Below, in pieces: positions 1 through 64,000 of a DNA stretch of 64,000 nucleotides (within the stretch, counting starts at the first letter, position 1; each line of letters opens with the position of its first letter). Location: NCBI RefSeq assembly GCF_000019805.1, contig NC_010525.1:434001-498000 (forward strand), read 5' to 3'. Under the pieces are notes generated by a model. The model searched no databases. It was not told the DNA's origin and saw only the letters and a program-made list of their open reading frames with translations. Both the position numbers and the translations under genes were made by a program. Source of the stretch: Pyrobaculum neutrophilum V24Sta (GTDB lineage Archaea; Thermoproteota; Thermoprotei; Thermoproteales; Thermoproteaceae).

Positions 1-537
1 CGGATGCTGAAACGGCCCGTAGTTGTTACAAGGCCTAACAATCCTAAACCTAACCCCATACGTCCTCCCATACGCCTGCACCAGCAGGTCCCCAGCGGCC
101 TTAGAGGCGGAGTAGGGGCTACTGGGCCTCATAGGCCAAGACTCGTCCGCCTCGCCGCCGCCTGCGAGATCCCCATACACCTCGTCCGTAGAGATGTGGA
201 CATAGAGAAAGCCAAGCCTCCGCGCCGCCTCCAGAACCGAATACACCCCCCAGACGTTAGTCGTAAGAAAAGGCGCCGGGTCGTTAATAGAGCGGTCCAC
301 GTGCGTCTCCGCCGCAAAGTTAACCACCACATCCGGCCTAAACCGCGACAAGACGTAGAAGAGGAGCTCGAAATTCGCCACGTCCCCCCTCACAAACTCC
401 ACCTCCACCCCCCTAAGGTTCTCGAGACGCCCCGCATACGTCAGCTTATCGTAGACAAGCACCTCGCCGCGGCCCGCCACATGCCTCACGAAGTTACTCC
501 CCATAAACCCAGCCCCTCCGATGACCACCACCCTCAT
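1..537 (-). CDS. rmlB: dTDP-glucose 4,6-dehydratase, 3' end cut by window edge
   Basis: Reading the minus strand from an ATG at 537 gives 179 codons with no stop before the window edge, so the C-terminus is missing. The protein opens with a Rossmann nucleotide-binding motif (GGAGFMGSN). It then has the extended-SDR signature STDEVYG and the catalytic YSASK (Tyr-x3-Lys), and it ends in the RPCNNYGPFQHP stretch typical of RmlB. The enzyme converts dTDP-glucose to dTDP-4-keto-6-deoxyglucose, the second step of dTDP-rhamnose synthesis. The ATG overlaps the stop of the upstream pyrophosphorylase gene as ATGA, so the two are probably translationally coupled and act in succession. Confidence 0.93.
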   Translation of the reverse strand, partial: MRVVVIGGAGFMGSNFVRHVAGRGEVLVYDKLTYAGRLENLRGVEVEFVRGDVANFELLFYVLSRFRPDVVVNFAAETHVDRSINDPAPFLTTNVWGVYSVLEAARRLGFLYVHISTDEVYGDLAGGGEADESWPMRPSSPYSASKAAGDLLVQAYGRTYGVRFRIVRPCNNYGPFQHP

Positions 538-1592
538 AGCTCCACCCGGCTAAAGTCCGAGATTATAAGCCTTGCCTCCCCCCTAAGATCCCGCCGCGAC
601 CTCACCACGCTACGCCTACCCAACACGCTGTCCACAAGCCTAAGCCCGCCCACCTCCACCTCCGCCTCGCTGAGAAGAAGAGACCGCGACGCGCCTCCCG
701 ACGCCAGGCGCGCCCCCGACTCCAGCGACACGTAGTGCTCCACCACCGCCCCCCGCCCCACGTACGCCCCCGGCCCCACGTAAGCCGGGCCGAACACCCT
801 CCCCTCAACCACGGCCCCCTTTTCCACGACCACCCGCCCCAGCACCTCCCCCCGGACCTCCCCCTCCACCCTCGCCCCCGCGTGGTCAAGGAGAAGATAC
901 ACCGCCTCCAGAAGGCCCTCCGGCGTCCCCACGTCCTTCCACCAGCCGTCAACGAAGTCAAACCCCACCCTCCTCCCCCGGTCGATAAACCACTGGATGA
1001 GATCCGTCACCTCGTACTCCCCCCTCCACGACGGCTTAAGCGACGAGAAAGCCCTCGCCACGTCCTCCGGATCCCTAAACATATACACGCCGACCACCGC
1101 CAAGTCCGAAATCGGCTCCCTAGGCTTCTCCACCAGCTTAACCACCCGGCCGTCCCTAAGGACGGCCACCCCAAACCGGCTCGGGTCGGGCACCCTCGCC
1201 AGGAGGATGTAGACGTCGAAATCCCCCTCCAAAAAGGCACGCACGTGGCGCTTGATGCCCCCCGCCAAGATGTTATCCCCCAGATAAACCACAAAGGGGC
1301 CCTTTAACTCGGGCAACGCCAGGCTGATGGCGTGGGCGATCCCCAGCCGGCGCTCCTGCCAGAAGTAGCGCACCCGCACCCCCAGGCGAGAGCCGTCCCC
1401 CAGATGCTCCTGAATCAGATGCCCCAGATACCCCACAACCACCCCCACCTCCGAAACCCCAGCCTCAGCAAGGTGGACGATGGGGTATTCGATCATCGCC
1501 CTACCCAGAAGCGGAATGAGGTGCTTCGGAGTAGAAAAAGTAAACGGCCTAAGACGCGAGCCCTCACCCCCGGCAAGAACAAGTCCGAACAT
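534..1592 (-). CDS. rmlA: Glucose-1-phosphate thymidylyltransferase, long archaeal form
   Basis: This 352-residue nucleotidyltransferase starts with the signature LAGGEGSRLRPFT followed by TPKHLIPLLG. It has the sugar-phosphate-site stretch VYLGDN near residue 105 and a C-terminal region (about 240-352) of short hydrophobic repeats resembling a left-handed beta helix. That layout fits archaeal long-form RmlA, which makes dTDP-glucose from glucose-1-phosphate and dTTP. The next gene is RmlB, supporting the substrate call, although UTP use cannot be excluded by eye. The start ATG lies just after the stop of the upstream GT2 gene. GC content is high, unlike that neighbour. Confidence 0.9.
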   Translation of the reverse strand: MFGLVLAGGEGSRLRPFTFSTPKHLIPLLGRAMIEYPIVHLAEAGVSEVGVVVGYLGHLIQEHLGDGSRLGVRVRYFWQERRLGIAHAISLALPELKGPFVVYLGDNILAGGIKRHVRAFLEGDFDVYILLARVPDPSRFGVAVLRDGRVVKLVEKPREPISDLAVVGVYMFRDPEDVARAFSSLKPSWRGEYEVTDLIQWFIDRGRRVGFDFVDGWWKDVGTPEGLLEAVYLLLDHAGARVEGEVRGEVLGRVVVEKGAVVEGRVFGPAYVGPGAYVGRGAVVEHYVSLESGARLASGGASRSLLLSEAEVEVGGLRLVDSVLGRRSVVRSRRDLRGEARLIISDFSRVEL

Positions 1593-1593
1593 G

Positions 1594-2580
1594 CTACTTA
1601 GGACTTTTCAAAAAATATTTAAGCGCGAAATGAGCAACTTTCCGTCTCCCAAGAATAGGTATGAGTAATAATGCAATGAATGACCTAGGTGTTGGATATT
1701 GATTCATAAATATACCCTTAAGAAGTCTAGATATTAATCTATAATACGATATATTATATACCCTTCTACATGTGAAAATAGTGTTAAATATATAGACAGG
1801 TATAGCGTTACTAAAGTAAAATTTTAATATCAATTTTCTTAGGTTATTGTCATGAATTTCCTTTAAAAGCAAATCTAGATCTAATGAATATCTATTAAGA
1901 GTACATATGATCTTATTCATAGTTGTTAAATCACCGTTTTGTAATTGAGAATTGCCAGCACCAATTCTATAAAATGTCAATCTATCAGGGATATGCTTAA
2001 CTCTTCCTAACGATAGCGATGTTATAAATAGTGTAAAATCTAATAATAAATCTATATTAACAAATAAATCTTTATATTCATAAAAAACTTCTTTTTTTAT
2101 TAACATAGAGGAAGGATTATGATGTATTGCAGGAAATTTCTTAAATATCTTAGATGCGTTAAATTTATTTATCGTGAGTTCAACCTGTGGTTGACCTATC
2201 TCATAGGAATGTACCAACGATCCATCCTTGATAATGTTTCCATTCACATCGATATACACCTGCTTATGATGTAACGCTACTGTGCCGCCTTCTTTAAACG
2301 CCTTCTCCGCTATCTTTAGTTTGTCTTCGTGAAATATATCATCGTCTTCTAAAAATGCAATGATATCACTATCAAGAGCTCTTATTCCCTCTGCCACCAT
2401 CTCCCCATATTTTTCAGCTTTGCTTTCAACTATATACACAGGATAACTCTTTACCTTTTCTGCATCGTCAACAACGACCACAACCTCGTCTGCCTTTCTT
2501 GTCTGCTTCAAAACTGACTCAATAGCTTGCGGCAGAAAATGATAACGCCTATACGCCGAAATAATAACCCCTATCTTCAT
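1594..2580 (-). CDS. GT2 family glycosyltransferase, AT-rich
   Basis: This 328-residue protein has a GT-A fold. The N-terminus IGVIISAYRRYHFLPQAIESV is a GT2 start, and FLEDDDIFH near residue 74 carries the DxD metal/nucleotide motif. I chose the ATG at 2580 because it overlaps the previous stop as ATGA and begins exactly at the GT2 fold; the upstream in-frame extension is antisense-like, GC-rich sequence. It probably adds one sugar to a lipid-linked glycan at the membrane's inner face. Base composition is much more AT-rich than the genes on either side. A GC-rich homologue along its whole length is encoded at 29817-30815, so this copy looks imported. Confidence 0.85.
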   Translation of the reverse strand: MKIGVIISAYRRYHFLPQAIESVLKQTRKADEVVVVVDDAEKVKSYPVYIVESKAEKYGEMVAEGIRALDSDIIAFLEDDDIFHEDKLKIAEKAFKEGGTVALHHKQVYIDVNGNIIKDGSLVHSYEIGQPQVELTINKFNASKIFKKFPAIHHNPSSMLIKKEVFYEYKDLFVNIDLLLDFTLFITSLSLGRVKHIPDRLTFYRIGAGNSQLQNGDLTTMNKIICTLNRYSLDLDLLLKEIHDNNLRKLILKFYFSNAIPVYIFNTIFTCRRVYNISYYRLISRLLKGIFMNQYPTPRSFIALLLIPILGRRKVAHFALKYFLKSPK

Positions 2581-3929
2581 TGTATCTCGCCCAGTTTTAT
2601 CTTTTCTATCTTTTCCGCGGTTTGTTTTGCGTTGGTGTATACCTTGTCCATGTTCCAGTAGTGCCAAGCGCCCCATCTCCCGGCGGTGAATATGCCCACC
2701 TCCTCGAGCCACCTCTGTACAACCTCGCGGGCCTCCCGGTGGCCTCTGGTGTAGACAGGGTAGCCGAAGGGGTGTAGCCAAGCCTCAGTAAACAACACCC
2801 TCCTGCCCTCGAGGATCCCCAGTCTCTCAAAGCCCTCCAGCACCTCCCCCTTTATCTTCTCCAGATCCACCGGCCTCCCCTTGGGGATAGTCACCTCGGC
2901 GATAACCGCAGACCTCCCAGGCGGGGCGTTGGCCGGGCTGTAGTTAGAGATCCACGCATAGCGGTGGAAGACCACACCCCTATCTGGCACATACACCCAG
3001 TGCTGATCAGGCGCAGGCCCCTCCAGCGCCACCCCCACCACAGCCACGGCGTTCCAGTCGAGCCGACCCACCGCCCTATAAACCTCCTCAGGCGGCGTGG
3101 GGCTCGCCACCGCCTCCACAAGCCTAGGCAGAGGAATAGTGGCCACCACCACCTCTGCCTCATACCGCCCGTTAACCACCCACCTCCCCCCGACCCTCCT
3201 CAACTCCCTAACCTCCACCCCCCACGCCACCTCAGACCCAGACGCAAGCGCCCTCTTCAACGCCCCATCGTATAGAGCCTGTATGCCGCCAGACGCCGGG
3301 TAGTAGAAGACGCTCTGCTCTCTATAGCCCACAGTCTCCACACCCGCGGCGCTCCTAGCCACATCCCTCCAGTCAGGCACAGGCAGCCGACCCGGGATGT
3401 AGACCCAGTCCACGTCGATCTCCTCAAGAGGCCTCTTCCAAATCTTCTCGTTGTAGGGAGCAAGGTAGTTGTCGGCAAGCCACCTGCCGAAAAAGCCGTA
3501 GACCCACTCCCTCAAATTCGAAGGCCTCCACTCCCCAGACCTCCCCATCCAAGTCTCCATAAACGACACCAAAGCCTCAGCCCTATCGCCCGGCTCCAAA
3601 ACCCAAAGCCCATTCTCAAAGGGATAAGGCACAAACCTACCCCTAAAATAGACAAAAGCCCTCCTCACCCCCCTCACAACACCATCGACAAGAGAAAGAA
3701 GACCAGAGAGGGCCTCCCCATCTCTGGAATAGATAATATGCGTACCTCCTATATCAAAAGCGAATCCATGAATTATTTCTGTTCTTAACAATCCCCCCCT
3801 TCTATCGTACGTTGATTTTTCCAAGACTAAACACCCCCTAAGATTTCCAGCAATAAGAACGCCAGTAAACCCCCCACCAAGGATGATACACCTCACAACA
3901 CCGAAAAATTCCAAAGAGTTAATAAGCAT
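2577..3929 (-). CDS. UDP-galactopyranose mutase-like / protoporphyrinogen oxidase-like flavoprotein
   Basis: The 450-residue protein has an N-terminal dinucleotide-binding motif (IILGGGFTG, residues 14-22), a conserved region DIGGTHIIYS typical of UGM-like flavoproteins, and a C-terminal FAD-contact segment FTAGRWGAWHYWNMD. Its place in a glycan cluster favours a nucleotide-sugar or lipid-sugar flavoenzyme such as a mutase. A role in heme synthesis is less likely. ATG 3929 follows the upstream stop by 14 nt; a GTG at 3896 would put the FAD motif at the very N-terminus and is also plausible. Roughly the first 65 codons are AT-rich while the rest is GC-rich, suggesting a recombination joint inside the gene. 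Confidence 0.7.
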   Translation of the reverse strand: MLINSLEFFGVVRCIILGGGFTGVLIAGNLRGCLVLEKSTYDRRGGLLRTEIIHGFAFDIGGTHIIYSRDGEALSGLLSLVDGVVRGVRRAFVYFRGRFVPYPFENGLWVLEPGDRAEALVSFMETWMGRSGEWRPSNLREWVYGFFGRWLADNYLAPYNEKIWKRPLEEIDVDWVYIPGRLPVPDWRDVARSAAGVETVGYREQSVFYYPASGGIQALYDGALKRALASGSEVAWGVEVRELRRVGGRWVVNGRYEAEVVVATIPLPRLVEAVASPTPPEEVYRAVGRLDWNAVAVVGVALEGPAPDQHWVYVPDRGVVFHRYAWISNYSPANAPPGRSAVIAEVTIPKGRPVDLEKIKGEVLEGFERLGILEGRRVLFTEAWLHPFGYPVYTRGHREAREVVQRWLEEVGIFTAGRWGAWHYWNMDKVYTNAKQTAEKIEKIKLGEIQ

Positions 3930-3943
3930 TACTACGACACTAC

Positions 3944-6241
3944 TTAGTGAGACTCATTTAGTATATGGATGCGATAGCCCTTTACAGCATAGAGCGTCTT
4001 AACATCAGTAAAATTAACTAAAGTACATCCATTGCTGTAGCTTATGAGAGATTCAATAGATAGAAGAAACGGATATCGATGTTCACCATAATAATAAAAC
4101 TGATATAAAGGAAGCTCATAAATTTTACCATTAATAAGACATTTATAAGATACTAAAAAACCAAAATTAGGTATATAAATCAGATATCTATATCCTTGTG
4201 CTAATATAGACGTAAGATTAACTGTAGTTGAATTCAAACGTACTTTACCAGCAAGCTCTACACTACCGATTTTAGTTAAATTTCCATATGTTTTATTATC
4301 TAAAACAAGAATAATCTTTACATTGTTATAACGATTCTGTATTTTTAAAAGTTCAATATAGAAATCAGAACCCAAATACGGAGTAGGTAGCACCGGAGTC
4401 CTTATGCCCATTATTTTTAAATTCTTACTGTAGTTCGATATAATATATACATATATTTTATATCCATTAAGATCATATATATATATTGGATTAAAGTATT
4501 TAGAAAAATTAACATATTGGTCGCCGGCGATCAAGATGCTGGGCAAGTATATTGCTGTATTCTTGTAATAGAATGGAATTGAATCATCCATTATGGTAAC
4601 AGGCGTATAATAAGGAGTACCGAGTTTAAGCCCGAGTAGTATGTCTGACACAAAAGGAGCATCAACTAAAGCATGAACCCAAGGCGTTACAGTCAATTCG
4701 TTTATTGCTTTCGAAGAAAACGAAGAGAGCACATAATTCATGCATGTAGCTGTCATACATGGACCAACATCGGCCCAAGGATTACGGTAGTAATATCCCC
4801 AATAGAGTGTCCAAAATACAAAAACCAAAAAAGAAATAATTAAAAAGAAATATTTTACTTTTTCAGACTTATCGATAAATAAAACAACGGGAAGAAAAGA
4901 AATAAAAATAAAAGCCGGAACAACAAATGAGCGGGACAAAACTTCGGTATATCTACCGACTAGACCAAGAGGTTGACCTACACTTACCATATAATTATAA
5001 AACAAAAAGGAAAATAAAACAACAACAACACTAAGTAAAGTAGGAATAAATAGTAATTTATATATAAAATTATCGTTCTTAGAATACATAAGATATATAG
5101 GAAACACGTAAAAGTGGAAAAGCAATAAAGATCTTAAATCTAAACAATATGGATTAAAATATATTCTAAATGGAAACAATGTGATAAATATTATGAAAAT
5201 TGCTGTGAATAAGATATAAAACTTTTTAGTTATTTTCTTTAATATAAACACCAATATATAGATTCCTAATAAATATATTATCAAAAAAACAAATATAATA
5301 GGTATTGAAAGTGAAAAAACAGCAAGCGGATATAAAATTTGCCTTCCAAATAAGAGGTACAGTAAAAATATCATTAGTAAGGATAATGAAATAAATTTGA
5401 TATAATCTATAACATTTAATACTTTATTAAATAAAATAATTATTAGTACAATTACTACAAAAATCATATATAACCCTTCTTGAATATGAACTAATAATCC
5501 TAGTGTAAATACTAATGCTACATAAAATAAATTCCTTAATTCTTTTAAGTTTTTTACTAAAACTGCTGATAAAACTAATAAATCACTAATATTTTTTAAT
5601 AAATTTGGGTTTATTGTTATAATTCTGGGCAAAATAGAATATTCAAAAGTGTAAATCATTGTGCCATTAACGTTTCTAAAATCATGTATTAGCATAAATA
5701 AAAATAACAAAGATGTTAAATTTGGAATATAAATCAAAATAAATGCTGATATATATACATGCTTTAAATTTAATGTTTTTAATAAAATTATAATAATCAA
5801 TGTAAATACATATAATGAAATAATTAAATTAAACCAATAACTTGACAAAATATTAATATTAAACATCTTAGATATTTCTATAACTAATATACCACTAAGT
5901 GAAAAAAACCCATTTGGCTTAAGTAATGCTGCACCGATATATCTTATATCATCACCTAGAGGAAGGCTAGACCAAAAAAGGAAAAAATATAAGGGAGAAA
6001 TTAGTATTAAACCGATAAAATAGTCAAAAATACTAATTTTTAATTCTAAAGATGAAGAAGTCAACCAAAAAATTAGTATAAAAATAAAACTAAACAATAT
6101 CCATCGAATCCATATATTCAGATTAATGAAGTACATGACCAAAGAACCAATTAATCCAGCAATAATATACGTCAAAAAAATTACAAAGCCTAGATTAATT
6201 AATTTATTTATTATAATTCTGTGTGTAGACGAGGGTATCAT
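3944..6241 (-). CDS. Polytopic membrane protein, GT-C-like glycosyltransferase (inferred), AT-rich
   Basis: A very hydrophobic protein of about 765 residues with a dozen or so predicted membrane helices up to about residue 520, then a mostly hydrophilic C-terminal domain, presumably outside the cell. An Asp-Asp pair (LPLGDDIRYIG, residues 97-98) sits in the first long loop after the early helices, where GT-C enzymes keep their acidic catalytic motif. This suggests a polyprenol-phosphate-sugar-dependent transferase, but no family is recognised with certainty. I chose ATG 6241 because codons upstream of it differ in composition and lack hydrophobic pattern. The gene is strongly AT-rich. A decayed relative lies immediately upstream (6307-6987). 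Confidence 0.65.
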   Translation of the reverse strand: MIPSSTHRIIINKLINLGFVIFLTYIIAGLIGSLVMYFINLNIWIRWILFSFIFILIFWLTSSSLELKISIFDYFIGLILISPLYFFLFWSSLPLGDDIRYIGAALLKPNGFFSLSGILVIEISKMFNINILSSYWFNLIISLYVFTLIIIILLKTLNLKHVYISAFILIYIPNLTSLLFLFMLIHDFRNVNGTMIYTFEYSILPRIITINPNLLKNISDLLVLSAVLVKNLKELRNLFYVALVFTLGLLVHIQEGLYMIFVVIVLIIILFNKVLNVIDYIKFISLSLLMIFLLYLLFGRQILYPLAVFSLSIPIIFVFLIIYLLGIYILVFILKKITKKFYILFTAIFIIFITLFPFRIYFNPYCLDLRSLLLFHFYVFPIYLMYSKNDNFIYKLLFIPTLLSVVVVLFSFLFYNYMVSVGQPLGLVGRYTEVLSRSFVVPAFIFISFLPVVLFIDKSEKVKYFFLIISFLVFVFWTLYWGYYYRNPWADVGPCMTATCMNYVLSSFSSKAINELTVTPWVHALVDAPFVSDILLGLKLGTPYYTPVTIMDDSIPFYYKNTAIYLPSILIAGDQYVNFSKYFNPIYIYDLNGYKIYVYIISNYSKNLKIMGIRTPVLPTPYLGSDFYIELLKIQNRYNNVKIILVLDNKTYGNLTKIGSVELAGKVRLNSTTVNLTSILAQGYRYLIYIPNFGFLVSYKCLINGKIYELPLYQFYYYGEHRYPFLLSIESLISYSNGCTLVNFTDVKTLYAVKGYRIHILNESH

Positions 6242-6306
6242 GGGAGCGGGAACAGGTAGCCTTTTATTTTTTCGCGTTATTATCAGCGCAGCTCCTCTGG
6301 CTACGT

Positions 6307-6987
6307 CTATTCCTCTTGTGGTGTTGTATATCGGTTGACAGTGGGGTTGTCGTCTCTTCTTAGGTAGCACGTGAGTATCACCGTGGCTAAAGCATCAAGG
6401 GGGTGGTATAGAAACGCTAGCCAAAAGGAAAGACCCACATATGCAAGACCCGGTGCCCCCCTCCTAGCCAGAAGGGCCGTAAGCGGCAAGAAACAGTATT
6501 AAGGAAAGGTTCGGTATGAAGATTGCAAGAAAGGTTCCCAAGTATACATGTCTAACGTCCATTGATCTAAGGATCGCAATTATCGTCAGTGTAAATGTAA
6601 ATATTGTCAAAAAGACACTAACCCAATAGGCCTCTAAAACCCCCACACCTAGTTTAGATATGGATATCACAGACACGCCGACTAGCGAGAAGAACCCGTT
6701 TGGCTTGAGTTCAGCCGACCCAATATAGCGTAGATCATCAACAAGCGGCAACCTAGAAAAAACAGTAGAGAGATAACTGGAAGAGAGAGGACGAGACTAA
6801 TTAGGAAATCACGCCAGACAAGTTTAACATCTACGACATGTGCCAGATATATGTACATCGCCGGAGTCTAAAGAAATACGAGCAATAAGACTAGGTACTT
6901 CCCTACAATATAGTAAACTATTGATAACAATGAAAAAGAAAAGATAAACGACAATAATATCTTATATATGGAATCAGCCCTCAACAT
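6307..6987 (-). pseudogene. Decayed, GC-richer paralogue of the adjacent GT-C-like membrane protein
   Basis: Stitching reading frames together gives a protein similar to the intact neighbour at 3944-6241. The N-terminal helices run from an ATG at 6987 to an in-frame TAG at 6868-6870. The frame then continues through a DFLISLVLSLPVISLL-like helix to an A-run at 6757-6762 (a T-run on the coding strand), where one base is missing. The next frame encodes SRLPLVDDLRYIGSAELKPN, matching LPLGDDIRYIGAALLKPN of the neighbour. Near 6475 an internal deletion joins this to a segment resembling the neighbour's YVALVFTLGLLVH helix, and the remainder is lost. The ATG overlaps the end of the upstream GT2 gene, as in a former operon. 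Confidence 0.8.
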
Positions 6988-8068
6988 CCTTAGTCACTCT
7001 TGTAATTTCTGATCTAACGTCATTAAGCAAGCTTTTCATGGACAGATATTTCATCCATGAAGTTTTTACTACAGGGACCCCCCCTGCTCTTCTGCTACCA
7101 ACGGAGGCGGTAAATCCCTCGTATAGAGCTCTGACTAGATGTCTCAGAACCTCAAGGTACTCCCTAATGCCCCACCTCGGCGTAGGTACACCTGGAGCGG
7201 TAATTTCTATATATCTATCTAAAGCCGAGATCTTCTGGTCGAAAACCCGAAGAGGATAGGAGACTATCCAGAGCAGAAATTTTAGAAGCGGTAATGCGCC
7301 CAAGTACTCTCTTATGATAAGTAGTCTATTCCTATAGGACAGAAATGTCACCTTATAGACTGATCTACCCGTGCTAGCACTTCGGTAGTGTCTGCCGATC
7401 ACTAGAGGTATAAGAAGAGAAGGAAATCTCGCCCTCCACGCCCTCAGAGAAAACTCCACATCTTCGTAATACAAGAAATACTTGGGGTCAAACCAACCTA
7501 TAGTCTCAACAACATTTCTATGTACTATCTGAAACGCCCCATCTGCATAACTGATCGGAGTGAGGCGGCGTATTTCCCGTGGAGTTAAAGCCGCCAGGCG
7601 CAGGCCCCAAGTTCCTCCACTGTCGTCGATGAAGTATCCACCGTAATCTATTAGCCCATCGTTTCCGTTTAATAGCAACGGCGCCGCAATGAACCCCTTG
7701 GGATAGGCCTTCTCCAGCGCTCTGAGATAGGAGAGCAGTTCGCCGATCTTTTGGGGAAAGAGCTCAATATCGTTATTGCTACAGACGTAATAGTCGTACT
7801 CCAGCCCCATTAATCTTGTATATCTGTAGGCGAGGCTACACGCGGCCCCGTAGCCGAGATTCTTAGGGAGGGCCAAGAACTTCAGCATCCCGCCGTAGCG
7901 TTGCGAAAGTACGCTGTAAGATCCGTCAGTTGACCCATTATCAACTAGCCACACATCTACGTCCTGGTCCACGACATCTACAAATGTATCAAGAAAATTG
8001 AATACCCTCTGGCCCATAGTTGACACTGAATTATAATTTACAACAAATATGGCCATAGATTTTTTCAT
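6974..8068 (-). CDS. GT2 family glycosyltransferase (rhamnosyltransferase-like)
   Basis: The 364-residue protein begins MKKSMAIFVVNYNSVS and has the NGSTDGS motif near residue 48 and SNNDIEL (a DxD-like motif) near residue 98. A later FLYYEDVEFSLRAW segment near residue 195 is characteristic of WbbL-like GT2 enzymes that transfer rhamnose or another deoxysugar. The last hundred residues are basic and probably contact the membrane surface. ATG 8068 overlaps the preceding GT4 stop as ATGA. The nucleotide-sugar genes in this cluster could supply dTDP-rhamnose or GDP-deoxysugars, but the actual donor is not visible in the sequence. Confidence 0.85.
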   Translation of the reverse strand: MKKSMAIFVVNYNSVSTMGQRVFNFLDTFVDVVDQDVDVWLVDNGSTDGSYSVLSQRYGGMLKFLALPKNLGYGAACSLAYRYTRLMGLEYDYYVCSNNDIELFPQKIGELLSYLRALEKAYPKGFIAAPLLLNGNDGLIDYGGYFIDDSGGTWGLRLAALTPREIRRLTPISYADGAFQIVHRNVVETIGWFDPKYFLYYEDVEFSLRAWRARFPSLLIPLVIGRHYRSASTGRSVYKVTFLSYRNRLLIIREYLGALPLLKFLLWIVSYPLRVFDQKISALDRYIEITAPGVPTPRWGIREYLEVLRHLVRALYEGFTASVGSRRAGGVPVVKTSWMKYLSMKSLLNDVRSEITRVTKDVEG

Positions 8069-9165
8069 ATTTTTTCAATTAATTTATAATATAATTTTTC
8101 AAATTGTTTAATAATATTTTCTATGTCAAATCTCTGCGCCAGATTTCTTAGCCTAGACTCATTGTACTTCTGCAGATCGAATTCCAGTATTGTCTTGGCC
8201 AACGTCATTACGTCGTCCTTGGGGATAACGATGCCTGTTACGTCGGGTATGGCTAGCTCATTCAATGGGGGGATGTCGTAGGTGATTACGGGGGTTCCCA
8301 TGGCTATTGCCTCGAGTATGGCTATCCCGAAGCCCTCTGGGTAGCCTAGGTGTATTAAGGCGGCGGCTCTGGACATGAGGTCAAGTTTCTCCTCCTCTGT
8401 GATGCGGCCTAGGAGGTGGACTGTTCGCTCCAGGCCTAGCCGCTTGATTAGTTTCTCGAGTTCAGCCCTCTGGGGGCCGTCTCCGACTATCAACAGTCTG
8501 TAGTTTGGCTTTACCTCTTTTACTATTCTGAAGGCGGCTATTGCGTGGTCGTAGTGCTTTCTAGGCTCTAGGCGCCCCACCATGAGGTAGAGCCCCTCTT
8601 CTGGCCTCCTTGTGTACTTCCTATATTTTTCTGCGTATATCCCAGGTGGTATGACGTAGATTGGGTTACGGAGTAGCCTTAGTCTCTCCACCTGTCTTTT
8701 TACTGATCTACTGAGCACGTGTATGGCAGTGCATGTGGAGTTTGTCTCTGCTAGTTGTACAAGGGGGAGCCCCACGCGAGGCGCTACTCCAGTAATGACG
8801 TCCGGACTTTCAAAGTGGTATATGCTACAGACCTTTGGTGTTTTGTTGGGGGATAGCAGTGGCAGTAGGTTTGGAAAATGGCTATCGGTGTGGACTACGT
8901 CGTAGTGGTCGCCCATATCTCTGAGGATGCTTGTGGCTTTCCGGAGGTAGCGGATTACGTTGAGCGGCTGCATATATGGGAGCAGGCCGCCACGGTAGAT
9001 CCTTAGGTCGACTACTTTGATATTCGGCGGAGTTCTGTCGTAGGTTGCGCCTGTTATAACCGCCACCTCGTGGCCTCTCTGAGCCATTCCCTCGGCTATC
9101 TGCATTAGGAAACGCGGCCCCCCCGTGTGGTATGTGATGTAGTTGGTGAAGTACGCTATCTTCAT
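8065..9165 (-). CDS. GT4 family glycosyltransferase
   Basis: From the ATG at 9165 the protein is 366 residues with a GT-B fold. The N-terminus MKIAYFTNYITYHTGGP is the GT4 glycine-rich start. In the C-terminal domain, LYLMVGRLEPRKHYDHAI and the donor-site motif PEGFGIAILEAIAMGTPVI (E-x7-E) are clear. A longer in-frame extension upstream is rejected because it lies entirely inside the previous gene and is arginine- and proline-rich. The start overlaps the preceding stop as ATGA. Likely role: addition of a hexose to a lipid-linked glycan in the cytoplasm. Donor and acceptor are unknown. Confidence 0.9.
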   Translation of the reverse strand: MKIAYFTNYITYHTGGPRFLMQIAEGMAQRGHEVAVITGATYDRTPPNIKVVDLRIYRGGLLPYMQPLNVIRYLRKATSILRDMGDHYDVVHTDSHFPNLLPLLSPNKTPKVCSIYHFESPDVITGVAPRVGLPLVQLAETNSTCTAIHVLSRSVKRQVERLRLLRNPIYVIPPGIYAEKYRKYTRRPEEGLYLMVGRLEPRKHYDHAIAAFRIVKEVKPNYRLLIVGDGPQRAELEKLIKRLGLERTVHLLGRITEEEKLDLMSRAAALIHLGYPEGFGIAILEAIAMGTPVITYDIPPLNELAIPDVTGIVIPKDDVMTLAKTILEFDLQKYNESRLRNLAQRFDIENIIKQFEKLYYKLIEKI

Positions 9166-10199
9166 AATAGCCTGATGTACTGTTGGACGACGTTGGATAT
9201 GTGGTACTGCATGAGTTTTTCCGGCTCCAGGGGGCTGGGCCTCGCCTCCTCTATTGCCTTGACGACTTCGGCCGGAGTCTTTGCCACATAGCCGTAGTTG
9301 AGGTTTTCTACTATCTCTCTCGCGGCGTTGTAACCCTCCGCGTCTAGGACAATGGGGTAGGCGCCTAGGGCTATGGCCTCCAGCGTGGCTATGCTGAAGC
9401 CTTCTGTCTTTGACAGGTTTAGGTAGATTTTCGCCTGCGCCAGCAGGCGCCGCTTGTCTTCTTCGGCTACGTTGCGCCGCCATTCCACCTCGTGGCGCAT
9501 TCTCTTTATCTCCGCCGCCAACCTATCTCTCAGGGGACCGTCGCCGATTATCAGAACCCGTAACTTTTCGCCTACCGCATTTAGTACCTCTATCAACACG
9601 TCTAGCCCCTTGTATGGAACTAATCTCGCTACGTAGGCGAGGTCGTACGTCTTATTGTGTGACCTGTAAACTAGATAATGGTCTAAGTTTAACCCTACTG
9701 GTATAATTGCCGTATTTCTATTGTATCTAAATACTTGGTTTGCAACAATCTTTGTTGCTGTTATTACTAGGGGCGCTCGCTTTATAATCGCCTTTTCTCC
9801 CCACATCACCATCCTGCCTAGGATCCGGCCATAGTAGTCTTTCCACTTGTCCCCCCAGAATTCCCAGTACGTCAGTATTATTTTTTCTCGTGGAAGGAGG
9901 TAGGCCGGGAGGTAAGGCACTGTTACGTCTATTTTGTCGCATCTCAGATTTTTTGCCTTTTTTGCCGCGGCGTATGAGAATTTTACTGTGTTTATAATGT
10001 CGCGTCTTCCTTCTCTGTCGTATAGGGGTGGCGGGGGGCCTACTGTGGCGGTGGGGATGTCTGTAGGCCCCCAGTCGTAGGTTATGTAAGTCACTTTGTA
10101 GCCCATCTTCGACAGTTCCTTGGCAAATAGGTAGTGTCTAAGTTCTGCGCCTCCGTATGTGTATGGCCATAGGTTAGTGTGTATATAGCATATATGCAT
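9162..10199 (-). CDS. GT4 family glycosyltransferase
   Basis: A 345-residue GT-B glycosyltransferase. MHICYIHTNLWPYTYGGAEL is the canonical GT4 opening with the acceptor-site GGAE. YVARLVPYKGLDVLIEVL marks the start of the second domain, and KTEGFSIATLEAIALGAYPI is the donor E-x7-E motif. I place the start at ATG 10199, directly before the fold; the 16 upstream in-frame residues are not GT-like. The next gene starts by ATGA overlap, so at least these two GT4 genes are probably co-translated. Base composition is close to balanced, between the AT-rich and GC-rich extremes of the cluster. Confidence 0.9.
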   Translation of the reverse strand: MHICYIHTNLWPYTYGGAELRHYLFAKELSKMGYKVTYITYDWGPTDIPTATVGPPPPLYDREGRRDIINTVKFSYAAAKKAKNLRCDKIDVTVPYLPAYLLPREKIILTYWEFWGDKWKDYYGRILGRMVMWGEKAIIKRAPLVITATKIVANQVFRYNRNTAIIPVGLNLDHYLVYRSHNKTYDLAYVARLVPYKGLDVLIEVLNAVGEKLRVLIIGDGPLRDRLAAEIKRMRHEVEWRRNVAEEDKRRLLAQAKIYLNLSKTEGFSIATLEAIALGAYPIVLDAEGYNAAREIVENLNYGYVAKTPAEVVKAIEEARPSPLEPEKLMQYHISNVVQQYIRLL

Positions 10200-10231
10200 T
10201 GTTGCATCTTCAGATGGTTGCCGGTCCTCGG

Positions 10232-10657
10232 CTATGGAGTTGTGCATATCTTGCGCGTGCTTAGTCGCATTATCCTGGTTATTCTGTATTCCATGCGTTT
10301 GAGGTATAGTGCTAGGAGGGCTATTAGGATTGTGTTTATGCCGGCGGCTGTGAGGGCTGTGGCGGCTAGGGCTTTCACGTATGTTTTAACGCCAGTGAGG
10401 TACATGGCGGCTGAGTAGGCGCCTAGGGCAAGCCCCGGCGCTGTGAGGACTGCATCGTCTAGTTTTAGTTCTTTGATCTCTTTTTCTAGCTCCTGTAGGC
10501 TTCCGTCGGTGCTTCCGTTGTCTATGAGTACTAGTTTTAGGCTTTTTAGGTCGCTTAGTCTGTCGAGGGTTTTTAGGAGGAGTTTTTCGATTGGGAGTAT
10601 GTGGTTTGAGTTGTAGTTGACTACTATAGCTAGGATGTCGTATTTACTTCCTGACAT
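10232..10657 (-). CDS. Truncated GT2-like protein with a C-terminal membrane segment
   Basis: The 141-residue product begins like a GT2 enzyme (ILAIVVNYNSNHILPIEKLL, then VLIDNGSTDGSLQELEKEI). It stops matching at about residue 72, before the DxD motif that binds metal and nucleotide sugar. The rest is hydrophobic (roughly residues 75-120, one or two helices) with a basic tail. It therefore cannot be a normal transferase. It may be a deletion product joining the front of a GT2 gene to the membrane tail of another, or a small regulatory protein. The start overlaps the end of the upstream GT2 gene by 14 nt. Confidence 0.5.
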   Translation of the reverse strand: MSGSKYDILAIVVNYNSNHILPIEKLLLKTLDRLSDLKSLKLVLIDNGSTDGSLQELEKEIKELKLDDAVLTAPGLALGAYSAAMYLTGVKTYVKALAATALTAAGINTILIALLALYLKRMEYRITRIMRLSTRKICTTP

Positions 10658-11732
10658 GCGTGGCGAGGGTTGCTGCTATCATTTGTGTAGCTATGACTGG
10701 CAGGGTTAGGGCTAGTGTTGTGTAGATTAGTCTCATGTATCTGGTTACGTTGAAGAGGTTTATTGCGTGTATTAGGAGTGCTGTGCTTGCGGTGTAGAGT
10801 GCTACTGCGGCGAGTATTGTTATTTTGGGGCTTTTTGTTATTGTGGTCCATATGATCGCCCATGCTAGGTTTAGTCCTTGTATGAGCATGTTTGCTTTAC
10901 TTGATTTTTCGTGGTAGATCACCTTGCTCGTGACCTCTGTGGTTCTTAGACGTCTCAGGGCGTTGTTTATCTCTATTTCTACTCCGTAGGCTGGGTCGAA
11001 TTCTCTGTCTAGGAGCTCGAGAGCTTTTCTGGTGAATGCTCTGTATCCGTTGAATGGGTCTCCCATTGGCTTTATGAGTATTGCGTGCAATAAGGCTAGG
11101 GCTTTGTAGCCTATTTTTCTTATGGTTGGCATCTTTGTATTGGTGAATCGGTTGGCTACGACGTGATCTGCCTGGCCTTGGATTAGCGGCTGTAGCATCC
11201 TGGGTATGTCGTGCGGGTTGTGTTGGCCGTCTGCGTCGATTAAGATGGCGTATTGAGCGTCGGCTTTGAGGGCGGCTTTTATTAGTGTTGCTACGGCGGC
11301 TCCCTTGCCCATGTTTCTGGGGTGTCTAATCACGAGGGCGCCGGCTTCCTGAGCCTCCCGTGCTGTATTGTCCTTTGAGCCGTCGTCTACAACTATTACT
11401 AGGTCTACGTATCTCTTTGTAGCTGTAACTACCTGTCCTATCCGGCCCTCTTCGTTGTAGGCAGGTATGAGGGCTACGGTTTTTGCTTTTGGTATGGGCG
11501 GCATCTCCGGCGGGATGTAGCTTGTCCTCGTCGATGTGTATACCGCAATTGCCGCGGACAGGAGCATGTTTGAAGCCACATAAGCTAGGAAGGCGCTTGC
11601 GGCTGTCAACGTGTCTATTATCCTTGACTCGTTAAACTTGTCAATTGTGATAAGTATCAACGCCATTGTCACAACCAACAAAACCAACCCCGGAGACGCA
11701 AGATAGACAAGGGGATACTTTCTAACCGACAT
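10644..11732 (-). CDS. Polyprenol-phosphate hexose synthase-like GT2 (AglD/DPM1 type)
   Basis: The 362-residue protein has two N-terminal membrane helices (about residues 9-65), then a GT2 domain starting KTVALIPAYNEEGRIGQVV, VVDDGSKDN and LIDADGQHNPHDIP (DxD). An NRFTNTKMP segment is typical of dolichyl-phosphate mannose or glucose synthases. Two further helices close the protein (about 290-355). Enzymes of this family load a sugar onto polyprenyl phosphate for use by GT-C enzymes outside the membrane, which fits the GT-C-like protein in this cluster. A possible TATA element near 11755 could give this gene its own transcript. Confidence 0.88.
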   Translation of the reverse strand: MSVRKYPLVYLASPGLVLLVVTMALILITIDKFNESRIIDTLTAASAFLAYVASNMLLSAAIAVYTSTRTSYIPPEMPPIPKAKTVALIPAYNEEGRIGQVVTATKRYVDLVIVVDDGSKDNTAREAQEAGALVIRHPRNMGKGAAVATLIKAALKADAQYAILIDADGQHNPHDIPRMLQPLIQGQADHVVANRFTNTKMPTIRKIGYKALALLHAILIKPMGDPFNGYRAFTRKALELLDREFDPAYGVEIEINNALRRLRTTEVTSKVIYHEKSSKANMLIQGLNLAWAIIWTTITKSPKITILAAVALYTASTALLIHAINLFNVTRYMRLIYTTLALTLPVIATQMIAATLATHVRK

Positions 11733-11752
11733 AAGAAGGGGTCTCAGAAATA

Positions 11753-12688
11753 TTAACCTAACTCACTCACCAACTCCGCCGCCGCCCTTCTCACCGTTTC
11801 GAGGCTGTTCAGCCTGGGTCTCCAGCCGGTGAGCTCCACTATCTTTTTGATGGAGAGGAGCATGTACTTCACATCCCCCGGCCAGCCCCTCCCGTCTGGG
11901 GTCGCCGGCCTCAGCTTGATCTGTGGGGAGAGGCCCATGGCCTCAGCCACGGCCCTCGCGATGTCTAAGACAGAGGCCACGTCGAAGTTGCCCACGTTTA
12001 GCGCTAGGTACGGCTCCCCCACCTCCTCGAACTTTCTCCAGGCTCTCAGCGTTGCCTCCACAGCCTCTTCGACGTGTAGGTAGCTTTTCTTCTGTGTGCC
12101 GTCTCCTAGAACCTCCAGCTCCTCTGGCTTCTTCCTCAGCTTCATGAGGAAGTCGTAAAGCGCCCCGTGTCTCAGCCTCGGCCCCACCACGTTGGCGTAC
12201 CTCAGCGCCAGGCACCTAACGCCGTAAAGCCTGGCGTATGTGGCACACATCACCTCGCCAGCCGCCTTAGCCGTGCCGTAGACCGAAACCGGCTCCAGCG
12301 GGTAATCCTCCGGAGTCGGCATAACCCTAGCGTCTCCATACACCGTCGAAGAAGAGGCAAACACGACCATCCTAACGCCAGAGACGCGGGCCCACTCCAA
12401 CACATTAAACGTAGCCACCACATTCTCCTCAAAATGGACACGGGGCTCCGTAGTGGAAACCCTAACCTCGGGGTTCGCGGCGAAGTGGAAGACGGCGTCC
12501 GCCCTCAGCCCAACGCCCCAGCCAGGCTCCTTCAGATCCCGCCTTATGAACTCGGCGCGGGGATTCACGTTCTCCCACCTGCCGGAGGAGAGGTTGTCCA
12601 CTACGACGACCTCGTACCCCTCCTCCACAAGCCGATCCACCAGGTGGCTACCGATGAAGCCGGCTCCGCCGGTTACCAACACTCTCAT
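11753..12688 (-). CDS. UDP-glucose 4-epimerase-like NAD-dependent epimerase/dehydratase
   Basis: A 311-residue extended SDR enzyme: MRVLVTGGAGFIGSHLVDRL (NAD motif), FHFAANPEVRVS, VFASSSTVYGD, and the catalytic YGTAKAAGE (Tyr-x3-Lys). The closest functional class is archaeal GalE, interconverting UDP-glucose and UDP-galactose or their N-acetyl forms. ATG 12688 overlaps the previous stop as ATGA; a start 10 codons upstream would lie inside the preceding gene. It presumably supplies a UDP-sugar to the transferases downstream and perhaps to the UGM-like protein. Confidence 0.88.
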   Translation of the reverse strand: MRVLVTGGAGFIGSHLVDRLVEEGYEVVVVDNLSSGRWENVNPRAEFIRRDLKEPGWGVGLRADAVFHFAANPEVRVSTTEPRVHFEENVVATFNVLEWARVSGVRMVVFASSSTVYGDARVMPTPEDYPLEPVSVYGTAKAAGEVMCATYARLYGVRCLALRYANVVGPRLRHGALYDFLMKLRKKPEELEVLGDGTQKKSYLHVEEAVEATLRAWRKFEEVGEPYLALNVGNFDVASVLDIARAVAEAMGLSPQIKLRPATPDGRGWPGDVKYMLLSIKKIVELTGWRPRLNSLETVRRAAAELVSELG

Positions 12689-13035
12689 GGCCACATTGGC
12701 GTGATCTTCGGCCTCCACCTCCCGGGGGTGTTCAATATCTGTAGGCCTAGCGCGAGTGCCGTTTCCTCGTCTAGCTCGACCCCCCTCTGCCTGGCCGCGG
12801 CTCTCCCCAGGGCTATTGCCTTTTGGCGGAGGGGGGTCACGAGGTTCATGACCTCGTTTATGGCCTTCTGGAGGGCGGCGAGGAGGGTCTGCGACTTTAT
12901 CCTCCCGCCCCTCCTCAGGTAGTGGATGGTGGCGTCTATCAGCGCCCTGGCGGTGGGGCTTACAAAACGCCAGACGCCTAGGCGCAGCGCTCTTGCCCTC
13001 AGCGCGACGAGCCTCAGCCCCACCGCCAGCGGCAT
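12685..13035 (-). CDS. Small basic protein of unknown function in the sugar cluster
   Basis: A 116-residue protein starting MPLAVGLRLVALRARAL. It is rich in Arg, Ala and Leu, probably all-helical, with no membrane segment or known motif. A TATA-like element at 13055-13069 (minus strand) lies about 26 nt before the ATG, overlapping the end of the upstream dehydratase gene. The gene may therefore have its own leaderless transcript. Its stop overlaps the epimerase ATG as ATGA. I do not recognise the family. Conserved spacing and the dedicated promoter argue that it is real, possibly an accessory or regulatory protein of the cluster. Confidence 0.65.
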   Translation of the reverse strand: MPLAVGLRLVALRARALRLGVWRFVSPTARALIDATIHYLRRGGRIKSQTLLAALQKAINEVMNLVTPLRQKAIALGRAAARQRGVELDEETALALGLQILNTPGRWRPKITPMWP

Positions 13036-13064
13036 GTCGTATTGAAGGTGGGGGGTTTTTAAGT

Positions 13065-14300
13065 TTAACAGTGTCTGTTTTCCTGTTTGAGGTAGTAGTT
13101 GAGCTGGTCTCTTGCTATGTCTCTCAGCGTCTTGGTCGTGCGGAAGCCGAGGTCCTGTATCTTCCTGGTGTCTGCCAACAAGATGGGGACTTCGGCGGGT
13201 CTGAAGCGGGCTTGGTCGAACTCGACTGTTATCCTGCCCCTGTCTGTCTCCACTGCGATGCCTTTGTCCTGCGGCTCGTATTCGAGCTGCTCGTCTAGCA
13301 TGAGCCTGTCTACCTTGGTTTTCCAGAATCGGATTCCGAAGGCCGGCGATTCGTCGGGCTGGGTGGGGTCGTCCACCTTCTTGCCGCCTGCCAGCGCCTC
13401 TATCCTTCTGACCTTCCAGCCGGCCTCCTCTAGGGCGATTAGGATGTACGTGAGCACGGAGTTTGTCCTCATGGAGCCTTGGTTGTAGACCTCGCCGGGG
13501 GTTCCCCTCTCCGCCAGTAGCATGTAGCCGGCGACGATGTCCTCTACGTGGGACCAGTCTCTGAAGGCGTTGACGTTGCCTATCTTTATCCTGTCTGTCT
13601 CGCCCATCTTGAGCTTCATGACTTGGCACGCCACCTGGGCTGTGACGAACATTATGCCCCTCCCCGCCCCCTCGTGGTTGAAGGCTCTGCTGACGATTGT
13701 CCTCAGGCCGTATACGGCGTGGTATGTCCTCATGAGGTAGTCGCCGTGTACCTTGGAGGCGGCGTAGGGGGACATGGGCCTGAGGGGGTTGGTCTCGGCT
13801 ATGGGGAGCTCTGGTATCTTGGCGGGGGGCGGGTAGACGGCGCCGTACTTCTCCAGGGCTCTCTTGTACTGCCTCTCGCTGGATATGACGAGGCCGTACT
13901 CCTCGCTGGATCCCGCGAACACTATGACGGGGTTTGTCTTGTCTCTCATCCTGACGGCCTCTAGGAGGTTCGCCGTGCCTATGGTGTTTATCTCAAGGGT
14001 CTCCAGTGGGTGTGTGAAGGAGCGGGGTACGAAGGACTGGGCGGCGAGGTGGAATATGACGTCTGGCTGTGCTCTGTCTATGGCCATGGCGAGGCTTGTG
14101 ATGTCTCTCAGGTCCCCCTCTATCAGCTTGACGCCGCCTGCGACTCCTCTGTCGACGAGGTTTTTGGGGAGTGTGCCGTCCGCCCTCCTCTTGACTAGGC
14201 CGTAGACTTCGGCGCCTGCGTCTATCAGGGCTTTTGCTAGGTAGGAGCCTGCGAAGCCCCCGACTCCCGTGATCAGCACCCTCTTTCCCTGCCAGGTCAT
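13065..14300 (-). CDS. gmd: GDP-mannose 4,6-dehydratase-like SDR enzyme
   Basis: From ATG 14300 the protein is 411 residues. VLITGVGGFAGSYLAKALI is the NADP-binding motif, FAGSSEEYG matches the GMD-type signature, and SPYAASKVHGDYL contains the catalytic Tyr-x3-Lys. SRAFNHEGAGR corresponds to the GMD substrate-binding region. It is longer than typical GMD by about 50 residues in the C-terminal third. Expected reaction: GDP-mannose to GDP-4-keto-6-deoxymannose, the precursor of GDP-rhamnose and GDP-fucose. The ATG overlaps the stop of the pyrophosphorylase gene upstream as ATGA, consistent with consecutive steps. A very long upstream in-frame extension is antisense-like and was rejected. Confidence 0.85.
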   Translation of the reverse strand: MTWQGKRVLITGVGGFAGSYLAKALIDAGAEVYGLVKRRADGTLPKNLVDRGVAGGVKLIEGDLRDITSLAMAIDRAQPDVIFHLAAQSFVPRSFTHPLETLEINTIGTANLLEAVRMRDKTNPVIVFAGSSEEYGLVISSERQYKRALEKYGAVYPPPAKIPELPIAETNPLRPMSPYAASKVHGDYLMRTYHAVYGLRTIVSRAFNHEGAGRGIMFVTAQVACQVMKLKMGETDRIKIGNVNAFRDWSHVEDIVAGYMLLAERGTPGEVYNQGSMRTNSVLTYILIALEEAGWKVRRIEALAGGKKVDDPTQPDESPAFGIRFWKTKVDRLMLDEQLEYEPQDKGIAVETDRGRITVEFDQARFRPAEVPILLADTRKIQDLGFRTTKTLRDIARDQLNYYLKQENRHC

Positions 14301-14989
14301 GGCCCGCCTCCCGGCCCGGTTTTTAACATTTTTTCTACCTCCTCTAGGTCTTTGTGTGTGTCTATGGAGCGCCAGAAGGCGTCTTTGTAGACTACGGCTC
14401 TGAGCCTGCCCTGTTGGGCCAGCTTGGGGAAGAGGGTCTCCTCTATGTTGCCTCTGTCGGGGAGGTCCCTTAGCGCCTCCTTCCTGATGGCGTAGACGCC
14501 GGCGTTGATGTAGTGCTCCAGCACGGGCTTCTCTCTGAAGGCCATCACGCGGCCTTCGCCGTCTACCTCCACTACGCCGTAGGGGCTTCTGAGGGGGACG
14601 AGGGCTATGGCGGCGTCTGCCTTTTCTAGGGCGGCGGCCAGCGGCCTTGTGTCTATGTCTGTGATTATGTCGCCGTTTAGCGCGATGAACACGTCGTCGG
14701 ATATATACGGAGCGGCGTTTTTTATGGCGCCTCCGGTGCCGAGGGGCTCCTCCTCGACGCTGTAGAAGAGGCGGACGCCGTATTTCCGCCCGTCGCCCAG
14801 CGCCTCGAAGATCTTGTGGCGTAGGTACCCCACGGCGAGGACTATGTCTGTGACGCCCTGCCTCTTCAGCCACTCGATCTGCCACACGAGGATGGGCTTC
14901 CCGGCCACGGGCACGAGGGGCTTGGGCACCTCGTTGGTGAGGGGGGCGAGCCTCCTGCCGAACCCGCCCGCCAGAATCACAGCCCTCAT
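14297..14989 (-). CDS. Mannose-1-phosphate guanylyltransferase-like nucleotidyltransferase
   Basis: A 230-residue single-domain NTP-transferase. MRAVILAGGFGRRLAPLTNEVPKP is the pyrophosphorylase signature, with ALNGDIITDID (metal-binding Asp) near residue 107 and FREKP near 157. The short form without a beta-helix domain resembles archaeal and heptose-type GDP-sugar pyrophosphorylases. Because the next gene is a GMD-like dehydratase, GDP-mannose is the most likely product, but the base specificity is inferred. It is the first gene of the long minus-strand cluster; the ATG sits about 25 nt after a TATA box, suggesting a leaderless transcript. Confidence 0.82.
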   Translation of the reverse strand: MRAVILAGGFGRRLAPLTNEVPKPLVPVAGKPILVWQIEWLKRQGVTDIVLAVGYLRHKIFEALGDGRKYGVRLFYSVEEEPLGTGGAIKNAAPYISDDVFIALNGDIITDIDTRPLAAALEKADAAIALVPLRSPYGVVEVDGEGRVMAFREKPVLEHYINAGVYAIRKEALRDLPDRGNIEETLFPKLAQQGRLRAVVYKDAFWRSIDTHKDLEEVEKMLKTGPGGGP

Positions 14990-15007
14990 GTCGTTAAAAA
15001 CTCTCCG

Positions 15008-15020
15008 GTTTTTATCTATT
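15008..15020 (-). promoter_or_regulatory. TATA box of the glycan cluster
   Basis: On the minus strand this reads TAGATAAAAACCG. Its centre is about 25 nt before the ATG at 14989, the spacing expected for a crenarchaeal TATA box with transcription starting at the start codon. The genes below it to position 1 are all minus-strand and tightly packed. Confidence 0.7.
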
Positions 15021-15416
15021 CCTCCGGCACAAGCCCCGGCTCAGAACACCGCGAGTGCCCCTCGGCGCTTCCCCATGGGCGCGCTGGCATGTCGCCTCCT
15101 TTGTTGACGGTGATAGACCCGCTGGTGGTCTCCACACCCGGCCCGCGGTGGGGGGCCGCTGAGTGTGCATGTTTCTGCGGCTGGGGGGTTCTGGGGGTTT
15201 CGGCGGTGGTCTTGGGGGTCCTCTGCCTAATCGACCGGCGTGGCGCCTCGTCAGCCAGGCCAAAAGCGCCAAACAGACCGCCGATAAGTCTATGGCAATG
15301 TGAATCAACGCCAGCGCTATGCTGATCACTAGCGTAATATCGACATTGACGCTTATGTTAATAATATAGGAGCATTGTGCTGTTGTGTCTTGTGCTGTAG
15401 GTATCAGACCAAACAT
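15012..15416 (-). CDS. Possible small membrane protein (weak)
   Basis: An open frame of 134 codons. The first 55 residues include one strongly hydrophobic helix (about residues 29-55, ITLVISIALALIHIAID) followed by Arg-rich and then Pro-rich sequence that looks like non-coding translation. A TATA-like element at 15428-15438 is about 20 nt before the ATG. Only the N-terminal half resembles a protein, so it may be a broken gene whose true end is lost. The far end overlaps the promoter of the glycan cluster. No family recognised. Confidence 0.3.
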   Translation of the reverse strand: MFGLIPTAQDTTAQCSYIINISVNVDITLVISIALALIHIAIDLSAVCLALLAWLTRRHAGRLGRGPPRPPPKPPEPPSRRNMHTQRPPTAGRVWRPPAGLSPSTKEATCQRAHGEAPRGTRGVLSRGLCRRNR

Positions 15417-15526
15417 ATTTGATCTCTTAGTTTAAAAACCTGGAGCTCGCCGTTCTTTTGAGCTGTCCTGGCGGGTCGGGAGCTGGTGGTAGGTCGGCCA
15501 AAGTGGACTCCTCCCGCCGATTCTTC

Positions 15527-15581
15527 GCTGGGAGAAATCGATGGAGAAAAACGGCGAATTTCTCCATCGTTTTCTCCCGGC
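15527..15581 (+). other. Long imperfect inverted repeat (23-nt arms)
   Basis: The arms at 15527-15549 and 15559-15581 are complementary at 21 of 23 positions by Watson-Crick pairing, and one of the two exceptions is a G-T pair. They are separated by a 9-nt loop (AACGGCGAA). The inner 11 bp (CGATGGAGAAA and its complement) are perfect. As RNA this would be a very stable hairpin. It lies about 70 nt after a plus-strand TATA-like element, not next to a gene end, so a simple terminator is unlikely. It could be a small RNA or the end of a small mobile element. Confidence 0.55.
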
Positions 15582-15796
15582 ATTCAATTGTTCTGTGGGA
15601 TATCTATGTTGAATTTGGGTGGCTTGTCGGGTCATTTCGCCTTTGGCTTCCGCTGTTGTGGATTTCTGGGGGTTGGCCGTTGGGGGTGCGTTCTGGTCGT
15701 TGAGGCGCTTTTGCAACTGTGTGAGCGTGTGTCTATTATGGTGGCCGTGGTCAAGGGGCTGTTGAGCCCCGCGGGCTGGGGCGCAGGGAAATAGAA

Positions 15797-15847
15797 AGCT
15801 TTCTATTGTTCTGTATCAGAGACTCTGGTACAGGATAGTAGAAAGCT
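15797..15847 (+). other. 25-bp hairpin whose only mismatches are G-U pairs
   Basis: The left arm 15797-15821 and right arm 15823-15847 are complementary at 21 of 25 positions. All four differences are T-G or G-T, which pair as G-U in plus-strand RNA but not in the minus-strand RNA. This is the pattern expected if selection keeps an RNA helix on the plus strand. A perfect 16-bp palindrome (15791-15806) overlaps the left arm, allowing an alternative fold. No coding gene borders it, so a structured small RNA is the simplest reading. Confidence 0.55.
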
Positions 15848-16082
15848 GTTTGACGTTGGGAGTTTGTCGTTTGTGTGGGGCTGTTTGCGTTTGGGCGTCG
15901 CTAGACGTGGTGGCGAGTACAGTCTCCCGGCGCCGGGTGGCGGTTGCGGGTGGGCGGCCTTGGGCTTTGGATTTTCCGTGTGTGTGTGGCTTGTGTTGTG
16001 GGGGCCTGGGGTTAAGCGTGTTGGCGGGGGCAGTTTCTTGGCGGTCATTGAGAAAAATTCCGTATTTCTGGCGCAGGCGGAA

Positions 16083-16092
16083 GGCTTAAATG
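16083..16092 (+). promoter_or_regulatory. TATA box before candidate structured RNA
   Basis: GGCTTAAATG in a GC-rich surround, preceded by purines that could act as a BRE. Transcription would begin near 16112-16116. No long open frame starts there, so it probably drives a non-coding RNA. Confidence 0.5.
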
Positions 16093-16112
16093 CGTGTCTA
16101 TCTACAGCTGTG

Positions 16113-16316
16113 AGGGGCGGTGTCTCATGAGGGGCTGTGCCCCGATCGTGTCTGGAGAAGGGCCGCGTGCCGTTCGGTCTCATGCCCGATGACCCCGCGT
16201 CCGAGACGGCCGGGCTGTCAGTGAAGGCGCGGGCGAGGAGGAAGTCCCTAGGCGCGATTAATCAAGTTGCCAACAGTGGCCGCCTAAGGACAAGCGGTTA
16301 GGCTTATTTATTTTTG
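16113..16316 (+). ncRNA. Candidate structured RNA with RNase P-like CR I and CR V motifs
   Basis: About 200 nt of GC-rich sequence between a TATA box (16083-16092) and a T-rich tract (16303-16316). A segment GAGGAGGAAGTCC (16233-16245) resembles conserved region I of RNase P RNA. A 3' segment AGGACAAG..TTAGGCTTA (16287-16305) resembles region V. They can pair as AAG-(UC)-CCUA with UAGG-CUU, a P4-like helix with a bulge where the universal bulged U occurs, followed by a P5-like GGCG/CGCC helix capped by a GCCA-ACAG-TGGC hairpin. Pyrobaculum RNase P RNAs are known to be minimal, lacking the specificity domain. Against this call, only about 40 nt separate the two motifs and no P1 partner is seen 3' of CR V. 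It may be another structured RNA. Confidence 0.35.
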
Positions 16317-16330
16317 CAAAATATGGACAC

Positions 16331-16909
16331 ATGGGAGGGCACGAGGTTGCTGTTGGGGGCCTTGGGCTTGTGGAGAAGATGGTGCTCTATGTGGTTCACA
16401 GGTTGGGCGGGGCGTCGCTTGAGGAGATAAACGCCGCTGTGGCCTATGCCGTGTTGGTTGACGGCGGGGAGTTTAGGCCGGTGGAGGACAGGGCTCTGCT
16501 CAAGAGCCTCGTCATCACCGGCGCCGGCTGGATCATAAGGGGGGTCAAAAAGAGACTGCGCTTGCTGTCGTCCCTCGGCCTGGTGGCGCTGGAGGGGAGA
16601 TACGTGAGGCCCCGCGCCGCTGTGGAGGGGCTTGAGGCAGACCTGGCCGGCGTGCTTGACCGGCTGAACGGGGCGCTTGAGGTGCTGAGGGCCGGCGGGG
16701 TTGGGCGGCTCGTGGAGGCGCTGGACGAGCTGACCGGCACCGCCATCGCTAAGTATTCCTTTGTCGGCTGGAGTGCCGCCAGGTACATGAAGGCGCTTAG
16801 GGTGCTCGACGAAATCGCGAAGGAGTATGGAGATAGGTTTGCGTCGGTGCCGACCAGCCACGAGTTCGAGAAGCTGAGGCGCAGGATCAAGGAGCCCTCC
16901 ATCTCCTAG
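16331..16909 (+). CDS. Hypothetical protein, possibly helical DNA-binding
   Basis: A 192-residue soluble protein with no membrane segment. Residues 13-95 (VEKMVLYVVHRLGG..LEEINAAVAYAVL..IIRGVKKRLRLLSSLGLVALEG) look like a winged-helix arrangement: a helical bundle followed by L-x2-LGLV-x-LEG, where a recognition helix and wing would be. The rest is helical. The ATG lies 25 nt after the centre of the TTATTTATTTTT tract (16303-16316), which could act as its TATA box with a leaderless transcript. I do not recognise the family and infer a regulator only weakly. Confidence 0.6.
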   Translation: MGGHEVAVGGLGLVEKMVLYVVHRLGGASLEEINAAVAYAVLVDGGEFRPVEDRALLKSLVITGAGWIIRGVKKRLRLLSSLGLVALEGRYVRPRAAVEGLEADLAGVLDRLNGALEVLRAGGVGRLVEALDELTGTAIAKYSFVGWSAARYMKALRVLDEIAKEYGDRFASVPTSHEFEKLRRRIKEPSIS

Positions 16910-16981
16910 GCGTGCCTCTGCCGCATCCGGTGGTGAGGGGAGTTAGACCCTTGACTCGGCCGCAAAAGGGCTGTTGAATGT

Positions 16982-16993
16982 AGATAATTATCT
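16982..16993. repeat. Perfect 12-bp AT-rich palindrome
   Basis: AGATAATTATCT sits in a 246-bp GC-rich gap between a plus-strand and a minus-strand gene end. It stands out by composition and symmetry and could be a protein-binding site or a remnant of an insertion. Nothing else is recognisable in the gap. Confidence 0.3.
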
Positions 16994-17155
16994 GTTTGAT
17001 ACAGCCGGGTGGCGTGGATGAGGGGGGGCGTAGCGTGCCGGCCCGTCTGGCGGTGGGGGCCGCCGGGGGGTGCTCGGTGGGGGCGCCTTTGTGGGGGGTG
17101 CGGCGGCCGTCGAGGCGTGTCAGATGTGGGGGAAGCTGTCGGGGGCCGCCGGCTT

Positions 17156-17701
17156 TCATGAGTCTCTGTCCTGACCGGCTTGTTCTACTATGTCAAGTAG
17201 CTCCCGTGGGGTTATGGGCTTGATCTCCTGCGCTACTTTTTCTGCGGCGTGTAGCAGGCGCGTGTCTGCTGTCACCAGGAATATGTGATGTGCACCGTGG
17301 GTTGCCAAGGCAGCGATTGCCAGTACTTCTTTGTCATCGTCGTCCATTAGGCTGTCTATCCTGCCCCAGAGCTGTGGGTGGCTTTGTTTGATGCGTTCCG
17401 CGGCTGTTCGTGCGATTACACACAATTTATCTTTACCCCTTCCAGCGGCTTCTGTTTGCAGTGCCACGCTTTGGTGTCGGCCGCCTGTAGTAGTTCTTTT
17501 GCCGCTCTTTTTATGGAGGATTGTAGTTTCGGCAACGGCTCGTGTAGTGTTCTTCCAAGGACAGTGTAGGCTGTCTTTATGTACTTTTTTGACATGTGCC
17601 ACACCACGTCGAGGTGTGGAAGAGTGTCTCCGAGTTTCCGTATTGCGTTTTTCTTCAGGCTTGTCGCCGCAGGGTGTGAGCGCAGAGTGGTCTAGCACCA
17701 A
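17156..17701 (-). pseudogene. PIN-domain protein broken by two frameshifts
   Basis: Three frames combine into one PIN-like protein. The first piece is VLDHSALTPCGD, the usual PIN opening with its first catalytic Asp. After a shift near 17670-17690 the sequence continues ATSLKKNAIRKLGDTLPHLDVVW..KYIKTAYTVLGR. After a second shift near 17425-17440 it continues IARTAAERI and ends MDDDDKEVLAIAALATHGAHHIFLVTADTRLLHAA, which carries the later acidic residues (DDDDKE, TAD). PIN domains are Mg-dependent RNases, often VapC toxins. The gene starts a few nucleotides after the stop of a broken AAA ATPase, so the two formed a unit. Decay or sequencing error would explain the shifts. Confidence 0.65.
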
Positions 17702-17705
17702 GTGT

Positions 17706-18727
17706 TTAGTACAGCACCGAGACTACTCGTTCGACGTCTGGTAGCTCCTCTATTGTCCCGTCTTCGTAGATGCGCAGCTCTCTGACTCTCGTCCATGGGT
17801 TTTCGGCGCTTCTCTCAAAGTAGTACACTGCCACGTGTTGCGTCTCGAGGCTTTTGTCCTCTACGGCCTTGAGGAGGGCTTTTATGGTGATGTCGCTGTG
17901 TGTGGTCATCACAACTGTTAGCTTCTTCTCCACCGCTCTGGCCGCGATGTGTTTAACTAGGTTTATGGTGGTGATGGGGTTCTTGTGTATCTCGGGCTCT
18001 TCGATGACTAGGAGGCTGTCCTCGCGTGCCGCGTCGACGAACTGTTCGATTATGGCGGAGTCTGCGAAGCCGTCTGGCGCCAGGTCGAGGGGTAGCTGGA
18101 GCTTCGTGATGAAGGGATCCACGTAGCTGTAGGCGATGAGGCTGAGCAGGGGCATCACCTCCTCGACTAAGGTGCCTATGCCCATCTCGCGGCGCCTTAC
18201 GAAGCCTCTGCCAAGGTAGAGCTTTGTCAAGTCTTCGAGGAAGAAGTACAGCGGCGGCATTACGGGGATTGTCTTCAAGGTCTCGAAGAGGCTTGACGCG
18301 AGCGCGAGAAACGGCCGACCGGGTGTTTGCTCACAGCTTCTCGTATCTTGGGGATCAGCTGCGACATCCTCGAGAAGCTGAGCCTCTGCGAGGGTAGTAG
18401 ATAGTGGTCTCTCCACGGCTTGGCGTTTGGCGCCGCCGCGTTGTCTGGGCTCTGCGCCTCGAAGCGCGCTCCACCGGCCTCGACCGGGTAGAATCTCCTC
18501 GCTCCGTCGCTTCTAACAACGCCGTCTAAGCTAACGCCGTATAGCTGGGCCAGAACCTTGTTGACGCCTCTCCACTCCGGCTCTGAGACCTTTGCCAGGA
18601 AGTAAGCTGCGTAGGCTAGGCTGGACTTCCCGGTGGAGTTCCCCCCGATGAAAACCGTCACCGGCCTCAGGGAGACTCTGGCCTCCTCTATACAGCGCCA
18701 GTTTTTGACGTACAGCTCCACATCCAT
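17706..18727 (-). pseudogene. AAA/OLD-like ATPase with one frameshift
   Basis: The N-terminal frame (ATG 18727) encodes MDVELYVKNWRCIEEARVSL and the Walker A motif FIGGNSTGKSS (about residues 28-38). Near 18312-18322 the frame changes, and the second frame carries on with FLALASSLFETLK through the Walker B/signature region SLLVIEEPEIHKNP and the H-loop VVMTTHSD. Joined, the protein would be about 340 residues, the usual length for the AAA_15/AAA_21 type ATPases that partner nucleases. A TATA element lies 12-25 nt before the ATG. The partner is the PIN gene just downstream. A single indel separates it from an intact gene, so sequencing error must be excluded. Confidence 0.7.
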
Positions 18728-19021
18728 GAATATGCCTTAAATCTATATCTCTATATGGGCTCGCCGCCGTCTGCGCTCCGCCCGTCGACGTGGCGCTGTC
18801 GGCGAGGTGGGTGTAGCAGGCGCCGGAGGCGGCGCCTTAAACAAGCCGCCGCTGGTTGCTGGGCGTAGGCTTGTAGATCTGCGGAGGGCCTATTGCGTCG
18901 GCAACCCCGGCCCTAGCGTTGGGCTGTGGCGGGGCGTGCGCGTGGGAGGCGGGTGGGGGGTGGGGAGGCCGCCTTGGGGGGCTTTGGGTTTAGGTTTAAA
19001 AACGATTGTGTGGTGTCGGTT

Positions 19022-19453
19022 GTGGCCTTGATCGTTGAAAGCCCTGTGAGGAGGGGCTATGTGATGAGGGGCGGCCTTTCGCAGATGTTTCTGGAGGTTG
19101 ACAGTAAGTACCTCAGCGAGCAGTATAGCATTGGGTTGTTTGTCGAGGCGTGGGCTGAGGGCGAGGTTTTGGGCGTTAGGAGGGTTGGCGGCGTTCTCTC
19201 GGCTGAGGAGGAGGGGGCCTTTAGGGAGCACGTCGTTGGGAGGAGGGTTAGGCTTTACGTAATTCCTGGCGTTTTCTCTGGCGTAGACCAGCTGTATTTC
19301 GACGAGAGCTCGTGGTCTATCTTTCGGGACGCTGGGGTTTTTCCCGACGAATATCAGGTCGTGGTTAGGCTGGAGAAAGTGGTTGTGAAACCTGACGGCG
19401 CGGTGAGGGAGCTGGCTCTGTACCCCTATAGGGATGTAGTTGCTAAGCGGTGA
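19022..19453 (+). CDS. Hypothetical protein upstream of a PaREP1-like gene
   Basis: A 143-residue acidic protein, VALIVESPVRRGYVMRG at the N-terminus, with alternating beta-like hydrophobic segments and no membrane helix. I chose GTG 19022 because a TATA box (GTTTAAAAA, 18994-19002) lies about 25 nt upstream, giving a leaderless transcript; a longer frame to 18926 would start before the TATA box. ATG 19064 is an alternative. Its stop overlaps the next start as GTGA, so the two proteins are probably made together. No family recognised. Confidence 0.6.
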   Translation: MALIVESPVRRGYVMRGGLSQMFLEVDSKYLSEQYSIGLFVEAWAEGEVLGVRRVGGVLSAEEEGAFREHVVGRRVRLYVIPGVFSGVDQLYFDESSWSIFRDAGVFPDEYQVVVRLEKVVVKPDGAVRELALYPYRDVVAKR

Positions 19454-19887
19454 ACGCCGTTCTTCAGGAGGTTGAGAGGAGGCTGGCGCTTGTGGAGAAG
19501 TATTATGAAAACTACCGGAGTTATCTGGCGCGTGGAGCCTACAGTAAGGCGTCGGAGCACCTGTGGGGCATAGCGAATAACTTGGCTTCGTTGTTGTCTC
19601 TGCTGAAGGGGGGTAGGCCGATCACTAGACACAGCGACTTGAGGCGTTTTCTAGACGTCTTAGTCCGCGAGCTGGCGGCTAGAGAGGGGGGCGGGGAGGT
19701 TGTTGAGGCGTTTAAAGAGGGCGTCTTGGCGCTGGAGATCCTCCACGCCAACTTTTTCCACGACTTTCTAGAGGAGCGCCAGTTTGAGGAGCTTAGGATA
19801 AAGGCCGAGCGGTTGCTCAAAATTCTCGAGGAGGAGCTCTACAGACTTCTCCAAGCGCAGTTCGGCGGCAGCGGAGGGACGCGCTGA
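19450..19887 (+). CDS. PaREP1/HEPN-like helical protein
   Basis: A 145-residue all-helical protein. The pattern YYENYRSYLARGAYSKASEHLWGIANNLASLLSL matches the N-terminal helices of PaREP1 family proteins, which are HEPN-like and expanded in Pyrobaculum. The C-terminal half (AFKEGVLALEILHANFFHDF..) gives two more amphipathic helices. No RX4-6H RNase motif is visible. The GTG start overlaps the preceding stop by 4 nt. PaREP1 function is not established; similarity to HEPN proteins suggests RNA- or toxin-related work. Confidence 0.65.
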   Translation: MNAVLQEVERRLALVEKYYENYRSYLARGAYSKASEHLWGIANNLASLLSLLKGGRPITRHSDLRRFLDVLVRELAAREGGGEVVEAFKEGVLALEILHANFFHDFLEERQFEELRIKAERLLKILEEELYRLLQAQFGGSGGTR

Positions 19888-20168
19888 CGCCTGGCGGAGT
19901 CCGCCGCAGCCGGCCGGAGTGCAGGCGGGCGTCGTAACGGGGCTAAAGATAATCGTTCGTTTTTAGCGTGGCTCTACGGCAGAGTGGAATAGGGCCGCGG
20001 CGGTTGTTTACAAGCCGCGTCCCCACGCCGACCTGGCCGTCTAGTTTGTCTCGGGGCGGCCGCCGCAGGTGCGCTTTTTAAGCTTCCCCGTGGTGGGGGG
20101 AAGCGCCCGGTTTGCCCGGTTGGCGTTTCTGGGTGTGGGGGCCGTCGGAGGGCTGGTGCTGGCGTCTG
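19888..20168. other. Intergenic region with one possible tiny membrane peptide
   Basis: This gap separates convergent genes. The only hint of coding is a plus-strand GTG at 20090 followed by 30 codons giving a hydrophobic peptide (LAFLGVGAVGGLVLASA). A TATA-like GCTTTTTAAG at 20073-20082 lies only about 12 nt before it, too close for the usual spacing. I regard the peptide as unproven. Nothing else recognisable. Confidence 0.3.
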
Positions 20169-20876
20169 CTAGGCCGCTGTGAGCTTGTCTAGTTGCTCTA
20201 CTATGTTTTTCAGCGCCTGCCTCAGCGCGGTTTCGTCTGCGTTTTTGAGTAGGCGCTTTACGGCTTTGTAGAGTTTTCTTATCCCAGGTCTGCGGTTGAG
20301 GAGGGCGAGGTAGAGCAGTAGCTTCTGTTTGTTGTCCAGCGCCCCGTGGGCCTCCTCCAGCCTAGCCGCGGCCTGTGTAAGGTCTGGGTGGACAAGTTCG
20401 ACAAGCTTGAGTAGGTCGTCTTCTATCTGGCCGGTGGCTGTGTCTTCTCGGCCTCCCTGCTCTATCACGTGGATTGGCAACCCGAGCGGGGGTATGACAG
20501 TAGTGCCGCCGCTCTCGGCGGGGGTATAGCCCAGCGATTGCAACATGTCCTTAATGGCCTGTGCGGGCCTCTCGTCTCTGTCGGCGGCGATTACAATATG
20601 TATAGCGGTGTCTCTGAGCGCCTCGGCTAGTTCGCGTCTCTTGAGTAGGAGCTTTAGCGTTTCTTTGATGTTTTCTACGCCGCTGCAGTTGCACATCGCC
20701 ACATACACCTGCCTCACCTTCAGGCATTTCCTCCTGCCTAGAGGTTCAAGCAGGTCTCTAAGCTTCTCTGGGGTCTCGGCGCAGTTTGCCTCCTGTGCCT
20801 TGTATACCCTCTTCAGTAGGGTGTAGTAGAGGATCTCCTCCGTCTGTCCCTCTAGCAGAAGCACTACGGCTCTCAT
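20169..20876 (-). CDS. TOPRIM-like protein of a split OLD-type AAA/TOPRIM pair
   Basis: A 235-residue soluble protein. The N-terminus VVLLLEGQTEEILYYTLLKRV has the TOPRIM EG-x-TE motif (catalytic Glu), and HIVIAADRDERPAQ supplies the D-x-D motif about 100 residues later. The C-terminal 80 residues are helical. ATG 20876 overlaps the stop of the ATPase gene as ATGA. In OLD-family nucleases an AAA ATPase and a TOPRIM nuclease lie in one chain; here they are separate, co-translated proteins. Inferred role: DNA or RNA cleavage controlled by the ATPase, possibly antiviral. Relatives include DUF3226/DUF4276-type TOPRIM proteins; I cannot decide which. Confidence 0.7.
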   Translation of the reverse strand: MRAVVLLLEGQTEEILYYTLLKRVYKAQEANCAETPEKLRDLLEPLGRRKCLKVRQVYVAMCNCSGVENIKETLKLLLKRRELAEALRDTAIHIVIAADRDERPAQAIKDMLQSLGYTPAESGGTTVIPPLGLPIHVIEQGGREDTATGQIEDDLLKLVELVHPDLTQAAARLEEAHGALDNKQKLLLYLALLNRRPGIRKLYKAVKRLLKNADETALRQALKNIVEQLDKLTAA

Positions 20877-21922
20877 TTTCTTAGGTCCCACCCCAATTTC
20901 TCCAGCGCCCTCCATGCCTCGTCGAGCGTGTACTCTTCGGCGTGGAGTGCCCCGCGGTCCAGGGCGAGTCTGAATACCTTTAGGTTTTTAAGCCCCATCC
21001 CCCTGGCCTCCTCTGTTATCATCTTGATGAGCTCTAGGCTGTGTGTTGTGACGAAAATCTGGTTGCCGCGGTCGATGTGGGATCTCAAGATGGCGTTTGC
21101 GACGATCTTCATGAGGCTGGGGTGGGTGTGGAGCTCAGGCTCTTCCAACATCACGGCGGCTCCGCTTGGCGTTAAGGCTTGGATCAGGAGCATGAGCGCG
21201 TATCTTACGCCGTCGCCTACGGCGTAGAAGGGCACCGAGATGTTTTCGAAGACCAGGTGGAGCACCCACCTGCCGCGGACGTAGAGCGGCATGACGTCGC
21301 TGAGGTCCTTGTACTGGGAGCGCAACGCTTTGACCACCGACTCCTTGGCCGCCGCGCCCGCTTTGGCCACCATCCTGGAGTAGGCCTCCTCGGGCGAGCC
21401 ATATTGATAGACGCTGTTCCAGTCGACAAATACCGCCTCATAAATCGGCCTAGACCATTCTTTAAGGAAGATGTAGTGAAGCTTGCCGTCTTCGTCCATA
21501 TAGAGTTGTGCCGCCTTTACTCCTCCTACGGTCTCCAGGTCAAGAGCTAAGAGTTCTTCCACGTTTAACCCTCTTTCTCTAAGCACCGGGATTGTATCCG
21601 CGCTAGGCATGCCTGGCTTGATTTTGAGCTCTGTCTTCTTTCCCTCTTTTAGCGTTGCAGATATGTGTATCTCTTTCTGCCCGTGGTAAAACAGCGCCTC
21701 TGCCGAGGCCAGGCCGAACCAGCCGCGCCTCCTCACGACGTAGGCCAGTCCATCATCTGGCTTGAGAGCTATGTAGAGCGCCTCTAAAATCGAGGATTTT
21801 CCAGTGCCGTTTCTGCCAACGAAGATGTTGACCGCGGCGAAGTCTTTTATGCTGCCCTCCCTAACGCCGCGGAAGTTCTTCACCTCCAGCTCTCTCACAA
21901 CGCCAAAGGCGGACTCGCCCAT
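20873..21922 (-). CDS. AAA/OLD-like ABC-type ATPase
   Basis: The 349-residue protein begins MGESAFGVVRELEVKNFRG, then Walker A IFVGRNGTGKSSIL near residue 35. Walker B with the signature acidic pair is AAVMLEEPELHTHPSL and the H-loop is IFVTTHSLELI. This is the SMC/OLD-type head found in defence ATPases. I start it at ATG 21922: a TATA-like TTAATAA element lies about 25 nt upstream, and the 25 upstream in-frame residues lack the fold. It is followed by the TOPRIM gene with ATGA overlap. No frameshift is seen in either, so this module appears intact. Confidence 0.8.
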   Translation of the reverse strand: MGESAFGVVRELEVKNFRGVREGSIKDFAAVNIFVGRNGTGKSSILEALYIALKPDDGLAYVVRRRGWFGLASAEALFYHGQKEIHISATLKEGKKTELKIKPGMPSADTIPVLRERGLNVEELLALDLETVGGVKAAQLYMDEDGKLHYIFLKEWSRPIYEAVFVDWNSVYQYGSPEEAYSRMVAKAGAAAKESVVKALRSQYKDLSDVMPLYVRGRWVLHLVFENISVPFYAVGDGVRYALMLLIQALTPSGAAVMLEEPELHTHPSLMKIVANAILRSHIDRGNQIFVTTHSLELIKMITEEARGMGLKNLKVFRLALDRGALHAEEYTLDEAWRALEKLGWDLRK

Positions 21923-22115
21923 GATGTTATATGGCCCGGCCTTTATTAACTTTGGGCCATTGACGGCACAAGCCCGCCCGCCTCTGTGGAGCAACATGTG
22001 ACGCCGCGGCGGGGGCCTGGGCCCGCTCTATGTCTCTCCTCTGGCCATGGTTTTGTGCGTGTGGCGGTGCGGCGGGTTGACCGGCGGCTGAGGCGCTGGT
22101 GTCTATGTGGCGCGT

Positions 22116-22357
22116 CTACCACTCCTCTCCGACGGCCTCCACAGCGTCTATGGGCTCCTGTGTGATTAGGAGTAGGCCCATTTTCGCCAGCGCCTCTCCA
22201 GGTGTGTGCCGAGCTCCTCGGGGGTTACGTCTATCTGGCCTGTCCAGTCGACGAATATGGGGATGTTTATTCCGCATACCCTCAGCCGGTCTGATATATC
22301 CAGCCAGCTTTTCAGAGCCTCTCGTGCGCTGTGCTCTAGGACTACGGCGATGTACAT
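22116..22357 (-). pseudogene. Small frameshifted gene of unknown family
   Basis: The first frame reads MYIAVVLEHSAREALKSWLD..FVDWTGQIDVTPEE. After a shift near 22190-22200 a second frame continues GEALAKMGLLLITQEPIDAVEAVGEEW to a TAG at 22116. The joined chain of about 80 residues has a plausible alternating beta/helix pattern and a hydrophobic MGLLLIT strand, which neither frame provides alone. I cannot name the family. It starts 3 nt from the end of a possible small upstream frame (22360-22584). Confidence 0.4.
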
Positions 22358-22359
22358 GC

Positions 22360-22584
22360 CTATTCTGCGTCGGAAATGCCTCTAATGCTACGGACGGGGA
22401 TTCTCATGGCCGTTAACACGCGCCTTACTACCTCTACTACGGTGACTTCTGAGGCCGTCGGCGTCTCTGTCTTTGCTTCACAGCTAGACGGCGCTAGAGA
22501 CGGTGGGGATGTGGTGGGTACACACGCCGCTGTATGCGTCGGCGCCGGTTGCACAGCGGATTGCACTAGGGCGCTGTATATCAT
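22360..22584 (-). CDS. Doubtful small open frame
   Basis: A 74-codon frame. The first 45 residues are Pro/Thr/Ser-rich low complexity, but the last 28 (VTVVEVVRRVLTAMRIPVRSIRGISDAE) look like a helix and strand. It runs directly into the small broken gene downstream, so it could be the partner or N-terminal part of that gene. The complementary strand is equally open, which weakens the case. Confidence 0.2.
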   Translation of the reverse strand: MIYSALVQSAVQPAPTHTAACVPTTSPPSLAPSSCEAKTETPTASEVTVVEVVRRVLTAMRIPVRSIRGISDAE

Positions 22585-22640
22585 CTAGCCGGCTTGTCCC
22601 AGCTTTTGTGGGTTTTTGCGCCTCTCCCCCTCTTCTCTAC

Positions 22641-22746
22641 GTGACCCCCTCCCCGCCCTGAAGGGCGGGGCTATCGGCTGTAAAGGCTTAGCTATGTGCG
22701 GCTTGAACAGCCGCAGAGACTGGAGACCGGCCCTCCCGACGGTCTC
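22641..22746 (+). mobile_element. Hairpin cluster resembling an IS200/IS605-type end
   Basis: GTGACCCCCT leads into a perfect 8-bp hairpin, CCCCGCCC-TGAA-GGGCGGGG (22651-22670). This is the type of GC hairpin found at ends of archaeal tnpB-bearing IS605-group elements. Two further hairpins follow: GCGGCT/AGCCGC (22698-22714) and GAGACCG/CGGTCTC (22723-22746). No tnpA or tnpB coding sequence is present. It may be a solo element end or a remnant of a tnpB-associated RNA. A transcription terminator is the alternative, but no T-run follows. Confidence 0.4.
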
Positions 22747-22830
22747 AACCTGCACTGTTAAGACTAGCCTTTGACATATAAACATGTTCATGGAGAGATT
22801 CGGCGTGTTGAAGCTGTATGCGGGTTGCCG

Positions 22831-23290
22831 TTATTTGATTTCTGGCTCTATGAGGTTTAGGATTTGGCTGAGGTCTGGCCTTTTTTTGAGGCTGTCTAGT
22901 TTGAGCCCTGCCGTGTGGTAGAGGTCGTGGATGCATGTCCAGTAGTCGCCTTCGTGGGTGAGCTCATGCCTGTGTTTCCACGCTAGGTACATGGCGAGGT
23001 AGGCCTTTGCTCTGCTGTCTGTCTCCTGTAGGGCCAGCTGGCGTTCTGCGTCGGTGGGGTTGATGCTTTTGAGGAGCTCGCTGTAGACCAACTCGTCTAT
23101 GTTCTTCTCGTCTTATAGATGTTGAAGGGGCCTCCGCAGTTGGTGCCTCTTGCGTCTCCGTCGAGGAGGATGTGTATCTCGGCGTCGCCGGCCTCCTCGT
23201 GTAGCTCCTGGGCGAGCTGGCATATTCTGTCCTTGCCTCCGCCCTCACATACTAGTGTTGCATCCTCTTGTAGTGTAGCATCTTGTTTTT
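22831..23290 (-). pseudogene. TOPRIM-like nuclease subunit, degraded
   Basis: The upstream frame encodes DATLVCEGGGKDRICQLAQEL and HILLDGDARG, the TOPRIM E-G and D-x-D motifs, and runs into a stop shortly after NIYK. A shift near 23100 restores DEKNIDELVYSELLKSINPTDAERQ and a helical tail to 22831. No start codon remains between the upstream TAA (23292-23294) and the first motif, so the N-terminus is also lost. It sits downstream of a broken AAA ATPase in the same order as the intact AAA/TOPRIM pair at 20169-21922, so it is a second, dead module. Confidence 0.65.
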
Positions 23291-23372
23291 CTTATGTTTT
23301 GACATCTGTGTTTTCTGTTTTATGCCGAGGATGCCTATGTGTTTTAGGCCGCTTCTGTCTTGCACTATTGGG

Positions 23373-24339
23373 TCACAGGCAGTTGCCTCTGGGGTCTTGT
23401 TCTAGCTTTTCTATCCTGTGTAGTGCCTCGTCGCCGGGGTACGTCCTCACGAGGCCTCTCTTGCTTATCTCCACTATGTTTGCCTCTTTGCTGGCGTGTG
23501 TTAGTATTATGTTTATGGCTTCTAGGCTTTGGGTTGTGACGATCCACTGGGTGGTTCCGGCCTCTGTCATTAGGGTGGCCACCCTGTCTACGAGCCAGGG
23601 GTGGAGGTGGTTTTCTGTCGTAGAGGACTATGTCGCGGGTTGCGGCGAGGGTTAGGAGGAGGACGGCGGCGTAGCCGCTGCCTAGGTATTGGATTGGTAG
23701 ATCTCTGTCTTTGACGCTTATGTAGAGCTGGGACCTGTTCAGCTCGTCGTGTTTTATGGTGATGGTTTTGAAGCCCTCCTCGCCGTATAGCCTCTGGAGG
23801 AGCTCTACCGCCTTTGCCAGATTGCTTATCTTCATTAGGTTGTATACGAAGTTCTGGGCGATTGGGTTGGGGGTGGCGAATGCCACGAATCTTGCGGGTC
23901 TCTCCGGCGGAGGGCGCTGGGGGTTGGGGTTTATGGAGGTGTTGTACTGTATCGCCGCCCCCCACGGCGTTGGTATCTGCATGACCGATATCGCCACTTC
24001 TAGGGCGGGTCCTTCGCCGTCTTCGATTCTGCCTCCGTAGCCCCCGGGGTAGGCGAGGGGGGTGCCTCTATAGCGCGTGCCGTCTATGGAGATTTCGAAC
24101 CCGTCTCTCAGCAGGCCGTAGAGCCAGAAGTCGTCCATTCTCATGGTTGAGGCTAGGGCGGCAAGGGCGTACATCTCGCCTCTGTCTGCGCGCGTGAGGA
24201 GGGCCGCGGCTACCGCCTCCAGGAGGGTGGTCTTGTAGGCGCCGTTGCAACCCGTTATTATGTTGATGCGGGCCGCCTCGAAGGCCCCCTTTCTGAACGT
24301 CAGCCCTCTGAGGCTTCTCACCTCTACCTCCTTTATCAC
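23373..24339 (-). pseudogene. AAA/OLD-like ATPase broken at the Walker B motif
   Basis: The GTG at 24339 lies about 25 nt after a TATA box (24358-24368). The first frame has MIKEVEVRSLRGL and Walker A ITGCNGAYKTTLLE (Tyr where Gly is usual). It runs to RDIVLYD, where Walker B should continue with EP. At about 23605-23620 a few bases are missing; the other frame continues ENHLHPWLVDRV and the H-loop WIVTTQSLEAINII (Gln for the usual His) down to 23373. The catalytic Glu-Pro is lost along with the frame, which is stronger evidence of inactivation than a simple indel. The product would have been about 320 residues. Confidence 0.7.
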
Positions 24340-24378
24340 GTAGAGGCGTGGAAGCCCGTTTTTAAGGTTGTTAGGGGG

Positions 24379-24684
24379 CTAGACCTCGGCCAGCTCGTTG
24401 GGTGGGATGAACCTTCTGTACCACCTCTGGAACTGCTGGGGGGTCGTCACGTGCACCTCCACCGGCGCTTCCGTCCTTCTGTAGACCTCCGTCATGATGT
24501 CGTATTTCCTCTCGACGGCGTTGGTCACGACGAGGATGTCTATGTCGCTGGCTGCGGTGTAGTCGCCTCTGACGGCCGACCCGAAGACGTACACCCTCGC
24601 CTCTGGGTCGTACCACCTGGCCACCTCCTTCACCAGCTCCGCCACCGCCCTGTAGTTTCTTAAGTAGCTTAGGGGATCCCCCAC
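24379..24684 (-). CDS. MNT-type minimal nucleotidyltransferase
   Basis: From GTG 24684 the protein is 101 residues. VYVFGSAVRGDYTAASDIDILVV holds the GS-x10-D-x-D nucleotidyltransferase motif, and VEVHVTTPQQFQRWYRRFI is the usual MNT tail. A TATA-like TTTTTAAG lies about 24 nt before the GTG, whose use gives a normal MNT length; longer upstream frames are rejected. MNT proteins pair with HEPN partners as antitoxins (MntA AMPylates HepT). The neighbouring HEPN gene (25076-25395) is broken and now lies about 390 bp away, so this MNT may be an orphan antitoxin. Confidence 0.8.
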   Translation of the reverse strand: MGDPLSYLRNYRAVAELVKEVARWYDPEARVYVFGSAVRGDYTAASDIDILVVTNAVERKYDIMTEVYRRTEAPVEVHVTTPQQFQRWYRRFIPPNELAEV

Positions 24685-25040
24685 GGCTGTGCCGGAGGTC
24701 TGGCTTAAAAATGTGGCGCGCAGAGCTGAACGCCACCGGCGGCTGTCGAGGCGGGAAGGGGGCGTGGATAAGGTAGCTTCACCATTTTTGCGTAGGCCGA
24801 ACACTCTTGCGTGTATTCGGCAGTGAGGGGCGGCGTATCCTAGTGGGTCTTGAGGGGGCCGCGCGCCGTTGCCCCCACGCTCTGTCAACCAGCGCCCAAG
24901 GCAGTTGTGCCGGCGAAGGGGAGGCCCAGGCACCGCCTCGGCGGTGGACAGCGGCGGAAGCCCAGGGGCAGACGGTTGGCTTTGTCAGCCTTCGACTTTC
25001 TAAACACCCTACAAACCTCGCCAGGTCCTTGACAACACAA

Positions 25041-25075
25041 ACAACAAGTCTCGCCCTTTAGGGCAGGGAGCACGG
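25041..25075 (-). mobile_element. Terminal hairpin resembling an IS605-group end, inside a HEPN gene
   Basis: On the minus strand CTCCCTGCCCTAAAGGGCGA carries a GCCC-TAAA-GGGC hairpin (25053-25064) and is followed by GACTTGTTG, a form seen at ends of archaeal IS605-group elements. The HEPN reading frame to its left loses similarity exactly here, suggesting an insertion point. Sequence down to about 24700 has no transposase gene, so it would be a remnant or a non-autonomous element. Confidence 0.4.
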
Positions 25076-25395
25076 TCGTCTCAGCCTCTTCGTATATTAC
25101 GGGCAGATATCGGGAGGCTATGTAGGCCTCCTCGAGCCTTGCTACGTAGTGAAGGTAGGCGATGTTGTTTACCAGCTCCAGCGCTTGGGGCTCCACCTCG
25201 CCGAGCTCCCTAATGAGCCTCCTCAGCGAGTGCGTCCTTGGGTAGCCGCCCTTCTTCAGCAGGAGCTTGTACTTGAGGATGAGCTGGCAGTACTGCTCTA
25301 GGCTGAAGGCGGGGCGTATTCGCCCTCCTCGATCAGTCTCTGGGCGTTTTTCAAAAAGGCGTGCTTCTGAGGAGCTCCGCCTCCTCGAAGGACAT
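25076..25395 (-). pseudogene. HEPN-domain toxin gene, broken by frameshifts and an insertion
   Basis: An ATG at 25395, about 25 nt after a TATA box, starts MSFEEAELLR. A shift near 25361 gives HAFLKNAQRLIEEGEYA, and a second near 25318 gives AFSLEQYCQLILKYKLLLKKGGYPRTHSLRRLI. The chain continues NNIAYLHYVARLEEAYIASRYLP until similarity stops at the IS-like hairpin. Joined, these match the intact HEPN protein at 26445-26819 (EQAVQLALKYVLAREAGYFPHTHSLRRLF and YIGARYLP). So the HEPN partner of the MNT gene at 24379 has been destroyed. Confidence 0.75.
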
Positions 25396-25489
25396 GTGGG
25401 AGGAGTTTTTATGTAAAAAAGTCTCGTCGACTGTGTGGCCGTCCCGGGCTGTATAAGAGGGTTGTGGGCTGTGGACTGCCGCGCGACGG

Positions 25490-25933
25490 CTAGGTCTGCC
25501 TAGTCTTCAGCAGCTCCATTAAGAGGCGCTGTATCTCCAGCAGGGTCTTCTGCACGTCGTCTAAGCGGGCGCTTGGGGCGTCAATCCTCCTAGACAGCTC
25601 AGCCGCCACCGCGTCAATCCGCTTGTTTGTCTCATCAATTCTCTTGTTTGTCTCGTCGATTCTCTTGTTGGTTTCGTCGATTCTTCTGCTTAGGCTCTCC
25701 GCCACCGTGTCTATACGCTTGTTTGTTTCGTCGATTCTCTTGTTCATTTCCTCCATCCTCTGCTCCAGCCGCGCTATTTCGCCTCTTATCCCTCCCAGCT
25801 CGTTTACGATGGTGCCGAGGTATAGGAGGGAGATGTCCTTCGTGGTGAGCTTTTTGCCTTCCTTGAGCTTCTCCACTACCTTGTCCACAGCTATCCTGAG
25901 AGCCTCCTGAGCAACAGGCGCCATGGAGTCCAT
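25490..25933 (-). CDS. Coiled-coil protein with RIDETNK heptad-like repeats
   Basis: A 147-residue protein. Residues 1-45 form a helical head (MDSMAPVAQEALRIAVDK..DISLLYLGTIVNELGGI). Then a long coiled coil carries four perfect and several imperfect copies of the 7-residue unit RIDETNK, ending in DVQKTLLEIQRLLMELLK. ATG 25933 lies about 25 nt after a TATATAAA-type box (25953-25963). A frameshifted copy with the same promoter and 5' flank lies at 38228-38621. Function is unknown; similar coiled coils act as oligomerisation or tether modules. Confidence 0.75.
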   Translation of the reverse strand: MDSMAPVAQEALRIAVDKVVEKLKEGKKLTTKDISLLYLGTIVNELGGIRGEIARLEQRMEEMNKRIDETNKRIDTVAESLSRRIDETNKRIDETNKRIDETNKRIDAVAAELSRRIDAPSARLDDVQKTLLEIQRLLMELLKTRQT

Positions 25934-26088
25934 AGTACACCCCCCACGGCCACATATAAACATAACGCAGAGGAGGCCGGCGAAGAGGAGGAAGAGACGG
26001 GAGGCCGCCTTTATAAGCCGCTGTAGGACCGGGCTGAGGCGGCTCCTGCGGCGGCCGGGGACTATGGGCGCTGGGGGACGCGCCGCGG

Positions 26089-26454
26089 CTAGCATATTTC
26101 GGCTTTTGCGTCGATGAACCTGCTGTACCACTCTGCGTATTGTCTTGGCGTTGCGTAGTGGAATTCGAAGGGGGCCGCGTAGTCGCCTATGGCTTCTCTG
26201 AGGGCTGTGTTTATCTTGGCTCTCTCCGTAGGGTCTTGGGGAGCCTTCTCGCTGATGATTAAGATGTCTATGTCGCTGTCTGGCGTCCAGTCGCCTCTTA
26301 CGACGCTGCCGAACACCACGACTCGGGCGTCGCCTAGGTGTCTGCGCGCCTCTCTACATATCTCCGCGGCGTAGGTCCTCCAGTTCTCTAGGTACTTCCT
26401 CCTCCGCATGGCCGCCTCTAGCCACGGGGGCCGGCGGGGCTCCTCTAGCCGCAT
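26089..26454 (-). CDS. MNT-type nucleotidyltransferase, antitoxin of a HEPN/MNT pair
   Basis: A 121-residue protein: VVVFGSVVRGDWTPDSDIDILII has the full GS-x10-D-x-D motif, and FEFHYATPRQYAEWYSRFID is the MNT tail. The ATG at 26454 lies inside the end of the HEPN gene (10-nt overlap), the standard type VII toxin-antitoxin arrangement. In that family MntA transfers AMP to tyrosines of the HepT toxin and silences it. No frameshift is seen. Confidence 0.87.
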   Translation of the reverse strand: MRLEEPRRPPWLEAAMRRRKYLENWRTYAAEICREARRHLGDARVVVFGSVVRGDWTPDSDIDILIISEKAPQDPTERAKINTALREAIGDYAAPFEFHYATPRQYAEWYSRFIDAKAEIC

Positions 26455-26819
26455 GCCCTCTTCACCAGCTCTTTCGCAACTTCTAGAAGTCCCTCGGCGA
26501 CGTCTCTGGCGTATCTGCGCGGTAGATACCGGGCGCCTATGTAGGCGTCTTCCATCACCTCGAAGGCGTATCTGTGCTCCACGTAGAGGTCCCACAGATC
26601 CGGCCTCACCTCTCTAGCCTCTTCAAAGAGCCTCCTCAGCGAGTGCGTATGTGGGAAGTAGCCCGCCTCCCTCGCCAGCACGTACTTGAGCGCCAGCTGT
26701 ACCGCCTGCTCGCAGTGGAAGGCGGCGATGTCCACCCTTCCGGCTCTAAGGTCATCTTCGGCGGCTTCTAAAAAGGCGAAGGCCCTCTCTCTGAGAATCT
26801 CCACCTCCTCTCTACCCAC
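26445..26819 (-). CDS. HEPN-domain protein of a HEPN/MNT pair
   Basis: A 124-residue four-helix protein: AFAFLEAAEDDLRAGRVDIAAFHCEQAVQLALKYVL, then THSLRRLFEE and EDAYIGARYLPRRY. It matches the archaeal HEPN family (PF05168). The RX4-6H RNase motif is not obvious; ARYLPRRY stands where HepT has its RX4HXY, so catalysis may be lost or divergent. The start is GTG 26819, about 24 nt after the TATA box TTATAAATA. It is followed by the MNT gene with a short overlap. Confidence 0.85.
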   Translation of the reverse strand: MGREEVEILRERAFAFLEAAEDDLRAGRVDIAAFHCEQAVQLALKYVLAREAGYFPHTHSLRRLFEEAREVRPDLWDLYVEHRYAFEVMEDAYIGARYLPRRYARDVAEGLLEVAKELVKRACG

Positions 26820-27070
26820 GCCTCAGCCGGGAGTCGGCTATTTATAACTACAGTAGCCTTGGACGGCGCGCGGCCCGCACGCGCCTCCTCTGCGCAACGG
26901 GCGGCATCGCAGCGCTTAACGGCTCGGAGCCCGGGCCCTCGGGAAGCGCCGGCCGCGGCCAGTCCGCGGGGGTTTTGTGCAAGGCCTCCCCCGGCCGCCG
27001 GCGGCCGTTTGGCTTAACGTCTCTGGGGCCGGCGGAGGCGTGGAGATTTGGGGGGCCGCGGTTGGGTGCC

Positions 27071-27604
27071 TTAGGCGAGCTGTCTCTTCACCTCGCCCAG
27101 CGCCTTTTCCAGCTCCTCTGTCCACTTGGCTCTTGTCTTTATGGCGTCGACAAGCCCGACCAGCTCGCGTATCAACGTGACGACGTCTCTCGCCGCCTCC
27201 TCCCTAGAAGAGTACTTGGAGTACTCGCCGGCGGGGTCCGGCCCGTGGTGCTGGTAGTCGTGGAGGTGAAGCGCTCTGTCTGTCCAGAGAGAAAGACCCA
27301 CGTGGCCTACCTCCTCCAGCATCTGCGAAAGCCCCTTCATCCTCCCCGTCGGCACCCCGGGCACAGCCCTCGACACAAGCCAGCGCCTCTCCTCTTCGCT
27401 CTTGGCGGCGGCCTTTAGCTTCTCGAGCTCAAGCCTTAGGAGGGCTGCCATGTACGCCCTCCACGCCTGGAAGGCCTTCCCCGCCGCATTTCTCACGAGG
27501 CCGCGTTGTAGGAAGTCAAGGGCTAGCTTGGCCTCGACGAGAGCCTCAAGAAGACGCGCCGCGACGTACCCCTCCTCCGTGGGCCTAGGAAGGGGTCTCT
27601 CCAA
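27071..27604 (-). CDS. PaREP1 family protein
   Basis: A 177-residue helical protein: EEGYVAARLLEALVEAKLALDFLQRGLVRNAAGKAFQAWRAY is the PaREP1 hallmark, a HEPN-like helix pair. It continues with a basic middle and a C-terminal helix. The start codon is TTG 27604, supported by a TATA box TTTTAAAC about 23 nt upstream. PaREP1 proteins are abundant in Pyrobaculum; function is unknown, though HEPN similarity suggests links to RNA cleavage or toxin systems. Gene order gives no partner here. Confidence 0.8.
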   Translation of the reverse strand: MERPLPRPTEEGYVAARLLEALVEAKLALDFLQRGLVRNAAGKAFQAWRAYMAALLRLELEKLKAAAKSEEERRWLVSRAVPGVPTGRMKGLSQMLEEVGHVGLSLWTDRALHLHDYQHHGPDPAGEYSKYSSREEAARDVVTLIRELVGLVDAIKTRAKWTEELEKALGEVKRQLA

Positions 27605-27799
27605 AAACTTCGGCTGACACCGTTTAAAATTACGAGTGTTTTTATAACTTCGTCGATTTCTAGCTTCTGGTTCGGGTTCCGTCTAAGCGGCGCCGGCTGG
27701 GCTTTGGGCGCGCTTCCGTGGCCGCGGGGGGACGGCCACCCGCGCTACCGGGCGCGGGCCGAGGCAACGCCTCTGTGGTGCCGCTTGGCTGTTGGGGGC

Positions 27800-28114
27800 T
27801 CAGCCGTAGGTCTTTACGCCTGTCTCCGCCAGTGCTCTGTCTACCTCGGCGGGGTTTCTGTCCCACCTCTCTACCTCTACGTCGATCCCCCATATGCCGT
27901 GGTCGTCGGCGTATATGACGAAGGTGCCGCGGCCTACGAGGACTCGCCGCGGCTCGCCGGTCCTAAGCCTCAGCCCCAGCGCCTCCGCCCGCCTGTCGTG
28001 CCACACGTCTGCTACACAGGCGGGGGTCTGTCCGCCTGCGGGCTCCGTGGGGGGCGGCGGGGCGTTCGTCACGGTGGTGTAGACCCTCGGCTCGGGCGTG
28101 GCCACGGGGGACAT
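27800..28114 (-). CDS. Small hypothetical protein
   Basis: A 104-residue protein with a Pro/Thr-rich N-terminus (residues 1-30) followed by a compact beta-rich part (RRVLVGRGTFVIYADDHGIWGIDVEVERWDRNP). The ATG at 28114 lies about 23 nt after a TATA element (TTTATAAAAA), consistent with a leaderless transcript, which supports a real gene. There is no membrane segment or known motif. It is a single-gene unit. Confidence 0.6.
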   Translation of the reverse strand: MSPVATPEPRVYTTVTNAPPPPTEPAGGQTPACVADVWHDRRAEALGLRLRTGEPRRVLVGRGTFVIYADDHGIWGIDVEVERWDRNPAEVDRALAETGVKTYG

Positions 28115-28207
28115 GCCTATGGCTACTTGAATTTTTATAAATCTATCCGACTGGCTGTTGCTACTGAGGGCGGCCGGGGGTTCCAGTGGTTGATCTTCAC
28201 GTTCTCA

Positions 28208-28978
28208 TTATGGTTTTAGTGCCTTGATTATTGTGTATATCCCCACTGCGGCTAGGACTGCGGCGTAGGCTATTGCGATTTTTTCGCGGGGGGTTTTGGC
28301 AGCTACTGCCACGCCTGCTGCTCCTCCTGCCACTCCTCCCGCGAGGTATGCTAGGGAGATGAGGGGGTCTAGGTAGCCGCTTGTGGCGTATTCGGCGGCG
28401 GTGGTTAAGCCGAAGGCGGCGACCGCGGCTAGGGAGGTGCCGACTGCCCTCTTGACGTCTAGGCCTGCCCACATGAGTGCCGGCGCCACTAGGAAGCCTC
28501 CGCCGATTCCGAGGAAGCCGGAGAGGAAGCCGACGGCCGCGCCTCCCGCCCCGGCCTTAGCGAGGTTTAGCTGCCGGCCTCCGGCGGCTCTGCGTTTTAG
28601 GACCCAGATGGAGAGGGCTACCATGGCGGCGCCGAGGGCGGCGAGGAGGACCTCGCCGCGGGTGGCTTTGCCGAGCCACGCGCCTGCCCAGGCCGCTGGG
28701 ACGCCGGCGGCGGAGAAGACGGCGGCTCCCCTCGGCGATACGTTGCCTCTGCGCCAGTGCATGAGGAAGTTGGCTAGGGCGTTGGCGCCCACAGCAAGCG
28801 CCGTGGAGCCGACGGCGAGGTGGACGGCTGTGTTGAGGTCGGTCAACGTGGCCAGCCCCGCGAAGTAGAGGAGGAGGGGTATGGCCAGGATGGAGCCGCC
28901 GCCCCCGATGACCCCCAGGACGAAGCCCACTGCCGCCCCCGAGATCGCTGAGGCGGCGTATAGCCAGGCCGGCCACAT
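28208..28978 (-). CDS. TauE/SafE family (DUF81) membrane transporter
   Basis: A 256-residue protein with about eight membrane helices in two similar halves. Each half has the glycine-rich motif of the family: GFVLGVIGGGGSILAIPLLL near the start and GFLSGFLGIGGGFLVAPALM in the middle. Members export sulfite, sulfoacetate or other small anions. ATG 28978 is chosen because the shared TATA block at 28996-29012 is about 25 nt away; the 26 upstream in-frame residues would overlap that promoter. The substrate is unknown. Confidence 0.85.
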   Translation of the reverse strand: MWPAWLYAASAISGAAVGFVLGVIGGGGSILAIPLLLYFAGLATLTDLNTAVHLAVGSTALAVGANALANFLMHWRRGNVSPRGAAVFSAAGVPAAWAGAWLGKATRGEVLLAALGAAMVALSIWVLKRRAAGGRQLNLAKAGAGGAAVGFLSGFLGIGGGFLVAPALMWAGLDVKRAVGTSLAAVAAFGLTTAAEYATSGYLDPLISLAYLAGGVAGGAAGVAVAAKTPREKIAIAYAAVLAAVGIYTIIKALKP

Positions 28979-28995
28979 GGGGGGCGCCTCCTCCC

Positions 28996-29012
28996 CTACA
29001 TAAATATTTTTA
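28996..29012. promoter_or_regulatory. Bidirectional TATA block between tauE-like and fkbM-like genes
   Basis: ACATAAATATTTTTAAT-like sequence can be read as a TATA box on both strands. The minus-strand start (28978) and the plus-strand start (29034) are each about 25 nt from it, so the two genes share overlapping core promoters and should compete for or share TBP binding. Confidence 0.6.
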
Positions 29013-29033
29013 ATGGCGGCCTCGGCCTCGGCC

Positions 29034-29822
29034 ATGTTCCGCGGGTTGTCGGCCACCGCCAGGTCGATGGGGCTGGGCGCCGTGTTTAGGGAGGCGGCCC
29101 GGAGGGCCTTGGGCGTGTCCTACACGTGGCGTGGGGTTAGGGTGGACTCCACTGCTCTATTTCGTCTGCTGAGGCGGCTGGCCTCGGCTGGCCACGTGGT
29201 GTGGGGGGAGGGGGGCTATGTCTACGTGCGGCCTAGGTGGACGAGGTACGTCCTGAGGGTGCCGCGGGGGGACGCCGGCCTGCTGACGGTCCTCCTCGAG
29301 GATCTGGAGGGGATGTACCGGGCGTCGGCGAGGCGTGTGCTCGACGTGGGGGCCTACATCGGCGAGACGGCCCTCCTCTTCGCAGAGAGGGGGGCCGAGA
29401 GGGTCTACGCCTACGAGCCCGTGCCCAAGTTCTTCTCTGTCCTCAGAGACGTGGTGGAGTACAACGGCCTCGGGGGCGTCGTCGAGATGTACAACCTGGG
29501 CGTGGGAGGGGGCGGGCGCATACGCGTGGGGCTGGAGGGGCCTGGCACGGGGCTCCGCGAGGGGGATCTGGAGATCGCCACCATGCCCTGGGGGGAGGTG
29601 CTGAGGCGGCACGGCGTCGACCTGGCTAAGGTGGACTGCGAGGGCTGCGAGTGGTGGCTCATGGCCCAGCCCTGTGAGGTGCTGAGGTCCGTCCCCCAGT
29701 GGCTTGTGGAGATCCACGGCCCGGCGGCGCCCCTCATCGAGAAGTTCTCGGGTTGCGGGTTTTCTGGGGTGAAGGTGGCGGATTTGGCTTATTTGATTTC
29801 TCTCTACCGCCTCTCCCTATGA
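29034..29822 (+). CDS. FkbM family SAM-dependent methyltransferase
   Basis: A 262-residue protein. RVLDVGAYIGETALLFAERGA is SAM motif I, VYAYEPVPKFF is motif II, and LAKVDCEGCEWWLM is the FkbM signature. FkbM enzymes methylate hydroxyls of sugars or polyketides, and here the surroundings are glycan genes. I start at ATG 29034, about 26 nt after the shared TATA block; ATG 29013 lies too close to it for a leaderless transcript. The stop overlaps the convergent GT2 gene by 6 bp. Confidence 0.85.
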   Translation: MFRGLSATARSMGLGAVFREAARRALGVSYTWRGVRVDSTALFRLLRRLASAGHVVWGEGGYVYVRPRWTRYVLRVPRGDAGLLTVLLEDLEGMYRASARRVLDVGAYIGETALLFAERGAERVYAYEPVPKFFSVLRDVVEYNGLGGVVEMYNLGVGGGGRIRVGLEGPGTGLREGDLEIATMPWGEVLRRHGVDLAKVDCEGCEWWLMAQPCEVLRSVPQWLVEIHGPAAPLIEKFSGCGFSGVKVADLAYLISLYRLSL

Positions 29823-30815
29823 GGGGGCGGCGCCGTACATCTTCCTGAGGCTTCTCTCGGCGAGTCTGCGGCGGCCTACTATTGGGGCTATGGCTATCCC
29901 CGCTATTGTCCGCCAGCTCACTGGGTGGGCTTTTGTGGCTTTTGCAACGATTAGCCTCGCCAGGAGTTTGGCCGTCGATACTTTGTACGCTTTGTCGCAT
30001 TTATAGAGGGCGTTGTATATGTAGACGTATTTGGCGTGGTCTACGTAGTTCCTGAGGACGGCCTTCCTCACGTTTTTGTCCTTTACCGCGTGGAGGAGGG
30101 TTTCGGCGTCTATCGCGTCTTTGTTTCGGGTGCAGACCACCTTTGGGAGGTCGCCTACGCCCTGCATGTGGGAGGCGCCTCCTCCGACGCGGTAGTAGGT
30201 GAGCTTGTTGGGTATGTGTAGCGCCGTGCCGTAGGCGGCTGCCAGCGCCAGTAGGGAGAAGTCGAGCATGATCTCCAGCCTGCTGAGCACGTGGATTACC
30301 TCCTGTAGCAGGTCTCTGTGGGCGGCCCAGGAGGAGAGGTTGTGGTGTAGGAGGGGGTACCTCTCCACCAGCGTGAAGATGTTTTCTCTCCCTACCTCCA
30401 CCTCGGCGGGCGGCTGCCCCGCGGCGTAGCTCCTCGCGGCTGGGTGCTGATCCGCCGGGTTTCCCCCCTCGTCTATGTAGTGTTGCATGTGGTGGAGGGC
30501 GGCCGGCCTCCTCCTCGTGAAGATCCTCTCCACCGTCTGTAGCTTCTCTGGGTGGAAGAGGTCGTCGTCTTCTAGGAAGGCGACGACGTCTCCCTCGGCC
30601 GCCTTGATCCCCGCCGCTACGGCCTCGCCCAGCTTGTCCGTCTTTGTCTCAAGCGCGTAGACGGGGTAGCCCCTTAGCTTGTCGACGTCGTCGGCCACTA
30701 CAACAACGGCGTCTGGCCTTCTGGTCTGCCTTAGGGCGGACTCAACCGCTTGGGGAAGGTAGCTGTAGCGCCTGTATGCCCTGACGACAACGGCGATCTT
30801 TATCTTCACGCCCAT
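29817..30815 (-). CDS. GT2 family glycosyltransferase, GC-rich homologue of 1594-2580
   Basis: A 332-residue GT2 enzyme: IAVVVRAYRRYSYLPQAVESAL, then FLEDDDLFHPEKLQ (DxD). The whole chain aligns with the AT-rich GT2 protein of the first cluster, including LHHNLSS and the closing IVGRRRLAERSLRKM. It presumably transfers a similar sugar in this second glycan locus. ATG 30815 lies about 24 nt after a TATA element (CCTAAAAGCC on the minus strand, near 30837). Convergent to the FkbM gene. Confidence 0.85.
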   Translation of the reverse strand: MGVKIKIAVVVRAYRRYSYLPQAVESALRQTRRPDAVVVVADDVDKLRGYPVYALETKTDKLGEAVAAGIKAAEGDVVAFLEDDDLFHPEKLQTVERIFTRRRPAALHHMQHYIDEGGNPADQHPAARSYAAGQPPAEVEVGRENIFTLVERYPLLHHNLSSWAAHRDLLQEVIHVLSRLEIMLDFSLLALAAAYGTALHIPNKLTYYRVGGGASHMQGVGDLPKVVCTRNKDAIDAETLLHAVKDKNVRKAVLRNYVDHAKYVYIYNALYKCDKAYKVSTAKLLARLIVAKATKAHPVSWRTIAGIAIAPIVGRRRLAERSLRKMYGAAPS

Positions 30816-30883
30816 CGGGAGCGGGCGGCTTTTAGGCTTTACTGAGCCCGTCAACTTTTTAATGGGGGTCGGCAGTCGCCTGC

Positions 30884-31951
30884 GTGGGCTGGCCGCGGGT
30901 GTCTATCCTCTGGCTTAACTACAACAGCGGCAGATTCTTGGACGTCGTTCTCGACTCTCTCAGGGGGGTGGCGGAGCTCGACTACCCGGACTACGAGCTG
31001 GTTGTCGTGGACAACGGCTCCACCGACGGGAGCAACAGGGCGGTTAGGGAGTTCGTAGAGAGGTGGAGGGGGAGGGGCGGCAGGGCTAAGTTCATCCAGC
31101 TGGATAGGAACCTGGGCTTTACGGGCGGCAACAACGTCGCCTTTAGGGCGAGGGACAGGGAGAGCAAATACGTCGTTCTGCTGAACAACGACGCGGTTCC
31201 CGAGCCCGGGAGCTTGAGGACCCTGGTCGAGTACCTGGAGAGGGACGGGAGGCTGGGGGCGTGTCAGGGGGTGGTGGTGAAGTACGGCGACCCCTCCGTG
31301 GTAGACACCGCGGGTGATTTCCTCGACGAGTTGCTCCGCCCCATGGCTCTTTTCGAGGGGAGGAGGGGGCAGCCCCTCTCCAGGCCCATCTACATCACCT
31401 ACCCCGACGGCTCCTACTCTATCTACCGGGTGGAGGCCGTGAGGAGGGCGGTGGGTGGAGAGAGGCTTTTTGACGACTGGGCTTTTGCCTATTTTGACGA
31501 CAACGTGCTTGGGCTTAGGCTCTGGAACGCCGGCTACAGGGTCATCTCCGTCCCCGTGGTGGCCGGGAGACACAGGAGGAGCGCCACCTTCGGCTGGGCT
31601 AGCCCCTTCCAGCTGTACCACGCCTTCAAGGGGAAGATAGCCCTCCTCAGAATCACCAACCTCCGGCGTAGGCGGCTGGTGTGGGCGTTCTACGCCAAGG
31701 TGTTGGCTAGGCACACGCTGGTGCCTCAGTACGCCAGGCTGGCGTGGAAGGCCTACATAGACGGGTGGCGCCTGGGCGGCAGACTGGCAAAGGCCGGCGC
31801 GGTGCTTGACATCTACAAGGCCCCTGTGGTGAAGCTCGACGCTGGCGACATCTACATGGCGCTGTTTAGGCGGGCGAGCCTCCTCCGCGTGTTGGGGGAG
31901 GAGAGGCTTCTAAGGCTTATTAGAGGTGGCGTGTTGACCTACGTGGGTTGA
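30884..31951 (+). CDS. GT2 family glycosyltransferase (rhamnosyltransferase-like)
   Basis: A 355-residue protein. VSILWLNYNSGRFLDVVLDSL and VVVDNGSTDGSNRAV are GT2 motifs, LLNNDAVPEPGSL is the DxD-like site, and FAYFDDNVLGLRLWNAGY matches the WbbL-type acceptor region. The C-terminal ~100 residues are basic and amphipathic. The start is GTG 30884, about 25 nt after the TATA-like CTTTTTAATG (30855-30864). The divergent GT2 gene begins 68 bp away with its own TATA. Confidence 0.85.
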   Translation: MGWPRVSILWLNYNSGRFLDVVLDSLRGVAELDYPDYELVVVDNGSTDGSNRAVREFVERWRGRGGRAKFIQLDRNLGFTGGNNVAFRARDRESKYVVLLNNDAVPEPGSLRTLVEYLERDGRLGACQGVVVKYGDPSVVDTAGDFLDELLRPMALFEGRRGQPLSRPIYITYPDGSYSIYRVEAVRRAVGGERLFDDWAFAYFDDNVLGLRLWNAGYRVISVPVVAGRHRRSATFGWASPFQLYHAFKGKIALLRITNLRRRRLVWAFYAKVLARHTLVPQYARLAWKAYIDGWRLGGRLAKAGAVLDIYKAPVVKLDAGDIYMALFRRASLLRVLGEERLLRLIRGGVLTYVG

Positions 31952-31990
31952 CCACCGCCAACACTTTTAAGGCCGGCCCCTGGGGTTGCC

Positions 31991-32911
31991 GTGGTGGTGG
32001 TCGCCATGATTACGAAGAATTCTCTGAGCCGGCTTGGGGACCGGCTTGGCGTTGTGCTGGAGTCCACTCTGCAGATCCCCTATAGGACCTTCGTGTTGGT
32101 GGACGATTCGACGGATGACACGGCGAAGTACGTGGAGGGGAGGTTGGGGGGCCTGAGGGAGGTGGTGGTGTTGAGGAGCCGGGCGGCCAGGCCCACTAGA
32201 GCCACGGCGCGTCAAGCCGCGGTGGACTACTTCCTCCAATATACCAGCGACGAGTGGCTTATGTTTATAGACGACGACGTTGTCCTACGCAGCGGGTGGT
32301 GGGAGGAGGCGCAGAGGTATATGGCGGAGCCTAGGGTTGGGCTCATATGGGGCGTCGATTTTACGACGTATTGGGGGAGCAGGCTCGCCTACCTGAGGGC
32401 TAGGGGGGTGGACGTTGTGGAGTACGCAATTAAGAGGTTCAACGTGAGGGGGGGTCTACACGACACGTTGCTGAGGCGCGGGGCTATAGAGGGTCTTAGG
32501 CTACCTCCGTGGCTGAACGTGTACGAAGACGCGTGGGTGAAGAAGTACGTGGAGTGTAGGGGGTTCGAGGCGAGGGTTGTAAGAACGGGGGCCGATCATC
32601 TAAGGGCCGAGGGGGGTTCTGGGTACAGCGCCAAGGATTTCCTCTTGGCGTCGTATGTCGACGGGATACTGAGGCTGGAGGGGGTGACGTATCTATCTCT
32701 TCTGAAGTCCCTCCTGGGTCTCCCCGCCTATCTCTACTACGGCTGGAGGAGCGGCTACGGCGGGCTGGAGCAGTGGAGGGCCCGCGTTGTATATAAATAC
32801 AACGCGCTGAGGGCGCGTAGGAGGTGTAGATGGGAGACATGCCGGCTTCTGCTAGACCCTGACCTACATGAGGAGCTGGCGCGTTGCCTCCCCCGGGAGG
32901 TCACGGCTTGA
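31991..32911 (+). CDS. GT2 family glycosyltransferase
   Basis: A 306-residue GT-A protein: VVVAMITKNSLSRLG, FVLVDDSTDDTAKYV, and MFIDDDVVLRSGWWEEAQ (DxD). NVYEDAWVKKYVE later is a typical acceptor-site Glu-Asp. The start is GTG 31991, with a TATA-like CACTTTTAAG about 26 nt upstream. Its 3' end overlaps the convergent gene at 32901 by 11 bp. Donor unknown. Confidence 0.83.
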   Translation: MVVVAMITKNSLSRLGDRLGVVLESTLQIPYRTFVLVDDSTDDTAKYVEGRLGGLREVVVLRSRAARPTRATARQAAVDYFLQYTSDEWLMFIDDDVVLRSGWWEEAQRYMAEPRVGLIWGVDFTTYWGSRLAYLRARGVDVVEYAIKRFNVRGGLHDTLLRRGAIEGLRLPPWLNVYEDAWVKKYVECRGFEARVVRTGADHLRAEGGSGYSAKDFLLASYVDGILRLEGVTYLSLLKSLLGLPAYLYYGWRSGYGGLEQWRARVVYKYNALRARRRCRWETCRLLLDPDLHEELARCLPREVTA

Positions 32912-33683
32912 AGACTGTGAGGATGGAGTAGTAGAGGGAGGTGACGAGGTATCTGGCGGCGGGCGGCGCGTAGCCTGTGGATTTGAAGAGCCGCCAGAGG
33001 GCTTTGGCTCTGAGCTCGCCGTAGAGCTTCGGAGATGTGGAAGCCGGGTCGCTTCTGTGTCTATCGTGCTTCGCCGCCACTACGAAGGGGACCTCCCGGA
33101 TGCCGGCTTTGTCGTAGACTATGCCTAGGGTCGTCTCGTCTGCTAGGGGGGCGGCGTAGAGGGGGTCCATGGCCTCTATGGTCTTGAGGACCGGCTCCAC
33201 GTCTAGGTTGAGCCTTTCCCTGTATCTAATGGCTTGTTTTGGGCCGGCGAACACCTGCATGGTCCTCGCCCAGAGGGCTCTTACCCTCCAGTAGCAGACC
33301 TCCAGCTGGCCTCTCTTTTCGCACCGGACGCGGGGGCCGCCCCAGGGCCCCTCGGCGATGTGGTAGAAGGGGAGGTCGAGGGCCTTGTCCAGCTGGTGGA
33401 AGTTGGGGATGTAGACGTCTGAGTCCACTATTAGGCCGTCTCCGCCTCTCCTCTGGATGTAGTCCACTAGGCGGAGTAGGCACGACGTTCTGTTTCTCCA
33501 GTTTCCGAGGATGAGGTGTGGGCTGTAGCGCGAGGTGTACATCTCGACGATGGGCATCTGCCTCTCGGTGTGGTAGTAGTCCACGCATATCGCCACCTCG
33601 TCCGGCTTTATCTCTCGGTGGTTTCTGTCAAATATCTCCAGCTCGTGTATCCTGAAGAGGGGGAGGTATGTGGCCAGTATCAT
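32901..33683 (-). CDS. Probable GT-A-type glycosyltransferase of unrecognised family
   Basis: A 260-residue soluble protein. GGDGLIVDSDVYIPNFHQL near residue 80 has a D-x-D in the setting of a GT-A metal site, and the N-terminus (YLPLFRIHELEIFDRNH..VAICVDYYHTERQ) fits an open alpha/beta sheet, but the usual GT2 opening is absent. It is co-translated with a GT4 gene (ATGA overlap at 33680-33683). I infer transferase function from context and the D-x-D only. Confidence 0.6.
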   Translation of the reverse strand: MILATYLPLFRIHELEIFDRNHREIKPDEVAICVDYYHTERQMPIVEMYTSRYSPHLILGNWRNRTSCLLRLVDYIQRRGGDGLIVDSDVYIPNFHQLDKALDLPFYHIAEGPWGGPRVRCEKRGQLEVCYWRVRALWARTMQVFAGPKQAIRYRERLNLDVEPVLKTIEAMDPLYAAPLADETTLGIVYDKAGIREVPFVVAAKHDRHRSDPASTSPKLYGELRAKALWRLFKSTGYAPPAARYLVTSLYYSILTVFKP

Positions 33684-34891
33684 ATGTACCTCCGGAGGGC
33701 GCTGGCGAAGTTCTGGAAGACCAGCTCCCGGGCCCTCTCCTGGGGGGCGTAGCTGGCCTTCTGGGTGAGGAGCTTCGCCAGCGCCTCTACGGCCTCTTCG
33801 GCGGTTGTGTAGCCTAGGCCGTATCTGCCCTCCATGACGAGGTCTGTCCAGGCGCCTCCGGACCTGTGGACCGCCGGCGTGAGGCCTCGGGCCATGGCCT
33901 CCGCCACCGCTATGCCCCAGTGTTCGTTTATGGTGGCGTGGAGGAAGGCCCTGGCCTTGTCCATGGCGTCGTTTATGACGCGGCGGGGGGCGTTGGCTAT
34001 TAGGTAGATGTGGGCGTGGGCGTCTAGCGTCTCTGCCGTCTTTAGGCCGGCGTCCTCCGCCATCTTCCTCACCCTGTCTCTGTAGGCCTGTAGGGTGGGG
34101 GTGGCGGCGCCGCCGAAGATTATGATCTTGGCGCCGGGGACCTCCTTCAACAGCCTGGGCGCGACCTCTGTGACGACCCAGTGGTAGCGCTTCTCCTGGG
34201 AGAAGCGGCCTAGCATCACGACGGTGGGCTCCCTCTCCTCGAAGGGCCTCGGCTTCTCGACCACCTCTACGTTTGGGGGCAGGGGCGGGTTGAGGACCTG
34301 GGGCTCCTGGCCGTACACCATCTTGGCCACCTGGGCGGTCCAGCGGGAGTTGACCAACACGGCGTCGGCGTAGTGGAAGGGGTTTTCTCTGGCGTATCTC
34401 TTGAGCCCCCAGACGAAGGCCCTCCAGTAGAGGCTCATGGGGAATCTGCCGTACCGCTCCATGATGTAGGGGTCCTCCCCGTAGGCGAGGCCGGTCCCCC
34501 TGTACCTTGGGTCCACCACAACCTCGAAGGGGAAGTGGATGTACTCCACTAGCCTGAACCTCCTCCCCCTGGCGAGGGGCTTGTAGGCGACTTCGTCGAT
34601 GAAGAGGAGCTCCGGCTTGTACCTCTCGGCGGCTTTCTTGGCGGGGAGCCAGACGTAGAGCCTGCTCCAGAGGCCGAAGGCCCTGGGGGCTATGGGGAGG
34701 GTTTCGACGGGGTACCTAGATATGTCTATGCCGTACCACTCGACGTATCTCCGGGGGTCGAATTTGAAGGTGCCGGCTAGGGCCGGCCTGTAGCCCGCCT
34801 CCTCCAGCGCCTTGGCGGCGGCGGCGCAGACGAGCTGGCCCCCTCCTGGGGTGCCCCAGTAGTGGTGGGCGACGACGGCGTAGCGCTCCAT
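33680..34891 (-). CDS. GT4 family glycosyltransferase (Alg11-like)
   Basis: A 403-residue GT-B enzyme: HHYWGTPGGGQLVCAAAAKAL is the GGGQ acceptor loop, VLVNSRWTAQVA leads to the linker, VVMLGRFSQEKRYHWVV starts domain two, and NEHWGIAVAEAMARGLTPAVHRSGG is the donor E-x7-E site. The overall pattern resembles the eukaryotic-type Alg11 mannosyltransferase. I start at ATG 34891, about 25 nt from the bidirectional TATA block at 34911-34928, rather than 18 codons upstream, which would run through that block. Confidence 0.85.
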   Translation of the reverse strand: MERYAVVAHHYWGTPGGGQLVCAAAAKALEEAGYRPALAGTFKFDPRRYVEWYGIDISRYPVETLPIAPRAFGLWSRLYVWLPAKKAAERYKPELLFIDEVAYKPLARGRRFRLVEYIHFPFEVVVDPRYRGTGLAYGEDPYIMERYGRFPMSLYWRAFVWGLKRYARENPFHYADAVLVNSRWTAQVAKMVYGQEPQVLNPPLPPNVEVVEKPRPFEEREPTVVMLGRFSQEKRYHWVVTEVAPRLLKEVPGAKIIIFGGAATPTLQAYRDRVRKMAEDAGLKTAETLDAHAHIYLIANAPRRVINDAMDKARAFLHATINEHWGIAVAEAMARGLTPAVHRSGGAWTDLVMEGRYGLGYTTAEEAVEALAKLLTQKASYAPQERARELVFQNFASALRRYI

Positions 34892-34910
34892 GGCGTAGCT
34901 CACCGGCTGG

Positions 34911-34928
34911 CATATATCTTTTAATAGG
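34911..34928. promoter_or_regulatory. Bidirectional TATA block between GT4 and flippase genes
   Basis: CATATATCTTTTAATAGG reads as a TATA element on both strands. The minus start at 34891 and plus start at 34946 are each about 25 nt from its centre. Confidence 0.6.
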
Positions 34929-34945
34929 GGGGCGCCCCGCCGCAT

Positions 34946-36325
34946 GTGTCGTCTAGGCTTCTGGCCGTCGGCTCGGGGGTCTTTTCCCTAGTTGCGTCGC
35001 TGGTCTTCATGGTGGCCGTCACCCGGCGTCTGCCCGAGGGGGAGCTGGCACAGTTGGCTAGGTTCAACGCGGCCTTCGCCATAGCCTCGGCGGCGCTTGG
35101 CTATATAACGACGTGGTACCCCCGGATTCTGGCTAGAGATAGGGGGGCCCTCCCGGACCTCCTGGGGCTGGGCCTGATCTTCTCCGCGGCCGCGGCGTCG
35201 GCGGCGGCCCTCTACCTGGCTCTGTCGGGGGTGTGGGACCCCGCCCTCTACCTCTTCCTCTTCGTCCTCACCGCTCTGGCGGGCCTCCCCACGGGGGCCT
35301 ACCTCTCGGTGTACCGGCAGACCCTTCTGGCGTCGCTGAGCTATCTCTCGCAGGCGGCGAAGGTCGTGGGGGCTTTCGTGGTTAGGCTCTTCCCAACCGC
35401 CGACACAGCGCTGGCGGTGAACGTCTTTATGTCGCTCCCCACGGCGGCCGCCTCGCTGAGGAGGCCGAGGCTTAGGCGGGCGGCGGAGCTTTTGAGGGAG
35501 GCGGCGCGGGGGGCGTCCTACCAGACGCTGGCCCTCGCGGCGGCCTACGCGGGGGGTCTCTACGTCTACGTCTACGGGGCGGTGGGGGGAGACAGGCTCC
35601 TGTCGTATAGCTACGTCCTCTTCCAGGCGAGCAAGGCGGTCTACCCCGCGCTGGCTATCGTGCCGCTTATGTACGGCTCCCTCCTCAGGGCGGGGGACAA
35701 GGCGAGGAGGGCTCTGCTCGACGGCGCCGCCGTGCTGTACCTCTATCTCGCCGTGGCGGCGGTGATGGCCTCCGCCCCCGACTGGCTGGTGGCCTTTCTG
35801 AGGCCTGGGGAGCTCTCGGGCGAGCTTGTGGAGGCCATGCGGGCGAACGCAGTCGCCCTCCTCCTCTCGGGCTTCCACCTCCACCTCAGCAACTTCCTCC
35901 TGGGGGTGGAGGAGAAGGCCGTATTCACGGCGCGGGACAAGCCGGGGCTGGCCCTGTTGGGGGATCTGGCCTTGACGCCGGTTGGGCTGGCGCTGGCCTA
36001 CTACGCCGCCTCGGCCTTTGGGGCGGTGGGGATGGTGGCGGCGTCTGCCGCCACAACGGCGGCGGCCGTGGCGGTGAGGGCGCTTCTGCTGGGCGCGGCG
36101 GCGCGTCCGCTGGTGGCGAGGCTTTACCTCCCGGCGCTGGGGACCCTGGCGCTGTTCTACCTACTGCCCATGCCCCGCTGGTATAAATTCGGCGACGCCG
36201 CCACGACGCTCCTCTCTTTTATACCCAACGGCCTTCTAATCGCCGCCTTGGCGCTCGCCGTCTTCGCGGCGCTTTCGCCGGCTACACGCGAGGCGCTTGT
36301 CCTCCTCTACAGGCGCCTTAGGTAG
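34946..36325 (+). CDS. Wzx-like polysaccharide flippase (MOP superfamily)
   Basis: A 459-residue, very hydrophobic protein with about 12-14 membrane helices and short basic loops, the length and pattern of oligosaccharide flippases. The N-terminus MSSRLLAVGSGVFSLVASLVFMVAV and the AQLARFNAAFAIASAALG segment recall the first helices of Wzx/MurJ proteins. It would move lipid-linked glycan from the inner to the outer face of the membrane after the cytoplasmic GT2/GT4 steps encoded around it. The start is GTG 34946, about 25 nt after the shared TATA block. Confidence 0.75.
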   Translation: MSSRLLAVGSGVFSLVASLVFMVAVTRRLPEGELAQLARFNAAFAIASAALGYITTWYPRILARDRGALPDLLGLGLIFSAAAASAAALYLALSGVWDPALYLFLFVLTALAGLPTGAYLSVYRQTLLASLSYLSQAAKVVGAFVVRLFPTADTALAVNVFMSLPTAAASLRRPRLRRAAELLREAARGASYQTLALAAAYAGGLYVYVYGAVGGDRLLSYSYVLFQASKAVYPALAIVPLMYGSLLRAGDKARRALLDGAAVLYLYLAVAAVMASAPDWLVAFLRPGELSGELVEAMRANAVALLLSGFHLHLSNFLLGVEEKAVFTARDKPGLALLGDLALTPVGLALAYYAASAFGAVGMVAASAATTAAAVAVRALLLGAAARPLVARLYLPALGTLALFYLLPMPRWYKFGDAATTLLSFIPNGLLIAALALAVFAALSPATREALVLLYRRLR

Positions 36326-36375
36326 AGCCCGCTGGGGCCACCGAAAGAGATATGTAAATTGTTGAGGGGCCACCC

Positions 36376-37350
36376 GTGGCTTTTGAAGAGTTTTCTAGGG
36401 CTCTGGGGGGTCAGGCCAGGCTGGCTTTGAGGTGGAGCGCGTGGTATGCGGCGAAGTGGTGGCGGGAGGCGCGGGAGGCCGCGGGGGGGACTTGGCTCGG
36501 GCGCATCCTCTATCTCTCCCTGAGGTTGAGGGGCGCCGTGGATGAAAGGGGCGACCCGGCGCCTGTTTATAAGATAAGGGGGATAATGGGGGAGGAGTTG
36601 CTTGTGTTTGAAGAAAGGCCTGAATACCCCACCAACCTCTACGCGGCGGAGTTCGTCGATTTTCACAGCTCTTTCGATAGGCTGAACGTGGTAAACGTGG
36701 CGCAGAACAACGTCGATGAAAACACGGTGGCTATGCTCCACTCGGCTCTCCAGATCTCAGGCTGGTATAGGCTCGTCAGAAGGGCGTTTGTCAAACTGGT
36801 GGGGAGGGGCGGCGTGGTGCTGGAGGCTTTCGTGAAGGAGGGGCACACGGCGCTTTCGCTTCTGGAGGAGGCCGCCCCCCGGCTGTACATAGGCTTTGAC
36901 TCGAGGCGAGACCACCTGGAGCTCGCCTCCTCCCTCCTCGGGGCTGAGGTAGGAGGGTGTAGAGGGGGCGTATGTCTCTACCCGGCGTACTCCACCTGCG
37001 ACGTCTTAGACGTGGTTAAGTCGCTCGCGCCGCAGGGGGTAGACGCGGTGTTGCTTTTTGACGCAGTGAGCTGGATGGTTGACCCAGTGAGAGACCTGTC
37101 GTGTGTTGGCAAAATGCTGGCGGCCGGCGGGAAGATCTACGTGGCGCAGCACGTGGCCGACACGGCGCCGGGCCTAGCCGTCATCTCCGCTACGGCCGGC
37201 GCGAAGCACGTCTTCAACTGGCGGGGGGTGGAGCAGATGCTGAAGACGGCCGGCCTAAGCCTATTGAGGCGGTACGCCAAGGACGCCCCCCTCTACACAG
37301 CCGTGTGGGGGCGCGGCGGGCCGCTACTGGAGCGGCTGGAGCCCTGGTAG
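36376..37350 (+). CDS. Class I SAM methyltransferase-like protein
   Basis: A 324-residue protein. The second half looks like a Rossmann methyltransferase: GGVVLEAFVKEGHTALSLLE (degenerate motif I), LYIGFDSRRDHLELAS (motif II acidic residue), VDAVLLFDAVSWMVDP and GGKIYVAQHV. Motif I lacks the usual G-x-G, so SAM binding is uncertain. The N-terminal 100 residues are basic and unlike known domains. The start is GTG 36376, with a TATA-like element near 36350. The 3' end overlaps the convergent radical SAM gene by 58 bp. Confidence 0.55.
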   Translation: MAFEEFSRALGGQARLALRWSAWYAAKWWREAREAAGGTWLGRILYLSLRLRGAVDERGDPAPVYKIRGIMGEELLVFEERPEYPTNLYAAEFVDFHSSFDRLNVVNVAQNNVDENTVAMLHSALQISGWYRLVRRAFVKLVGRGGVVLEAFVKEGHTALSLLEEAAPRLYIGFDSRRDHLELASSLLGAEVGGCRGGVCLYPAYSTCDVLDVVKSLAPQGVDAVLLFDAVSWMVDPVRDLSCVGKMLAAGGKIYVAQHVADTAPGLAVISATAGAKHVFNWRGVEQMLKTAGLSLLRRYAKDAPLYTAVWGRGGPLLERLEPW

Positions 37351-38093
37351 CCGCCGGGCGGCGGGAAGACGACGAGTGGGACGTCCGCCGGCCCCCCTCC
37401 GCCGTGCCGAGCCGTTTTGACGTATCTAGAGGCCCGCCTGTGGGCCTCCTCCACCTCCTCCGGGGCCGGCCTCCTCCAGGGCGTGCCGGGGATGGGGATC
37501 AGCGGGTCGATTATCAACACGGCGTCGGGGCCGGCCACCTCGCCTATGTACCTCGCGATCTCCTCCACGTCTTCTACGTCGTTTAGCCCGGGGATCAGCA
37601 CCGTCTCGAACTTCACGGCGACGCCGGCCTCGACCAGCCTCTTGACGTTGGCCAACACAGGCCCGAGGGGCTTCCCCGTGTACGCGAGGTGGCGCGCCGG
37701 GTCGAGGGTCTTCACGCTGACCACCACCTCGCAGGCGGGGCAGCTCCTCAGTACCCCGAGGAGCTCCTCGGAAATGCTGAAGCCGTTGGTCAAAATCCTC
37801 ACCCGGAGCCCGGCGAGCGTCTTCACCACCTGGGGAAGCTCCGGGTCCACCGTCGGCTCGCCGCCGCCTAGGACGGCCTCCACAGCGCCGCGCTCTCTCA
37901 AGCCAGAGACCACCTCCACCAGCTCGCCCAGCGTTAGATGCCGCCTCGTCTTGAGCCCACCGGCGTCGGGAAGGTGGTGGTCCCAGGGCGTAAGTCTCCT
38001 AATACACCAGGGGCAGACGTAGTTGCAACCGTCGAACTGGAGATACGCAGACCTCAGCCGCGGGTAGTACGTGATGTGGTAGATCAACGTCAT
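37293..38093 (-). CDS. Radical SAM protein, pyruvate formate-lyase-activating-like
   Basis: A 266-residue protein. FDGCNYVCPWC is the C-x3-C-x2-C iron-sulfur motif (about residues 22-32), followed by VLGGGEPTVDPEL (GGE motif, SAM binding) and VSVKTLDPARH. KFETVLIPGLNDVEDVEEIARYI is typical of PFL-activase-type enzymes. The C-terminal 45 residues are Gly/Pro/Ser-rich and lie in the overlap with the opposite gene. It probably performs radical chemistry on a protein, or on a sugar given the context. The substrate is unknown. Confidence 0.82.
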   Translation of the reverse strand: MTLIYHITYYPRLRSAYLQFDGCNYVCPWCIRRLTPWDHHLPDAGGLKTRRHLTLGELVEVVSGLRERGAVEAVLGGGEPTVDPELPQVVKTLAGLRVRILTNGFSISEELLGVLRSCPACEVVVSVKTLDPARHLAYTGKPLGPVLANVKRLVEAGVAVKFETVLIPGLNDVEDVEEIARYIGEVAGPDAVLIIDPLIPIPGTPWRRPAPEEVEEAHRRASRYVKTARHGGGGPADVPLVVFPPPGGYQGSSRSSSGPPRPHTAV

Positions 38094-38227
38094 ATGCCGG
38101 CGGCCACAGCTCGGCGGCTCTCCCCTCTAGACGCCCTTCTCCCCAACCACACAACCCCTAGCCCCAATTGCAAACCCAACACCACATCCCCTAATACGTC
38201 CATTTCACCTGCCCGATGTTATGCATC

Positions 38228-38621
38228 TCAAGAACGGCCGGTGTCGGTCTTCAGCAGCTCCATTAAGAGGCGCTGGATCTCCAGCAGGGTCTTCTGCACG
38301 TCGTCTATGCGGGCGCTTAGGGCGTCAATCCGCTTGTTTGTCTCGTCGATTCTCCTGCTTAGGCTGTCTGCCAGCGCGTCAATCCTCTGGTTTGTGGCGT
38401 CGATCCTATTGTTTGTCTCGTCGATTCTCCTGTTCATTTCCTCCATCCTCTGTTCTAGGCGCGCTATTTCTCCTCTTATCCCTCCCAGCTTGTTTACTAT
38501 GGTGCCGAGGTATAGGAGGGAGATGTCTTCTGTGGAGAGCTTCTTGCCCCCTTGAGCTTCTCCACTACCTTGTCCACGGCTGTTCTGAGAGCCTCCTGCG
38601 CAACGGCGCCATGGAGTCCAT
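38228..38621 (-). pseudogene. Frameshifted copy of the RIDETNK coiled-coil gene
   Basis: Nucleotide similarity to the gene at 25490-25933 covers the promoter (CACATATAAACATAACGCAG is shared), the MDSMAP start (ATG 38621) and the tail DVQKTLLEIQRLLMELLK. Compared with that copy a T is missing shortly after the second ATG and two more bases are missing near LKEGKK, so the head is out of frame. From LSTEDISLLYLGTIVN onward the frame is intact but has fewer RIDETNK units. A later internal start might still make the coiled coil. Confidence 0.75.
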
Positions 38622-38761
38622 AGCACACCCCCCACGACCACATATAAACATAACGCAGAGGAGGAGGCGGGAGGCCGCCTCTATAGGGTGTCGCCGGGGG
38701 TAGAGGCGGTCGTTGATGTTAGACACATAATGTATTTATTTGGCTTGGGTGGGGGTGCTGG

Positions 38762-39754
38762 GTGAGGGTTTTGTTGGTGTCGCCTGGTGGGCCGGGGAGG
38801 TTGGGGGGTGTGGAGTATGTGGTGTATAGCCTAGCTAGGGCTTTGGCTGGGGTTGGCCATCGGGTGGTGGTGTTGGCGGGGGAGCCCGGCGTGGGGGGGC
38901 TTAGGGTGTTGGACTTGGGCGGCGTGGAGGTGCACCTCTGGCCGGTGTGGTCGCCTGGGGGGGCCTACCACATTCCTAGGCGTCTGGGGGAGCTTAGGAG
39001 GTACGTGGCACGTCTGGCGGCAGAGGCCGACGTTGTCCATGTCCACAGCGTCCACGCGGTCTTTTCCGTGGAGGCCGGCGTGGCGGCGGGTGAGGCGGGG
39101 GCTCCCGTGGTGCTGTCTCCGCACTACCACGGGGGCGGCCACACGCCTCTGAGGGAGGCTCTGTGGACCGTCTGGAGGCGGAGGGTTGCTGGGCTTGCGG
39201 GGGCCGTGGGGGCTGTGGTGGCGGCCAGCAGGCCCGAGGCGGAGAGGTGGGAGGAGGACTTCGGGGTTGGGGCTGTGGTGGTGCCGCACGGCGTGGGGGA
39301 CGACGTCTTTTTGTACAGGTGGCGGGGCGCGTCTAGCGACTACGCAGTATACGCGGGCCGTCTGGAGAGGTACAAGAGGGTTGACAAGGCGTATGAGGTG
39401 GCGGCGGCGCTGGGGCTTAGGCTGTTGGTTGTAGGGGACGGGCCGCACCTCCGGGCGCTGAGGAGGAGGCTGAGGGGCGCGCTCTTCCTCCCGCCGCAGC
39501 CCAGGGAGAGGTATCTCGACCTCCTGTCGGGGGCTAGATATGCCATAAACATGAGCGCTAGGGAGGTCTACTCCATCTTTGTGGCTGAGGCTCTGGCGAT
39601 GGGCGTGCCGGCCCTCCTCTCTAGGGAGGTGGCCGAGATATATATGCCGGGCGCCTCCGGCGAGGTAAACGAGGTGACCAGGGCCGAGGTGAGGCCGTGG
39701 AGCCAGGTGGTTCCAGAGGTGCTGGCGGTCTACCGCGGCATTGAGAAGCCTTGA
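38762..39754 (+). CDS. GT4 family glycosyltransferase
   Basis: A 330-residue GT-B enzyme. RVLLVSPGGPGRLGGVEYVV is the GT4 opening with GGVE, ADVVHVHSVHAVF lies in domain one, YAVYAGRLERYKRVDKAYEV starts domain two, and VYSIFVAEALAMGVPALLS holds the donor site (first Glu replaced: VYSIF-x-AEAL). The start is GTG 38762, about 25 nt after a TATA-like TGTATTTATTTGG. GC-rich, native in composition. Confidence 0.83.
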   Translation: MRVLLVSPGGPGRLGGVEYVVYSLARALAGVGHRVVVLAGEPGVGGLRVLDLGGVEVHLWPVWSPGGAYHIPRRLGELRRYVARLAAEADVVHVHSVHAVFSVEAGVAAGEAGAPVVLSPHYHGGGHTPLREALWTVWRRRVAGLAGAVGAVVAASRPEAERWEEDFGVGAVVVPHGVGDDVFLYRWRGASSDYAVYAGRLERYKRVDKAYEVAAALGLRLLVVGDGPHLRALRRRLRGALFLPPQPRERYLDLLSGARYAINMSAREVYSIFVAEALAMGVPALLSREVAEIYMPGASGEVNEVTRAEVRPWSQVVPEVLAVYRGIEKP

Positions 39755-39925
39755 AAACAACCCCTCTCCAACCCCGGCGATCACCCCGTGGCACTTCGCC
39801 CATGGGCCAGCCGGCCTTGGGGATCCGGCCGTCTGTTGCCTCTGCCGAGCCCATCTGCCCGGAGGCGGCCGGGCCACCTCGCTCCGCATCCGCGGGCGCG
39901 CTTGGGGGGAGGCCGGCAGAGGGCC

Positions 39926-40153
39926 CTAGTCGAAGAGCTCGTCGAAGAACTCGAAGAACCTCTTCTTCTTCTCTCTCCTCACCTCGACGTCTTCGTACTC
40001 AGAGTAGTCGCCGAGCTCCTTTACGGCGGCTATGAGCTTGTTGAGCTCGCCTCCGTCGAGCCACACCCCGCCGCACTTGGGGCACTGGTCGATCTCGATG
40101 CCGTAGACGACCCTGGGCTTGAGCTCAACTCCACAGACCGGGCAGAACTTCAT
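39926..40153 (-). CDS. Small zinc-ribbon protein (TFIIB-type zinc finger, zf-TFIIB family)
   Basis: A 75-residue protein: MKFCPVCGVELK and DQCPKCGGVWLDGGEL form a C-x2-C..C-x2-C zinc ribbon with the GGVWLD-x-GEL motif of the zf-TFIIB family. An acidic/basic tail (REKKKRFFEFFDELFD) follows. A TATA element (TTTTTTATTTAC) lies about 22 nt before ATG 40153. Members are widespread but mostly uncharacterised; RNA- or protein-binding is likely. Confidence 0.8.
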   Translation of the reverse strand: MKFCPVCGVELKPRVVYGIEIDQCPKCGGVWLDGGELNKLIAAVKELGDYSEYEDVEVRREKKKRFFEFFDELFD

Positions 40154-40272
40154 GTAGGTGAGAAAGTATGTAAATAAAAAAGTATCTTATACACACGGCG
40201 ACTGAGGGGTGGGCATATGGGGCGTGTACTGCCGGGGTTTGTGTGGGTAGTGTTTTGTAGTCTAAGCGGCGT

Positions 40273-41343
40273 TTACGGCGGCGGCTTTTCTTGTTTTTGC
40301 CATATGAGTTCCTTGTTCCATATGTTTCTCAGGGCGGCTGCCATTAGGTATATCTGGCCCGCCGCCCAGGCTCTGTAGGGCTTGTACAGCAACGCGGCGG
40401 CGCCTGCGGCGAGGAGGGCCAGGCCGGGGGGTCCGGAGGCGGCGGCTAGGGCGGCGGCGGCTGGGAGGAGCCATGGGTTAAACAGGTGTAGGTAGGCCTC
40501 GGCGGCGAGGATTACTCTGTAGGGCGGCGGGGCCTTGGCGACGTTTGGAAGCGCCCGCGCGAAGGCTTGTATCAGGTGTTGCGCCCGCCTTAGGCGCCAC
40601 GTGGGGTAGCCCCTCTGGGGCACCGCCTCTATGCACCACACGTCCGGCGGCGTGACGGCGCGTCCCCCCGCTGCGGCTATCCTAATGGCGGCGTAGCTGT
40701 CGTCTGCGCCGACGTCTTCCGGGAACCCCCCGGCGATGGCCTCCCGTCTAAAGGCGGCGAGTTCGCCGTGGAAGACCGGGGTGGAGTGGACTAGGCTCTC
40801 GGCGAGTCTCAGCCTGTTGTACCACGTGCGGTAGGCCTCCTCCGTGGGGCCTCCCCCCGCCGGCCTTTTTAGGCAGGAGACCGCGTCGGCGGCGGCGAGG
40901 TAGGCCACGGCCCTCCTCAGCGTGTCTCGGTCTAGCCAGCGGGAGTCGGCGTCGGTGATCACCACCACCTCCTCGTCGGCGAGGTGGGCAAGGGCCGTGT
41001 TTAAGGCGTGGGCCTTCCCCCGCCTCTTGGGCTCCCTCAGCACCACGACTCTGACGTCTCTCCTGCCGGCGGCCCACCGCTCCGCCGCCTCGGCTGTGCC
41101 GTCGGTGGAGGCCGAGTCGACGACGTATATAGACATCCTATCTCTGGGGTAGCTCTGGCTGTATACGTCCTCGAGCTTAGCCTCTATGTTCCGCGCCTCG
41201 TTGTAGGTGGGCACGACCACCGCCACCTTGGGGTATATAGCCGCCGTCTGGAGGGGCTTCTTCGGGGCGGCGCGTAGGTATAGCAGGTAGAGGGCCGGCG
41301 CGCCGAAGTGTACAGCCGCCAGAGCAGCCGCAAGCACAAGCAC
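40273..41343 (-). CDS. Membrane-anchored GT2 glycosyltransferase
   Basis: A 356-residue protein with an N-terminal helix (residues 2-25), a GT2 domain (KVAVVVPTYNEARNIEAKLED, IYVVDSASTDGTAE, VVITDADSRWLDRDTL with DxD), GGFPEDVGADDSY with the acceptor-side Asp pair, and QRGYPTWRLRRAQH, the Q-x2-RW-like motif. Two or three C-terminal helices (about 270-335) follow. That resembles processive or polyprenol-using GT2 enzymes. The start is GTG 41343, about 23 nt after a TATA element (CTTAAATA, near 41364). Confidence 0.82.
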   Translation of the reverse strand: MLVLAAALAAVHFGAPALYLLYLRAAPKKPLQTAAIYPKVAVVVPTYNEARNIEAKLEDVYSQSYPRDRMSIYVVDSASTDGTAEAAERWAAGRRDVRVVVLREPKRRGKAHALNTALAHLADEEVVVITDADSRWLDRDTLRRAVAYLAAADAVSCLKRPAGGGPTEEAYRTWYNRLRLAESLVHSTPVFHGELAAFRREAIAGGFPEDVGADDSYAAIRIAAAGGRAVTPPDVWCIEAVPQRGYPTWRLRRAQHLIQAFARALPNVAKAPPPYRVILAAEAYLHLFNPWLLPAAAALAAASGPPGLALLAAGAAALLYKPYRAWAAGQIYLMAAALRNIWNKELIWQKQEKPPP

Positions 41344-41616
41344 ATACAGCTGGGGGAGGGGGTATTTAAGGCCGGCGGATCCGCCTTACAAACATTTCTC
41401 TAGAGGCGCCACATTGTCTACACATCCGGAAAAAAACTTTGTATAGTTGGGCATCGAGAAACTTCAACTACGCATAGATTTTGTACTGGGAAACCGCCGA
41501 TGTAGCTATCTTTTGTTTATATTTCTCCGTCTGAGGTGGGCATATTGTCCTCCATACAGCTCTTTCTTTTGTATTTTTTCCCAGAAAGTGAATTAGTTTA
41601 AACTCTTCGTGGGGCT
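41344..41616. promoter_or_regulatory. AT-rich regulatory gap upstream of amt
   Basis: This gap is more AT-rich than its flanks and contains no open frame of note. TGGGCAT occurs twice (near 41449 and 41537), and AGTTG/CAACT form a spaced inverted repeat at 41445-41469. A TATA-like AGTTTAAAC (41595-41603) is about 20 nt before the amt ATG. Ammonium transporter genes are usually nitrogen-regulated, so operator sites here are plausible but unproven. Confidence 0.35.
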
Positions 41617-42858
41617 ATGCAGGTGGATGTGGCGGCTACGGTCTGGACGGCTCTGGGTGGAATACTTGTTTTTCTAATGATCCCCGCCGTGGGCTTCCTC
41701 GAGGCGGGGCTCGTCAGGAGGTCGAACGTAATTAACGCGATGATGAAGGGTCTTCTGGCGGTTATGGTGTTCTTCCCCATATGGTTCGTGGTGTTTCCCT
41801 ACTACTACGGCGGCGTTTTACAAGACGGGTTCTACCCAACGTCGCAAGACGCGGGCGTCCCAGCCTACGTCTACGGCTTCTTCATGGGGGCGTTCGGGTC
41901 GGTGACTCTGGCTATACTCTTCTCCGGCGCTCCCGAGAGGCTTAAATTCGGCGGCTGGCTGGCGTTCGCAGTGTTTTTCTCCGCCGTGCAGTGGCCTCTC
42001 GTCACGTCCTGGGTCTGGGCCAACGGCTTTCTGGCGAACTTGGGCAACTACTTCGGCCTCGAGGGGCTGGGCGTTAGAGATTTCGCCGGGGGGACCGTGG
42101 TGCACGCCTACGCGGCTCTGGCGGGGGCCGTGGCCACCGCCCTCCTCGGGCCTACGGCGCTGAGGGCGGTTAGGAAAAACGGGGGAGACAGCGTGGTGGC
42201 TTATAAGGAGGCTGTTGAGTATAAAAAAGCCGAGCTTCCATATGCCATCGTGGGCACCACCCTTCTCTTCTTCGGGTGGTTCGGCTTCAACGGCGGGTCG
42301 ACTATCGTGGTCAGCCCCCAGACCGGCTACGCGATAGCGAACACCGCCGTGGCTGGCTCGCTCGGTGGGCTCATCGCGGCGCTTCTGGCGAGGCTGGGGG
42401 AGGGCGTGTGGAGCCCGGTTATGGCCATCAGCGGCGTCTTGGCGGGGCTTGTGGCGATTACGCCTCTCGCCGGCTATGTGGAGCTGTGGGCGGCGCTTCT
42501 CGTCGGCGCGTTGTCGGGCGCGGTGGCCTTCTACGGGACTAAGCTGGTGGAGAGGTACATACCGGTGGACGACCCCGTCGGCAGTCTGCCGGTGCACGGC
42601 TTCAACGGCGTTTTGGGCAGCGCGCTTGTGCCTGTGCTGGCGTCGCCGGACGTGTCGGGCGGGCTCAAGGGGCTGATCTACGGCGGACCGGCGGGGTGGG
42701 TGCTTGTGCAGTGGCTTGGGATGGCCATCGCGCTTGTGTTCGTGGTGGCCACCACAGCGGCGTTCTTCTACGCCTTGGTCAAGCTGGGCTTTAGGGTGAA
42801 GCCGGAGGAGGAGCTGGTGGGGCTGGACATGGTTGACCACGGGGTGGCGAGGGTATGA
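41617..42858 (+). CDS. amt: Ammonium transporter
   Basis: A 413-residue membrane protein with 11 helices. The twin pore histidines are visible in GGTVVHAYAALAGA (His near 162) and LPVHGFNGVLG (His near 327), and FGWFGFNGGST is the family signature. It conducts ammonium/ammonia into the cell. Its stop overlaps the start of the PII gene as ATGA, the classic amtB-glnK coupling, so PII probably gates this channel. The operon continues into nadE, an ammonia-using enzyme. Confidence 0.95.
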   Translation: MQVDVAATVWTALGGILVFLMIPAVGFLEAGLVRRSNVINAMMKGLLAVMVFFPIWFVVFPYYYGGVLQDGFYPTSQDAGVPAYVYGFFMGAFGSVTLAILFSGAPERLKFGGWLAFAVFFSAVQWPLVTSWVWANGFLANLGNYFGLEGLGVRDFAGGTVVHAYAALAGAVATALLGPTALRAVRKNGGDSVVAYKEAVEYKKAELPYAIVGTTLLFFGWFGFNGGSTIVVSPQTGYAIANTAVAGSLGGLIAALLARLGEGVWSPVMAISGVLAGLVAITPLAGYVELWAALLVGALSGAVAFYGTKLVERYIPVDDPVGSLPVHGFNGVLGSALVPVLASPDVSGGLKGLIYGGPAGWVLVQWLGMAIALVFVVATTAAFFYALVKLGFRVKPEEELVGLDMVDHGVARV

Positions 42859-43181
42859 AGCTGGTTAGAGCGGTAATTAGGGAGGACAAGCTGGTGGATG
42901 TGCTAGATGCGCTTGTGAGGGCCGGATACACCGGCGCGACGGTGTTTAGAGATGTCGGCGGGATGGGCGGCGAAAGCGGCGTGGTGAAGATCAGGGGGAG
43001 GACCTACGAGGCGCTTCTGCCTAGGGCGGTGGTGGAGGTGGCCGTGGAGGACGGGGAGGTGGAGAAGGTGGTGAAGACGATCATGGAGGCGGCGAGGACG
43101 GGACACGTTGGCGACGGCAGAATCTTCGTGCTGGGGGTGGAGGGGGCATGGCGGATAAGAAGCGGGGAAAAGTTGGGCTGA
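42855..43181 (+). CDS. PII nitrogen-regulatory protein (GlnK-like)
   Basis: A 108-residue protein with the PII fold: MKLVRAVIREDKLVDVLDAL, a T-loop around GESGVVKIRGRTYEALLPR with a Tyr where bacterial PII is uridylylated, and the nucleotide-binding ARTGHVGDGRIFVL with RIRSGE. It should bind ATP/ADP and 2-oxoglutarate and plug the Amt channel when nitrogen is plentiful. It starts in the amt stop (ATGA), and its last 34 nt overlap the nadE frame. Confidence 0.92.
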   Translation: MKLVRAVIREDKLVDVLDALVRAGYTGATVFRDVGGMGGESGVVKIRGRTYEALLPRAVVEVAVEDGEVEKVVKTIMEAARTGHVGDGRIFVLGVEGAWRIRSGEKLG

Positions 43182-43999
43182 TCACTATCCAAGACGTCGT
43201 CGAGGCGGTGGACTACAGCTCGGCGAAGTCCGAAATCACGGCCTTTATCCACGACTACGTGTCGGCCTCGGGGGCCAAGGGCGTTGTCGTCGGCCTCAGC
43301 GGTGGGGTCGACTCCTCAACTGCCTTGGCCCTCGCCGTGGAGGCGCTGGGGGCGGATAGGGTGGTTGCGCTTGTCCTCCCCAGCAGATATACGCCTCAGC
43401 AAGATGTGGAAGACGCCGTATCTCTAGCGAGGCAACTCGGCGTGAGGCACTTCGTTGTTCAGATCGACCAGATCGCGTCGGCCTACTCCTCCCTGCCCTT
43501 CTACGACGAGGGGGATCAGGTGGCTAGGGGGAACCTCATGGCGAGGGTGCGCATGTCTATACTCTACTACTACGCCAACAGGTACGATATGTTGGTGCTC
43601 GGGACTGGGGACAAGAGCGAGCTTATGCTCGGCTACTTCACCAAATACGGCGACGGCGGCGTGGACCTCCTCCCCATCGGCGACCTCTACAAGACCCAGG
43701 TGAGGCGTATGGCTAAGCACCTGGGCGTGCCGGACCGCATCGCCGAGAAGCCGTCGGCCCCCCGCCTCTGGGCCGGCCACACTGCGGAGGGGGAGCTGGG
43801 CATAAGCTACAGGGAGGTAGACCTCGTCCTCTACGCCCACGAGCTAGGCCTCTCCAAAGATGTAATCCCAGACGCCACCGGCGTCTCTAGGCCAAAGGTG
43901 GAGAGGGTGCTGGCCCTGGTAGCTGAAAACGCCCACAAGAGGGCGCCGCCCGTGGCTAAGCTCGCCAGGAGCAGGAAATACACTAAGGATTTAAGATAG
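43148..43999 (+). CDS. nadE: NAD synthetase, ammonia-dependent
   Basis: A 283-residue N-type ATP pyrophosphatase. VVGLSGGVDSSTALALA is the PP-loop, GTGDKSELMLGYFTKYGDGGVD is the NaAD/ATP site, and PIGDLYKTQVRRMAKHLGVP follows. There is no glutaminase domain, so it uses free ammonia to amidate nicotinic acid adenine dinucleotide, the last step of NAD synthesis. It overlaps the PII gene by 34 nt and is two genes downstream of amt, so imported ammonium may feed it directly. A shorter start just after the PII stop is not excluded. Confidence 0.93.
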   Translation: MADKKRGKVGLITIQDVVEAVDYSSAKSEITAFIHDYVSASGAKGVVVGLSGGVDSSTALALAVEALGADRVVALVLPSRYTPQQDVEDAVSLARQLGVRHFVVQIDQIASAYSSLPFYDEGDQVARGNLMARVRMSILYYYANRYDMLVLGTGDKSELMLGYFTKYGDGGVDLLPIGDLYKTQVRRMAKHLGVPDRIAEKPSAPRLWAGHTAEGELGISYREVDLVLYAHELGLSKDVIPDATGVSRPKVERVLALVAENAHKRAPPVAKLARSRKYTKDLR

Positions 44000-44010
44000 T
44001 TTAACCCAAC

Positions 44011-44309
44011 GTGGAGGTTGTCACCTTGGAGAGCCCCGAGGTAGATCGTCGTCTAGACGCCCTCCTCGACCTCGTGTGTACAACCTGAAGACCCTCCTCG
44101 TGGCTAGAGACGGGGTTGTAGTGCTCCCCGAGGCCTACAGGGGGGTTAGGCTTGAGGAGGCGGTGGGGGAGGTGTGCGGCGTCTGTCTCGTCTTGAGGGG
44201 GGCTGGGAGGGCCTACGTCTTTTCCTCATTCACTATTAAGATGGGGGTGGGCAACTTGGCCAAGCTTGTGGCTGAGGTCTGCGGCGGGTCTGTTCAACCG
44301 CCGCCGTAG
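44011..44309 (+). CDS. Small hypothetical protein, possibly one gene with a GT-repeat frameshift
   Basis: A TATA-like element (GGATTTAAG, 43988-43996) precedes a GTG at 44011 that opens EVVTLESPEVDRRLDALLDLV and stops at 44088. A second frame from GTG 44076 encodes VYNLKTLLVARDGVVVLPEAY through to 44309 (77 residues). Removing one GT from the GTGTGT run at 44074-44079 joins both into a single chain of about 98 residues with the leaderless start at the usual spacing. So the gene may be frameshifted, or two overlapping small genes. No known family. The 3' end overlaps the convergent gene by 16 bp. Confidence 0.5.
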
Positions 44310-45151
44310 TAGCCGCACATTTTGCAGTACCTCTTGTCGTCTAGCTCGGCGCCGCATCTTGGGCAGGGGTTCCTCCGCGCCTTTGGGTAGGTGAGGCCGG
44401 CCCTCCTGTAGATGTGGTAGAGGTAGCGGGCTGGGCCGTCGAGGTGGAGGTCCACCTCCGCCCTTCTGCCCAGCTCCTCCAGCGCCTTGTAGAGGGCGCG
44501 GAAGCCGGAGCCCACCTCGGCGGGGTCCTTCCGCCTTTGTCCAAGGTCGCCCAGCTCCTGCCTCAGCAGGCATTTGCCGAGGCCGCACTTTGTCTTCTCC
44601 TCTATGGGTATAGAGAGGAGGTGTTGGGCCGCCTCTAGGAAGGGTGCTTTAACCTCTACGCCAAGCGCCTTGGCTAGGTCGAAGGAACAGAAGTACCACC
44701 GGGAGGGGTCCATATATCTCGCGAGCTCCTCCCTAGGCTTCGCCAGCATGAAGCTGTAGCCTACGCAGATCTCGTCTCCGGCGTCTCCCGTGCAGACGGT
44801 CCCCGCACCGAGGTCTCTGGCGAGCTTGAGGGCGATGTATTGGACGGAGCAGTTCACCACCTCCATGGGGTTGAAGAGCTTTATCGCCTTCACCACCTCC
44901 TCCACGGCGGCCAGCGCCTCCCACATCGGGACGTACCTAACGACGAGGGGAAGGCCGAGCCTCCTCGCGGCCTCGACGGCGTGTGGGGCGTCCGTGCCGG
45001 GGGACTCAGCCAGCTGGACGTTCACCAGGAGGGGTCTGTGCCCGAGTTTGACGTGGGCGAGGGCCACCGCGGTGGAGTCCAGCCCTCCTGAGAAGGCGAT
45101 GGCGTCGCAGGGCCTCCTCGCCACGGACTCGGCCAGCCTTTCCACAATCAT
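44294..45151 (-). CDS. Asparagine-synthetase-like ATP-PPase with C-terminal zinc ribbon
   Basis: A 285-residue protein. AIAFSGGLDSTAVALAHV is the PP-loop and CTGDAGDEICVGYSFML matches the G-x-GDE motif of AsnB-type synthetase domains. There is no glutaminase domain, so ammonia or a carrier would be the nitrogen source. The C-terminus PCPRCGAELDDKRYCKMCGYYGGG adds a four-Cys zinc ribbon of the kind seen in RNA-modifying enzymes. It overlaps the dph6 stop by ATGA. The substrate is unknown; RNA or diphthamide-related amidation or thiolation is possible. Confidence 0.7.
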   Translation of the reverse strand: MIVERLAESVARRPCDAIAFSGGLDSTAVALAHVKLGHRPLLVNVQLAESPGTDAPHAVEAARRLGLPLVVRYVPMWEALAAVEEVVKAIKLFNPMEVVNCSVQYIALKLARDLGAGTVCTGDAGDEICVGYSFMLAKPREELARYMDPSRWYFCSFDLAKALGVEVKAPFLEAAQHLLSIPIEEKTKCGLGKCLLRQELGDLGQRRKDPAEVGSGFRALYKALEELGRRAEVDLHLDGPARYLYHIYRRAGLTYPKARRNPCPRCGAELDDKRYCKMCGYYGGG

Positions 45152-45753
45152 ACCAGCCGGGCTATGTAGTAGTCGCCGTGTTTCTCCACGGCGCCGCACT
45201 GCACATCCAGCGCGACGGCGCCCACCCTGGTGACCAGGGTGTGGTACTCCCCCCTCTCGCCTATTGGGTCCATGCCGAGTTTTTTGAGGTCGGCGAGGAA
45301 GTCGGCGACGTTCTCCCTCCCAACCCGCCTGCAGACTATGGACCTGTCTAGCGCCCCGATGACTATGAACTCCATCTTCTCCGCCTCCTCGTAGAGGATC
45401 TGCGCGGGGTCTCTGCCCCACAGGGGCTCCCTCAGCTCGGCGCCTGCCTCCCTGGCGAGTTGCTCCATGTAGCGGAGGTGCTCCTCCACCGCCTGGTCCC
45501 CCGCCACCAGGACCCTTGCGCCGAGCCGCCGGAGCAGATCCGCCTTTGTCCTCCGCTCGGCGCCCTTGGGCAGATTCACCACCAGCGTCGGCACCCCGAG
45601 CTTCACCGCAAGCTCCACGGTCTTGTGTAGGTTCACGAGGTGGGGAGAGGGGCGTGGGAAGCTGTAGACGGAGATGAAGAACATGTCCACGGGCCACTCC
45701 AGCAACGCCGCATAGACGGAGTCTTTACCGCCGGAGAAGAAAGCCACCTTCAT
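45148..45753 (-). CDS. dph6: Diphthine-ammonia ligase
   Basis: A 201-residue PP-loop ATPase. MKVAFFSGGKDSVYAALL is the ATP pyrophosphatase motif, EPLWGRDPAQILYEEAEKMEFIVIGA lies in the conserved Dph6 region, and GERGEYHTLVTRVG corresponds to the family's GE-x-GEYHT/ET motif. It completes diphthamide on elongation factor 2 by amidation with ammonia. A TATA element at 45772-45780 on the minus strand is about 22 nt before ATG 45753. It is followed by an AsnB-like gene in the same unit. Confidence 0.88.
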   Translation of the reverse strand: MKVAFFSGGKDSVYAALLEWPVDMFFISVYSFPRPSPHLVNLHKTVELAVKLGVPTLVVNLPKGAERRTKADLLRRLGARVLVAGDQAVEEHLRYMEQLAREAGAELREPLWGRDPAQILYEEAEKMEFIVIGALDRSIVCRRVGRENVADFLADLKKLGMDPIGERGEYHTLVTRVGAVALDVQCGAVEKHGDYYIARLV

Positions 45754-45818
45754 AGGCCCGGGATCCCACCGATTTATATTGGTTTCTGCTCCTATATATA
45801 TTGCCCATGTGGAAAACC

Positions 45819-45827
45819 TTTTTATAT
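45819..45827 (+). promoter_or_regulatory. TATA box of thiC
   Basis: TTTTTATAT lies about 23 nt before ATG 45846. No TPP riboswitch-like structure is seen in the 90-bp gap, in line with a leaderless transcript. Confidence 0.65.
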
Positions 45828-45845
45828 GGAATCGATCAGCTGTTT

Positions 45846-47138
45846 ATGGCAAAGACGTTAATTCAGCAGGCCAGGGAGGGCAGAGCGCCTCCCGAGCTTG
45901 AGAGGGTGGCTAAGGCGGAGGACGTAAGCGTGGCTAAGCTCCGGGACCGCCTGGCTCGGGGGCAGGCGGTGGTTTTGACCAACGCCAAGTCGCCGCCTAG
46001 GAGGCTCACCGGCGTGGGGAAGGGGCTACACACGAAGGTCAACGTCAACCTGGGGACCTCCTCGGAGGTGGTGGACCTCGGGGCGGAGCTGAAGAAGGTG
46101 GAGGTGGCGAATAGGTGGGGCGACACGTTGATGGATCTAAGCGTCGGCGGCGATCTAGACGCGGTGAGGAGGGCCGTGTTGAGCAAGGCGGAGATCCCCG
46201 TGGGCACCGTCCCCATATACCAAGCCTTTATCGAGGCCTTCGAGAAGAGGGGCGGCGGGGCTTACATGACGGAGGACCACCTGTTTGAGGTGGTGGAGAG
46301 GCAGTTGAAAGACGGCGTGTCGTTTATGACGATACACGCCGCGGTCACGAGGGACCTGGCCTTGAAGGTGCTGAAGAGCGATAGGGTGATCCCCGTCGTG
46401 TCGCGCGGCGGCGACATGGTCATCGGCTGGATGCTCTACAACGAGTCCGAGAACCCCTACCTCAAGAACTGGGACTACCTCCTGGAGCTCTTCGCCGAGT
46501 ACGACGCCACCATCTCCATAGGCGACGCCCTGAGGCCGGGCGCCATCGCAGACGCCCACGACGAGTTCCAGATAGCCGAGCTCGTCGAGGCGGCTAGGCT
46601 GGCCAAGAGGGCTATCAAGGCGGGGGTCCAGGTGATGCTTGAGGGGCCGGGGCACGTGCCGCTGAACGAGATCGTCTGGTCTATAAAGCTGGAGAAGAAG
46701 CTCACGGGGGGCGTCCCCTACTACGTCCTGGGGCCTCTGCCGACTGACGTGGCCGCGCCCTACGACCACATCGCCTCTGCGGTGGGCGCCGCCCTCGCCG
46801 CCGCCGCGGGGGCCGACCTTCTGTGCTACATCACGCCGGCGGAGCACCTCTCCCTGCCCACCGTCAAGCAGGTGGAGGAGGGGGTGAAGGCCTACAGGGT
46901 CGCGGCCCACATAGGAGACATCGTGAAGCTTGGGCCAAAGGCCTCGGGGTGGGATAGGGAGGTGAGCGTGTACAGGGGCAGGCTCGACTGGGCCAACATG
47001 ATAAACAAGCTCCTCGACCCGGAGGCCGCGTGGGCGGTGTATAGGCAGTTCGGGGAGCCCAAGGTGAAGGGCTGCACCATGTGCGGCAAGTACTGCCCCA
47101 TGATGTGGGTGAAGGAGCAAGCGAGGAAAACCTCTTGA
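45846..47138 (+). CDS. thiC: Phosphomethylpyrimidine synthase
   Basis: A 430-residue protein, [20 protein letters not shown] at the start and the C-terminal iron-sulfur motif [13 protein letters not shown] (C-x2-C-x4-C). Internal landmarks [22 protein letters not shown] and [13 protein letters not shown] are diagnostic. It converts aminoimidazole ribotide to HMP-P for thiamine by radical SAM chemistry. Upstream in-frame ATGs at 45801 and 45807 lie before or inside the TATA box and were rejected. It shares the gap with divergent dph6, each gene having its own TATA. Confidence 0.95.
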
Positions 47139-47240
47139 CATACATCTATACAATTTCTTTCCACCTCCGCCTCTTTCCCCCGTTAGCAGGCGGAAAAATT
47201 TATCATAGTAAAGCTGATAAAGGGAGGTGGGGAGGCCGCC

Positions 47241-48167
47241 GTGGATTACGCGGCGGAGGTGAGGAGGCTTAAGTCGGAGAAGAACGCAGTGGTGCTGGCC
47301 CACAACTATCAGCGGCCGGAGGTCCAAGATGTGGCGGACTTCGTCGGCGATTCCCTAAACCTCTCCCTAGCGGCTAGGGAGACAGGGGCCTCCCTCGTGG
47401 TTTTCGCGGGGGTCTACTTCATGGCTGAGACGGCGGCTATATTGAACCCGAACAAGAGGGTGCTTATCCCTGATCCAAACGCCGGCTGTAGCCTGGCCGA
47501 CGCCGTCGACGTGGAGGCGGTTAGGAGGTGGAGGGAGAGGCACCCGGGCGGGGTGGTGGTGGCCTACATAAACACGAGGGCTGAGGTGAAGGCTCTGGCC
47601 GACTACGTCTGCACCTCGGCCAACTGTCTAAAGGTCGTCGAGGCGATCCCCCGGGACAAGCCCCTGTTGTTTCTGCCGGATAAATACCTCGGGATGTACA
47701 TCGCGGCGAAGACGGGGCGCCCGATGGACATCTGGGACGGGGCGTGCCACGTGCACGAGAGGCTGACGGCGCCTCAGATACTTACCAAGGTGAAGCTCTA
47801 TAGAGACGCGGAGGTGTTGATCCACCCGGAGTGCGGATGCGGCACCGCCTGCCTCGTGGAGCTGCCTAGGCTGGGGGTGGAGCCGAGGTTTCTCTCCACC
47901 GAGGGGATGGTGAAGTACGTGAGGCAGTCTCCGGCGAGGCGGTTCATAGTCGCCACGGAGACGGGCATCATTTACAGGATGGCGAAGGAGGCGCCTGGGA
48001 AGGAGTTCATCCCGGCGTCTGAGGAGGCGGTCTGCGAATACATGAAGCTCACCACCATAGAGAAGGTGTATAGGTCCCTCCGGGACGAGGTCTACAGGGT
48101 GGCGGTGCCCGAGGAGGTGGCGAAGAGGGCGAGGGCGGCGATAGAGAGGATGTTCCAGTTCGCATGA
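47241..48167 (+). CDS. nadA: Quinolinate synthase
   Basis: A 308-residue protein. VVLAHNYQRPEVQDVADFVGDSL opens the first domain. The three 4Fe-4S cysteines appear in CTSANC, HPECGCG and AVCEYMKLTT. It condenses iminoaspartate with dihydroxyacetone phosphate to quinolinate. GTG 47241 follows a GGGAGGTGG ribosome-binding-like stretch, and a TATA-like AATTTATCA is about 43 nt upstream, so this transcript probably has a short leader, unlike most genes here. The stop overlaps the next start as ATGA. Confidence 0.95.
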   Translation: MDYAAEVRRLKSEKNAVVLAHNYQRPEVQDVADFVGDSLNLSLAARETGASLVVFAGVYFMAETAAILNPNKRVLIPDPNAGCSLADAVDVEAVRRWRERHPGGVVVAYINTRAEVKALADYVCTSANCLKVVEAIPRDKPLLFLPDKYLGMYIAAKTGRPMDIWDGACHVHERLTAPQILTKVKLYRDAEVLIHPECGCGTACLVELPRLGVEPRFLSTEGMVKYVRQSPARRFIVATETGIIYRMAKEAPGKEFIPASEEAVCEYMKLTTIEKVYRSLRDEVYRVAVPEEVAKRARAAIERMFQFA

Positions 48168-49702
48168 TCGAGGCTAGGCTCTTCGCGTATCAGCTTTTGG
48201 AGGAGCTGAGGCGGGACCTTCCCTTTGTGGACTTCGCCGCCGCGGCGGCGCCGAGGCGGGAGGTGGAGGCGTGTGTCACAGCTAAGCAGGGCGGCGTGGC
48301 AGCCGGCCTTGAGGAGGCCGTGGAGTTTCTAAAGCTCCTGGGCTTCCGGGTGACGCACGCGTTGCCGGACGGCTCCCCCTTCGCCGCCGGCTCTAGGCTT
48401 CTCTGCTTCAGGGGGGAGGCGCCCGAGGTGTTGAAGGTGGAGAGGACCCTGCTCAACCTCGTGGCCCACGCCTCCGGCGTGGCTACATACACAAGGCGAT
48501 TGGTGGAGAGGGCGAGGGCCGCCAACCCAAGGGTGGTGGTGGCGGCGACGAGGAAGACCCTGCCGTTTCTCCGGTATATAGAGAAGAAGGCCGTTTGGCT
48601 AGGCGGCGGGGACCCCCACAGGTACTCCCTAAGCGACGCCGTGATGTTTAAGGACAACCACAGGGCGCTGGCTCCGCTGGAGGCGCTTATGTCGGCTAGG
48701 CGGCCCTTCATCCAGAGGGTGGAGGTGGAGGTCTCCTCGGCGGAGGAGGCGGTTAAGGCGGCGGAGCTGGGCGCCGAAGTCGTCATGTTGGACAACGTCT
48801 CCCCCGATGAGGCGAGGAGAGCCCACGAGGAGCTGGCGAGGAGGGGCCTGAGGGGGCGGGTGGTGTTGGAGGTCTCCGGGGGGATAAACGAGGAGAACAT
48901 CGCCTTGTACGCCCCCTACGTAGACGTGATCTCGGTGGGTAGGCTGACGCACAGCGCCCCGGCGGTGGACATATCGCTGGAGCTCGTCAACGCCAGGACC
49001 CCGGTGGGGCTTATCGGGGTGGGGAGGCTTGGGGGCGCCATATTGGAGATGGCCAGGGGCGACGAGGAGATCGAGATCGCCGCCGTATACGACGTGGATG
49101 GGGAGAGGTGTGTGAGAGCGGCCGGCGATAGGTGTGTATCTACGGTGGACGAGCTTATCGCCAGGAGCGAGTTCGTGGTGGAGGCGGCGAGCGCCGAGGC
49201 TCTGCTCCACTACGCCTGCAAGATCCTGTCGGCCGGGAGGCACCTGGTGGCGGCCTCCGTAGGCGCCGCGTTGAAGTTGCCGAGGTGCGGGCCGGGCGTG
49301 TTGTTTATCCCAAGCGGCGCCGTGGGCGGGTTAGACGTCGTGGCCGCGGCTGGGGGGCGGGTGACGCATAGAGTACATAAACACGGCCTTGGGGCGGACC
49401 GGGGGCCAGCCGGCGAGATGTTTGAAAAGTACCCCCGGAACCTGAACTCCTCGGTTGCCCTATCTCTCGCCGCTGGGTCGGAGGCCTACGTGGAGATAGA
49501 CGGCGAGGCTCCCCCAGGCGTAAATATACACGAGATCGCGGTGGAGCATAGATGGGGGAGGGCCTACGTTAGGCTGGAGAACAAGGCCGAGGGCCCCACC
49601 AGCGCCCTCGCCGCGGCCTCCATCTACACAACGCTGAAAAGCGCTGTGAGGCTACTCAAGGGCCGGGGGGCCGTGGTGGTGGGGACCTTCAAGGTGCTTT
49701 AG
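48164..49702 (+). CDS. Fused quinolinate phosphoribosyltransferase (NadC) and aspartate dehydrogenase
   Basis: One 512-residue chain. Residues 1-275 are NadC: ATRKTLPFLRYIEKKAVWLGGGDPHRYSLSDA carries the phosphate-binding Arg/Lys/His, with KDNH and the barrel end DVISVGRLTHSAPAVDISLEL. Residues 282-512 are aspartate dehydrogenase (NadX-type): VGLIGVGRLGGAI is the NAD motif and YPRNLNSSVALSLA the family signature. So the first and last enzymes of quinolinate-to-NaMN synthesis are one protein, translated right after NadA, suggesting channelling of unstable iminoaspartate. No frameshift or stop separates the domains. Confidence 0.92.
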   Translation: MIEARLFAYQLLEELRRDLPFVDFAAAAAPRREVEACVTAKQGGVAAGLEEAVEFLKLLGFRVTHALPDGSPFAAGSRLLCFRGEAPEVLKVERTLLNLVAHASGVATYTRRLVERARAANPRVVVAATRKTLPFLRYIEKKAVWLGGGDPHRYSLSDAVMFKDNHRALAPLEALMSARRPFIQRVEVEVSSAEEAVKAAELGAEVVMLDNVSPDEARRAHEELARRGLRGRVVLEVSGGINEENIALYAPYVDVISVGRLTHSAPAVDISLELVNARTPVGLIGVGRLGGAILEMARGDEEIEIAAVYDVDGERCVRAAGDRCVSTVDELIARSEFVVEAASAEALLHYACKILSAGRHLVAASVGAALKLPRCGPGVLFIPSGAVGGLDVVAAAGGRVTHRVHKHGLGADRGPAGEMFEKYPRNLNSSVALSLAAGSEAYVEIDGEAPPGVNIHEIAVEHRWGRAYVRLENKAEGPTSALAAASIYTTLKSAVRLLKGRGAVVVGTFKVL

Positions 49703-51018
49703 GCCATCATCCTGTATATATCTCCTAGGTCGTAGGCCGCCGCCCCCTCTCTCTTCCTGAAGCTCCTGGCTACCACCACGGGTACTACGCGGCCGGGTAG
49801 GCCCAGCTCCTCGACCTTCTCCCTGAGCTCCTGGGCCACCTCCGCCGCGTCTACCCCGTCTCTCCACCTCGCCTCCACGGCCACCACGACGCCGTCGCCG
49901 ACGCCGAGGAGGTCAATCTCCCTCGCCTCCCCCCTCTTGGTCCACCACTGGGGGCCCAGCTTCGTCACCCTAGGCAGGCGGCCGGCGGCGATCTCCCTAA
50001 CTACGACCTCCCTGGCGATTTCTTCAAAGGTCCTGCCGAGGTACTGGCTGTACTCCCTCCGTATGTCCTCCGCGCCGTAGAGGCCCTGCTCTATTAGCCA
50101 GAGGTTCGGCCCTATGAAGCGGTGCCAGAAGCGGAGGAAGCCGTCGGCCAGCTCGTATCTATACCTCCCCCTGCCCAGCACGGGCTTCACCTTTCTCACT
50201 ATGCCCACGATCTCCAGGTTGCGGAGATACGGCGTTATGTCCGTGGATCTAAGCCCTGCGTGGTCTCTTATCTCCCCAAGGGTGTTTTTCCCCGCCGCGA
50301 TCGCCTCAAGTATCTGCCTGTAGGTGGAGACGTCTTCGAACTCGTAGCGGAGGAGGAAGTCCCCCTCGTCTAGGAGGAAGGTCCTCTCCCTCAGCTCCCG
50401 CCCCAGGAAGTCCCAGAAGGGCTCCCTCACCTTCACCATGTAGTACGGTATCCCGCCGGCGAAGCCGTGGATCTCCACCAGCTCATGAGGCGGCCTGTCG
50501 GGGAAGAACTGCCTGTATTTGAGGAAGGGTATGGGGTCCACCCTCAGCGACGCCGTCCTCCGCCCGTAGAGGGGGCTCTTGTAGGAGAGGACTTTTGACG
50601 TCATGGTGGAGATGGAGGAGCCGGCCAGCACGAGCTTTAGGTTTGAGTGGGCGAGGACTTCGTCCACCACCGCCTGTAGGGTCGACAGGATGGACCTGTC
50701 CTCCTCTATTAGGTTTGGGAATTCGTCTATGATGACGACGTCGACTCTATCTCTCAGGTATGTGAAGACGGCCTCCCAGTCGTCGGCGGTCGTCAACACG
50801 CCGGGGTCGACCCGCGCCGCCGCTTGTTTAAACCTCCGCAGGTTGCCCCTCCCCACCGCGAGGTAGTAGACCCTCCGCATGTCCTCAGTGGCCTTTAGGA
50901 CGAGGGAAGTCTTCCCTATCCGCCTCCTGCCGTATACCACAACTAGTCTGAAGCCCTCTCCCCGGAGGGCCCTCCTGAGCTTTTCCAGCTCCTCCTCCCT
51001 GTCTAAAAATATAACCAC
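49699..51018 (-). CDS. Archaeal ATPase_2/DUF234 family ATPase
   Basis: A 439-residue protein. Residues 1-200 are a STAND-like P-loop ATPase: LDREEELEKLRRAL, Walker A VVYGRRRIGKTSLVL, Walker B VDVVIIDEFPNL. A winged helix follows (DHAGLRSTDITPYLRNLEIVGIV, near 265). The C-terminal DUF234 domain has nuclease-like strands (REIDLLGVGDGVVVAVEARW: E/D..D..E-x-R), suggesting a degenerate PD-(D/E)XK fold. The start is GTG 51018. A divergent EamA gene shares the promoter. Function unknown; such ATPases are common in hyperthermophilic archaea. Confidence 0.85.
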   Translation of the reverse strand: MVIFLDREEELEKLRRALRGEGFRLVVVYGRRRIGKTSLVLKATEDMRRVYYLAVGRGNLRRFKQAAARVDPGVLTTADDWEAVFTYLRDRVDVVIIDEFPNLIEEDRSILSTLQAVVDEVLAHSNLKLVLAGSSISTMTSKVLSYKSPLYGRRTASLRVDPIPFLKYRQFFPDRPPHELVEIHGFAGGIPYYMVKVREPFWDFLGRELRERTFLLDEGDFLLRYEFEDVSTYRQILEAIAAGKNTLGEIRDHAGLRSTDITPYLRNLEIVGIVRKVKPVLGRGRYRYELADGFLRFWHRFIGPNLWLIEQGLYGAEDIRREYSQYLGRTFEEIAREVVVREIAAGRLPRVTKLGPQWWTKRGEAREIDLLGVGDGVVVAVEARWRDGVDAAEVAQELREKVEELGLPGRVVPVVVARSFRKREGAAAYDLGDIYRMMA

Positions 51019-51046
51019 AGTTATATAATCAAGGTTATATTTAAAA
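51005..51046. promoter_or_regulatory. Bidirectional TATA block with inverted-repeat operator
   Basis: ATATAAC-CACA-GTTATAT (51009-51026) is a perfect 7-bp inverted repeat with 4-bp spacer, covering the minus-strand start codon. A third GTTATAT (51034-51040) runs into TTTAAAAC. The AT block 51034-51046 is about 25 nt from both GTG starts (51018 minus, 51061 plus). This looks like a shared core promoter with an operator, possibly read by the winged helix of the ATPase itself. Confidence 0.55.
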
Positions 51047-51060
51047 CATAACTCTGCGCC

Positions 51061-51846
51061 GTGGGGCCGGTCTTGAGGATCCTGGCGGCGGCGTTTCTCT
51101 GGTCCACGATAGGGGTCGCCGCTTCGCTGGGGAGGGAGTACCTCTGGATAGCCTTCTTCAGGTCGCTCACCGCGTCTCTGGCGGCTCTCGCGGCGGAGGC
51201 TAGGCCCGGGAGGGGGGCGCTTCTGCCGGGCCTCCTCCTCGGCGGCCTCTTCACGGTTTATCCGGCGGCGGCTATATACGCGGGGATTGGAAACGCCGCG
51301 TACCTCCTCTACACGGCCCCCCTCTGGACAGCCCTAGCCCTCGCCCTGTGGGGGGAAAGGCCGTCTAGACGCGACGGCGTGGGGGTCGCCCTCGTCTTCG
51401 CGGCCGTGGCGCTTATGGCCTCCTCGGGCGGGATCTCGGGGGTCGGCTTCGCCGCCGGCTTAGCCTCGGGCCTCTTCTACGGCTTGTACATCGCCGCCGC
51501 CAGGAGGCTCGCGGCGGGCGGCCGCGCGGTGGACGCGTCGCTTGGGGCTATGCCCTATACGCTGGCCGTCACCGCACCGGCCCTTCTGCTGAAGCCCAGC
51601 CCCCCCACCCTGGAGGCCGCCGCCGCTGGGGTGTACCTCGGCGTGTTTGGGACCGTGTTGCCCTACAGGCTCTTCGCGTCGGCTGTCTCCAGGGTGGGGG
51701 GCGCCAAGGCCTCTGTCTTGGCCTCCCTAGAGCCGGTGCTCGCCGCCCTCTGGGGGGCCTTGTTTTTCGGCCAGAGGCCCACAGCCCCGGAGGCCGCCGC
51801 CTACGTCTTAATCACGGCGGCCGCCGTGGCGGCGGCGCGTAAGTGA
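51061..51846 (+). CDS. EamA/DMT family transporter
   Basis: A 261-residue protein with ten membrane helices in two EamA repeats (AFLWSTIGVAASLGREYLWIAF; GTVLPYRLFASAVSRVGGAKASVLASLEPVLAALWG). The second motif is the signature of DMT exporters for amino acids or metabolites. The start is GTG 51061, about 25 nt after the shared TATA block. A related EamA gene lies at 55308-56132. The substrate is unknown. Confidence 0.85.
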   Translation: MGPVLRILAAAFLWSTIGVAASLGREYLWIAFFRSLTASLAALAAEARPGRGALLPGLLLGGLFTVYPAAAIYAGIGNAAYLLYTAPLWTALALALWGERPSRRDGVGVALVFAAVALMASSGGISGVGFAAGLASGLFYGLYIAAARRLAAGGRAVDASLGAMPYTLAVTAPALLLKPSPPTLEAAAAGVYLGVFGTVLPYRLFASAVSRVGGAKASVLASLEPVLAALWGALFFGQRPTAPEAAAYVLITAAAVAAARK

Positions 51847-51871
51847 TAAATATGGGCCGGTGGGTTGCCAC

Positions 51872-52675
51872 GTGATCAAGGTGGCCCATTCTCCAGACGC
51901 GGACGACGCCTACATGTTCTACGGGATCGCGTCGGGGGCTGTTAAGATGCCGGCGCCCCACGTGGAGTTTCTGGCCGATATAGAGACTTTGAACAGGCTG
52001 GCGGTGGAGGAGCTACTCGACGTATCCGCAGTCAGCGTACACGCCTACGCATACGTCTGCGGTAGGTACTACGTGATGAGGGTGGGCGCCTCCATGGGGG
52101 AGGGGTACGGCCCCGTGGTGGTGGCCAGGCCGGAGGCGGATAGGCCGAGGCACGTGGCAGTGCCCGGGCGCTACACCACCGCCGCCCTCCTCCTCAAGCT
52201 GGCCATGCCGGGGGTGAAGGCCGTGGAGGTGCCCTTCGATAGAGTGCTGGAGGCGGTGGCGGCGGGCGTCGTGGACGCGGGGGTGCTTATCCACGAGGGG
52301 CAGATCACCTATGGGAGATACGGCTTGAGGAAGCTGCTGGACCTAGGCGAGTGGTGGCTGAGGGAGACGGGGCTCCCCACGCCGCTTGGGATAGACGTGG
52401 TTAGGAAGGAGTTGGGGAGGGGGCTCGCCGAGGCCCTTGCAGAGGCCCTCCGCAGCTCCATCAGATACGCCGATGAGCACAGGGAGGAGGCCCTTAGATA
52501 TGCCCAGAGGTTCTCAAGGGGGCTCAGCCTGGAGGACACCGCCCGCTTTGTCGACATGTACGTCAACGCCTACACGAGGGACCTAGGCTCCAGGGGGGAG
52601 AAGGCCATCGAGGAGCTCCTGGCCCGGGCTTCGGAGGGGGGGCTGGCGCCCGCGTGCAGGCCTGAGTACGTGTGA
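51872..52675 (+). CDS. MqnD-like 1,4-dihydroxy-6-naphthoate synthase family protein
   Basis: A 267-residue protein: IKVAHSPDADDAYMFYGIASG matches the MqnD opening (SPD-x-DD-x-FMF). VSAVSVHAYAYV and GVLIHEGQITYGRYGLRKLLDLGEWW are the substrate-pocket regions of this periplasmic-binding-protein-like fold. MqnD acts late in the futalosine route to menaquinone; archaeal proteins of this family may have other roles. I start at GTG 51872, 25 nt after the TATA element (GATAAATA, 51844-51851); a GTG at 51860 is too close to it. Confidence 0.78.
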   Translation: MIKVAHSPDADDAYMFYGIASGAVKMPAPHVEFLADIETLNRLAVEELLDVSAVSVHAYAYVCGRYYVMRVGASMGEGYGPVVVARPEADRPRHVAVPGRYTTAALLLKLAMPGVKAVEVPFDRVLEAVAAGVVDAGVLIHEGQITYGRYGLRKLLDLGEWWLRETGLPTPLGIDVVRKELGRGLAEALAEALRSSIRYADEHREEALRYAQRFSRGLSLEDTARFVDMYVNAYTRDLGSRGEKAIEELLARASEGGLAPACRPEYV

Positions 52676-52711
52676 AGGCCACAACTTTATTTAGCCTTAG
52701 TAGGTGCCCAT

Positions 52712-55075
52712 GTGCTTTTCGACTTAGCTAAGGCCGAGGTGGAGAAGGCGGCGGCCGCCCGCCACAGGAGGCTCTTCGTACTGGTGGGCACTGACGACCG
52801 GCGTTTGGCCGAGGCGGCGGCGGAGGTGCTCAGGGGGTTTGAGGCGGCGGGGGGCGGCGGCTCTGGGCTCTACATGTTTCAGCCGGAGTTCGCCGACGCC
52901 AACAAGCGTATGAACTACTTCAGAGACGCCATGGAGGGGTCCTCGCTGGAGGTGGACTTCAGGCCGTATAAAGACACGCCGAAGATCCTGGGGACAACCC
53001 AAGACTTCGCCGTCTTGGACCTCGTCAACGACCTTAAGCCAAACGACGTGGGGCGCCTCGGCGGCGTCGTCAAAGGCGGCGGCGTCTACGTCTTCCTCGT
53101 GCCGCCGCTGGAGACGTGGAAGAGGCACATAACCAAGTTCCAATCCACGTTGCTCGTCCCGCAGTTTACCCCCAACGACGTGAGGCAGAGGCTGAAGGAG
53201 AGGTTCTGGAGGACACTCCACGGCCACAGAGGCGTGGTGATCTACGACGTAGATAGGGGGGCGCTCCTCAAGGCCTCTGGGGTGGAGGAGGTGGAGAGGT
53301 ACGAGCCTAAGAAGCCGGAGCCGCCGGAGAAGGCGGTTCTGCCGCTGAAGATATACCGCCTGGCGGCTACCCAAGACCAGGTCGAGGTGCTGAAGCTCTT
53401 CGAGGCGCTGTACGAGAGGCCGAGGCGTAAGCAGGCCGTGGTGGTTATCGCGGACCGGGGGAGGGGGAAGAGCGCGGCGCTGGGCCTGGGGCTAGCCGGC
53501 GTAGGCCACAAGCTTAGGAAGGCCAAATCCCGCGTCCAGATCGTCGTCAGCGCCATGGAGTACACAAACCTGGAGACCCTCCTCGAGTTCGCGGTGAGGG
53601 GGCTCGAGGCGCTGGGCTACAAGCCGGGCGTGGAGAAGGAGGGGGGAGAGATCAGATCTATCAAGGCCAGGGGGATCTTCATAGACGTCGTCACCCCCTA
53701 CATGCTGTTGAAGAGGGAGAACGCAGACGTCGTCGCTGTGGACGAGGCGGCCGCCGTCCCGCTCCCGGTGCTCTACGCCGTACATAAGAAGTTCGATAGG
53801 GTGGTCTTCGCCACCACGATCCACGGCTACGAGGGGGCGGGCCGCGGCTTCTCTATCCGCTTCCTCAAGTACCTAAGGGAGTCGAAGGACACAGACGTGC
53901 ACCTCTACGAGATGGAGGAGCCCATAAGATACGGCAGGGGGGACCCGGTGGAGCAGTGGCTTTTCGACGCCTTCCTCCTAAACGCCGAGCCGGCCAAGGC
54001 GGAGCCGCAGGATCTCGACTACGTGAGGAGGAGGGAGGTGGTGTACCTAGGGGAGGAGGACATCATGAGGGAGGAGGTGCTTAGGCAGTTCTTCGGCATA
54101 TACGTGCAGGCCCACTACCGGAACGAGCCCGACGACCTGGGGATGCTCCTAGACGCGCCGCATCACACCGCGCGGGCCCTCGCCCTTCCAAACGGGAAGG
54201 TGGTGGTCTCGGTTGAGCTCGCCTTTGAGGGGGCGCTCGACGACCTCTCCATAGACCAAGCGCTTAGAGGCCTTAAGCTCCCGGGCAACATCATCCCAGA
54301 CCGCTTCCTCAAGTACTGGCGGTTGCCCGAGTTCGCCAAGCTAAGGGGCTGGCGTATCGTGAGGATAGCGACCCACCCAGAGCTACAAGACATGGGCCTC
54401 GGCACGCTTATGCTCCAAAAGCTTGAGGAGGAGGCGAGGCGGCGGGGCATGGACTGGATAGGCGTGGGCTTCGGCGTATACGACAGGTTGCTTAAGTTCT
54501 GGGTGAGAAACGGCTACGTCCCAATCCACCTCTCCCCCGAGAGGAACCCCTCCTCCGGCGAATACAGCGTACTCCTCGTAAAGCCGTTGAACGATAAGGC
54601 GGAGGCCTACGTGAGGTACGCCAACGTGGAGTTTAGGAGGAGGCTGATCCACTCGCTTATGGGGCCCTACGGCGATCTGCTACCCGCCGAGGTGCTCCTC
54701 CTGCTGGAGGACTGGGGCTGGGGGATAGAGGGGGCCCCCGTCCTTTCAAAAAACCAGCTGGATAGAGCCATCGCCTACGCCTACGGCCCCATGACCTACG
54801 AAAACGTCACAGACGCAGTATATATGCTCGCCACTCAGTACTTCTACAGCCCCAAGGCGAGGAGGCCGGCGCTCCCCGAGCCCGCCCTTAAAATACTCGT
54901 CAGCAAGGTGCTACAGGCAAAGCCGTGGAAGGAGGCCGCCGAGGCCGCCGGCGTGAGGAGGGGAGACCTCATGCTCATACTGAGGGAGGTGGCGAAGGTC
55001 CTCCTCTTCTACTACTACGGAGGTGAGTTCGAGGTGCCCCTCTTCGTTGTAGGCACAGTCCGGGGCAAAGACTAG
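52712..55075 (+). CDS. tmcA: tRNA(Met) cytidine acetyltransferase TmcA
   Basis: A 787-residue protein with the TmcA order. An N-terminal domain comes first; then a helicase-like ATPase (Walker A VIADRGRGKSAALG near residue 246, Walker B VAVDEAAAVPLPVL near 343, EGAGRGFSIRFLK). A GNAT acetyltransferase domain has RIATHPELQDMGLGTLML near 551, followed by a helical tRNA-binding C-terminus. It makes N4-acetylcytidine in tRNA or other RNA using acetyl-CoA and ATP, helping RNA stability at high temperature. The start is GTG 52712, with TATA ACTTTATTTA about 24 nt upstream; an ATG two bases earlier is out of frame. Confidence 0.95.
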   Translation: MLFDLAKAEVEKAAAARHRRLFVLVGTDDRRLAEAAAEVLRGFEAAGGGGSGLYMFQPEFADANKRMNYFRDAMEGSSLEVDFRPYKDTPKILGTTQDFAVLDLVNDLKPNDVGRLGGVVKGGGVYVFLVPPLETWKRHITKFQSTLLVPQFTPNDVRQRLKERFWRTLHGHRGVVIYDVDRGALLKASGVEEVERYEPKKPEPPEKAVLPLKIYRLAATQDQVEVLKLFEALYERPRRKQAVVVIADRGRGKSAALGLGLAGVGHKLRKAKSRVQIVVSAMEYTNLETLLEFAVRGLEALGYKPGVEKEGGEIRSIKARGIFIDVVTPYMLLKRENADVVAVDEAAAVPLPVLYAVHKKFDRVVFATTIHGYEGAGRGFSIRFLKYLRESKDTDVHLYEMEEPIRYGRGDPVEQWLFDAFLLNAEPAKAEPQDLDYVRRREVVYLGEEDIMREEVLRQFFGIYVQAHYRNEPDDLGMLLDAPHHTARALALPNGKVVVSVELAFEGALDDLSIDQALRGLKLPGNIIPDRFLKYWRLPEFAKLRGWRIVRIATHPELQDMGLGTLMLQKLEEEARRRGMDWIGVGFGVYDRLLKFWVRNGYVPIHLSPERNPSSGEYSVLLVKPLNDKAEAYVRYANVEFRRRLIHSLMGPYGDLLPAEVLLLLEDWGWGIEGAPVLSKNQLDRAIAYAYGPMTYENVTDAVYMLATQYFYSPKARRPALPEPALKILVSKVLQAKPWKEAAEAAGVRRGDLMLILREVAKVLLFYYYGGEFEVPLFVVGTVRGKD

Positions 55076-55307
55076 CGGCCCTATGCCCCTCTGAGCCTCA
55101 GGGCGTTATGGCCCCCTCCCCTGAGGCGGGGTTTCCCAGGGTCTCGGCCGTTGCCCGGGGTTAGTGGGCCGCGTCGGGGCGGGTATCGCGGCGGGGGTGT
55201 CCCCCCCTCCGCCGGGGCCATCCTGCGCTTGAGTTTGCCTCCCGCGCGGCGCCCGCCCCTCCCTCTCGTTTATTGCACCGTCTAGCGCCGTCTCTTCGGC
55301 GCTTGGT

Positions 55308-56132
55308 CTAACCTCTGAGCGCTAGATATATGGCGAGGAAGATGGAGAGGGCTCCCGCCGTTTGCCTAAGGCCGATCCTCTCGGCGCCTGTGGCTCTCGC
55401 GTAGAGCTGGGTTATCAGGGGTGAGGTGGACACGAGTATTGTGGCTACTGCGAGCCCCGCCGCGCCGACGGCGTAGGCGAATAAGGCCGAGCCCAGGCCT
55501 AGGTCTAGGAGGGATGCCGCGGCGAAAAGAGGCGATTTCACCAGGGCGACGCGGCGCCTCGCGGCGAGGTATATCCCGAGGGCGGCGCAAGCCGCGGCGG
55601 CTCTGATGTAGGCGATGACGAGGGGGTGCGCCTGGCCCATGGCGGCTAGCTTCACCGCGGCCATCCCGAGGGACCACATTAGCGCTGCGGCTAGGGCCGC
55701 CGCTACGCCGAGGGGCTCCAGGCGGGCGGAGCCGCCTTTCGCCAAGAGTGCGGCCCCCACTACGGTGAGGACCGCCGAGGCGGCTAGCCAGTGGGACACC
55801 ACCTCGCCCAGCAACGTCGCGAGGTACTGGGCGATTACGACGTAGGTGTACGCCAGAGGCGCCGCCGTAGATCCGCCGATTCTCTGTATGGCGTAGAAGT
55901 ACAGGCTGTCCCCCACCACGAGGGTGATGAGGCCGCTGGCGGCGGCGGCCCACAGCCCCGGCGTGGGGGCGCCCAGCAACAGCACGGGCCACATCAACAC
56001 TGCGACGTACAGCAGCCTTGAGAAGTTCACCGCGGCCGCCCCCGCTGTCTCCATCTCGCGCTTGTATAGAAATATGACGAGGGCCCAGATAAGCGCCGCC
56101 GTGAGGGCGGCCGCCGCGCCTGAGAGGTCCAT
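55308..56132 (-). CDS. EamA/DMT family transporter
   Basis: A 274-residue, ten-helix protein with two EamA repeats ([52 protein letters not shown]) and a GLITLVVGDSLYFYAIQRIGGSTAAPLAYTYVV motif. It is a putative metabolite exporter or importer. Its ATG overlaps the aIF2-beta stop as TAATG, so it is probably expressed from that gene's promoter. The two proteins have no obvious functional link. Confidence 0.85.
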   Translation of the reverse strand: MDLSGAAAALTAALIWALVIFLYKREMETAGAAAVNFSRLLYVAVLMWPVLLLGAPTPGLWAAAASGLITLVVGDSLYFYAIQRIGGSTAAPLAYTYVVIAQYLATLLGEVVSHWLAASAVLTVVGAALLAKGGSARLEPLGVAAALAAALMWSLGMAAVKLAAMGQAHPLVIAYIRAAAACAALGIYLAARRRVALVKSPLFAAASLLDLGLGSALFAYAVGAAGLAVATILVSTSPLITQLYARATGAERIGLRQTAGALSIFLAIYLALRG

Positions 56133-56536
56133 TACAGCGGTTTAACCGGCGTGGAGGCTCCGCAGGCTAGGCACCTCATCACGTAGATCCTCCCCTCCCT
56201 CCGTAGCTCCGTGTCGATGGAGTTGCAGACTGGGCAGACCACGTAGTACCTGATAAACCTCTCGTACACCGCCTCGACGACCTTCGGCGATTTCTCCCCG
56301 TGTAGAGTGAACACGTCCCCCTCCACAGTGCCGGGCACCGCCAGCTCCCTCTGGAAGAACTTCGCCATGAAGTATATATCTCTGTTTAGCCTCTTCGCTA
56401 TCTGGCCAAAGTTCGGTATCACCGTCTTGCGCGGCATGTTCTGAACCTCTATCTTGGGTATCTCAGCCCTCCTCTGGGCCTTGGGCGCCACGAGCTTATA
56501 CGCCCTGTCTAGCAGGGCGATGTATTCCTCATCCAT
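56132..56536 (-). CDS. eif2b: Translation initiation factor 2 subunit beta
   Basis: A 134-residue protein with the aIF2-beta layout: an N-terminal helix, a central alpha/beta domain ([36 protein letters not shown]) and a C-terminal zinc ribbon [15 protein letters not shown]. It binds the gamma subunit and helps deliver initiator tRNA. A TATA element (GTTTTAAATA, about 56553-56563 on the minus strand) lies about 24 nt before the ATG, just inside the upstream acyl-CoA dehydrogenase end. Confidence 0.95.
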
Positions 56537-56567
56537 AGGGGGTAGAAAGGTTGGGCTATTTAAAACT

Positions 56568-57785
56568 CTAGGCGCCGCCGGGCGGCGTCCCCCTCTCCTG
56601 CAGAAGTCTAACCAGCTGCCGGTAAGCCGCCAGCTTCTGGACGTTGTTGGCCCCCTCGTATATCTGGGTGATCTTCACATCTCTATACAGCCGCTCCAGC
56701 CCCGTCTCTCTTACGACGCCGGCTCCTCCGAAGACGTCAACGGCGTCGGAGATCACCTCTTCGGCTGCTTCGGTGGCGTAGTATTTGGCGAGCGACGCCA
56801 CGAAGACGAACTCCCGCCTGCCCTCGTCCGCGAGCTTGGCGGCCATGTATGTCAAGAGCCGGGCCGTCATGATCTTGGCCAACATCTCCACTAGGCTGAA
56901 CTGGATCGCCTGGAAGCTCGCTATCTTTACGCCGAAGGCCTCCCTCCTGTGGGCGTAGTCGAAGGCTTTCTCGAAGGCGGCCTGGGCCATCCCCACCGCC
57001 TGGGCCGCGATGCCGATTCTGGATCTGTTAAAGGCCTCCATGGCGTAGTAGAAGCCCATCCCCTCCCTCCCCACCAAGCTCTCCTCAGGCACCTCCACAT
57101 CGGTGAGCGAGATCTCGCAGGCGTGGTTCCCGCGGAGGCCCAGCTTGCTGTAGCACTGCTCCACCTTCACGCCGGGCGCGTCCCTCTCCACCACAAACAT
57201 GGAGAGGCCCACGTGTCTTCTGCCGGCGTCCGGCGGGTCGGAGGTCCTCGCGAGGACGAGGATGTAGTGGGCCACGTCCGAGCTACTTATGAAGGCCTTC
57301 CTGCCGTTGATCACCCACCTGCCCCCCACCCGCCGCGCTCTAGTCCTTACGCCGGCTACGTCCGAGCCGCAGCAGGGCTCCGTGGAGGCGAAAGCCGCCA
57401 GCTTCTCCCCCCTGGCTATCTGGGGGAGATACCTCCGCCTCTGCTCCTCTGTCCCGTAGAGGAGAATAGGGGCGGAGAAGAGCCTCGCCGAGTTGAAGTA
57501 CACGCTTAAGCCCGGCGAGGCGCGGGACACCTCCTCAGATAGTATCGCCGCCATCCTGTAGTCGCCGCCTTGGCCGCCGTACTGCTCCGGGATCTCTAGA
57601 CCGAAGAAGCCCTGCTCCCCCATCTTCCTAAGGAGGTCGAGCGGCGCCTCGTCTCTCTCGTCGATCTCCAGAGCCCTCGGTGCGATCTCCCTCTCCACGA
57701 ACTCCCTCACAGCCCTCCTAAACAGCTCGTGTTCCTGAGTCAACACCACGGAAAAATCTACGAGGCTTTCGAAGGGAAACACCAT
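56568..57785 (-). CDS. Acyl-CoA dehydrogenase
   Basis: A 405-residue FAD enzyme: [48 protein letters not shown] (first signature), [23 protein letters not shown], and [21 protein letters not shown] with the expected catalytic Glu near residue 377. It oxidises acyl-CoA to enoyl-CoA. ATG 57785 is 25 nt from the shared TATA (57803-57816); a start 14 codons upstream would run through it. Nearby is the crotonase/HBD fusion, which would use its product. Confidence 0.92.
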
Positions 57786-57802
57786 GGGGACCTCCTGGTA
57801 AG

Positions 57803-57816
57803 CCATATAAATCGTT
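57803..57816. promoter_or_regulatory. Bidirectional TATA block between acyl-CoA dehydrogenase and aldo/keto reductase genes
   Basis: CCATATAAATCG reads as TATA on the plus strand and TTTATATGG on the minus strand. Starts at 57785 (minus) and 57831 (plus) are about 25 and 21 nt away, so one AT block serves both. Confidence 0.65.
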
Positions 57817-57830
57817 TTCGGGGACACGCC

Positions 57831-58775
57831 GTGAGAATAGGCGTGTTTGAGGTGGGGAGAATCGGAGTCGGCGCTTGGCAGGCCGGGGGAGGGTCTTGGA
57901 GGGTGAACTTCGCCGAGCTGAGGAGGGCCTACGAGTACGTGTTAGACAACGGCGTCAGCTTCATCGATACGGCGGAGATATACGGTTGGGGGAGGAGCGA
58001 GGAGTTCGTCGGCGAGTTGATCAAGGGGAGGCCCCATGTGGTGGTTGCGACCAAGGTAGCCGGCTTCAACTGGGGGCGCGTCGTCAAAAGCGCCGAGCGG
58101 AGCAGGAGACGCCTCGGAAGAATCGATCTGCTCCAGCTCCACTGGCCTCCCCCCATCTACGTCCCGGTGTGCCGCGCGGTGAGGGAGCTGGAGAGGGCGG
58201 CCCAGCTCGGCCTAACGGCGGAGATCGGCGTAAGCAACTTCGACGCCGGGATGATGGAGAAGGCCATCTACTGCGCCAAGAGGTACAACCTCGCGTCTGA
58301 CCAGGTGGTCTACAACCCTCTACAGAGGGCCGCCGAGGCGCTTATAGAGATGGGGAGGAGGGCGGGCTTCGCGGTTATCGCCTGGAGCCCCCTGGCCAAG
58401 GGGGCGGCCGTCAAGGAGAAGGTGGGGGCCGACGGGGGGAGGAGGTTCGACCCAGCCGTTAGAAAAGCCGCAACCCCCCAGGGCAGGAGGGTGGTTGAGG
58501 CGGTGAGGGGGATAGCCGCGAGGCGAGGGGCGAGCCCAGCCGCGGTGGTTCTCGCCTGGCACGCCGCCAGGGGGTCCTTCCCCATCCCCGGGGTGAAGAC
58601 GCTGACGCAGGCCAAAGAGGTAGTGGAGGCGCTGAGGCTGGAGCTCTCCGAGGCGGAGGTGGCCGAGATAGACGCGGCGTCTGCGGTTTTCCGCGGCGGC
58701 GCCGTCTGGCCGAAGGCTCTGAGGCTTATACCCGGCCCCCTCCAGAGGCTGGCCTTCCGCTTGGTCAAAGTGTAA
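57831..58775 (+). CDS. Aldo/keto reductase
   Basis: A 314-residue TIM-barrel oxidoreductase with the catalytic tetrad visible: Asp and Tyr in DTAEIYGWGRSEE, Lys in VVVATKVAGF, His in LLQLHWPPPIY. IPGVKTLTQAKEVVEAL is the NADP-binding motif. The substrate is unknown. I start it at GTG 57831 after the shared TATA; the open frame continues upstream to 57729, but that part lies inside the divergent gene. Confidence 0.87.
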   Translation: MRIGVFEVGRIGVGAWQAGGGSWRVNFAELRRAYEYVLDNGVSFIDTAEIYGWGRSEEFVGELIKGRPHVVVATKVAGFNWGRVVKSAERSRRRLGRIDLLQLHWPPPIYVPVCRAVRELERAAQLGLTAEIGVSNFDAGMMEKAIYCAKRYNLASDQVVYNPLQRAAEALIEMGRRAGFAVIAWSPLAKGAAVKEKVGADGGRRFDPAVRKAATPQGRRVVEAVRGIAARRGASPAAVVLAWHAARGSFPIPGVKTLTQAKEVVEALRLELSEAEVAEIDAASAVFRGGAVWPKALRLIPGPLQRLAFRLVKV

Positions 58776-58821
58776 TTTTAATTGTGGACCTTGTTTTAAA
58801 AACTCCGCCGTTTGCCACCAC

Positions 58822-60807
58822 ATGGGTAAGGTGGCGGTGATCGGCGCGGGGACGATGGGGCACGGGATCGCAGAGCTCTTCGCGATCGCGGGTTACGAAG
58901 TGGCGCTTGTGGATGTGGCAGAGGAGTACCTCAAGAGGGCCCTCCAGAACATCGAGTGGTCTCTGAGGAAGCTCGTGGAGAAGGGCCAGGTGAGGGAGGA
59001 CGTCCAGACGGTCATGTCGAGGATAAAGACCGTCGTCAACGACGTGTGTAAGGCCGTGGAGGGGGCCGAGCTCATGGTGGAGGCGGTGGTGGAGAACCTG
59101 GAGATCAAGAGGAAGGTCTTCGCCGAGGCCGACAGATGCGCCCCGCCAGACGCGGTGCTCGCCACGAACACCTCCTCTCTGCCCATCACGGAAATCGCCG
59201 AGGCTGTGAAACCCGAGAGGAGGGGGCGGGTGGTGGGGATGCACTTCTTCAACCCACCGCCCCTCATGCCACTTGTGGAAATCGTGAGGGGGGCCCACAC
59301 CAGCGACGACACCGTTAAAAAAGTCGCCGACTACGCGGCTAAGCTCGGGAAGCAGACCGTGGTGGTAAACAAGGACGTGCCCGGCTTCATCGTAAACAGG
59401 ATATTCATGAGGGTAAACGAGGCGGCGTGTTGGACGGCGGCGCGCGGCGAAGCCACTATCCAGGAGGTAGACGCGGCGCTTATCTACAAGGCGGGTCTCC
59501 CAATGGGGGCCTTCGTCCTAATGGACTACACCGGGCTAGACGTCGTCTGCTTCATAGCCGACTCCATGGCTAAACGCGGCTACAGATCAAGGCCCTGCCC
59601 CCTCCTCCAGGAGCTGTGCCAGGGAAAGAAATACGGCGTAAAAACCGGCGAGGGGTTCTACAGGTACCCAGCCCCCGGCAAGTACGAAAAGCCCGCCCTG
59701 CCCAAGGAGGCGGCGGAGAGGGTCGACCCGGTGGACCTCCTGGCGCCCGCCATAAACGAGGCGGCTTACCTCCTCCGGGAGGGCATAGCGACGAGGGAGG
59801 ACATAGACAAGGCTGTGAGGCTTGGCTTAAACTGGCCGAAGGGACCGCTGGAGTACGCGGACGAGGTGGGGATCGACGCCGTCGTAAAAGCCCTCGAGCG
59901 GTGGAGGCAGAGGGGCTTCGAGGAGTATGCCCCAGACCCTCTACTCGCAGAGCTAGCCGCCGGGGGGAAGCTGGGCAAGAAGACGGGGGAGGGGTTCTAC
60001 AAGTACGTCAAGGCTGAGGAGAGGCGGCTCGAGACAATTGTGGTCCGCTTCGAGCCCGGCGTGGCCTGGATTGTGCTAAATAGGCCGGACCGCCTAAACG
60101 CCATAAGCCCCAAGATGGTGGAGGAGCTCTGGCGGACTCTCGACGAGATAGAGCAGATGGACTACGACAAGGTAAGGGTGGTCGTGATCACGGGCTCCGG
60201 GAGGGCCTTCTCCGCGGGGGCCGACGTGTCCGGTTTCGCCGGCGCGAGCCCAATCGCCATGTTTAAGCTCTCCCGGAGGCTACAGATGCTGGCGGACAGG
60301 ATCGAGCTCCTCGACCGGCCGGTGATATGCGGCATAAACGGCTACGCGCTGGGCGGCGGGCTGGAGCTCGCCATGGCATGCGACATAAGGATAGCCGCCG
60401 AGACCGCGGAGCTGGGGCAACCCGAGGTGAACCTCGGCTTTATACCCGGCGCCGGGGGGACCCAGCGTTTGGCGAGGCTCATAGGCAGAGATAGAGCTAA
60501 GGAGCTCATCATGACCGGCGAGAGGATACCTGCGAGGGAGGCGGAGAGGCTGGGGCTTGTAAACAGGGTGGTGCCCCCGGATAGGCTGGAGCAGGAGCTA
60601 AGGGCGGTGGCCAACAAGCTGGCCGAGAAGCCGCCTCTGGCGTTGGCGATGGCCAAATACGCGGTGAACTTCGGCGTAGAGATCCCTCTGTGGGCCGCCG
60701 AGGTGCTTGAGGCGGCGGAGTTCGGGCTACTCTTCAGCACGAAAGACGTGGCCGAGGGGGTAGCCGCCTTCCTACAGAAGAGGAAGCCGCAGTTTAGAGG
60801 ACACTGA
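58822..60807 (+). CDS. Fused 3-hydroxyacyl-CoA dehydrogenase / enoyl-CoA hydratase
   Basis: A 661-residue bifunctional protein. Residues 1-395 are the dehydrogenase (VAVIGAGTMGHGIAELFAIAGYEVALVD; catalytic His in GMHFFNPPPLMPLVEIV; two C-terminal HAD repeats). Residues ~405-661 are the crotonase, with both catalytic Glu in GGGLELAMACD and GQPEVNLGFIPGAGGTQRL. In Thermoproteales such fusions act as crotonyl-CoA hydratase and (S)-3-hydroxybutyryl-CoA dehydrogenase of the dicarboxylate/4-hydroxybutyrate carbon-fixation cycle, which I infer here. A TATA element (GTTTTAAAAA, 58793-58802) lies 25 nt before ATG 58822. Confidence 0.92.
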   Translation: MGKVAVIGAGTMGHGIAELFAIAGYEVALVDVAEEYLKRALQNIEWSLRKLVEKGQVREDVQTVMSRIKTVVNDVCKAVEGAELMVEAVVENLEIKRKVFAEADRCAPPDAVLATNTSSLPITEIAEAVKPERRGRVVGMHFFNPPPLMPLVEIVRGAHTSDDTVKKVADYAAKLGKQTVVVNKDVPGFIVNRIFMRVNEAACWTAARGEATIQEVDAALIYKAGLPMGAFVLMDYTGLDVVCFIADSMAKRGYRSRPCPLLQELCQGKKYGVKTGEGFYRYPAPGKYEKPALPKEAAERVDPVDLLAPAINEAAYLLREGIATREDIDKAVRLGLNWPKGPLEYADEVGIDAVVKALERWRQRGFEEYAPDPLLAELAAGGKLGKKTGEGFYKYVKAEERRLETIVVRFEPGVAWIVLNRPDRLNAISPKMVEELWRTLDEIEQMDYDKVRVVVITGSGRAFSAGADVSGFAGASPIAMFKLSRRLQMLADRIELLDRPVICGINGYALGGGLELAMACDIRIAAETAELGQPEVNLGFIPGAGGTQRLARLIGRDRAKELIMTGERIPAREAERLGLVNRVVPPDRLEQELRAVANKLAEKPPLALAMAKYAVNFGVEIPLWAAEVLEAAEFGLLFSTKDVAEGVAAFLQKRKPQFRGH

Positions 60808-60836
60808 TTTTTATACACCTCCTTTTAGACGCATCC

Positions 60837-61925
60837 GTGGAGGACTTCGTCGCTCTCCTAAAGACCCTATCCGAGGCGAGAGGCCCCTCCGGCTTCGAGG
60901 ACGAGGTGAGGGAGATCGTGATAAAGGAGATGGAGCCGTACGTAGACGAGGTGTTGGTGGACAGGTGGGGGAACGTAATAGGGGTCAAGAGGGGGGCCTC
61001 CGAGGTCCGGGCCATGGTGGCGGCCCACATGGACGAGATCGGGCTGGTTGTAGACCACGTCGAGAAGGAGGGCTTTCTAAGGTTTAGGCCGATCGGCGGC
61101 TGGAACGAGGTGACGCTGCTCGGCCAGCGGGTGTGGGTGAGGACTCAAGATGGGAGGTGGGTCAGGGGGGTCGTAGGCGTTACGCCGCCGCATGTGACCC
61201 CCTCCGGCCACGAGAGGGAGGCCCCGGAGATGAAAGACCTCTACATAGACGTGGGGGCTAGAAGCAGGGAGGAGGCCGAGAAGATGGGCATCTCCGTCGG
61301 CTCCGTGGCCGTCCTCGAGAGGGAGCTGGCCGTCTTAAACGGGAGGGTTGCGACGGGCAAGGCCTTCGACGACAGGGTGGGCCTCGCCGTTATGTTGTAC
61401 ACCCTGCGGCAACTTGGCGACCTCCCCGTGACCCTATACGCCGTCGCCACGGTGCAGGAGGAGGTGGGCCTCCGGGGGGCCCAGATAGCGGCGGATCGGA
61501 TAGCCCCCCACTACGCGGTGGCCCTAGACACCACCATAGCCGCCGACGTGCCGGGTGTAGGCGAGAGGCTACACGTGACTAAGCTGGGCGCGGGGCCCGC
61601 CATAAAGGTAATCGACGGCGGCCGCGGCGGCCTCTTCATAGCGCACCCCGGGCTGAGGGACCACATCGTGAAAATCGCCAGGGAGGCCGGCATCCCCCAC
61701 CAGCTTGAGGTGCTATACGGCGGCACCACAGACGCCATGGCCATAGCCTTTAGGCGGGAGGGCGTGCCCGCCGCCGCCATCTCCATACCCACGCGCTACG
61801 TCCACTCGCCGGTGGAGCTGGTGGATCTGTCAGACGCGTTGAACGCGTCGCGGCTACTCAAGCAGGTGCTTGAGAAAACGACGCCGGCGGCGGTGGAGAA
61901 GTTCCTGGAGAGGAGGGTGAAGTGA
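60837..61925 (+). CDS. M42 family aminopeptidase
   Basis: A 362-residue protein. Metal ligands and catalytic residues are in place: AAHMDEIGLVV, AFDDRVGLAVML, VQEEVGLRGAQIA, ALDTTIAADVPG and RYVHSPVELVDL. M42 enzymes form large tetrahedral aminopeptidase particles that finish peptide degradation; similar proteins have been mislabelled endoglucanases. The start is GTG 60837, 25 nt after a TATA element (GATTTTTATA, 60806-60815). The last codons overlap the MscS start as GTGA. Confidence 0.9.
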   Translation: MEDFVALLKTLSEARGPSGFEDEVREIVIKEMEPYVDEVLVDRWGNVIGVKRGASEVRAMVAAHMDEIGLVVDHVEKEGFLRFRPIGGWNEVTLLGQRVWVRTQDGRWVRGVVGVTPPHVTPSGHEREAPEMKDLYIDVGARSREEAEKMGISVGSVAVLERELAVLNGRVATGKAFDDRVGLAVMLYTLRQLGDLPVTLYAVATVQEEVGLRGAQIAADRIAPHYAVALDTTIAADVPGVGERLHVTKLGAGPAIKVIDGGRGGLFIAHPGLRDHIVKIAREAGIPHQLEVLYGGTTDAMAIAFRREGVPAAAISIPTRYVHSPVELVDLSDALNASRLLKQVLEKTTPAAVEKFLERRVK

Positions 61926-62899
61926 GGGGGAAGAGAGTTGCCGCAATAGCCCTATCTAAGCTGGTACTAATCGCGATCGTAGCAGTAAACATATACTACG
62001 GCGCCAAGGTAATCCTCCCCATCGTCGGACTCGGGCTAAGCCAGGAGCAGCTGGACCTACTGAAGTCCGCCATTTTGATAGTCGCGGGGGGACTCGGCGT
62101 AAACGTCTTGGGCAACGCCGTAGTTCTATACCTCAGGGATAACCTCAGGGAGAAGGCGTTCGCCGTCGGCAACGTCATAAAGATCGTCGGCATAATAGCC
62201 GTAGTGCTATACGCGGTATCGATCTCAAAACTAGGCGCCGAGCTGGCTCTACTGGGCGGCACAGTCACGGGCCTGGTGCTGGGTCTCGCCCTACAGCCCA
62301 TCCTTGGAAACGTCTTCGCAGGGATTTTGATACTCACCACGAGGTTTGTGGAGGTGGGGGACACGGTGAGGATAGTGACCTCCCAGCTACCATACAAGGT
62401 GTCGGATCTGCCGCCCTACAAATACTTCTCGCCAGACTACGTGGTGCCGGGCTTCAAGGGCAAGGTCGCGGAGATAGGGCTTCTCTACTCGACGCTGCTC
62501 CTCGACATGGGCCACGAGCTGAAGGTGCCCAACATGGTTCTCCTCAGCTCAGCCGTCGTCGATTACACCCCGCGGTGGACGGAGAAGCAGGTGGTGTACA
62601 TCAGGGTGGAGCTCCCCATCTCCGTGATAGACCTCGACAGGTTAGAGGAGGAGATTAGGTCTGTGCTCAAGGGCTTCAACGTCGTGGCGGTGGACTACAC
62701 AGAACAGAGCGACAAGGACCACGTCATAGTGAGAGTTAAGCTCGAGGTTCCACACGGCGAGAACTGGAGGAGGGCTAAGAGCGAGGCCCTCAAGCTCCTC
62801 CTCCGCTATAGAAACGAGAGGATCGAGGCGAATCTGCCGCGGTACCTCTGCCTCACCAGGGGCATCCTCTGCGATAGATACGCCCAGGGCAGGCCCTAG
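61922..62899 (+). CDS. MscS family mechanosensitive channel
   Basis: A 325-residue protein with three or four N-terminal membrane helices (residues 8-140). The pore-lining and beta-domain motif ALQPILGNVFAGILILTTRFVEVGDTVRI is followed by the cytoplasmic MscS domain (VGDTVRI..HELKVPNMVLLSSAVVDYTPRWT). Members release osmolytes on hypo-osmotic shock or conduct small ions. The GTG overlaps the M42 stop as GTGA. The 3' end overlaps the convergent phoU-like gene by 4 bp. Confidence 0.88.
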   Translation: MRGKRVAAIALSKLVLIAIVAVNIYYGAKVILPIVGLGLSQEQLDLLKSAILIVAGGLGVNVLGNAVVLYLRDNLREKAFAVGNVIKIVGIIAVVLYAVSISKLGAELALLGGTVTGLVLGLALQPILGNVFAGILILTTRFVEVGDTVRIVTSQLPYKVSDLPPYKYFSPDYVVPGFKGKVAEIGLLYSTLLLDMGHELKVPNMVLLSSAVVDYTPRWTEKQVVYIRVELPISVIDLDRLEEEIRSVLKGFNVVAVDYTEQSDKDHVIVRVKLEVPHGENWRRAKSEALKLLLRYRNERIEANLPRYLCLTRGILCDRYAQGRP

Positions 62900-63504
62900 C
62901 TCCTCCTCGTCTGCCCCGTCAACAGGTAGTAGGCGTGGTTGGCGATGTAGACCGCGTGGTCGGAGGCCCTCTCCAGAAGCCTCAGTATGACCATCTCCAC
63001 TACTCTACACCTCTCGGAACCCCTCAGCACCTCCATCAAGGCCTCCTCGTAGCTCTTGTCCACCACCTCGTCGTCTAGCCTCTCCACCTCCCCAAGCCTG
63101 GAGATGTCCCTAGAGAGGAACATCTCAACGGAGGCGGCCACCATCTCCATCACCACGCCGCCGACCTTCCTCAGCCTCTCCGAGGCGCAGCCGCCCCCCA
63201 GCTTCTCAAACACGACAGCTATGTCGTAGGCGTAGCGCGCAACCCTGTAGAGGTCGTAGGAGACGAAAAGCGCCCCCTTTAGGAAACGCAGATCCGTCGC
63301 CACGGGGCTGTAGCGGGCCACCGCCTCCATCACCAGGTCGGAGACCTCGTGGTGGATCTCGTGGAGCTTCGAGGCGATCTCCCTCACAGAGCTCGAAGGT
63401 GCGTCCCCCCTCAGCGCCATCGACAGAGCCTCCATCGCCAGCTTTGCCCCCTCCCTCAGCCTCTCGGAGATCTCCGCCTCGGCGAGGTCCAAAAGCCTAC
63501 GCAC
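62896..63504 (-). CDS. PhoU-domain protein
   Basis: A 202-residue helical protein with two three-helix PhoU repeats (REIASKLHEIHHEVSDLVMEAVARYSPVATDLRFLKGALFVSYDLYRVARYAYDI; VVDKSYEEALMEVLRG..RVVEMVILRLLERASDHAVYIANHAYYL). Conserved E/D-rich segments bind metal. PhoU proteins regulate phosphate uptake; no phosphate transporter lies in the window. A TATA element (GTATTTATAG, about 63520-63530) is about 21 nt before ATG 63504. Confidence 0.85.
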   Translation of the reverse strand: MRRLLDLAEAEISERLREGAKLAMEALSMALRGDAPSSSVREIASKLHEIHHEVSDLVMEAVARYSPVATDLRFLKGALFVSYDLYRVARYAYDIAVVFEKLGGGCASERLRKVGGVVMEMVAASVEMFLSRDISRLGEVERLDDEVVDKSYEEALMEVLRGSERCRVVEMVILRLLERASDHAVYIANHAYYLLTGQTRRS

Positions 63505-63546
63505 GCCCCCGCCGCGGGGGGGCTATAAATACTTTACCGGGGGCCG

Positions 63547-64000
63547 CTAGACGCCTAGGTATATCCGCCGGACGCCGTCGTCTCTGCCGAGCTCCTCAGG
63601 CGTGCCGCTCGCCGCGACTCTCCCGCCTTCTATCACGTAGACGTAGTCGCTGATCTCAAACGCCGCCGCCACGTTCTGCTCCACAAGCACCACAGACATC
63701 TCATCCCTCAGGCGGGCTATGGTCTGGAACAGTTCGCCGGCCACCTTCGGCGCAAGCCCCGCGCTCGGCTCGTCTATCATGAGGACCCTTGGCCTAGACA
63801 TCAAGGCGCGGCCTATGGCGAGCATCTGTTGCTCCCCTCCGCTCATCGTACCCGCCTTCTGGCGCCTGCGCTCCCTCAGCCTGGGGAACAGAGAGTAGAC
63901 CAGCTCCAGGCTGTCGTGCATACTCGCCCTCGCCCTCCTGGAGTAGGCCCCCATTAGAAGGTTCTCCTCCACCGTCATATCGGTAAACAGCCGCCGCCCT
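63547..64000 (-). CDS. livF: Branched-chain amino acid ABC transporter ATP-binding protein LivF-like, 5' end cut by window edge
   Basis: The frame runs off the window; the visible part is 151 codons plus one base. RRLFTDMTVEENLLMGAYSRR is a LivF segment, TMSGGEQQMLAIGRALMSRPRVLMIDEPSAGLAPK contains the ABC signature and Walker B, VLVEQN is the switch region, and YVYVIEGGRVAASGTPEEL closes the domain. Walker A lies outside. It would power uptake of branched-chain amino acids or related amides such as urea; the partner genes presumably continue past 64,000. Confidence 0.9.
   Translation of the reverse strand, partial: GRRLFTDMTVEENLLMGAYSRRARASMHDSLELVYSLFPRLRERRRQKAGTMSGGEQQMLAIGRALMSRPRVLMIDEPSAGLAPKVAGELFQTIARLRDEMSVVLVEQNVAAAFEISDYVYVIEGGRVAASGTPEELGRDDGVRRIYLGV

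Follow-up and report, generated by a model that had tools for sequence, protein, structure and literature searches.

A disrupted stub beside its intact AT-rich homologue in a glycan-assembly gene run of Pyrobaculum neutrophilum

In Pyrobaculum neutrophilum V24Sta, an intact AT-rich gene for a large membrane protein adjoins the truncated and disrupted remains of a homologue. The two copies differ in synonymous composition and diverged under selection. This pair is most likely an unusually clear example of the ordinary turnover of surface-glycan genes, with the stub left behind as one version displaced the other. Our main reading is that the AT-rich version displaced an earlier version in situ within a mosaic glycan operon and removed most of it, and we put the probability of this reading at about one half. 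On this reading, the locus would show gene turnover in a crenarchaeal glycan island at an intermediate stage, with the displaced stub and the displacing gene still adjoining.

Organisation of the glycan-assembly gene run

We analysed a stretch of 64,000 nucleotides (the window) from a single-contig genome of 1,769,823 bp that is 99.98% complete. The window is 59% GC overall, and its own genes served as the baseline for composition. We use GC4 for GC at fourfold-degenerate sites. Between about 12.7 and 0.5 kb, the window holds a run of glycan-assembly genes, every one of them on the minus strand. In order, the run comprises a sugar epimerase, a polyprenyl-phosphate-sugar-synthase-like GT2, two GT4, a GT2, the stub, the intact membrane protein, a UGM/PRK07208-like oxidoreductase, an AT-rich GT2 and a sugar nucleotidyltransferase. 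The features discussed below are:

8065..11732, minus strand: remaining intermediate-GC glycan block (two GT4, a truncated-looking GT2 ORF and the polyprenyl-phosphate-sugar-synthase-like GT2)
6974..8068, minus strand: GT2 glycosyltransferase upstream of the stub; GC4 0.51, composition like the stub
6488..6987, minus strand: dead N-terminal stub of the homologue, located by tblastn, whole-genome search and frame-aware alignment
6868..6870, minus strand: in-frame TAG stop inside the stub, located by tblastn and frame-aware alignment
6757..6762, minus strand: homopolymer run at which the frame changes in the stub (six A on the plus strand, T6 on the coding strand)
6242..6487, minus strand: spacer, origin not detected; its 6307-6487 part is 53% GC; carries the A/T box AAAAAATAAAA
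3944..6241, minus strand: intact AT-rich gene; 765 aa, about 13 TM helices and a C-terminal domain of about 230 residues
2577..3929, minus strand: UGM/PRK07208-like FAD oxidoreductase directly downstream of the intact gene; AT-rich at its 5' end, GC-rich in the remainder
1594..2580, minus strand: AT-rich GT2 after the UGM; GC-rich paralogue at 29817-30854
534..1592, minus strand: sugar nucleotidyltransferase, the last gene of the run; native composition, GC4 0.80

Within the upstream block, a 141-aa ORF (10232-10657) has a GT2-like start (NYNS...DNGSTDGS) that is followed at once by a membrane segment, much as deletion of the central part of a GT2 would leave it. It is possibly another remnant in the same cluster.

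A truncated homologue lies upstream of the intact gene

A preliminary description of this DNA had proposed an intact AT-rich ORF at 3944-6241 on the minus strand and a broken homologous copy upstream of it, and both are present. The ORF encodes 765 aa and is 26% GC. When we searched the 860 upstream bases with its product by tblastn, 49/101 residues were identical and 76/101 similar (E = 1e-32), and a search of the whole genome found the same two places (E = 5.9e-27). In a frame-aware alignment, positions 6966-6488 pair with residues 19-181 of the intact protein. Identity is 49% across 101 aa and falls to about 40% across 156 aa once the frames are corrected. The homology includes the pairing of LPLGDDIRYIG with LPLVDDLRYIG that had been pointed out at the outset.

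Two of the lesions named earlier are also there. One is the in-frame TAG at 6868-6870; the other is at 6757-6762, six consecutive A on the plus strand, where the alignment places one frameshift. Homology ends at 6488, at about residue 181 of 765, so that the N-terminal stub alone survives; the last three quarters of the gene, about 580 codons, are missing. With significant homology to the intact gene and disabling lesions (TAG, frameshift, truncation), the stub is a pseudogene. That the stub gene is actually intact and only appears broken through sequencing or assembly error is extremely improbable. The frameshift does fall in a six-base homopolymer, but the genome is a single contig at 99.98% completeness, and neither the TAG nor the loss of about 580 codons is likely to be a base-call error.

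The stub gene starts at ATG 6987-6985 and the upstream GT2 stops at 6976-6974. This overlap of 14 nt is an operon-like join, and the stub gene was therefore probably once the operon partner of the GT2 at 6974-8068.

The remaining lesion, an internal deletion near 6475 with homology resuming beyond it, did not hold up. The translation of 6483-6361 scores 39 at best against the intact protein, and 12 shuffled proteins score 30-53. Because homology past 6488 is not above that of shuffles, the internal deletion is better described as loss of the gene's last three quarters. The 246 bases at 6242-6487 gave no tblastn match to the intact protein, and no relatives of the stretch 6307-6487 were found in the family genomes. 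A 16-nt near-repeat (4384-4399 and 6361-6376, 88%) might have been what is left of the stub gene's C-terminal part. We rejected this idea: the translation flanking it is mismatched, and comparable chance repeats are present in the region.

The two copies diverged mostly as functional genes

Across 89 aligned codons, the copies agree at 54% of first, 76% of second and 38% of third codon-position bases, and 47/89 residues are identical. In neutral simulations run to the same base divergence (2000 runs per direction), a mean of 24-25 residues was shared and the maximum was 36. Neutral divergence would be expected to introduce 4.7-5.1 stops; the 89-codon stretch has none. For most of their divergence both copies were therefore functional, and the stub was lost as a gene only late. 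This divergence under purifying selection excludes a recent local duplication that has been decaying in place.

An older duplication would have to be of another kind: the copies would be ancient tandem paralogues in one operon, and a deletion together with point lesions would recently have destroyed one of them, with no transfer needed. Both copies did diverge under selection, and they lie in tandem on the same strand. However, copies in one genome should drift to similar synonymous composition, and these have GC4 of 0.11 and 0.44 (P = 1.2e-4); the genomes searched also yielded no relative carrying either copy. We consider this origin unlikely.

The stub retains an ORF of 95 aa (6464-6751) with a TTG start, which includes the conserved DD..RYIG...LKPNGFFSL segment. 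Its most conserved segment is stop-free where 4.7-5.1 stops would be expected if divergence had been neutral, as it would be if the ORF were expressed as a small membrane protein working with the intact protein. However, the absence of stops could just as well reflect recent death of the gene. The parent frame is also broken upstream, and the TAG separates the ORF from its natural start. We consider a working small protein very unlikely.

Both copies are compositionally atypical

GC4 in the intact gene is 0.20 overall and 0.11 (5/46) in the part homologous to the stub, significantly below the 0.44 (35/80) of the stub itself (P = 1.2e-4). The stub is not distinguishable from the upstream GT2 (GC4 0.51; P = 0.34) and differs sharply from three native genes with GC4 of 0.75-0.80 (P = 5e-9). 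Together with the upstream block it forms an intermediate stratum at GC4 0.36-0.58; 17 other genes of the window lie at 0.54-0.89, nearly all of them at 0.64 or above and the majority at 0.73-0.89. Both copies are compositionally foreign, and the stub belongs to an intermediate atypical block and is not a native GC-rich allele.

The preliminary description had read the pair as xenologous replacement, an imported AT-rich allele taking over from an older, GC-richer copy. Part of this stands: there is one intact and one dead homologue, they differ in synonymous composition, and they diverged as functional genes. The part that does not stand is the native status of the dead copy, which is set apart from native genes and matches the foreign-looking GT2. 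Calling it GC-richer is misleading, as the homologous stub is 38.6% GC in a window of 59% GC. The GC-richer part of 6307-6987 is the non-homologous stretch 6307-6487. An intact foreign gene beside a displaced native one is thus not what we observe. Composition contrast by itself misleads in such islands. Many variable island genes are shifted in composition, and finding an AT-rich gene next to one with more GC need not mean that the first was imported and the second is native. Since both copies look foreign, we infer the direction of replacement only from operon position. The stub, being atypical itself, need not be the older copy.

Evidence on the order of events

The UGM-like gene downstream bears on how the AT-rich gene came to its position. 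In its first 63 codons (3741-3929) GC4 is 9/28, compared with 130/194 in the rest (P = 6e-4), and this break, where the AT-rich stretch ends, is a possible exchange boundary. Residue identities to four relatives reveal no discordant ancestry between the 5' part and the rest. Four further genomes of the genus carry relatives of the UGM (47-54% identity). These relatives lie in glycosyltransferase clusters whose composition is often mixed. Some of these sister Pyrobaculum islands are mosaics of a UGM at 57-63% GC beside glycosyltransferases at 32-40% GC; at L020, for example, a UGM of 58% GC adjoins transferases of 32-40% GC.

The homology and lesions, the divergence under selection, the three GC4 strata, the 14-nt overlap of stub and GT2, the composition break in the UGM and the mosaic sister islands all argue for displacement in situ. 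Against it are the atypical composition of the stub, the concordant ancestry of the UGM, the low GC that the family of the run's AT-rich GT2 shows in other hosts, and a search that found no orthologues to polarise the event. If displacement did occur, the GT2 at 6974-8068 in the minus-strand glycan run would once have been followed directly by one version of the multi-TM protein. A second version, divergent and much richer in AT, would then have entered just upstream of the UGM-like gene. Either this entry or a later deletion would have cut the earlier gene down to its first ~180 codons, with the remaining three quarters lost, and the leftover stub would have acquired its stop and frameshift. 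The intact version, probably under its own promoter, would now do the job, plausibly a membrane-embedded glycan step.

The order may also have been the reverse, which we regard as possible but rather doubtful. The AT-rich gene would already have been beside the UGM, and the intermediate-GC block GT4-GT4-GT2-stub (6488-11732) would have arrived later, its left edge falling within the copy of the gene that it carried, so that the stub would be the ragged end of an import and not an older resident. This would fit the composition of the stub, which matches that of the block (GC4 0.44 and 0.51, P = 0.34), its overlap with the block's last gene and the abrupt stop of homology at 6488. However, the junction bears no mobile-element or repeat signature, and the intact gene is the most extreme in composition, which is usually read as the mark of the newer arrival.

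Predicted features of the intact protein

The intact protein has about 13 predicted TM segments followed by a C-terminal soluble part. Sequence searches of Pfam, NCBIfam and PDB gave no family match. The GT-C-like label that it had been given, and the accompanying claim of a changed surface glycan, are thus based on topology and gene neighbourhood and not on homology. An AlphaFold2 model, made from an input of 2 sequences only, had a mean pLDDT of 39 and a pTM of 0.26, too poor for a fold search to be meaningful.

When comparing the protein to GT-C enzymes of the AglB/STT3, PMT and ArnT type, we find many TM helices and a C-terminal soluble region in both, as well as a DD pair in an early non-membrane loop. 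In the intact protein this pair is at residues 97-98 and is conserved between the two Pyrobaculum copies. GT-C enzymes have an acidic catalytic motif in the first external loop; the DD pair sits after the third predicted helix and not the first, and the protein has no sequence match to any such family. Judging from the neighbouring genes, the protein plausibly carries out a membrane-embedded step in glycan assembly or transfer. The A/T box AAAAAATAAAA lies at about -31 to -21 from the ATG of the intact gene, the position of a TATA box, and is possibly an archaeal promoter for a leaderless mRNA.

Search for relatives of the two copies

No relatives of either copy were found in 19 family genomes or 398 phylum genomes, in 81 class genomes searched with a two-row profile, in pattern scans of GTDB contigs and viral contigs, or among plasmids. 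The protein family of the pair thus has no recorded relatives in the collections searched. One phylum match (E = 9e-4), which spans 83 residues with two internal stops, was taken as chance. We also weighed a possible remote homologue in a Sulfolobaceae-like genome, a 12-TM orphan protein of 827 aa (L046:3089-5572) encoded close to a GT2 relative, and set it aside: it forms a family of its own with no detectable similarity.

It had been suggested that orthologues of the pseudogene at the same locus in sister species, with the AT-rich form elsewhere, would support replacement. That comparison is uninformative, since the genomes searched contained no recognisable orthologue of either copy. As a long shot, the two copies might represent a new family of large membrane enzymes of glycan assembly in archaea, possibly of a divergent GT-C type. 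Such a family would circulate among hyperthermophiles as extremely AT-rich and intermediate-GC alleles that swap at one operon position as a surface-type switch.

Parallels to known gene displacement

Xenologous gene displacement in situ and the mosaic operons that go with it were reportedly described by Omelchenko et al. in 2003. The likeness to the Pyrobaculum pair is that a divergent homologue takes the place of the resident and the neighbours stay; in the Pyrobaculum pair, a remnant of the second version can still be seen. The Pyrobaculum case is unlike in that both versions look foreign by composition. As neither a donor nor orthologues of this pair were found, replacement cannot be shown by phylogeny.

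Strains of Haloferax exchange glycosylation genes, including by displacement of aglB (PMC5867893). There too, archaeal surface-glycan genes are replaced by transfer inside a glycosylation cluster. The Haloferax evidence consists of trees of intact orthologues (PMC5867893), whereas ours consists of a pseudogene and composition, in a crenarchaeon and in an orphan family. Displacement in situ and exchange of archaeal glycosylation genes are already established (PMC5867893 and the 2003 work cited there); what is new here is the visible stub and the orphan family, and no new kind of process is involved.

AT-rich genes and truncated copies in related islands

The AT-rich GT2 at 1594-2580 (GC4 0.29) has a native-like paralogue at 29817-30854 (GC4 0.75), with 40% identity over 323 aa. 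Both are intact, and they make up the second AT-rich/GC-rich homologue pair in the window. The best relatives of the AT-rich GT2 outside the genome fall in a family (f31) that appears to be Sulfolobaceae-like. They are AT-rich too, several having 23-28% GC and one being interrupted. Three of them (L046:9629-10681, L045:9333-10379 and L048:9172-10209) have 23-27% GC, below most neighbour genes at their own loci. The relative at L044:9837-10892, in a Sulfolobaceae-like genome of 2,225,959 bp, is split by a stop. Extreme AT-richness seems to be a property of this GT2 family. Because these relatives are AT-rich in other hosts as well, low GC can be a family trait and not the mark of a recent transfer. 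In part, then, low GC characterises these gene families and is not a clock.

Truncated copies also occur beside full-length ones in the glycan island of a sister species (L022), where a truncated second UGM and truncated glycosyltransferase pieces are present (12431-13006, 17147-17635 and 18780-19925). The UGM of L022 has a low-GC3 start (0.46 compared with 0.72).
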